A program made the translations under genes and the position numbers. The notes below the pieces were generated by a model. It was not told the DNA's origin. It ran no database searches and saw only the letters and a program-made list of their open reading frames with translations. Positions 1 to 27,236 of a stretch of DNA of 27,236 nucleotides are shown in pieces. Location of the stretch: the IMG/VR virus record IMGVR_UViG_3300024518_002761, positions 1 to 27,236 of that record; one strand, 5' to 3'. The DNA is from a virus. How positions within the stretch are numbered: the first letter of the stretch is position 1; each line of letters starts with the position of its first letter.

Positions 1-1581
1 GGTCACCTCGTCTGCACCCACGGCCGTGCCCGCCTGGAGCGCGCGACTGAACCCGAGGTTCACCCCGCCACCGGCCACGTCGTTGAGGAGCTGGTTCACG
101 TCGGCCGGGTTCCCGTCCGAGAGATCCGTGAGCGCGTCCACCATCTGCGACATGTTCGCGGAGTTTCGAATCGAGTGGATCCTCGTCATGAGAACCGGGT
201 CGGCGATGCTCGCCGGGTCGGTCGCGCCCGTCGCGATCACGAAGTCGATGCCCACGTCATTGATCCGGTCGCCCGTCATCATGATCTCGGCATAGCTGGT
301 GTTCGTCCCGGGGATCGGTGCCTGAAGAAGCGCATCGAACCCGTCACTGTCGTCGATGTCCTTCAGCTCCTCGTTGGTCATCTCGCTGTAGACCGGACCC
401 ACACCACCCGCCGCGTCGGCGTGCTCGAAGACGTCCCCCTGCAACGAATCCCAGACGCCAGTGCGCGCGATGGACATGATGCCCTGCACGAAGTGCTCGG
501 CCGAGTCGATGCGCCGCTGCTCGAAGTTGTTCTCCAGCGCCTCGGTGTCCACCTTCAACCTGTTCTCCCACGTCGTGCGGAGCGTCGCACCCTCCGGCCC
601 GAACGCATCGAGCGGGAAGAGCGCAAGGTCCGCCTGCACGTCGAAGCGAGAGATCAACGTTCCGAGCTGATCCCCCACGGTGTTGTCGAAGCGGCGCCGG
701 TACATGTTCGAGAGCTGGCGACGGTACGCCTGGACGAAGTTTCGAACCTTCGTCTTCCCCTCCTCGTCGCCCGTGTTGATGCCGAGCATCGAGCCCACCT
801 GTGCCACGAGATCCACCGGACCGGCCGCGCCTTCCGCCGCACCGAAGTCCTTCATCATCGTGCGGTCAGCCGCCGCGTCGATCGAGGGAAGGAACTGCGC
901 ATAGAGCTGCCCGACTCTGGGCACCTGAGCGATCAGGGTGGAGAGGTGGCCGTTCACGTGAGACATCGCGAGCGTCATGTTCCGCTCTTCGGACACGATC
1001 TTCCTGTGCTCCCGGTCCGCCTCCGCGAGTGCCGCACGCTCCCCGAGCTGAAGGATCGTCGTGAGCTGCTCGGGGTGATCGGTGAGCACGGGGTTCTTGT
1101 CGAATGCGTCCTGGAGCTTCCCGTAGGCTTTGCCGATGTCCTCGCCCGTGTCGAAGATGTCCTTGTAGAAGTTCACGAGGAGCTTGCTCGCCTCGGCCGT
1201 GACGCTCTTCCCATCTTCGAGACGGCGCATCATCTGGTTCACGCGCGAGTCCGGGAAGAGCTTCATCATGCCCTTGGGCACACCCACGTCGAAGCTCGCG
1301 AGCGTCTTCTCCCAGGTCCCGTTGATCCCCGCGAGTTCCTTCTTCAGCTCGGCCGGGTCACGGATCTCGGACAGCGACTTGATCTGCCCGATCATCATCT
1401 TCACACCCATGTCGACCATGAGCTGGTCGCGCTGGCTGCGCCGATTCCCACGCCCTGGAACGATCCCCTCGATCAGCTCACGAAGGAACTCCTGCGGGAA
1501 GCTCGCGCCCTCCTGCTCACGCTGCGAGAGGATCGGCGGTCCACCTGCCGGTGGTAGCCCAATGGGCTGTAGCTCTGGCAT
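1..1581 (-). CDS. Large internal virion/ejection protein (partial, 527+ aa)
   Basis: It starts ATG 1581 (MPELQPIGLPPAGGPPILSQ) seven bases after GGAGG. The frame stays open for 527 codons to the window edge, so the C-terminus is missing. It is mostly helical and charged, with short Ala-rich helices (REHRKIVSEERNMTLAM, NFVQAYRRQLSNMYRRR, LENNFEQRRIDSAEHFVQ) and no Cys-rich or membrane region. Placement after the small ejection protein and after the nozzle is that of the large P22 gp16/gp20- or T7 gp15/gp16-type ejected proteins. A lysozyme or transglycosylase motif is not evident in the visible part; it may lie further on. The opposite strand also has a long open frame here, which is a codon-aligned shadow of this gene. 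Confidence 0.7.
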   Translation of the reverse strand, partial: MPELQPIGLPPAGGPPILSQREQEGASFPQEFLRELIEGIVPGRGNRRSQRDQLMVDMGVKMMIGQIKSLSEIRDPAELKKELAGINGTWEKTLASFDVGVPKGMMKLFPDSRVNQMMRRLEDGKSVTAEASKLLVNFYKDIFDTGEDIGKAYGKLQDAFDKNPVLTDHPEQLTTILQLGERAALAEADREHRKIVSEERNMTLAMSHVNGHLSTLIAQVPRVGQLYAQFLPSIDAAADRTMMKDFGAAEGAAGPVDLVAQVGSMLGINTGDEEGKTKVRNFVQAYRRQLSNMYRRRFDNTVGDQLGTLISRFDVQADLALFPLDAFGPEGATLRTTWENRLKVDTEALENNFEQRRIDSAEHFVQGIMSIARTGVWDSLQGDVFEHADAAGGVGPVYSEMTNEELKDIDDSDGFDALLQAPIPGTNTSYAEIMMTGDRINDVGIDFVIATGATDPASIADPVLMTRIHSIRNSANMSQMVDALTDLSDGNPADVNQLLNDVAGGGVNLGFSRALQAGTAVGADEVT

Positions 1582-2354
1582 TACTTACCTCCGAAGTTGA
1601 CACCGCCACCGACGTCGGTGCGCGTGCCTTCCGAATGGCGCGTGGCCGTGCCGAGCCTGAGATCCGAGAGCCTGCCCAGCTCGCGCGCTCCGATGTCAGA
1701 CGCGCCACCGAGGATCGACGCCCTCGCTCCCGTGAGCCCCGCCTTCTGTCCGAAGATGGATGCGCCGATGTTGAACAGCGGACCCAGCGCGGCGATGTTC
1801 TTCTGCTTCTGATCCGAGAGAGAGCTACCGATCGACTGACCGATCGCGAGCGGGTTGAACTGAGCCCCCGTCTGGGAGATCACGTCCGAGAGTCGCCGCG
1901 CCCCGACGTCGAAGCCGCCCAAGAGCCGCCCCGTCGTGGGAGAGCCGGACACCCCGGTCGCCGCACCCGCCACCGCCTGCTGCCCGGCGAACGAATTGAT
2001 GAAGTCGTCGATCTCCGCACGCGCACTCGAAATGATCGGCGCCGAGAGTTCCCGCGACTTGGCCCGCAGCGACGGATCGTCGCCCGTGAGGAACCCGGAG
2101 ATCTTCTTTGCGTTCGGAAGCTCCTTCGACTCGCGACTGAGCCGCCCCGCGAGCGCCTCCACCTCGCCACCGAGCCGACCAAGCACTCCCTCGATCCCGG
2201 CGATCCCGCCTTCGCTTCCAGCGAGAGCCTTGAGCTGCTCGATCAGATCGAGCTGCCCTCCCTGGAGAGCCTGCTCTTCCTGCGAGGCCGGGCCGATCTC
2301 AGTGCGCTCGGTCGCCTGTTCCGACTGCCTCGATGCTGTCAGTCCGACGCCCAT
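1581..2354 (-). CDS. Probable ejection (internal virion) protein, Ala/Gly-rich (257 aa)
   Basis: It starts ATG 2354 (MGVGLTASRQSEQATERTEI) with a one-base overlap. The 257 residues are Ala/Gly/Ser/Leu-rich, with long amphipathic helices (LDLIEQLKALAGSEGG, GVLGRLGGEVEALAGRL, SARAEIDDFINSFAGQQ) and glycine-rich stretches (PLFNIGASIFGQKAGLTGA) that can enter membranes. This composition and location after nozzle and spike genes are typical of the small ejected proteins of podoviruses (P22 gp7 / T7 gp14 class), which help form the channel for DNA entry. There is no cleavable signal peptide. The assignment is by composition and order only. It carries GGAGG for the last gene just before its TAA stop, sharing one base with its ATG. 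Confidence 0.6.
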   Translation of the reverse strand: MGVGLTASRQSEQATERTEIGPASQEEQALQGGQLDLIEQLKALAGSEGGIAGIEGVLGRLGGEVEALAGRLSRESKELPNAKKISGFLTGDDPSLRAKSRELSAPIISSARAEIDDFINSFAGQQAVAGAATGVSGSPTTGRLLGGFDVGARRLSDVISQTGAQFNPLAIGQSIGSSLSDQKQKNIAALGPLFNIGASIFGQKAGLTGARASILGGASDIGARELGRLSDLRLGTATRHSEGTRTDVGGGVNFGGK

Positions 2355-2803
2355 TACGCTTCCTCCTCCACCAGCACACCCATGCGAGCGATCAGCACCG
2401 CATGGTTAGGGACGATCTCCACGCCCCGCTTCCGTAGCATACGCAAAAACCCCGAGTTGCCGGGCGGGGTGACCCCGATCATTTTCCGAATCCCCTTCAA
2501 CTGGAGGATCTTTCTCAGCACGAGGACCAGCTTCACCCCGACGCCGCTCGCTCTGTACTCACGGTCAACAACAAAGTGATCCGTGTACGCCACCGGGCTC
2601 GCGTCTGCCGCGAGCGCCCAGATGAATCCGATCAGCCGGGGTATCTTGCCCGGGTCTTCCTCGTCGATCGGCTCGTGAGCCACAAGCGCGATCCCCTCGA
2701 ACTCCTCGGGCTGGTCCGGCACCCGGTAATCGTGCGACCGCAACAGCGTGACCACCTCCGGGTAGTCGCTCGGGTCATACGTCCTGATCGTAGGCTCGGT
2801 CAT
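2354..2803 (-). CDS. GNAT-type N-acetyltransferase (149 aa)
   Basis: The start is ATG 2803 (MTEPTIRTYDPSDYPEVVTL) in an ATGA overlap; the longer frame upstream is the spike read out of phase. The 149 residues cover a full GNAT domain: N-terminal strand-helix (RTYDPSDYPEVVTLLRS), a beta sheet (LIGFIWALAADASPVAYTDH), then motif A, FVVDREYRASGVGVKLVLVL, where RASGVG (84-89) matches the R/QxxGxG/A acetyl-CoA pyrophosphate-binding loop. NSGFLRMLRKRGVEI fits motif B. It is between the tailspike and two probable ejection proteins. GNAT-like proteins appear at this place in some podoviruses and could be virion components; the acceptor substrate is unknown. It ends in TAATG. Confidence 0.8.
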   Translation of the reverse strand: MTEPTIRTYDPSDYPEVVTLLRSHDYRVPDQPEEFEGIALVAHEPIDEEDPGKIPRLIGFIWALAADASPVAYTDHFVVDREYRASGVGVKLVLVLRKILQLKGIRKMIGVTPPGNSGFLRMLRKRGVEIVPNHAVLIARMGVLVEEEA

Positions 2804-4908
2804 ACCTTCACGCTCACCCAGGTCGGTTTGCCAACGACCACCGTCTCCCCCGTCTTGAACGAGGCGACCCGATAGCCAGGAGAAATGATGCTCATCTGAT
2901 CGGTGTTCGTCGAAGAGATGTGCGCCGAGAGCGGGTTGTTGTTCATCCCCGTGACCGCCGCCGTCGCCGAAGCCACGCCAGGGAAGAGCGCGGTCGTCGT
3001 ATTGCTCGCGCTCGGAGCCATCGGCGTGAACGTGGCCACCCCGTCGGGCGCCACCGTCTCGGGAGCCAGGTTCCAGTTCGCGATCACCGCACGCACCTCG
3101 TCGTCGATGTGCGTCGTCTGCGAATAGAGTATCTCGGGAGTCAGGAGCGTGCCCCGGTTCCCGAACCGCTCGATCACCGTGTTCGTGAAGATGAGGTCTT
3201 CCGGGTTCGTCTCTGGCTGCACCCAGCCGCCACCGATGTTCGCCTCTGCGAACACGGGCGCCACTGGCGGACAGATCGTGGGCGAGATCTGCGCGCAGTC
3301 CTGGCCGGGGATTGGCTCGCGGCACTCTTCTCCGAGAAAGCGTCCGCCAGCGTCGTAGTGCTTCACGCAGATGTCATCGAGGGCGTCACAGGGATCGACG
3401 GGCTGGGGACACTCTAGCTCCTGGTCGATGCGGAAGAACTGCGACGGCCCCACGGCCAGGAAATCATCCTTGGGGTGCGCGCACTCGCCAGCGTAGTCGC
3501 GCTTGTAGTTCCTGATCCGCTCCACCTCGCCATACGGCCCCTTGTCGGCCGCGATCACGCGGGGGTCCGCGTCCACGTAGGTGCCGAAGTTCTTCCAGGT
3601 CTGCCAGCGCGTCGACTCGTGCCCCGCCGCGAACGTCTCGGCGTGCGACTTGAAGCCGTAGCCACCGATGTGCATGATGTTTCCCTGCTGCGAGATCGGG
3701 CTCTCGCCCGTTAGCGCCTCGCCAGCCACCGAGACCTTGTACGTCGAGTTGTTCACGACCTTCAGCCGACCCGCCTGTGGCTCGCTGAACACGTTGTTCA
3801 TCAAGATGATCGACGTCACGTGAGCACCGAGCGACACGTGGTTCTTCGTCGACGCCGTGATCGAGGGGTCGGTGCGGTCGATGAACCTGTTGTCCATCAT
3901 GAGCGGACCGACCACGTTCGTGTTCGCCGTGCCGTTGATCGTCAGGTTCATGTCGGTGCCAGCCGAGGCAGTCGATGCGTTGTAGAGATCGTTCCCCACG
4001 ACGTGGCAGAACTGCCCGAGAAGGATCCGCATGTTGTCGGTCCCGCTCTCGCCGATCTCGTTGTCCCTGAAGATCAGGTTCGACGCGCCCTTCACGTAGA
4101 CGCCTGTCTTCGAGTTTTGCTGGATCGAGCAATCCACTAGCTCCACGTCTTCTACTTTGGAAGTAGCATAGTTCGAACTCACCATCTTTATGCCTGGATT
4201 CGAAGTGCCACGGATGTAGACATTCGTGAAGCGCAGACCGCTCGACCCAGCGATGTCCACCGAGGTGTGGAAGGCCGATCGAAGCTGGGCGGCGGTGTAG
4301 TCGAGGGGAGGCCCGAATGCGACATCCTCGATCTCCCCCCCAGAAGAACGAGAGTTGAAGATCCGGAGCCCCGTCCCCGACGACAAGCCATGACCGCGAC
4401 GACCTTCCAACGTGAGGTTCCTGATCGACCAGTTCTGAGTGGTCGCCGGGACCTCCAGCATGACGAACCCTGCCTGCGCCGCTGCCGGTGGCGTGCGACC
4501 GCCACTCGTAGAACTCATGCGGATCACCGAGCTGGGACCGGCGCCGATGATCTGCGTGTTGTCCTTGATCGTCACCTTCGTCGTGAGGTTCACCACCGTG
4601 TTCGCCGGGATGAAGATCACGGGGTTCGTCTCGGCGTCCATGATCGCCTTGAACGAGCGCGTGTCCTTGTTCACGTTGATGACGCTGACGGCATTGCTCA
4701 CGTTCGACACGAGGTGACCCCGCAAGTCGAGCGTGCCATCGAAGACGATCGTCGTCTGGCTCGACGTGTCGAGGTCGTCGTACTCCAGGGCGCCGAACTT
4801 CACCTGGATCATCTGGTTGTTCTCGTTGAACTTGTCGATCGCGTCCTGGGTATCGAAGCGTTCGCCGTCAACGAAGGTCCTCACCGGAGGCTGTGCGCGG
4901 GTAGCCAT
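2800..4908 (-). CDS. Beta-helix tailspike 2 with Cys-rich region (702 aa)
   Basis: It starts ATG 4908 (MATRAQPPVRTFVDGERFDT). Residues 54-131 (IVFDGTLDLRGH onward) are the head domain related to spike 1. Residues 115-370 are a parallel beta-helix with repeated steps (WSIRNLTLEGRRGHG, LRFTNVYIRGTSNPG, VEDVELVDCSIQQNS, LIFRDNEIGESGTD). From about 375 to 460 the helix ends in a beta domain. Residues 472-548 hold seven cysteines with CPQPVDPCDALDDIC, EECREPIPGQDC and TICPP, which is unusual in a cytoplasmically folded phage protein. The last 150 residues are Thr/Ala/Asn-rich beta sequence. It is 255 residues longer than spike 1 and the extra lies at the C-terminus, so a different receptor or sugar is likely. 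ATGA overlap with the acetyltransferase. Confidence 0.83.
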   Translation of the reverse strand: MATRAQPPVRTFVDGERFDTQDAIDKFNENNQMIQVKFGALEYDDLDTSSQTTIVFDGTLDLRGHLVSNVSNAVSVINVNKDTRSFKAIMDAETNPVIFIPANTVVNLTTKVTIKDNTQIIGAGPSSVIRMSSTSGGRTPPAAAQAGFVMLEVPATTQNWSIRNLTLEGRRGHGLSSGTGLRIFNSRSSGGEIEDVAFGPPLDYTAAQLRSAFHTSVDIAGSSGLRFTNVYIRGTSNPGIKMVSSNYATSKVEDVELVDCSIQQNSKTGVYVKGASNLIFRDNEIGESGTDNMRILLGQFCHVVGNDLYNASTASAGTDMNLTINGTANTNVVGPLMMDNRFIDRTDPSITASTKNHVSLGAHVTSIILMNNVFSEPQAGRLKVVNNSTYKVSVAGEALTGESPISQQGNIMHIGGYGFKSHAETFAAGHESTRWQTWKNFGTYVDADPRVIAADKGPYGEVERIRNYKRDYAGECAHPKDDFLAVGPSQFFRIDQELECPQPVDPCDALDDICVKHYDAGGRFLGEECREPIPGQDCAQISPTICPPVAPVFAEANIGGGWVQPETNPEDLIFTNTVIERFGNRGTLLTPEILYSQTTHIDDEVRAVIANWNLAPETVAPDGVATFTPMAPSASNTTTALFPGVASATAAVTGMNNNPLSAHISSTNTDQMSIISPGYRVASFKTGETVVVGKPTWVSVKV

Positions 4909-4909
4909 G

Positions 4910-6253
4910 TCAGATCTCTATCGTGTACCAGGCGGAAAAGTTGCCGCCTGCTAGTTTGCTGGAGTTGTAGAAGAAGATCGTCTGGCCCTTGTAGCGAGCC
5001 CCGAGCACCGAGTTCTTGACCAGTGACGGAGGGAACACGTCCCACGTGGCATGGATCGCCTGAATGGGTAGCTGCGTCACCCCGATGTCGATCTTCGTCA
5101 CCGACTTATTCGCCTTGAACGTGACCCTGCCGTTGTTCGACATCTCCAGGGCCATGTTGCCACGGAAGTTCACGCGAGAGGTTCCCGCTCCCGTGTACTC
5201 GATCGGCTGCGTGTTGTCGCGCACGTAGTTGCCGGTGACGTTGCAGTCCTTCACGTGAGAGCCCACCGACACGCCGATCTGTGCGCCCGTGCAGCGGTTG
5301 CCGGTCACCGCCACGCCGGTCGACTTCACGCTTGCGCTCGTGCCGCGCACCGTCACGCCCGCGTGGTTCGCGATGCGCCCCGTGTTGTTCCCGTTCCCGT
5401 GGATCTGGTTGTACGTCACCGCCACGTTGTCCGCGTCGCCCACGAACACCCCGCCGTAGCCGAGATTGCGCAGCGTGTTGGAGTGGATCGCACCGTCGCG
5501 CGTCTGGTTCTGAACGAGGATCCCGTGCTGCCCGAACGTCGTGTTCCCATTGGTCATGTCCACGAGAACCTGCGAGACGGTGAAGCCCCGGCTGCCCTCG
5601 TCGAGAACGATCCCGTTCTTCTTTGGATTCCTGAGCCAGCACCGCTCGATCTTGAAGTCCGAGCAGTTCGTGCACGAGATCGAGGAGTCCGTGACTCCGG
5701 TCGTCGAGCCATTCCCCACCCACACCTTGTCTATCACGAAGTCCTTCGAGTTGCGCACGACAATCCCGCCGCCCGAGCTGTTGTTCGCGCTGTTCCCGTT
5801 GATGTAGAAGTTCGAGAGGTGGAACTGGTTCGCGCCCTCGATCACGATCGCATCGTCGTCCGAGCCATTCGCCATGAAGATCTGCGAGGAGAAGCCGGAG
5901 CCGATGATGTAGACCTTGGAGCGATTCGCCTTGAGCTTGATGGAGTCGGTGAGCTGGATCGTGGTGCTGCGTGGGATCCAGATCACACCCCCCGCACTGA
6001 GGTCGTTGATCGCGCTCGCGAAGCCGTCCTCATCCGTGCCGAACTCCTCGACGTTCAGGATGCCCATAAGCTCACGCGCACGCAGCAAGCGATTGCCCGC
6101 AAGGTCGATGTCCCCGTTGAAGATCACGGGGTAGAAGAAGTCGTCGCCCTTGAGATTCCCGAACTTGGCCGCGAACGTCGAATAGATCGTGTTCAGGTCA
6201 TCGTGCGTCGGGCGCTCCTTGAGCGAGAACTTCTTGATCGTTGGCGCTGACAT
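4910..6253 (-). CDS. Beta-helix tailspike 1 (447 aa)
   Basis: It starts ATG 6253 (MSAPTIKKFSLKERPTHDDL) with GAGGAAG upstream. Residues 1-45 are the candidate particle-binding end. Residues 43-127 (from VIFNGDIDLAGNRLL) form a small beta-rich head domain that aligns with the next spike. Residues 110-375 are a right-handed parallel beta-helix: repeated asparagine-bearing steps of the PbH1 kind (FHLSNFYINGNSAN, FVIDKVWVGNGST, FKIERCWLRNPKKNG, AIHSNTLRNLGYGG, VAVTYNQIHGNGNN). The final 70 residues form a beta-rich cap ending in AWYTIEI. Such spikes bind and often cleave surface polysaccharide; an acidic pair for hydrolysis cannot be picked out by eye. It ends one base before the next gene. Confidence 0.85.
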   Translation of the reverse strand: MSAPTIKKFSLKERPTHDDLNTIYSTFAAKFGNLKGDDFFYPVIFNGDIDLAGNRLLRARELMGILNVEEFGTDEDGFASAINDLSAGGVIWIPRSTTIQLTDSIKLKANRSKVYIIGSGFSSQIFMANGSDDDAIVIEGANQFHLSNFYINGNSANNSSGGGIVVRNSKDFVIDKVWVGNGSTTGVTDSSISCTNCSDFKIERCWLRNPKKNGIVLDEGSRGFTVSQVLVDMTNGNTTFGQHGILVQNQTRDGAIHSNTLRNLGYGGVFVGDADNVAVTYNQIHGNGNNTGRIANHAGVTVRGTSASVKSTGVAVTGNRCTGAQIGVSVGSHVKDCNVTGNYVRDNTQPIEYTGAGTSRVNFRGNMALEMSNNGRVTFKANKSVTKIDIGVTQLPIQAIHATWDVFPPSLVKNSVLGARYKGQTIFFYNSSKLAGGNFSAWYTIEI

Positions 6254-6457
6254 CTACTTCCTCATTCTCTCTCGGATCTTCTTGGTGACCGACTTCGCCG
6301 CGCTCGATGGCTTGGGCTTCGAGGGTGGCTTCGATGGGGGCGCCACCTTCTCGCCAGACGGATAGATCCACGCCTTCATCGTGCCGTCCCCACACTTCAC
6401 CACGTCGTAGGCGTCGCCATCCTTCACGTCGCTCAGAAGACAGAGCTTGCGTTCCAT
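6254..6457 (-). CDS. Small protein with a Pro/Lys/Ser linker and basic end (67 aa)
   Basis: A 67-residue protein starting ATG 6457 (MERKLCLLSDVKDGDAYDVV) with a one-base overlap. Residues 1-37 look folded (VVKCGDGTMKAWIYPSGE). Residues 38-52 are Pro/Lys/Ser-rich (PPSKPPSKPKPSS), and the end is basic (KSVTKKIRERMRK). No hydrophobic segment, so it is not a holin. The spacing of the next gene is zero (TAG then ATG) and its ribosome-binding site GAGGAAG lies inside this gene. In other podoviruses a small needle or plug gene can be near here, but this protein is too short and lacks a coiled coil to claim that. Function unknown. Confidence 0.6.
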   Translation of the reverse strand: MERKLCLLSDVKDGDAYDVVKCGDGTMKAWIYPSGEKVAPPSKPPSKPKPSSAAKSVTKKIRERMRK

Positions 6458-8493
6458 TAGTTATTCCTCGTGTGCGGTGAATAGTCCGCTCCGTGCCCCG
6501 CGATTGCGAGATCGCATCCCAGGTACGGCAGCCTACCCACGTTGGAGTCTTCGATGCGCATGCGCAGAACGTGTCCCTGGCCCAGCCCGCGCACGGAAGT
6601 CACCGCCGTGTCGTCGAAGCCACCGAGCCCGTTACCCTTCTGGTTCTTGCCGAGTGCGTACCGTGACCCGAAGCACTTATCAGAATTCGGATTCAAGTCG
6701 ATCTCCGCTGTCGTCTCGTCGCCCGAGTCCCACGAATAGATCAGGCTCGACGTGAAGTCGCCCGGAGAGCTGATATAGAACTGCGACCGCTCGACCGACT
6801 TCGTGCCGAAACGGATGTCGGGGTTGTCCACGAAGAGGTCGCCAGGCTCCAGGACGATCGGGATCCCCGCGTTCGATCCGAGGATCACGTTCCCCTCGGA
6901 GAACTCCTGGTTCCAGTCCGTTTGATCCTCGAAGTTCAACACCGCGAGACTCGTCTCCGGGTCCAGCGGGTTGTTGTTCGTGACGATCGACACGTAGACG
7001 CTATCCGTCTCGCCACCTCGCGATGGCCCGAGTCCCATGGCACTGAACTTGCCGATGTCCCAGACCTGCCAACGCTGCGACGCCACGGTGAACGCCAGGA
7101 GCTTCGACATGAACGGGCAGTCGCACTCCGGGATGCCCACGATGTAGAGACCCAGCCGGGGCAGGAAGAGCGACTGCGCGATCTGAAGATTCTCCTTGTT
7201 GATCTTCTCGAAGAGGTCCGCGATCGGAAATGATAGGTAGCCCTGCTCGATGTCGCCGAATTTCTGCGTGGCCTGGAGCGAGTGCACGCCCTTCTCGCTC
7301 ATCCAGTAGAGATCGTTGCCGACCTGCTGGATGGAGCGATGCGACCCACAGCCGATCGTTCGCGAGATCGTCTGGATCTGGAACGAGTAGTTCCCGGGCT
7401 GGGGAGTCGAGTCGTTCTGAATCGCCCCCGTGATCCGGTGCATGCTCTTGCGCTTGAACACGTACATGTCCCCGAGGAACGTGTTCGACATCCCGGTGAC
7501 TGCATCCTGGTCGTCCGCGCTGATCCGAAGCCGCACCGCACCCTCGAAGCGAGTGTTGTCGACGTCCCAGTCATAGGGGTTCGTCTCCGACTGAAACGTG
7601 ATCCCGCTCGCCACGATGTCCGAGGGGTTCCCACTCAGTCCACCGATGAAGATGCGCTTCTGGTGCATGGCCAGGAACGACCCGCGCGGGGCCTGGAGGA
7701 GAGAGCCCGCAGTCGCGGAACCTCCCGTCCAGATCCGGAGCGGGTAGCGAAACGAGCTGTCCGTCACGAGCAATGCCTTGCCGACCTGAGCGAAGTCGGG
7801 CCGGGAGAACGGTGCCCAGTCCGCCAGAGAGTTCGAGGTCCACACCGACGAGTGCCCCGGCGCCACCGTGATCGCGTCGAAGAGAATGTTCGCTCCCGAG
7901 GTGTCGCCCAAGAGCCGCCACTTCGAGTTCGCACTCATGTCCGGGTGCCCTGCCGAGCGGACGATCACCCCGCCACCGATCGACGAGTAGTCCAGGTTGT
8001 CCACGAGGATCTGAACCTTCCCGACCGAATCGCCGTTGTCCCCCGATGCACTCTCGAAGAGCGAGCACTCCTCGAAGGGAGTGAAGTTCACCGTGGCGCC
8101 CGAGATCCTGCTCGACGCCGTGCGAAGGTGGATCCGCGTCCCCACCTCGGTCGTGATCGCTGGGAAGCCGACCTCGCCCTCGGTGAGATCCATCACCCGC
8201 GCGCTCCGTGCGGTAGCGTCCGTCTGGTAGAGCGGGTCCTGGAAGGCCATGAGCTGGGTCGTCGCGCCCGAGGAGTTCGAGGTCTGGAAGCGGTAGTCGA
8301 ACAGCCCCGTGAGGGCACCGTTGAGGTTCGTGTCCCCGAACTTGTGGAGCGCGGGGCGTCGCCGGATGCGCCCCCGGTCGTCCTGCCAGACGTTGCTGCT
8401 CCGCGCCGTCTGGGTCTGGGCGCCCGAGTAGAACGGGTGCTGGCTGATCGACTGGCCCGTTCGTAGCGGCACCTCGATGATCGTCGTAGGCAT
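6457..8493 (-). CDS. Tail nozzle / packaged-DNA stabilisation protein (678 aa)
   Basis: It starts ATG 8493 (MPTTIIEVPLRTGQSISQHP), three bases after the adaptor stop. The N-terminal part contains SSNVWQDDRGRIRRRPALHK, the typical opening of P22 gp10 / T7 gp12-like nozzle proteins in which a short conserved strand set is followed by a propeller. Residues 230-480 show repeated blades (RGSFLAMHQKRIFIGGL, GDMYVFKRKSMHRITG, GNDLYWMSEKGVHSLQ, LFLPRLGLYIVGIP, MSKLLAFTVASQRWQVWD). These are standard in this family, where the protein closes the tail tube after packaging. A further beta domain follows (FEDQTDWNQEF on). 678 residues fits. It is joined by TAATG to the next gene. Confidence 0.83.
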   Translation of the reverse strand: MPTTIIEVPLRTGQSISQHPFYSGAQTQTARSSNVWQDDRGRIRRRPALHKFGDTNLNGALTGLFDYRFQTSNSSGATTQLMAFQDPLYQTDATARSARVMDLTEGEVGFPAITTEVGTRIHLRTASSRISGATVNFTPFEECSLFESASGDNGDSVGKVQILVDNLDYSSIGGGVIVRSAGHPDMSANSKWRLLGDTSGANILFDAITVAPGHSSVWTSNSLADWAPFSRPDFAQVGKALLVTDSSFRYPLRIWTGGSATAGSLLQAPRGSFLAMHQKRIFIGGLSGNPSDIVASGITFQSETNPYDWDVDNTRFEGAVRLRISADDQDAVTGMSNTFLGDMYVFKRKSMHRITGAIQNDSTPQPGNYSFQIQTISRTIGCGSHRSIQQVGNDLYWMSEKGVHSLQATQKFGDIEQGYLSFPIADLFEKINKENLQIAQSLFLPRLGLYIVGIPECDCPFMSKLLAFTVASQRWQVWDIGKFSAMGLGPSRGGETDSVYVSIVTNNNPLDPETSLAVLNFEDQTDWNQEFSEGNVILGSNAGIPIVLEPGDLFVDNPDIRFGTKSVERSQFYISSPGDFTSSLIYSWDSGDETTAEIDLNPNSDKCFGSRYALGKNQKGNGLGGFDDTAVTSVRGLGQGHVLRMRIEDSNVGRLPYLGCDLAIAGHGADYSPHTRNN

Positions 8494-8496
8494 ACG

Positions 8497-9513
8497 TCAG
8501 CTTCCGTCGTAGGCGCGCGAGTAGAAGGCCCGGTTCGTCTGGGGCTGGAACAGAACCGCCGCGTTCTGCGCAACGTCGCTCTTTTGCTCGGCCGACACGA
8601 TCTTGTTGTACTCGGCCAGCTCGAACTGGGCGTCGTCGATCGTCTTCTTGATGTAGCGGTAGACGTAGTAGCGACCCCGGAAAAGGAGAGCCTGCTCGTA
8701 CTCCGGGGGGTAGCCCGACACGTCCACGTCGAGCTGCATGATCGACGGAGAGCCCTCGTAGCGGAAGTGGTAGTGGTAGACGTCATCGGGGATCGGGTCG
8801 AACTCCAGCACGTAGCGGGGCTCTCCGTCCTCGATCTGCACCGAGAAGATGTGAAACACCTGGGGCTTGTCGAAGATGCGAGTACCACGCGCGACGTCGA
8901 ACACGCGCGAGTCGTACTCCTCGGTCCGCAGATACTCCAGCGAGCCCATGCCGAAGAAGTCGTTCAGCGAGATCGGGCGCTTGAAGTTCACCGGCAAGAG
9001 GTAGCGGTCCTGGCCAATGAACGCTTGCTTCCCCTCACCGTCCGTGGCTGACGTGTCCGTCGTGCCCCGATAGACCGCCTTGTTCCCCGCCATGTCCGCG
9101 AGCGTGACCGTGCCCGGGCTCGCCGAGGCGACCGAGTGCACCCGATACCACTGGGAGTCCCCGGTCACATGGAAGAGGCGCCCCGGCCAGTCCGTGTTCG
9201 TGGTGAGATTCGCGGTCGCCGTGCCTGTCACATCGTTCGAGCCGTTCGTGAGCTGGAGCGAGCTGTCGCCGATCGTGTCCGCATCCTCGTCGGGGAACGA
9301 GTCCGAGATCTTCTCCTCGTTGATCGTGGTGATGCTCCCGTTGAAGAACAGCGGGGCTTGCGGCACGTCGCGCGAGAGATCCTTCTGGGCGTCCCGCACG
9401 AAGTCCACGATCAACTGCTCGTCGGAGTCCGGGTCCAGGTTCTCCACCGTGGCAATCTTCTTGCCAGCCCCCGTCGTGGAGATGATGTTGTTCACGATGG
9501 CCAGGAAGTTCAT
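8497..9513 (-). CDS. Tail adaptor / head-tail connector protein (338 aa)
   Basis: It starts ATG 9513 (MNFLAIVNNIISTTGAGKKI) in an ATGA overlap; an upstream extension is a shadow of the previous gene. Residues 25-50 and the C-terminal helices (EYEQALLFRGRYYVYRYIKK, DDAQFELAEYNKIVSAEQ) form the helical bundle typical of adaptors that sit under the portal (P22 gp4 / T7 gp11 type). In between are beta-rich insertions (residues 80-240), longer than in the short members of the group, with strands such as WYRVHSVASASPGTVTLAD. Position right before the large nozzle-type gene is the same as in P22 and T7. The assignment to the adaptor class is inferred from context plus the helical pattern. Confidence 0.72.
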   Translation of the reverse strand: MNFLAIVNNIISTTGAGKKIATVENLDPDSDEQLIVDFVRDAQKDLSRDVPQAPLFFNGSITTINEEKISDSFPDEDADTIGDSSLQLTNGSNDVTGTATANLTTNTDWPGRLFHVTGDSQWYRVHSVASASPGTVTLADMAGNKAVYRGTTDTSATDGEGKQAFIGQDRYLLPVNFKRPISLNDFFGMGSLEYLRTEEYDSRVFDVARGTRIFDKPQVFHIFSVQIEDGEPRYVLEFDPIPDDVYHYHFRYEGSPSIMQLDVDVSGYPPEYEQALLFRGRYYVYRYIKKTIDDAQFELAEYNKIVSAEQKSDVAQNAAVLFQPQTNRAFYSRAYDGS

Positions 9514-10517
9514 ACCGTCACGGTCTCCTTGGCAGGCTGCGTTGCGGCCTCGATCTCTTCGAGCGAGTCCGGTTCGGTCTTCTCGTCGAGGTTCACGTAA
9601 CCGTCGGAGATCTCGCGAGCGTCCTTCATGCTCGGCATCTGCTTCGGCGCGTGATACACACGCTGGTTCTGGATGTCGAAGTGGTGGCACTGGATCGAGC
9701 CGTCCACCGTCACCCGGTAGCCCGTTTCTTTCCGCATGTTGCGGCAGAAGCGAATGTCATGACCAACGATCCCCTGCCACGTCCCCTCTTCGTCCGCTGA
9801 CCGTTCGTCATTCCACCACGGGCGCTCCATGCGCCGAAGCACATCGGCGCGCACCATGAGACAGCCCGCTCCTGCCGCGTAGATGTCCTCGGGTATCGAG
9901 TCCTGGCTCTGGTTGAACCCCCAGTACGCGCCCTCGCCCGAGTCCTTGTAGATGATCGGCTCGGTCGGAACCACCTTCGTGTAGTACACGCCGGAGATGA
10001 TCCCGATGTCCGGGAATCGGTTCATGAAGTTCAGCATCCGATACCAGGCGTTGTGAGGAATGAGCACATCGTCGTCCCAGTAGAAGATGTACGAAACACC
10101 TCGCTCAAGCGCCTGCTCGGTCATTTGTTCACGAAGACGAGCCGACAAGTCGTTCTTCATCGTGAACCACGAGAGCGTTATGTTGAGAGGCTGCATCACC
10201 TGCTGGGCGTTTATCATGAGTTCGATAGGGACCAGGCCCGGCTGCCGGTAATGTCCGACCACCTTCTTCTCGTTGTCCTCGTCAACCGACACGATCATCT
10301 CGTCCTTGTCACCGATCGGCATGACGATACCCAGATGCGGGGCGCTGGACTGGTTCTTGATGATCCCCCGCCCCTCGCTGATATACGACATGGCCGGAGT
10401 GCTGACGCCCTCGACCGCTGTCCGATGGAAAGGCTCACCGCCGAAGACTCTACGGCCGGACTCCGAAGTCACCGCGTCCGCCGTCGCCTCTTCCCTGCCA
10501 TTGAGCTTTTCACTCAT
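9510..10517 (-). CDS. GT-A fold glycosyltransferase (335 aa)
   Basis: The start is the ATG at 10517 (MSEKLNGREEATADAVTSES), just after GGAGG and GAGGA; the frame upstream is out-of-frame reading of the preceding gene. After about 60 disordered residues, HLGIVMPIGD starts a GT-A domain. Residues 143-151 (YIFYWDDDV) give the metal-binding DxD (148-150). GAGCLMVR (216-223) is the acceptor-side loop, and GHDIRFCRN (252-260) carries the usual catalytic Asp position, followed by Cys-His-His near 277-279. It differs from the other glycosyltransferase in length and in keeping a full DDD. No membrane segment, so cytoplasmic. Being between the decoration-type proteins and the tail adaptor, it may modify virion proteins; host or prophage-sugar targets cannot be excluded. 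ATGA overlap with the next gene. Confidence 0.84.
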   Translation of the reverse strand: MSEKLNGREEATADAVTSESGRRVFGGEPFHRTAVEGVSTPAMSYISEGRGIIKNQSSAPHLGIVMPIGDKDEMIVSVDEDNEKKVVGHYRQPGLVPIELMINAQQVMQPLNITLSWFTMKNDLSARLREQMTEQALERGVSYIFYWDDDVLIPHNAWYRMLNFMNRFPDIGIISGVYYTKVVPTEPIIYKDSGEGAYWGFNQSQDSIPEDIYAAGAGCLMVRADVLRRMERPWWNDERSADEEGTWQGIVGHDIRFCRNMRKETGYRVTVDGSIQCHHFDIQNQRVYHAPKQMPSMKDAREISDGYVNLDEKTEPDSLEEIEAATQPAKETVTV

Positions 10518-10534
10518 TCCTCGTGTACCTCCCT

Positions 10535-11425
10535 TTATGCGCTGGTCTCGCTCCAGCACCACGACTCGTGGATGGAAAGCGTGTCGATGCCACCGGCAGC
10601 GGCACTCTGCATGGCGATACACCACGACATGGGCTCGTAGTCGTTCGACGCTGGCGTGACGTTCACGTAGGGCAAGATGCCCGACTGAGCCGCCTCGCTC
10701 GTGTTGGTGAGGTTGTTCGCCCACCACGTAACCGAGTCGTCGCCGTTGATGCGAAACGCCAGCTCCATCACGTCGTCATCGACGATGGCACTGTCCATCG
10801 TAATGCTGGCGGTGTCCACCGATGCGTCTTGCCGAGCCGTGATCGAGATGGTGTCCGTCTCGGTCGCCACCGTGCTGAAGTAAACGCCGTCGATGGTGGC
10901 CAGGATCAGGCCATCGTCGCTCGCTGCGAAGGGGCTCTTGATCGTGGTGTAGGCGCCCATGTTCGCGAAGCCCGCGAACCATTGGGTCACGTTCCGGTCT
11001 GACCAGGAGAACTTCGCGTAGAACACCGCGTCCTTGTCCGTGTCCGGCCGGAAGATCGGGTGAGTCATCGCCACGCACTCTGCGGTGGCGGTGGTCTCGT
11101 AGGCCATGTCCATCGTCAGGCCATCGGTGGAGATCGTCGTCGCGCCCGACGCCAGGCCACTCTGGCCCAAAGAGATCATGACGCCACTCGTGCTCGATCC
11201 GTCCGTGGTCGCCGCCGTCGCCGTGGCGAGCTTCCAGTCCTGGCGCTCCAGTCGAAACGAGCGAAGGTTCCGGAGCGACTCCAGGCACGCGACCGGCGCG
11301 TCAGCACAGATGTTCGCGAAGGTGCGATCCCCCTTGTGCCGTGCGTCCTGAAACGCATCGGAGCTGGTGAGCGCGGGGCCGGTTGCATGGGTGGCCCCCA
11401 CCAGAAGTTTTTCAGATGCTGCCAT
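10535..11425 (-). CDS. Beta-rich structural protein, paralogue 2 (296 aa)
   Basis: The 296-residue product starts ATG 11425 (MAASEKLLVGATHATGPALT) ten bases after the previous stop, with GGGGTGA upstream. It aligns by eye with its neighbour over most of the length: FYAKFSWSDRNVTQWFAGFA, IDGVYFSTVATETDTISITA, ITMDSAIVDDDVMELAF, SVTWWANNLTN, NDYEPMSWCIAMQSAAAGG. The end (SIHESWCWSETSA) and the N-terminus differ. Early Cys residues (ICADAPVACLES) have no partner in paralogue 1. A duplication followed by divergence is clear; both probably coat the head. It is followed by a short gap with two purine-rich ribosome-binding sites for the glycosyltransferase gene, which suggests the three genes are expressed together. 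Confidence 0.66.
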   Translation of the reverse strand: MAASEKLLVGATHATGPALTSSDAFQDARHKGDRTFANICADAPVACLESLRNLRSFRLERQDWKLATATAATTDGSSTSGVMISLGQSGLASGATTISTDGLTMDMAYETTATAECVAMTHPIFRPDTDKDAVFYAKFSWSDRNVTQWFAGFANMGAYTTIKSPFAASDDGLILATIDGVYFSTVATETDTISITARQDASVDTASITMDSAIVDDDVMELAFRINGDDSVTWWANNLTNTSEAAQSGILPYVNVTPASNDYEPMSWCIAMQSAAAGGIDTLSIHESWCWSETSA

Positions 11426-11435
11426 GGGTCACCCC

Positions 11436-12269
11436 TTATCCGCTCCAGGCGGTCATTTTGGTGAAGTGAACTGCTCCTGCGGCAGCGGAAGAGGCTTGCA
11501 GCGCGAGTCCCATTTGCATGGCCTCGTAGTCGTTCCCGCCGCCGCCCACGTTCGCGCAGTTGAGAGTGCCGCTTGAGATGGTCTCGGCCTCGACCTGAAT
11601 CACCCAGTCCACCGAGCCGAGGCTCGCGGTGAAGGCGAGCGTCAGCTCGTCGCCGGAGGTGTCGTCGGCACTCGCGGTCGAGAGCGTGACCGTATCCGTA
11701 TCGGTCACAGCGTCCTGCGTAGCCGTGATGTTGATCGACGCGCCCGCCGTGGTCGAGAGGTAGTGGAAGAAGATCCCGTCGACGGCCGCACTGATCGCCT
11801 CGGTGGACGCCGTGTACGGCGAGCCGGATGTTCCGCCACCCCAGAGCCCGGTGATGAATCCGTTCTCCGAAATGTCGCTGTTGCTGACCTTCGCGTAGAA
11901 ACCGCAGTCCTTGGCGGACGTGCAGGAGAAGGTTTTGACAGTGTTCATGCACGCTTCGTCGTTGTCGGCTGCGCCATGAGCGAGAGACATCACACCAGTT
12001 GTGGCGGCGATGAGCGTCGCGGGCACACCGGCTTCGTTGCCGATCTGGTACAAGAGACCGCCAGCCGCAGTCAGGTCGGCGGCCACGACAACCTGGAAGT
12101 TGGTGGTGTCAACCGCGAACGACTCGTATCCGGTGTGCCCGGTGTCGTTCTGTATCCATTCGGTAGGGGCACCACCGAGGGCGTTGAGGATAACGTCGTT
12201 GCGGGTGTTGTGGGATTGAAGGGACGCGCCCCGGTAGTGACGCGCGTCGCGTCTTTTGACGGTAGGCAT
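11436..12269 (-). CDS. Beta-rich structural protein, paralogue 1 (277 aa)
   Basis: It starts at ATG 12269 (MPTVKRRDARHYRGASLQSH), with AAAGGAG upstream, 30 bases after the capsid-gene terminator. The 277-residue protein is Ala/Thr/Gly/Ser-rich and beta-prone. Pairs of strands such as VDGIFFHYLSTTAGASINIT and DSVTWV-like GSVDWVIQVEAE are visible, and it ends NDYEAMQMGLALQASSAA then a short acidic strand. The same order of features (CxxxxxxFxC, FYAKxSxSD, FxxG, VDGxxFxxxST, DTxTxxxxxA, SVxWxxxxE, NDYExMxxxxAxQxSxAAG) recurs in the next gene, so they are paralogues with a lectin-like beta-sandwich look. Cys residues (MNTVKTFSCTSAKDCGFYAK) could be structural. Placed directly after the coat gene, it is probably a capsid decoration or head-fibre protein. 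Confidence 0.66.
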   Translation of the reverse strand: MPTVKRRDARHYRGASLQSHNTRNDVILNALGGAPTEWIQNDTGHTGYESFAVDTTNFQVVVAADLTAAGGLLYQIGNEAGVPATLIAATTGVMSLAHGAADNDEACMNTVKTFSCTSAKDCGFYAKVSNSDISENGFITGLWGGGTSGSPYTASTEAISAAVDGIFFHYLSTTAGASINITATQDAVTDTDTVTLSTASADDTSGDELTLAFTASLGSVDWVIQVEAETISSGTLNCANVGGGGNDYEAMQMGLALQASSAAAGAVHFTKMTAWSG

Positions 12270-12295
12270 TCTGTTCTCCTTTACCGATCACACGG

Positions 12296-12319
12296 AAAGG
12301 GCGGGCCGAAGCCCGCCCT
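12296..12319 (-). terminator. Rho-independent-type hairpin after the capsid gene
   Basis: On the minus strand GGGCGGGC-TTCG-GCCCGCCC (12318-12299) forms an eight-pair, all-GC stem with a UUCG tetraloop closed by C-G, the very stable form of that loop. It is followed by TTT (12298-12296). The U tract is short, so termination may be partial, letting some transcripts reach the downstream tail genes. It sits in the longest clear gap of the window (67 bases). Confidence 0.75.
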
Positions 12320-12336
12320 CCGATCTGCACACGGGA

Positions 12337-13260
12337 TCAGGACGAGCCGGAGGATCCGTAGGTTCCGATCCAGTCGATACAACCACCGCTGAAGCGCATC
12401 GAACCTTTCCGCTTGGCTGCGCCGGTGTCGAAGTCGACGTCGGCTCCAAGCGTGATGTCGCGCCGCATGAACCCCTTGAGGCCATGGGTTCCCTTGTCCG
12501 CAATCATGAACCACGAGTTCGGGTCCGTGATGTACGGGCTCCACTTCCACGTCAGACCCGTCGCGAACGGCGTGGTCTGGATGGCGTTGATCGTGTTCTC
12601 CGTGGAGTAGGGGACCTGCGGTGTCTTGAGGATTTCGTCCGCCTGGAACGTCAGGGCCGATGGCACCCAGAGCGTCGCCGCCTGAGTCATCACCGGGATA
12701 CCACGATGGTTCGTGGTGTCTCCGAACGTGGTCAGAGCCGTCTCGACATTCGCGGGCGACAGATCCGCCGCCGCATAGTTCGAGACCGAGCCGCCGCCGA
12801 CATAGGCGTGAGTCGCGTTGAAGATGGACGAACCATCCCACGCGGTCTCGGTGCCGATGTTCGACAGGCCGTTGTTGAGGATGTTGAAGTAGAAGGTCTC
12901 CTTGGTGGCAAGCGTCGAGCGAGCCATCGCACGGGCGACCTGGGAGAAGATGTTGTCCTGGTCGTCCTCGACGACCTCTTCCGACATCTCCACAAGCATC
13001 GTGTGCTTGACGTGAGTGAACGCCTTGTCGTAGCCCGCGAGGAAGTTGTCCGCGTGATACGCCTCGTTCTCCGTGGTCTCCTGCATCAAGCCGAGTCCCA
13101 CGACCTGCGAGAACTGTTCCCTCATCTTGCTGGACGGATTGAAGTCGAAGATCATCGAGTGCAGCTCGGGGTAGTCTCGATAATTCTCGAAGAACACCGT
13201 GTCCATGTACGGAAGCCTCGAAAAGAATAGATCTTCGAAGCCTGTGCGAAGCATAGGCAT
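12337..13260 (-). CDS. Major capsid protein, HK97-fold (307 aa)
   Basis: The coat subunit that builds the icosahedral head. It starts at ATG 13260 (MPMLRTGFEDLFFSRLPYMD) with a strong AAAGGAG site upstream (13267-13273). At 307 residues it is normal for HK97-fold coats. Characteristic features are the helical EEVVEDDQDNIF-ARAMARS segment, the FNATHAYVGGGSVSNYA stretch, ANVETALTTFGDTTNHRGIP, VMTQAATLWVPSALTFQADE and the long beta/helix pattern leading to the C-terminus. The arrangement is most like Mu-type gpT major head subunits by eye. No N-terminal scaffold/protease domain is visible, which agrees with a separate scaffold gene. A hairpin terminator follows its stop, which would give the coat gene the highest upstream expression of the block. 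Confidence 0.87.
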   Translation of the reverse strand: MPMLRTGFEDLFFSRLPYMDTVFFENYRDYPELHSMIFDFNPSSKMREQFSQVVGLGLMQETTENEAYHADNFLAGYDKAFTHVKHTMLVEMSEEVVEDDQDNIFSQVARAMARSTLATKETFYFNILNNGLSNIGTETAWDGSSIFNATHAYVGGGSVSNYAAADLSPANVETALTTFGDTTNHRGIPVMTQAATLWVPSALTFQADEILKTPQVPYSTENTINAIQTTPFATGLTWKWSPYITDPNSWFMIADKGTHGLKGFMRRDITLGADVDFDTGAAKRKGSMRFSGGCIDWIGTYGSSGSS

Positions 13261-13276
13261 TGTCTACTCCTTTCGC

Positions 13277-13786
13277 TTACGGTGCCAGTTCGAGGAATTG
13301 AACCCGGACTATGGGGTTCGCATCGGTCGAACCGGTTTCGTTGTCAGGCCGCGACCCGAGGGCCACGATCTGAAGGGTTCCGGCGGCCTGGGTTGCAACG
13401 TGGCCGCTGGTCTGAAGCAGGTTGTGTCGTGCCGCTCTCACAAAAGTATTGAGCGACCCCACGAGGGTTTGCCCGGCCGCGCCAGAGGCGTATTCGGACT
13501 GAACCTCGAAGGTGATGTTGGGTCGCGCGATCACCACGGGGATTTCTCCCGCAGTCGATGCCGCGATGTGCCCGAGGGATACGGCCGTCATCGACAATTC
13601 GTTCGCGGCCGTGTTGTCAAAGCGAATCTTGAGGTTCGCATTGCCATCGGCCGCGATCTTCACAACATCGCCGATATAGATGGACGACCCATTCGAGGCA
13701 TCCACCTGATACATCACGGTCTCCGGCACGCCTCCCGTACTCGTGCGGGGGTTGATGACCCCCCGCCGATAACCGAGATTTGCCAA
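13277..13786 (-). CDS. Probable capsid decoration/head-stabilising protein (169 aa)
   Basis: It starts at TTG 13786 (MANLGYRRGVINPRTSTGGV), preceded at good distance by GGAGG. The 169-residue protein is beta-rich, with short strands separated by Gly/Asn/Ala turns: VMYQVDASNGSSIYIGDVVK, LRFD-like RFDNTAANELSM, EIPVVIARPNITFEVQS, and an ending VRVQFLELAP. This layout, including the early IYIGDVVK step, resembles small phage head decoration or structural proteins that sit next to the coat gene. It has no catalytic motif. Position immediately before the major capsid gene, separated by 16 bases, supports a head role. The exact family is uncertain. Confidence 0.62.
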   Translation of the reverse strand: MANLGYRRGVINPRTSTGGVPETVMYQVDASNGSSIYIGDVVKIAADGNANLKIRFDNTAANELSMTAVSLGHIAASTAGEIPVVIARPNITFEVQSEYASGAAGQTLVGSLNTFVRAARHNLLQTSGHVATQAAGTLQIVALGSRPDNETGSTDANPIVRVQFLELAP

Positions 13787-13794
13787 TTACTTTT

Positions 13795-13799
13795 CCTCC
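13795..13799 (-). promoter_or_regulatory. Ribosome-binding site GGAGG deciding a TTG start
   Basis: GGAGG followed by AAAAGTAA and TTG at 13786. The eight-base spacing supports initiation at TTG, the only start-like codon before the beta-rich N-terminus of the next gene. Confidence 0.65.
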
Positions 13800-13801
13800 G
13801 A

Positions 13802-14464
13802 TCAGATGTGGTCTTCCCCAAGCTTCGAGGAATAACGAACACCGATCGGATCGCTCTTCGTGGCGGTTGAACGGTGGAGCTTCGCCATCGACTCGCCGCC
13901 GACGGTCTCGCCGTCTTCGACTGCCGAGCGCATCTGCTCCGTCCGTCCGAACATGGCAGCGTTTCTCTGCTCGATCTCGTCCTTGGGCTTCATCGCGAGC
14001 CAGCAATCGCCGGTCATGATGCGGCCGTCGGCTTCCTCGCGAAGGTGAGCGGTCGTGGCAACGGCACGCGCAAGCGCAACGTCGCTGACCTTCTTCCAGC
14101 CTTCGGGACCGAACTTGTCGCGCACGGTGTCGTGACACCACCGGAAGCCCATCAGCTCTCCGTCGACCTCGCGATAGTTCCCCTCGCGCCCGTTCTTCGG
14201 GTACTCCAGATGGAGTCGGTTCGCGGGGGACCACGCCCTGTCGATCTTCGTAGACCGCAGGGCCTTGATGCGCGACTTGCGCCGGTACTCGGGGTCCTGG
14301 CGGTGACGAAGCTCCTCGACCTCTTCCTGGACCCGTGCCTTGATCTCGATCTCTTGCTCCTCTTCAGGAGTTCGAGCGTCGAGATCCTTCTGGGTCGGGG
14401 AACGTCGATCCCACGGAACCTCTTCTTCGAGATCCTCGGGGCCTTTCGGAAAATCGTCAGCCAT
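13802..14464 (-). CDS. Hypothetical head-associated protein (220 aa)
   Basis: The 220-residue product starts MADDFPKGPEDLEEEVPWDR at ATG 14464. The first 70 residues are acidic then strongly charged helix (EEEQEIEIKARVQEEVEELR). From 75 on it has a more folded look, with aromatic and Trp-containing segments (AWSPANRLHLEYPKNGRE, MGFRWCHDTVRDKFGPEGW, TGDCWLAMKPKDEIEQRN). The final part is polar. No enzyme motif is seen and I do not recognise a family. It lies between the scaffold and a probable decoration protein, so a role in capsid assembly or capsid interior is likely. A 15-base gap follows, carrying the GGAGG site of the next gene. Confidence 0.6.
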   Translation of the reverse strand: MADDFPKGPEDLEEEVPWDRRSPTQKDLDARTPEEEQEIEIKARVQEEVEELRHRQDPEYRRKSRIKALRSTKIDRAWSPANRLHLEYPKNGREGNYREVDGELMGFRWCHDTVRDKFGPEGWKKVSDVALARAVATTAHLREEADGRIMTGDCWLAMKPKDEIEQRNAAMFGRTEQMRSAVEDGETVGGESMAKLHRSTATKSDPIGVRYSSKLGEDHI

Positions 14465-15291
14465 TATGGAACCCTCATTCCGTCGTAACGCTGTTTGAGT
14501 GTCGTGAAGAGAGCTGCGCCCTCCTTCGAAGGCTTACGTCCGAGCATGCTGGTCAGGAGTGCGCGCTCGTCTTTCGACATGCGCTGGTCGTTGTCCTTCT
14601 GACCGTTCGCGACCGGAGCCCCTTCAGCGGCCGATTCCTCGACGCGCCGACGAGTACGACGTTCGTCTCCGGTCTCTCCTGTCTTCTGCCCGCCATACGT
14701 TCGTCCCACCCGGTGAAGTGCCAGGCTCATGGCCTGCGTGTTCGCGTCCGGCGACGTGGTGTCGACCGCGCCGTTATTCAGGAGACGCTTCTGTTCGACC
14801 AGCACCCGCTTCGAGAACTCCGAGTCCGGGTTCTTGAAATCGGGATACAGCTCGTACATGTACTCCTGGATGAACTCGCGGGTCTTCTCCTGCCGGTACT
14901 CGGAGCGAATCTCGGTCTTGATTTCTTCGCGAAGCCCCTTCACCACCGAGTCCGTGTAATGGATCGAGGCGTCGATCTGCTGCTTCCCGTCGTCTTCAAG
15001 CCCGAACTTCTTGTACTCCGCGTGGGTCAGCTCTTTCTCGCCTTCCTGTTCGGATTTCTTCTCGCCACGAATTGCCGCCATCTGGGCTGCCATGTCGATT
15101 TCACGATCACCCGACTCGCGCAGCTTTCGTTCAAGCGCAGCAATCCGATCGTTTGTTTCGGTAGACGCCTGCTGATCGGAGGTCGCGTCACGGCCCTCGG
15201 AGCTTTCGCCGGTCTCCTCGGCACCCGGGTCCTTTGAGTGTGGCGAGTTCTCTTCCGGGTCGTCTTGCGCCACGTAATCGAAAGGATTCAC
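14464..15291 (-). CDS. Probable head scaffolding protein (275 aa)
   Basis: A 275-residue protein starting at GTG (MNPFDYVAQDDPEEN) with GAGGAATCA upstream. Residues 1-50 are acidic and Ser/Thr/Gln-rich, probably disordered. Residues 45-160 are almost all charged helix with coiled-coil potential (RIAALERKLRESGDREID). A middle helical part (EFIQEYMYELYPDFKNPDS) is followed by a Gly/Arg/Glu-rich spacer and a C-terminal basic helix ending KQRYDGMRVP, which fits the capsid-binding end of scaffolds. Scaffolds help coat subunits form a round prohead and then leave or are cleaved. The composition and its place between portal and coat gene support the call; no sequence signature proves it. A TAATG overlap joins it to the next gene. 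Confidence 0.68.
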   Translation of the reverse strand: MNPFDYVAQDDPEENSPHSKDPGAEETGESSEGRDATSDQQASTETNDRIAALERKLRESGDREIDMAAQMAAIRGEKKSEQEGEKELTHAEYKKFGLEDDGKQQIDASIHYTDSVVKGLREEIKTEIRSEYRQEKTREFIQEYMYELYPDFKNPDSEFSKRVLVEQKRLLNNGAVDTTSPDANTQAMSLALHRVGRTYGGQKTGETGDERRTRRRVEESAAEGAPVANGQKDNDQRMSKDERALLTSMLGRKPSKEGAALFTTLKQRYDGMRVP

Positions 15292-15312
15292 TCTGATTCC
15301 TCGTTTTCGAAT

Positions 15313-15690
15313 TCAACTGCCACGGTTGGCTTGTTCACGAGCCCCAGTTCCGCCAGGTCGTTGAGACTCAGAAAGCGGTTGGACGGCGGGGACGTGGGTA
15401 GCTCGTGTCGCGGGGGCCGGATTCTCGTAGCCCGTTTCTGTTGGGTCTTTCGCGTCCGGTGAGCCATCGTATTCCTTCCCGTACTCGGATTGGGCTGACG
15501 GATCCGGTTCGATCATGCTCTTCGGAAGCTCGTCGCGAACCCACACGAGAGTCTTGATCTCGGCCTTCAGGGCCTTCATTCTGTCCAGGTCGTCGTCGCA
15601 CTGGATGAGCTGGTGAACCTTGTTCTCGATCGTCTCGGTCAGCGCGGCGCGGTACTTCGTGTAAAGCTCGCCCCGGAAGAACTCCTTCAC
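15313..15690 (-). CDS. Hypothetical protein, helical N-terminus and disordered acidic tail (125 aa)
   Basis: It starts at GTG within a GTGA overlap (MKEFFRGELYTKYRAALTET). Residues 1-60 are helical and amphipathic, rich in Glu and Lys, and could form a coiled coil (IENKVHQLIQCDDDLDRMKA). Residues 60-125 are Pro/Ser/Gly/Asp-rich and look unstructured. No family is recognised. It is placed directly before the probable scaffold gene, which has a similar mix of helix and disordered acidic sequence, so an assembly cofactor or capsid-internal protein is plausible. The stop is followed by 21 bases carrying GAGGAAT before the next GTG. Confidence 0.55.
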   Translation of the reverse strand: MKEFFRGELYTKYRAALTETIENKVHQLIQCDDDLDRMKALKAEIKTLVWVRDELPKSMIEPDPSAQSEYGKEYDGSPDAKDPTETGYENPAPATRATHVPAVQPLSESQRPGGTGAREQANRGS

Positions 15691-16040
15691 TGTGCCACGA
15701 ACCAGTCGACCGTGGCGGTGACGCTCCGTGTCTGGACGACCGTGAAGCTCGTCACCGACTTGTTATCCCAGATCTTCATGACCCCCAGCCCGTCGAGGTT
15801 GACCTTCTGAGAATCGGCCATCGTCACTGTGCACGACACCGACGAGTCAATCATCAAGATGACGGCTGACCCGATGCGATCGAACGTCACCGTCTGCATG
15901 GTCCCCGACGGCAGGAGGATCGCGCCCGAGTTGAACTCGGTCACGCTCGTCCCGATGTCGAGAACGAACTCGATCACCTTCGTGCCCGCGTTCGTGCCCT
16001 CGACCGATCCCTGGATGTCGACCTTGTTGATCGCGCTCAT
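15687..16040 (-). CDS. Small beta-rich protein with the triplicated domain, copy C (117 aa)
   Basis: The 117-residue product begins MSAINKVDIQGSVEGTNAGT at an ATG in an ATGA overlap; the longer frame upstream belongs to copy B read out of frame. It is a full-length paralogue of copy A, one residue shorter: the N-terminal 34 residues share the xxVxGxVxGxxxG layout. Residues 35-117 hold SCTVTMADSQKVNLDGLG, WDNK and VQTRSVTATVDW. Closest by eye to copy B in the C-terminal part (SSVSCTVT, NKSV, TATxxWxxAQ), so B and C may be the more recent duplication. Role as for copy A: probable virion surface or connector protein. A GTGA overlap leads into the next gene. Confidence 0.66.
   Translation of the reverse strand: MSAINKVDIQGSVEGTNAGTKVIEFVLDIGTSVTEFNSGAILLPSGTMQTVTFDRIGSAVILMIDSSVSCTVTMADSQKVNLDGLGVMKIWDNKSVTSFTVVQTRSVTATVDWFVAQ
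15690..15938 (-). repeat. Repeat domain copy C (83 codons)
   Basis: Third copy of the shared coding segment, in the downstream stand-alone gene. Marks: SCTVTMADSQKVNLDGLG, WDNK, VQTRSVTATVDW. Confidence 0.85.
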
Positions 16041-17443
16041 TGGGCCGCGATCCAGTTGATCGTTGCGGTCACGCCGCGCGTCTGTACCACCGAGAAGCTC
16101 GACACGCTCTTGTTCCTCCAGATGTGCAGGAGTGCTAGACCATCGACGTTTACCTTCTGAGAATCGGAGAGAGTCACCGTGCATGAGACCGACGACTCGA
16201 CGATCACCATGCGCGCACTCGTGATATTAGCGAACTGCACGACTTCTGTGGCCGCGCTCGGGAGCTGGAAGGATCCGGAGAACCACCGCTTGATCTTCCG
16301 GCGCGAGCGCATCTCGTCGCGGAACACCTGCTTGGCACCCGCGAATCCGAGGATCGCGCCACTCACGCCCATCTCTTCGAGGATGTTCACCGGGGACCGC
16401 TGGGGCGTGCCTTCGAGGGGCTTCTGGCCATCGGGGGGGTGGGGCGGCCCGGAGTCCTCCCGGCCCTCGGGCGCCTCCCCGCCAGTACCTCCGATCGGGG
16501 TGTTGAACGGTTCGAGCGCACCCAGGAGCCCCAGTGTCGACGAGGCGACGGACACTCCGGTGTTGTAGTCGGGGGCGAGATCCAGGCCACCCGCGCACGT
16601 GTCGTCGAGGAAGAGCGGGTCGGTCGTGGCGTCGCCCGTCCCGGCCACGTAGTCTTCGTCCACGCCGTCGATCACGCGCCAGTTGTACGAGCCCGTCACC
16701 GTGCCCGAGGCGGCCTCCTCGGCCATGTTCACGGCCCCCGCCCCGTCGTTGGCGCCCTCGATGAGGCAGTCCGTGGCCGTGATGACAGAGGTGCCAGACG
16801 CGAAGAAGACCTTGAGCGTGTGGGCCGAGGTGTACTCGATGTAGACCGTGCACCGCGAGAACGTCATCGACACGGTGGATCCCGCGCGAAGGAGATCGTC
16901 CGCTGACGTCTGGTCCCCGGAGCACTTCTGGAACTGGCACCGGGTGAACGTCCACGTGTTCGCTGTCCCGACCGTGGAAACGATGGTCGACTCGGACTGG
17001 TGGCGGAAGAGGCAGTCGGTGCAGGTCACGGTGTGTCCCACGTCGTCCGTGGTGGCGTTCACGATGCCGTTCACGCCGTATTCCACGACCGTGTGGAGCA
17101 TCGTGACGGTCACCGGGTTCGCCGCGTCTCCCTGGCGAATGTCGATGTGCTGCCAGTCTCCAGAGCCCGGAGACGCCTGGCTGGAGGTGAGCACGACCTT
17201 GCTCGATTGCCCACCGGTGCACGCCAGGGTGCCGCCCGCGCCGCCGAACCCGACCCGGATCATGCTCCCGGTGTCCTGGAACTTCACGGTCACGCCCGCC
17301 TCGATCGTGAGCGAGAAGCCACCGTTCGCCTGCACGATCGTCGTGCCGTTGATCGTGATGACCCCGCCCACGCCCACGCCCACCGAGGCGTCGGTGGTGT
17401 CCTTGGCGTCCGTCGTCGCTGTCGTCCAGGTCTGGGAGGCCAT
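16037..17443 (-). CDS. Beta-helix protein fused to the triplicated domain, copy B (468 aa)
   Basis: The start is the ATG at 17443 (MASQTWTTATTDAKDTTDAS), overlapping the previous stop by one base; the open frame upstream is an out-of-frame reading of copy A. Residues 20-310 show the recurring short strands and turns of a right-handed parallel beta-helix (repeated TCTDCLF, TRCQFQKC, SRCTVYIE, ATDCLIEG steps), with a Cys in many steps. Residues 320-385 are a Pro/Gly-rich linker (PPHPPDGQKPLEGTPQ) followed by a short helical stretch. Residues 386-468 are the same domain as copies A and C. So the shared module probably anchors the protein to the particle while the helix projects. Beta-helices in phages are often tailspikes, but this one sits between portal and scaffold, far from the spike genes, so a head-attached spike or fibre is the inference. 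The stop overlaps the next ATG (ATGA). Confidence 0.75.
   Translation of the reverse strand: MASQTWTTATTDAKDTTDASVGVGVGGVITINGTTIVQANGGFSLTIEAGVTVKFQDTGSMIRVGFGGAGGTLACTGGQSSKVVLTSSQASPGSGDWQHIDIRQGDAANPVTVTMLHTVVEYGVNGIVNATTDDVGHTVTCTDCLFRHQSESTIVSTVGTANTWTFTRCQFQKCSGDQTSADDLLRAGSTVSMTFSRCTVYIEYTSAHTLKVFFASGTSVITATDCLIEGANDGAGAVNMAEEAASGTVTGSYNWRVIDGVDEDYVAGTGDATTDPLFLDDTCAGGLDLAPDYNTGVSVASSTLGLLGALEPFNTPIGGTGGEAPEGREDSGPPHPPDGQKPLEGTPQRSPVNILEEMGVSGAILGFAGAKQVFRDEMRSRRKIKRWFSGSFQLPSAATEVVQFANITSARMVIVESSVSCTVTLSDSQKVNVDGLALLHIWRNKSVSSFSVVQTRGVTATINWIAAQ
16040..16288 (-). repeat. Repeat domain copy B (83 codons)
   Basis: C-terminal 83 residues of the beta-helix protein. They carry SCTVTLSDSQKVNVDGLALL, WRNK and VQTRGVTATINW, closely matching copies A and C at protein level and clearly at DNA level in the central stretch. 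Confidence 0.85.
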
Positions 17444-17799
17444 TACGACACCGCGATCCAGTTGACGGTCACCGCCGCGCCGCGCGTCTGCACGATCGAG
17501 AAGGCCACCACGTCCTTGTTCGTCCACACCCTGAGCATCGCCAGGCCGTCGACGTTCACCTTCTGCGAGTCGGCCATGGTGACCGTGCAGGAGGCCGAGG
17601 TCTCGATGATGACCATCTTCGCGTCGGTGATCGTGTTGAAGTCCACCGTCGAGGACGACCCCGAGGGCAGCGAGAGCGAGCCGGAGTGCCACTCGGTCAT
17701 CGTCGAGAGGTTCTGCGACATCACCTTGGTGAGCACGCGGAGCCCCGAGTCCTCACCGGACACATAGCCTTTGACCCGCGCACGGGTGATCGGTGGCAT
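17443..17799 (-). CDS. Small beta-rich protein with the triplicated domain, copy A (118 aa)
   Basis: A 118-residue protein starting ATG at 17799 (MPPITRARVKGYVSGED) just after the portal stop, with GGAGGG/TAGG upstream. Residues 36-118 are the domain shared with the two following genes: a hydrophobic lead strand (EWHSGSLSLPSGSS), then SCTVTMADSQKVNVDGLA, then a W-x-N-K turn and the strand pair SIVQTRGAAVTVNWIAVS. All of it is beta-prone. The order after the portal and before the scaffold, and the lack of catalytic residues, point to a head surface or portal-proximal structural protein. It is a full-length paralogue of the 117-residue protein at 15687-16040. It ends in a TAATG overlap with the next gene. 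Confidence 0.66.
   Translation of the reverse strand: MPPITRARVKGYVSGEDSGLRVLTKVMSQNLSTMTEWHSGSLSLPSGSSSTVDFNTITDAKMVIIETSASCTVTMADSQKVNVDGLAMLRVWTNKDVVAFSIVQTRGAAVTVNWIAVS
17446..17694 (-). repeat. Repeat domain copy A (83 codons)
   Basis: First copy of a duplicated coding segment. Shared marks are SCTVTMADSQKVNVDGLA, a W followed by NK, and VQTRG close to the end. DNA identity is visible around CTTCTGCGAGTCGG on the plus strand (CTTCTGAGAATCGG in the other copies). Confidence 0.8.
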
Positions 17800-17801
17800 T
17801 C

Positions 17802-20159
17802 CTACCCTCCGGTGAACGTGCTACCGAGGCCCTCGGCCGCCACCTCGGAGAGTCCTGCCTGACCGCCGAGATCAGGATTAAAAAGTCCCTCTTCTCCTCT
17901 AAAATTCCCTTGATTGCCTTGTCGCGCGTTTCGACGTTGCCCGGATTGCTGGGCCTGCTGGTTCTCCACGACGCGCTGCATCTCCAGGTGAGCCTGCTTG
18001 TGCGGAGCCCACACCCCGGTGACCCATTCGGTAGGCACGGAGCCGAAGTCCTCGGACTGCTCGAAGGCGTCCATCTCCAGGACGTGCTGCTCGTGGTTGT
18101 CCGGGAGGATGGGCCGGATCGGGATGCCCTGGATCATCGCCTTGGTCTCCTCGTCCTGCGTCATCGGCGCGCGGTCGAAGCCCTGCGGGTCGGGAATGAT
18201 CGACTCGGGGTTCGGCATGTCGAGCATCTCGGCGAAGCGGCGCGCGAGGATCCGCGCTCCCGGGGAGATCGCCTCGGGCGGCTGCTGCGCGATCGGCATG
18301 AGCGCCTCCAGCGCGGTCGCCGCGTACTGGCGCTTGATCTCCTTGTTGTTCGACACCGAGTCGAGTTCCCAGAAGAAGTCGTACTTCATGTTCAGGTCGT
18401 CCTTGCGGATCGAGCGCATGCCGTTCTTGCCGGTGATGCGGAACTCCTCGGACTCGGGCGCGTTCATTCGCAGGAGATTGAGCGTCTTCTCCGAGAGTTC
18501 GTGGAGCGCGGGTGACAGTCGCAGGAGCAAGTAGTCCAGCTTGATCGCGTCCTGCTGGAGGATGGCGAGTGTTCCCCGAGCCGTTCGCGGAGCATTGGGA
18601 CGGTCCGGTCCTCGTCCCATAGTCTGCGTAGAAATCGAGAGATCCTCCGATAGAGCCAGGAGGAACTGCTCCACGTGAATCGCATCGCGCGTGTTCGCGA
18701 CCGGGACGTACTCGCGCACGTCCGCTTGCGGGTTGTCGACCGGCAGCCACATGCCCGGAGACCACGACATGGGGCCTGGGTCGAATCCTGATCCCGGACG
18801 ATAGAAACCTCCCGGTGAGACCGACATCGTGGCCGCGTCGTTACGCGAATTGAAAGTGGAGTTGAGTTCGACGAGGAGCGGGAAGAGCGCCTCGCCGATG
18901 CCGATGTGGAGAAGTCTGTTTCCAATCGGGATGAGCCCCGAGTGAACCATCGGGCGCTCGTGCATGTGGTAGTCGACGAACTGGTGCTCGATGCGCAGCA
19001 CCTTGCGAGTACGACCCTCGTACCATATCACCACGTCCTCGTCTTCGCCGTCGTGGTCGAGGTCGATCCTGCGGAACTCCTCGATCACCTCGAACGGGTA
19101 GCGGCGCGTCGTGATGTTGCCCTCGGTCGCATCCTGCTGTCGCTTGAGTCGCTCGCCCACGACTTGGTTCAATGGCGTGAGTCCGAGGTTCTCCAGCTCC
19201 GCGTCGCCAGTCACCTCGTCGACGTCGGCGATCAGCTCCATCTCATCCATGTCGGCCTGCGTGATCTGGTTCCACTTGCCGGTGCGGAAGCCGCGCACCA
19301 TGTCGTCCCACGACTTCTCGTAGCGCACCGACACGCGCTTGGCTTCCTGGATGGACCGCCCGTCAACCGTGAATACGCAGTCAGGAATCTCGATGTTGTC
19401 GAACTGGGGCTGGTTGATGACCGTCTCGCGCGACTCCATCAAGAAGATGTTCTCTCGCGATTCCTCGTGCGAGTAGCCCTCGATCTGGATTTCCTTCTCG
19501 CGCCTGTCGACCTCATCCCACACCGTGATCGACCACTTCGTCCCCTTCGAGCCCTTGCCGATGCGCTTGAGATCCTTCACGACCTCCATCATTCCGAAGA
19601 AGTCGATGATCTGTCCGTCGAGGGGGACCTTGCGACGCTCAGGCGGTGCCTCGGGGTCCTCGCCCGGGATGTCCTGGAACATCGGCTCGCGCTCGATACG
19701 GCGCTGCATGCGCTCAACGCGGCGCCACCAGAGCTTTCCGATGCCGTTGCCGTAGAGGATGAAGTTCCGCACGTACCGTTCGAGCTGGTCGAGGATGCGC
19801 ATGCGGTTGCGCCAGTAGTATTGGATGTAGTCGGTCGTGTCCTCGGCCTTCTTCTCCGCGAGAGGATGCGAGGAGACCGGCTGGGCGCTCATGTTCGAGA
19901 ACGCGCCATTGGGCGCGATTGACTGCATCACGTGAATCGTCATGCGGTCGGTCGCGCGGGTGATGAGCGGCACCGAGGTGTTCGAACAGCCCTTCCACGG
20001 GAACACCTTCTCTTTCACCCGGTTTCGATAGGCGTTGTAGATCTTCACGAGACGCTCGTCGAATGCACCGCGAGCCCCGCGATCGAGGAAGTTGTCGTCT
20101 TCGAAGAGACGGAACAGCTCCTCGTTCCTTTTCTTGTCGATCGGGAATGTCGAAGGCAT
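17802..20159 (-). CDS. Portal protein (785 aa)
   Basis: The portal is the dodecameric ring at the special capsid vertex through which DNA enters and leaves. The protein is 785 residues, in the range of large P22-type portals. A TTG one codon earlier is possible, but the ATG at 20159, overlapping the terminase stop by one base with GGTGGA upstream, is preferred. The N-terminal third (FPWKGCSNTSVPLITRATD near residues 55-73, then RNFILYGNGIGKLWWRR) matches the clip/wing part of podovirus portals. The middle has the long conserved stem-like region around HIGIGEALFPLLVELNSTFN and the following helices. The last 55 residues are Gln/Asn/Gly-rich and probably disordered. Gene order (terminase, portal, later scaffold and capsid) supports the call strongly. 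The stop (TAG) is followed by a GGAGGG site for the next gene. Confidence 0.93.
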   Translation of the reverse strand: MPSTFPIDKKRNEELFRLFEDDNFLDRGARGAFDERLVKIYNAYRNRVKEKVFPWKGCSNTSVPLITRATDRMTIHVMQSIAPNGAFSNMSAQPVSSHPLAEKKAEDTTDYIQYYWRNRMRILDQLERYVRNFILYGNGIGKLWWRRVERMQRRIEREPMFQDIPGEDPEAPPERRKVPLDGQIIDFFGMMEVVKDLKRIGKGSKGTKWSITVWDEVDRREKEIQIEGYSHEESRENIFLMESRETVINQPQFDNIEIPDCVFTVDGRSIQEAKRVSVRYEKSWDDMVRGFRTGKWNQITQADMDEMELIADVDEVTGDAELENLGLTPLNQVVGERLKRQQDATEGNITTRRYPFEVIEEFRRIDLDHDGEDEDVVIWYEGRTRKVLRIEHQFVDYHMHERPMVHSGLIPIGNRLLHIGIGEALFPLLVELNSTFNSRNDAATMSVSPGGFYRPGSGFDPGPMSWSPGMWLPVDNPQADVREYVPVANTRDAIHVEQFLLALSEDLSISTQTMGRGPDRPNAPRTARGTLAILQQDAIKLDYLLLRLSPALHELSEKTLNLLRMNAPESEEFRITGKNGMRSIRKDDLNMKYDFFWELDSVSNNKEIKRQYAATALEALMPIAQQPPEAISPGARILARRFAEMLDMPNPESIIPDPQGFDRAPMTQDEETKAMIQGIPIRPILPDNHEQHVLEMDAFEQSEDFGSVPTEWVTGVWAPHKQAHLEMQRVVENQQAQQSGQRRNARQGNQGNFRGEEGLFNPDLGGQAGLSEVAAEGLGSTFTGG

Positions 20160-21718
20160 CAATATCCACCCGTCGCTTCAGTGGCCTGCGGTTGTGCCCT
20201 GTTGTTGTAGGGCTCGGCGAAATGAACGGTCCGCGCGTTCCTGGTGTCGTTTTCATCCATGGAAGGACGATACGTGCGGTAGCCAGTCTTGAGTGCGCGG
20301 TAGTTCGGCTTCTGGGACACGAGATAGAGAACGCCGTCGATCAGGTCGTCGTCTTTCTTGTCTCGACCCTCGGGGTATTCCTTGACCTGATTGCCCCGGC
20401 TCCTCGCGCTGCCACGCAGCTCCGGGTGCACGTAACGCTTGATCTCCCAGATCAGGCGCTCGCAGCTCTTGAACATCACGATTCCAGGCTGCTTCCACTC
20501 CTCGTCGAGCTTGAACATCTCGGCGGTGGCCATGAGCCTCGCGCGCTTGTCGGCCTTCGGTGCTGCCGTGCACGCGATCCCCGCCTTGCGGAAGAGATCC
20601 ATCATCGACTCGCCGCTCACGTCGCGCACGTTGAACGAGGAGTCCATGAGCGACATGGCGACCTTGTGGTTGCGCGCCTTCTCGATCGCGCCCATGCGCT
20701 CGGCGAGTTGCTTGAGGTTCTGGATGGAGGCGTCGAAGAGAACGTCGGTTATGATGAGTCGGTTGGTAGGTGAGACCTTCGCCCAGACGACGGCGTGGGG
20801 CTTTCCGAGGTGGGGGTCGATGGCTCGGATGCTTGGCCACTCCCGGGGAATATCCCACTCTTCGGTGACCCATGGCTCTTTGACGGCGAAGTGCTTGAAG
20901 ATCCGGCCCTGAAGGTGCTGGGGTTTGCCGTGAAGTCGCACCTCCTTCTGGACGTCATCAAGCGTTTTCTCAAACCGCTGAATCGCTGCTTCGTCCAGAG
21001 CGCCAGTGACCGTACCATCAGCATTCTCCGTTCTGAGATTGTCCCGGATGTCACCCGTAATCGCGAAGTAGTCGGGGTCGCCCGCTTCCGCCCGTTCCCA
21101 AATCTCATCCCAGATCCAGCCCTCCGAGAGAAGTGTCAGTGTCATCCAGATCTTGCCGCCATCGACAATCACGCCACGGGTGATCGGCGCCCAGAACGAG
21201 TACGGTGGCGGTTCGTCGAAGTCATAGAAGTGCTTGTCCGCGCCCTCCATGCGATCCGGGTCCATCTCGTAGGTGCCATAGCGGATCTCGGATCCATTCG
21301 TGAACTCCCAGCCGACGGTTCGCCCGTGGCGCCGGATCTCTTTCGCCACGCCACGCGGGAGCCACTTCTCGAAGTGAGGCGTCACCACCTCGTCGGCCTT
21401 ATCCCAGGTCTCGCAGAAGCACATGCCCTTGACGGGCGGCTCGTAGGGCGTCTTGAAGAGCGGGTGATTCTTGGGGAGAAACGGCCGGTAGCCGAGGCAG
21501 TAGGAGATGTCCTCGATCTTGCCCCACGTGGTCTTCCCGACCTTGTTGCCACCGAAGAGCGTTCGGTACGTCGCGTTCGATCCGGTCATCCGGAGCTGCG
21601 GGACGTTCGGCCGGAAGAAGAGAAGCGGGTTCTCTTTCTTGTACTCTTCGAGCGCGTCGAGGTCCGCCTGGAGAGCGAGCAGTTCCTCGGCCGAGGGGAT
21701 CAGTTCGTCGGGACTCAT
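20159..21718 (-). CDS. terL: Terminase large subunit (519 aa)
   Basis: This is the motor ATPase and nuclease that pumps phage DNA into the prohead and cuts the concatemer. The start is the ATG at 21718 (MSPDELIPSAEE), in an ATGA overlap; the longer open frame upstream reads through the preceding gene out of frame. Residues 56-63 (GGNKVGKT) are the Walker A loop. Residues 164-170 (FYDFDEP) form Walker B with the catalytic Asp-Glu. The C-terminal half is an RNase H-like nuclease: acidic residues at D301 (AIDPHLGK), D359 (SLMDSSFN) and 457-459 (DDD of KKDDDLIDG) fit its metal site. Length is normal for the family and nothing is broken. It works with the portal encoded next, whose ATG shares one base with its TGA. 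Packaging mode (headful or cos) cannot be read from this. Confidence 0.95.
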   Translation of the reverse strand: MSPDELIPSAEELLALQADLDALEEYKKENPLLFFRPNVPQLRMTGSNATYRTLFGGNKVGKTTWGKIEDISYCLGYRPFLPKNHPLFKTPYEPPVKGMCFCETWDKADEVVTPHFEKWLPRGVAKEIRRHGRTVGWEFTNGSEIRYGTYEMDPDRMEGADKHFYDFDEPPPYSFWAPITRGVIVDGGKIWMTLTLLSEGWIWDEIWERAEAGDPDYFAITGDIRDNLRTENADGTVTGALDEAAIQRFEKTLDDVQKEVRLHGKPQHLQGRIFKHFAVKEPWVTEEWDIPREWPSIRAIDPHLGKPHAVVWAKVSPTNRLIITDVLFDASIQNLKQLAERMGAIEKARNHKVAMSLMDSSFNVRDVSGESMMDLFRKAGIACTAAPKADKRARLMATAEMFKLDEEWKQPGIVMFKSCERLIWEIKRYVHPELRGSARSRGNQVKEYPEGRDKKDDDLIDGVLYLVSQKPNYRALKTGYRTYRPSMDENDTRNARTVHFAEPYNNRAQPQATEATGGY

Positions 21719-22143
21719 GGCATCAACTGCCCGTGGAGGATGACCGTGCACCGCTCGGTGTTCGTCGTGGCATCGTCGATGTAGAGCATGAGGTCGCCGG
21801 TGGGGTTCGTTCCCGCCATGAGGAGCCCCCCGAACAGATAGTCGGAGAAGTCCAGGTCCGCCGCGTTGTTCGAGGGGATCACGATCACGCGAACGTCGGT
21901 GCCCGCGTCCCACCGCAAGGTCCAGATTGCTGTGGAGTCAACGCCGTTTTGCCCAGTAATGATAGCTCGCAGGATCTTCCATTGCGTGAAGGTCCGACCG
22001 TCGATCACGGGGTCGAGGTCCACGTCGTAGTCGAGCAGCTTGTCGCTGGTGTCGCCGGTGACGCCATCGGTCTCGGCCGTGGCCTGGAGCCAGAAGTGGT
22101 ACTTGTTCTGCACGATCTGGCTGACCGTCGTGATCGTTGCCAT
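21715..22143 (-). CDS. Small beta-rich protein, family copy 4 (142 aa)
   Basis: A 142-residue protein starting ATG, beginning MATITTVSQIVQNKYHFWLQ. It is the clearest counterpart of copy 1: both start MATI, both have W-T-L-[RK]-[WF]-D-A (here WTLRWDAGTDVRVIVIP), then LDFSDYLFGG, then GDLMLYIDD, a late Cys and the ending HGQLMP (copy 1: CGELIP). The fold is probably a compact beta-sandwich. It is translationally coupled to the terminase by an ATGA overlap, which makes it the gene occupying the place where a small terminase is often found. Its sequence has no DNA-binding look, so I do not call it a small terminase. Confidence 0.65.
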   Translation of the reverse strand: MATITTVSQIVQNKYHFWLQATAETDGVTGDTSDKLLDYDVDLDPVIDGRTFTQWKILRAIITGQNGVDSTAIWTLRWDAGTDVRVIVIPSNNAADLDFSDYLFGGLLMAGTNPTGDLMLYIDDATTNTERCTVILHGQLMP

Positions 22144-22145
22144 GT

Positions 22146-22153
22146 CCCCCCCC
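22146..22153 (-). promoter_or_regulatory. G8 tract acting as ribosome-binding site
   Basis: On the minus strand eight consecutive G lie between the TAG stop of the upstream gene and the ATG at 22143, giving TAGGGGGGGGACATG. The tract is the only Shine-Dalgarno-like sequence there. It is unusual compared with the GGAGG-type sites elsewhere in the window. Confidence 0.45.
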
Positions 22154-22677
22154 TACGTCGGGAACGTCGTTCTCCCATCCTGTACGACAAGATCCATGTC
22201 GATGAACACGGAGCAGATGTCGCCGGTCGTGATTGCGTCCTGGGGGGGCTCATACTGTAAGTGGACTTTCTCATTCGTGGAGTCCGGGGTTCCGATGACC
22301 ATGACCCCGCCGTCCGGATGTTCGGTGAGATCAACCGCCGCGCCGCCATTGAGCGGGATGCTCAGGACGGCCACCCCCGACAAGAAGCCTGGCCCGGAAA
22401 AGCCTCCGAGGCTGATCGACCAGCTCCCGAAATTGTCTTTGACCGAGGTGTCTCCGGGCGAGGCGGTCAGTGCCGCGCGCAGCACCTTGATCCTCGTGTA
22501 GACCTTCTTCGGGCCATACGGGGTCTGGTCGACCGTGAGCCCGGAACTGGGTGTCGGATCCAGCGGGTCGATGAGAATCTTGCGAACGACCTGCGTGCCC
22601 GTGTGTTGCCACGTGCCCTCGTAGAACAGGCGGCTCCCGACCTGATACAGGCGCTCGGTACGCTTCGTCAAGCTCAC
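22153..22677 (-). CDS. Small beta-rich protein, family copy 3 (174 aa)
   Basis: The start is the GTG at 22677, inside a GTGA junction; the longer in-frame extension upstream is an out-of-frame reading of copy 2. The 174-residue protein begins MSLTKRTERLYQVGSRLFYE. It is the longest and most divergent member. Recognisable are a VYTRIKVLRAAL lead, WSISLGGFSGPG, LNGGAAVDLTEHPDGG, then NEKVHLQYEPP and the C-terminal VFIDMDLVVQDG. The Gly/Pro-rich loop after the central strand is expanded. It ends at a TAG whose last G opens the G-rich tract used as ribosome-binding site by the next gene. Function is unknown beyond a probable structural role. Confidence 0.62.
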   Translation of the reverse strand: MSLTKRTERLYQVGSRLFYEGTWQHTGTQVVRKILIDPLDPTPSSGLTVDQTPYGPKKVYTRIKVLRAALTASPGDTSVKDNFGSWSISLGGFSGPGFLSGVAVLSIPLNGGAAVDLTEHPDGGVMVIGTPDSTNEKVHLQYEPPQDAITTGDICSVFIDMDLVVQDGRTTFPT

Positions 22678-23123
22678 GGCTTGTCCTCGACGAGTTCGAG
22701 GTCCATGGCGACCATGCAATGATCTCGAAGGCCACCGGAGTTGTAGTACTGGAGCATCAAGTCGCCCTCGCGCGTCTGGGTGCCGAACGTGATGCGCTTC
22801 AAGCCCGCCTCGGGGAAGTCGGTGAAGTCGAGCGAGATCGAGCCGTCGAGCGGCACCGAGGCGACCGGGATGGGCTTCCCGTCCACGAGCGGATCGAAGT
22901 AGACGACCCAACCGCCATCGGTGAGCTGCTCGGCCGTTGACGCCGCCGTCATCCGGATCCGCCTGACCCGGAGCTTCGTGAACGTGGGGAATTGGCTCGC
23001 GAAGAACGTCGTGGGGAAGATGATCCGCGTCGCGTCGGCCGCCGTGTTCGTGCGCCCGACGAACAACTGGTACACGTTCTTCCCGTGGTTGTTCCCCACC
23101 CCCGTGAGCTGCACGATCGACAT
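22674..23123 (-). CDS. Small beta-rich protein, family copy 2 (149 aa)
   Basis: The 149-residue product begins MSIVQLTGVGNNHGKNVYQL at an ATG sharing one base with the previous stop (TAATG). An in-frame ATG eight codons upstream is rejected because it lies in the preceding gene. The family pattern is visible: a helix-strand lead (KLRVRRIRMTAAST), WVVYFDPL in the middle, SISLDFTDFPEAG, then EGDLMLQYYNSGG and the end MVAMDLELVEDKP. It differs from copies 1 and 4 by a longer loop after the central strand (LVDGKPIPVASVP). No enzymatic residues stand out. It is joined to the next gene by a GTGA overlap. Likely a virion surface component. Confidence 0.62.
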   Translation of the reverse strand: MSIVQLTGVGNNHGKNVYQLFVGRTNTAADATRIIFPTTFFASQFPTFTKLRVRRIRMTAASTAEQLTDGGWVVYFDPLVDGKPIPVASVPLDGSISLDFTDFPEAGLKRITFGTQTREGDLMLQYYNSGGLRDHCMVAMDLELVEDKP

Positions 23124-23560
23124 TACGGTATCAGCTCTCCACACATGACGAGTCCCATCACGTCCAGCGCGACCCCGGTCCCGCCGTAGTCGATCGTGAT
23201 GTCTCCGGTGTAGTTCGTTCCCCGTGGGTCTGGAATTCCGCCCATCGGCAGTAGCGTGAAGTCGTAATACTGCGACGCTCGTGCTGGAAGCTCGGTAATT
23301 ACGACCGGGGTATCCGCATCAAACTTCAGTGTCCAGACGCCCGGGGCGCCGATGTTCGCCCCTGTGGCCCACATGTGCGTGAGCTTGAGCGCCGAATACG
23401 TGACGTTGTTGATGACCACACCCGGAGACGTCACGAAGTCCGAGAAGTTGACGACGATCGCGTCTGTCGCCGCGTTCCCGTCGTCGCTGTGGACCTTCCC
23501 GTGGAGCATCCACTTGCGACCGTAGAGATTCTTCGTCAGTGCGGTGAGGATCGTTGCCAC
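23123..23560 (-). CDS. Small beta-rich protein, family copy 1 (145 aa)
   Basis: A 145-residue protein starting GTG with a one-base TAGTG overlap to the glycosyltransferase. It begins MATILTALTKNLYGRKW and contains the pattern WTLKFDADTPVVI, then an acidic-aromatic strand (YYDFTLLPMGG), then GDITIDYGG, and it ends LVMCGELIP. The same order (W-x-hydrophobic-x-hydrophobic-D, D-F, GG, GD plus beta strand, Cys, L-P end) is found in the protein at 21715-22143 and, more loosely, in the two between them. This suggests a beta-sandwich fold expanded by tandem duplication. There is no catalytic motif. It probably decorates the virion; the duplication and operon position support this, but no family name can be given. 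Confidence 0.62.
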   Translation of the reverse strand: MATILTALTKNLYGRKWMLHGKVHSDDGNAATDAIVVNFSDFVTSPGVVINNVTYSALKLTHMWATGANIGAPGVWTLKFDADTPVVITELPARASQYYDFTLLPMGGIPDPRGTNYTGDITIDYGGTGVALDVMGLVMCGELIP

Positions 23561-24408
23561 TACGCCTTCTCCTTTTCAGCCTTAAAATCCGCGTCTTCGC
23601 CAAGGCGCGGCGGGAGCGTTTCGAGCGACATGCCCATGCGCCCCTCTCTCCACGACTCGCACGATACGTCCTTGAAATGGTACACGAGGGCGTCGTCCAT
23701 GATGTATGCGACCCGCCCGCACGCGCGCATGCGCTCCTGGTACTCGTCCTCGCCCTCGTAGTTCAGCTTCGACGGGTCGAAGAGATGGTCGTCGTCGAAC
23801 TGCACCGCGCGATCCATCTTGATGCAGAAGCAGAAGCCGTTGACGAAGCTCACCATCCCACCATTCCCCGTTGGGCTCCTGTCCCGGGCATGGGAAAGGA
23901 ATGCCGTCGGGCGGTTGATCGGGATCCTCTGGTGCTCCTGGTGGCCAGGTTGGTTCGTCATAGGGCCAGAGATGCCGCAGTCCTCGGAGTCGAACGCCTT
24001 CACGAGCGACTGCCACCACCCGGGCGTGAAGATCACGTCGTTGTTCGACAGGATCAGGTAGTCGTGCCCGGCCTTTTTCGCGTCTCGCCATGCGTCGTTC
24101 CACCTGGCCACCACTCCCGGGCTGTCGGGTTCGGCCATGTGCGCACCGATCCTCGCGTCTCGTTCCAGCGGAGCGACGATCTTCTCGCGCCATGCACTGA
24201 ACTCCTTCGAGCCGTCATCGAGTATCAGGATCTCCCCGAGGAAGCCCGTCCTCATCGCCGTATCCAAGGCCAGCTTCGTGTAGACCAGATGATCCTTTTG
24301 AGTGATCGCCAACAGGATCGAGCGGGGATCCAATGGTTGCCGCTCGGTGCTCTCGCCATTGCTTGTCGGCGATTCTTCGATGAGTGAGTGGTCTGCGGAA
24401 CTTTTCAT
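23560..24408 (-). CDS. GT-A family glycosyltransferase (GT2-like, 282 aa)
   Basis: A 282-residue protein beginning MKSSADHSLIEESPTSNGES. Residues 30-62 form the first Rossmann-type strand-helix-strand, followed by LDDGS at 63-67, the nucleotide-sugar-binding signature of family 2 glycosyltransferases. Residues 119-126 (ILSNNDVI) hold an NND in place of the usual metal-binding DxD. NGFCFCIK (190-197) and the acidic pair ED (220-221) match the acceptor-side loop and the usual catalytic-base position, and His244 sits where family members often have a metal or nucleotide ligand. No membrane segments are seen, so it should act in the cytoplasm. The ATG is chosen because the first conserved strand needs it; this places the start 194 bases inside the preceding gene. 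It ends in a TAGTG overlap with the next gene. Sugar donor and acceptor are unknown; virion proteins or cell-wall sugars are both possible. Confidence 0.83.
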   Translation of the reverse strand: MKSSADHSLIEESPTSNGESTERQPLDPRSILLAITQKDHLVYTKLALDTAMRTGFLGEILILDDGSKEFSAWREKIVAPLERDARIGAHMAEPDSPGVVARWNDAWRDAKKAGHDYLILSNNDVIFTPGWWQSLVKAFDSEDCGISGPMTNQPGHQEHQRIPINRPTAFLSHARDRSPTGNGGMVSFVNGFCFCIKMDRAVQFDDDHLFDPSKLNYEGEDEYQERMRACGRVAYIMDDALVYHFKDVSCESWREGRMGMSLETLPPRLGEDADFKAEKEKA

Positions 24409-24799
24409 CTCTCTGCAATGCCTTTCTGTCCACCGGACGGAGGATCTCCATGTCGTCGTGCAGGAAACCATACCGCGCGAACAGTTCGTAGAGCGCCAGG
24501 CGCCACATGGTCTGTTGGGAGCAGTTCCAGCGTTGCCTGGCATGCTCGAACCGCGCTTTCACTTTGTCGTCGAGATAGACGGCACACATCGTCATGCCCT
24601 TGCGCTCGTTCACCCACTTCGACTTCGGGGTGTACCGCTTCTCGTTCACGTGCGTCTCGCCGAGCACCTTCTCCATCGTCTGCCATTCTTCGAGCACGCG
24701 CTTGGCCGTCTTGCCCTGCTCGTCGGAGATGCGCCGGATCTTGGCGATCTTCTTGTCGTCCACCATGTCGCGGAACGTGCGCAGCCCGGCGTGCCTCAC
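24215..24799 (-). CDS. Possible ribbon-helix-helix protein with overprinted C-terminal tail (194 aa)
   Basis: It starts at GTG, coupled by GTGA to the previous gene. Residues 1-60 are basic and helical. Residues 69-112 (beginning MTMCAVYLDDKVKARFE) have a short strand followed by two helices with the spacing of a ribbon-helix-helix (Arc/MetJ/CopG) DNA-binding unit; this is pattern recognition by eye. From residue 131 to the stop at 24215 the frame runs out of phase over the first 194 bases of the glycosyltransferase gene. That tail is Arg/Gly/Asp/His-rich, like random out-of-frame translation, and is probably incidental. No small terminase subunit is otherwise visible upstream of the large terminase, so this DNA-binding candidate could fill that role, or act as a regulator. 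Both are inference. Confidence 0.5.
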   Translation of the reverse strand: MRHAGLRTFRDMVDDKKIAKIRRISDEQGKTAKRVLEEWQTMEKVLGETHVNEKRYTPKSKWVNERKGMTMCAVYLDDKVKARFEHARQRWNCSQQTMWRLALYELFARYGFLHDDMEILRPVDRKALQRDEKFRRPLTHRRIADKQWREHRAATIGSPLDPVGDHSKGSSGLHEAGLGYGDEDGLPRGDPDTR

Positions 24800-25122
24800 A
24801 TGTTCCTCACTTCCGCGAGGTGCTCAGCCAGCTCGGTTTCCGCCTCGGCTTTCTTGCGCGCGTTGATCTCTCCGCGCTTCGAGACGTCCTCCTCGGAGAT
24901 CATGGCGATCTTGTACTGCGCCATGATGAAATCCTGGATCGTCTCGGCCCGGATCTCTGCCTTGGTCTGGTTCAGGCCGTCGATCGCCTCCTGTCGGTTC
25001 TGGCTCTGGACGGCAAGCTCCACCAGGGCGAGCCGTCGTTGCTTGCTACGCTCCCAGTATTTGCGCAGCTTCCTTGCGCGCTGTCCCTTCGCGATCGTGA
25101 TCGTGATCTTCTCGTCGCTCAT
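24796..25122 (-). CDS. Small charged helical protein (108 aa), unknown function
   Basis: The 108-residue product starts MSDEKITITIAKGQRARKL at an ATG forming an ATGA overlap with the preceding stop. An in-frame ATG nine codons earlier lies inside the upstream gene and is less likely. After a short N-terminal strand the protein is predicted by composition to be nearly all helix: Arg/Lys-rich first (RARKLRKYWERSKQRR), then long Glu/Ala/Lys stretches with coiled-coil character to the end. No domain is recognised. It is followed by a GTGA overlap with the next gene, so the two are probably translated together. A DNA-packaging accessory or chaperone-like role is possible, but nothing in the sequence proves it. 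Confidence 0.6.
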   Translation of the reverse strand: MSDEKITITIAKGQRARKLRKYWERSKQRRLALVELAVQSQNRQEAIDGLNQTKAEIRAETIQDFIMAQYKIAMISEEDVSKRGEINARKKAEAETELAEHLAEVRNM

Positions 25123-25544
25123 GTGTCCATCTCCAGTCCGACGAGGCAAAGCATGTCGGGGCCGACCGTGGCCGTTGCAGCCGACACCGTGATGACCAAA
25201 GACAGAAAGTCTCCCTCGACGAATCGGTCGACGTCGACGCCCTGCTTTGCGTTGAAGTAAACGACCGTTCCCACGTCACCCACAACGATCGTCGGAGAAG
25301 TCGCCGTAAAAACGTTGGAGTTACCAATCCGAGCGTGCATCTGGAAGGTGTCGTCATTGCTGTGACCGGAGATGGCGCAAGAGCAGGAAAGCATGACGAT
25401 GGAGCCGGTATCCCACATTCCCCACCCGAACGTAGAAGTAAAAGGAACCTGCTGCCCCGGCCTCAGAAAGACCGTTCCGGACGATACGTTCACATTGTGG
25501 AAAGCGTGCAGTACCAACGGCGGGTGATTGCTCTTTCGCGTCAC
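25119..25544 (-). CDS. Small beta-rich structural protein (141 aa)
   Basis: I chose the GTG at 25544 because it overlaps the upstream TAG stop by one base and has GGAGGG seven bases upstream. A GTG five codons earlier (25559) is also open. The 141-residue product begins MTRKSNHPPLVL and is almost wholly beta-prone, with Val/Thr/Ser-rich stretches, a Cys pair (SCSC) near the middle and a C-terminus ending LCLVGLEMDT. It lacks a recognisable catalytic motif. Size, beta content and the final hydrophobic-acidic strand resemble the four small proteins encoded at 21715-23560, though I cannot align it convincingly along its length. A fibre-associated or capsid-surface protein is the likeliest role. 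The junction with the next gene is an ATGA overlap. Confidence 0.6.
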   Translation of the reverse strand: MTRKSNHPPLVLHAFHNVNVSSGTVFLRPGQQVPFTSTFGWGMWDTGSIVMLSCSCAISGHSNDDTFQMHARIGNSNVFTATSPTIVVGDVGTVVYFNAKQGVDVDRFVEGDFLSLVITVSAATATVGPDMLCLVGLEMDT

Positions 25545-27166
25545 TAGACGGCCCTCCACTTCGTCGTGGTTCCGTCGTACCAGAGCTGTATCGTGTCGTT
25601 CGCTGCGAGCGTCACGTTGCCCCCCGTTCCGGTGATGACGTGGTTGGTTGCTGTGCCGCCAGCGGTTGCCGTGTCCTCGATGACAAGAGCGTTCGAGCCC
25701 ACGTTGATGATGAGGAGATGCTTCCCCTCCTCGCCATCGGTGAAGCCGCCAAGCATTCTGGACGCATCGGTAGTCAGGCGAGCGACGGAGAATCCGGCCG
25801 CGCCCGCGTAGTCGTCAGTGTCGGACGTGATCTCAGCCGGAGACACCGACTTCCAGTGCACGTCGGCGTCGGCGAAGAACGATCCGTCAACTTCGAGATC
25901 TCCCTCGAAATAGCCGTCACCGTTCCGATCATCGAGCGTCCAGTGTCCGGGAGTGTTCGAGAGCGAGGTCGGAAGTGCGGCGGCGCTTCCCGTCTCTCCC
26001 GAGACGATCAACTCGGAGTTCGAGGCGAAGAGCGATCCGTTGTACGCCTTCACGCCGACATGAATGCCGTTCGACCCCGGAGAGGAGATGCTCTGGGCCG
26101 TGCCAAGAAGGCCGATCACTCCCGGCGCTGCGGTGCCTGGCGTGTCCGTCTCTCCCCACCCGCCGACAAGAATGCCCTGGTAGGTGGTGTTCCCCTGAGA
26201 CGAGAACTTGAATCCATAGTTCACGTCGGTCGCCGCCGCCGCCGCAGACGTGGCAATGGCTCGCATCTGTCCTGCGACGTTCGTCCCGGTCCCCTTGGCC
26301 GTGACCACGAAGTCCATCGCGGGGGCGCCTATGCCCCACACCCCAGAGGTCGTATGGTTTGCGGTCGCCGCGATGTCGAGCACCGGGCGCGGGGAAAGAG
26401 AGATGTTCGCATCGGTCTCCGACACGAACGTCATCGCCGATCCCGTGAACGGACCGACCGCACCGGCAGCGGTCGCGCTCGCAAGGATCTGAATGTCGAA
26501 CCCCCGGAGCGACCCGAGCCAGTTGCCCCCGGCTGCGTTGTCGACTTCCTGGTTGATCTCTCCGTCGAGGCAGGCCACTCCACCGATTAGAAGCCCGGAC
26601 GTTCGGCTGTTCGTGTAGAGAAGCTCGATCATGGTCGCGTTGCCGAGGTTTGATCCGATGGTCTTGCTCTGGAAGACACCGGCCGCCTCGCCGTCCTGTC
26701 GCTTGGCCTCGATGAGTGGTGCGGTGAAGTAGGTGCTGTTCTGAATGCCGAAGCCCTTGTCGGCCTCGATGATGAGGTCTCCGATGACGCGCGTGTCCGG
26801 AGTCACGTCAAGATGCGTTCCGTCGGCGTCGTTTGAGAAGCAAAGCTGGGTGCGCGGGTTATCGAGGGGCTCCGACTGCGACGTGAGGCAGGAGAGGAAG
26901 AGGTGACCGAGGCCGTCGTGCTCGGCCTCGGTCAGATACTGGGGATGGTCGTCGTCTCCGAGTCCCTGAAGCGTGCCGTGGTCGAGGGGGCGCCCGGACT
27001 CCAGGTTGCAGATCCGGATGAGTGCCTCTTCGAGAGCGCCGGTCACAGTCGTCGCGCGATACCGGCATCTCGGGCTCGCGTTCCCGCGTGACCCGAGCAC
27101 CATGTCGGCGCCGGTGCGATTGGCCACACGGCGAAGCTGTTGCTTTTCGTCGAAGGAAAGTGGCAC
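25544..27166 (-). CDS. Tail-fibre-like structural protein (540 aa)
   Basis: This is a 540-residue protein starting at GTG, with a GAGGGGG ribosome-binding site just upstream. Residues 63-78 carry the motif HGTLQGLGDDDHPQYL. The GLxDDDHxQY pattern recurs in tail fibres and other appendage proteins of many phages. The rest is Gly/Ala/Ser/Thr-rich and beta-prone. The last 60 residues, ending in DTIQLWYDGTTTKWRAV, resemble the C-terminal ends of phage fibres, where a beta-rich cap closes the structure. No signal peptide or membrane segment is visible. It lies at the opposite end of the window from the two beta-helix spikes, ahead of the terminase, so it may be a separate fibre or a head fibre. 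The next gene overlaps its stop by one base (TAGTG). That it is a virion structural protein is fairly sure; that it binds a receptor is inference. Confidence 0.68.
   Translation of the reverse strand: MPLSFDEKQQLRRVANRTGADMVLGSRGNASPRCRYRATTVTGALEEALIRICNLESGRPLDHGTLQGLGDDDHPQYLTEAEHDGLGHLFLSCLTSQSEPLDNPRTQLCFSNDADGTHLDVTPDTRVIGDLIIEADKGFGIQNSTYFTAPLIEAKRQDGEAAGVFQSKTIGSNLGNATMIELLYTNSRTSGLLIGGVACLDGEINQEVDNAAGGNWLGSLRGFDIQILASATAAGAVGPFTGSAMTFVSETDANISLSPRPVLDIAATANHTTSGVWGIGAPAMDFVVTAKGTGTNVAGQMRAIATSAAAAATDVNYGFKFSSQGNTTYQGILVGGWGETDTPGTAAPGVIGLLGTAQSISSPGSNGIHVGVKAYNGSLFASNSELIVSGETGSAAALPTSLSNTPGHWTLDDRNGDGYFEGDLEVDGSFFADADVHWKSVSPAEITSDTDDYAGAAGFSVARLTTDASRMLGGFTDGEEGKHLLIINVGSNALVIEDTATAGGTATNHVITGTGGNVTLAANDTIQLWYDGTTTKWRAV
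25552..25557 (-). promoter_or_regulatory. Ribosome-binding site GGAGGG
   Basis: On the minus strand GGAGGG is followed by seven bases and then GTG at 25544. It lies inside the end of the upstream fibre gene. It is the main reason for choosing the downstream GTG over the earlier GTG at 25559, which would overlap the Shine-Dalgarno itself. Confidence 0.6.
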
Positions 27167-27175
27167 GCTACCCCC

Positions 27176-27236
27176 TCAGATCGAGATCCTCGTCGGCTGT
27201 ATCGCACGAACGCGCGTGCTCCCAGCGGGGGCAGCC
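27176..27236 (-). CDS. 3' end of an upstream structural gene (partial)
   Basis: Reading the minus strand from base 27235 gives an open frame of 19 residues ending in GSTRVRAIQPTRISI and a TGA stop, ten bases before the next start. The peptide has the alternating beta-strand look of the phage structural proteins that follow. A second frame is open for 22 residues to a TAG but reads like random Arg/Asp/His-rich sequence. Only the tail is visible, so no function can be given. The assignment rests on composition and on the tight spacing to the next gene. Confidence 0.4.
   Translation of the reverse strand, partial: AAPAGSTRVRAIQPTRISI

Follow-up and report, generated by a model that had tools for sequence, protein, structure and literature searches.

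A C-terminal beta-rich domain shared by two free proteins and one probable beta-helix protein in the head-gene region of a phage

Three adjacent genes of the analysed virus record (27,236 bases; the window) end in the same domain. Two of them, P1 and P3, encode small stand-alone proteins. In the third, P2, the domain follows a long N-terminal extension that is probably a beta-helix. Our preferred explanation, to which we give a probability of about 0.4, is that an accessory protein of the particle surface has undergone a lineage-specific expansion. The domain would act both as a free base and as the C-terminal anchor of a spike, and the two forms would share a site in the manner of the tectivirus proteins P31 and P5.

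Results

Three coupled genes encode one C-terminal domain

P1, P2, and P3 have 118, 468, and 117 amino acids. They lie on the minus strand, as do the structural genes of the window.

17443..17799, minus strand: P1, stand-alone protein of 118 aa; common domain at 17446-17691; GGAGG before the start
16037..17443, minus strand: P2, fusion protein of 468 aa; start overlaps the P1 stop (TAATG)
16040..16285, minus strand: residues 387-468 of P2, common C-terminal domain by alignment; predicted strands at the P1 positions with an offset of 350
15687..16040, minus strand: P3, stand-alone protein of 117 aa; common domain at 15690-15935; start overlaps the P2 stop (ATGA)

The last 82 residues of the three proteins can be aligned without a gap. 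Over this length the identity is 61% between P1 and P2, 57% between P2 and P3, and 50% between P1 and P3. All three copies agree in 35 of the 82 columns, including SCTVT..DSQKV..DG, W.NK.V, and VQTR....T..W. With P1 as the query against the window, the other two copies were retrieved at E = 9e-34 and 2e-31. These values exclude chance similarity. The first-pass annotation had described a domain of 83 residues at the end of these genes, free in two proteins and C-terminal in the third. The open reading frames and the domain were recovered as described, one residue shorter.

As DNA, the copies are only 63-66% identical, so they are not a duplicate or artefact of assembly. The dN/dS values between copies are approximately 0.34-0.48 (NG86), and all three therefore look to be under selective constraint. 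The overlapping stop and start codons couple the genes, and one more (GTGA) joins P3 to the next gene, which encodes a small helical protein. A clear Shine-Dalgarno sequence is present only before P1 (the GGAGG). An internal start at the in-frame GTG at 16390, which would give a free C-terminal form of P2, was considered; no Shine-Dalgarno sequence is visible upstream of it.

Genomic neighbourhood

The module lies among head genes, with the portal on one side and the scaffold-like and capsid genes on the other.

20159-21913, minus strand: open reading frame of the terminase; the protein probably begins near 21715
17802..20162, minus strand: SU10-type portal protein, upstream neighbour (PF23899, E = 1.1e-20; phrog_1216)
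15313..15690, minus strand: small helical protein of 125 aa, coupled to P3
14464..15291, minus strand: scaffold-like coiled-coil protein, downstream neighbour, assigned by position and composition
Between the scaffold-like gene and the capsid gene, minus strand: two further small proteins
12337-13260, minus strand: Mu gpT-type capsid protein, by family matches
6457-8493, minus strand: tail-side protein (virion structural family phrog_3287; 'phage stabilization protein' in a relative)

The helical gene separates P3 from the scaffold-like gene, which corrects the first-pass annotation. In both the window and its close relative (see below) it is the next gene after the module. In several distant relatives the portal is followed directly by a small helical gene or by a gene for a GroES-like co-chaperonin. 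Many distant relatives have the GroES-like gene in or near this slot. In one of them (L149) it occupies 5468-5728, exactly between the portal and the small helical gene, and in others (L005-L011 and L013-L017) it also lies between portal and scaffold. The portal-scaffold slot of the window and of the close relative contains no GroES gene. It had been proposed that the location favours a site on the head or at the portal vertex. The portal and scaffold-like neighbours agree with this proposal, but the argument is a weak one, because the corresponding region of more distant relatives includes non-virion genes (GroES, a coiled-coil scaffold).

Searches for homologues

We searched annotated phages by tblastn with P1, the C-terminal domain of P2, P3, the relative's copy, and the whole of P2. 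No homologue was found, the one match (E = 6) being due to chance. P2 had no homologue among plasmids. Patterns derived from P1 and from the three-copy profile retrieved no homologue from IMG/VR, and the domain was not found in GTDB genomes. The first-pass annotation had proposed a profile search against viral proteins. Against PHROGs, Pfam, NCBIfam, and PDB sequences the domain gave no match above chance, and no known family of head fibres or decoration proteins was hit; in IMG/VR, one syntenic homologue was obtained from a close relative of the window. The family is thus undescribed in the libraries searched.

This relative was recovered with a terminase-derived pattern. Patterns from the portal, and from terminase and portal alignments, had no match in IMG/VR, probably due to the patterns chosen.

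A close relative has a single free copy

The one close relative found, IMGVR_UViG_3300009506_000142 (29,121 bases), shares almost its entire gene order with the window. Identity is 66% for the terminase, 73% for the capsid protein, 57% for the portal, 46% for the scaffold-like protein, and 46% over 59 residues for the helical protein. The domain occurs in it exactly once (E = 9.7e-30), as a stand-alone protein of 117 aa between the portal and the helical gene. The best window match of this copy is P3 (47%). The first 35 residues of P1, P3, and the relative's copy are also alike, more weakly than the domain (24-50%). The same stretch of P2 has just 11-17% identity to the other three.

At the DNA level the window copies are 63-66% identical to one another and 54-56% identical to the relative's copy, a closeness to which shared base composition could add. 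This difference suggests that the duplication took place after the two lineages split. A history in which copies were lost in the relative, rather than gained in the lineage of the window, is also compatible with these values. With the search tool that detected the relative's copy, no domain was found in more distant relatives, in which a terminase, portal, or capsid gene can still be recognised. From these comparisons, the module is an accessory gene of this small lineage that probably grew from one copy to three, one of which was lengthened.

As no spike accompanies the domain in the relative, the simplest history starts from the plain protein, to whose N-terminus the spike was joined later. 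Under this history the plain protein would probably be ancestral, and the lineage of the window would have gained two copies, one of them fused behind a probable beta-helix. The domain would then hold the original binding partner and would carry P2. The domain had already been proposed as the anchor of P2. The syntenic free copy supports an older free form and a placement of P2 by the domain, not by the beta-helix.

Predicted fold of the domain

The AlphaFold model of P1 (mean pLDDT 64) has a helix at residues 18-28 and eight strands within residues 37-117. That of P2 has an overall confidence of 51, with most of the C-terminal domain at about 70-80. It places a helix at residues 366-380, and its strands match the P1 positions. 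Both predictions were fed by the same three-sequence alignment and are not independent. With modest confidence, free P1 and the C-terminus of P2 are predicted to have the same strand order, a short helix followed by an eight-stranded jelly-roll-like fold. Different folds of the C-termini would, according to the first-pass annotation, speak against its reading; the two that were folded, P1 and the end of P2, agree.

Foldseek comparison of P1 with the PDB gave weak matches to cupins, Ena1C, and YomS. In the viral library most matches are uncharacterised small phage proteins. PRD1 P31 is among them at rank 14 (E = 1.6e-3, TM-score 0.44) and HCIV-1 VP9 at rank 26. The carbohydrate-binding module CBM36 is another of the weak fold matches, and no match of P1 exceeds a query TM-score of 0.58. 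The penton matches have a TM-score of about 0.45, and a generic jelly-roll would score likewise. The safe statement is that the models place the domain in the class of small jelly-rolls or double-stranded beta-helices.

The N-terminal extension of P2

Before its domain, P2 can be divided into two segments.

16646..17359, minus strand: residues 29-266, strand-rich, probable right-handed beta-helix (weak DUF5123 match, low-confidence model with strands only, cysteine spacing)
16349..16645, minus strand: residues 267-365, linker with a Gly/Pro-rich middle part (low-confidence stretch; composition)

The match to Pfam DUF5123 (E = 3.4e-4) falls short of the family cut-off. AlphaFold predicts only strands in the N-terminal part, with low confidence, and pLDDT is below 50 over residues 259-366. 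Cysteines are found at residues 144, 169, 198, and 226, with spacings of 25, 29, and 28. A search for rung periodicity in P2 gave nothing significant (p = 0.19). The fusion described in the first-pass annotation is clear; its beta-helix is probable.

P2 has no recognisable N-terminal domain for anchoring to the particle. Among the open reading frames of the window and of the loci searched, it matched nothing outside the domain copies. Its beta-rich sequence starts already near residue 28, too early for an N-terminal anchor of the usual kind to fit before it. In this respect P2 is unlike the two other beta-helix proteins of the phage (PF13229; 2800-4908 and 4910-6253, minus strand). These are probable tailspikes with related N-termini: the protein at 2800-4908 is 29.7% identical over 138 residues (E = 8e-9) to the relative's counterpart of 4910-6253. 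Both are kept in the relative, and the second is better conserved (52% against 39%). An acetyltransferase-like gene (phrog_1249) lies at 2354-2800.

Other beta-rich clusters and sugar-related genes

Four tandem divergent beta-rich paralogues of about 140-175 aa occupy 21715-23560 on the minus strand (approximately 21715-22143, 22153-22677, 22674-23126, and 23123-23560). This array sits between a glycosyltransferase-like gene and the terminase, where the relative has two genes, and it gave no family match. Descent of the domain from this array was rejected after an hhalign comparison (probability 0.9%). Downstream of the capsid gene, at 10535-12269 on the minus strand, there are two adjacent paralogues of 296 and 277 aa, 32% identical, for which Pfam and PHROGs searches stayed at chance level. 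The relative has one. Three clusters, namely P1-P3, the array, and this pair, each of which could encode surface proteins, are thus larger in the lineage of the window than in the relative. For the array and the pair, this may reflect growth here or shrinkage in the relative.

The genes at 9510-10547 and 23560-24387 (minus strand) appear glycosyltransferase-like by eye, and the relative has counterparts of both (55% and 43%). A protein of 540 aa is encoded at 25544-27166 on the minus strand, far from the other tail genes. Its C-terminus matches the depolymerase C-terminal beta-sandwich PF25692 just above the cut-off.

Discussion

Proposed model

The starting state would be that of the relative, with one free protein of 117 residues, made of a short helix and a small jelly-roll-like domain, between portal and scaffold. 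In the lineage of the window, this gene would have become three coupled genes. One copy would have gained an N-terminal extension of about 350 residues, with a probable beta-helix and a flexible linker, and the beta domain would serve as the docking base on the particle. Through this domain the spike P2 would co-assemble with free P1 and P3. A ring, or several equivalent sites, would then carry plain bases together with some bases from which a beta-helix projects outward and serves in adsorption. The ratio would be fixed by coupled translation, as P1 alone has a clear ribosome-binding site. The first-pass annotation had likewise suggested that free copies and spike compete for, or share, one symmetric site, a reading that the data support in part. 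The location in the virion, the shared site, the mixed oligomers, and the role in adsorption are what we infer from these data.

The neighbourhood of portal, scaffold-like, and capsid genes supports this model. Other points count against it. HK97-type capsids form their own pentamers, which leaves no vacant penton site. The structure models are of modest confidence. In the precedents compared below the anchors are N-terminal, as far as the cited sources describe them, and here the anchor would be C-terminal.

Comparison with known systems

In the tectivirus vertex (PRD1/PR772), two copies of free P31 and three of P5, the latter through their P31-like base, make up a single heteropentamer (PMC6750898). 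As there, the window has a free jelly-roll-like protein of similar size (P31 has 126 aa) and a spike with a homologous copy as its base, free protein and spike base being 50-61% identical within one genome. The fold match to P31 is weak, and neither PDB sequences nor PHROGs yielded a profile match to P31 or P5. Tectiviruses are tailless and have an internal membrane, whereas the genes here include those for an HK97/Mu-type capsid protein, a portal, and a terminase. P5 consists of an N-terminal base, a collagen-like stem, and a knob, whereas P2 would have a C-terminal base and a probable beta-helix as its projection. Three neighbouring copies in the window, one of them with a predicted spike, against a single plain copy in the relative suggest a shared attachment site on the particle for plain and spiked versions, an arrangement proven in one unrelated phage group.

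Fibres with small base domains do stand on HK97-type heads. Examples are phi29 gp8.5 (PMC6542822) and phicrAss001 gp21 and gp29 (PMC10172136). Their bases are N-terminal, so the polarity of P2 would be reversed, and the passages considered describe no free base copy. The domain had no sequence match to these three proteins in PHROGs and PDB sequence searches. Nor did it match the sequences of the prophage proteins XepA and YomS, the latter being the weak Foldseek match of P1. Those two sit in different prophages, and what is added there is another beta-sandwich domain. XepA is reported to be absent from mature particles.

Alternative explanations

It is possible, if doubtful, that the three paralogues have become sub-functionalised. 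They would build separate homo-oligomers, each at another position of the particle, such as hexamer centres and the portal vertex, and plain and spiked versions would not mix. Divergence to 50-61% identity is enough for distinct partners, and the N-terminal 35 residues differ more than the domain. The two different head fibres of phicrAss001 occupy two different hexon pockets (PMC10172136). Against this reading, 35 of the 82 positions are still invariant in all copies. A different role for the domain, which we consider unlikely, is at the tip of P2. P2 would be tailspike-like, with the domain binding a receptor or capping the trimer, and the free copies would be soluble or separately mounted binders. 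Phage depolymerases often end in a beta-sandwich domain, one of this type is encoded in the window (25544-27166), and the CBM36 match fits such a role. Nevertheless, the relative's domain comes with no spike at all, so capping a beta-helix was not its original role. In addition, P2 is without a recognisable N-terminal anchor, unlike the two other beta-helix proteins with their related N-termini, and its gene lies among head genes, far from the tail genes.

The domain could also act in head assembly, as a substitute for a co-chaperonin or as a scaffold partner, and be absent from the mature particle. The GroES-like gene of many distant relatives, in the exact slot in L149, is the reason to consider this. 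Profile comparison with eight phage GroES proteins revealed no similarity (hhalign probability 0.1%), several relatives have neither gene in the slot, and an assembly factor would have no obvious use for a fusion to a long beta-helix. We regard this role as very unlikely.

Implications

Our model of a shared site can be put in a stronger and more tentative form. The phage would be an HK97-type tailed phage with a mosaic surface, where one symmetric site would be occupied both by free bases and by a beta-helix spike anchored at its C-terminus, and gene copy number and translational coupling set the density of spikes. It would be a counterpart, within the Caudoviricetes, of the P31/P5 vertex, recent enough for a relative with a single copy to persist.

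In the same slot, one genome has one free protein and the other has two free and one fused. The two genomes therefore catch one step of a plain phage protein perhaps becoming a spike. If the reading of a shared site is true, the density of spikes would be tunable by the dosage of paralogues.
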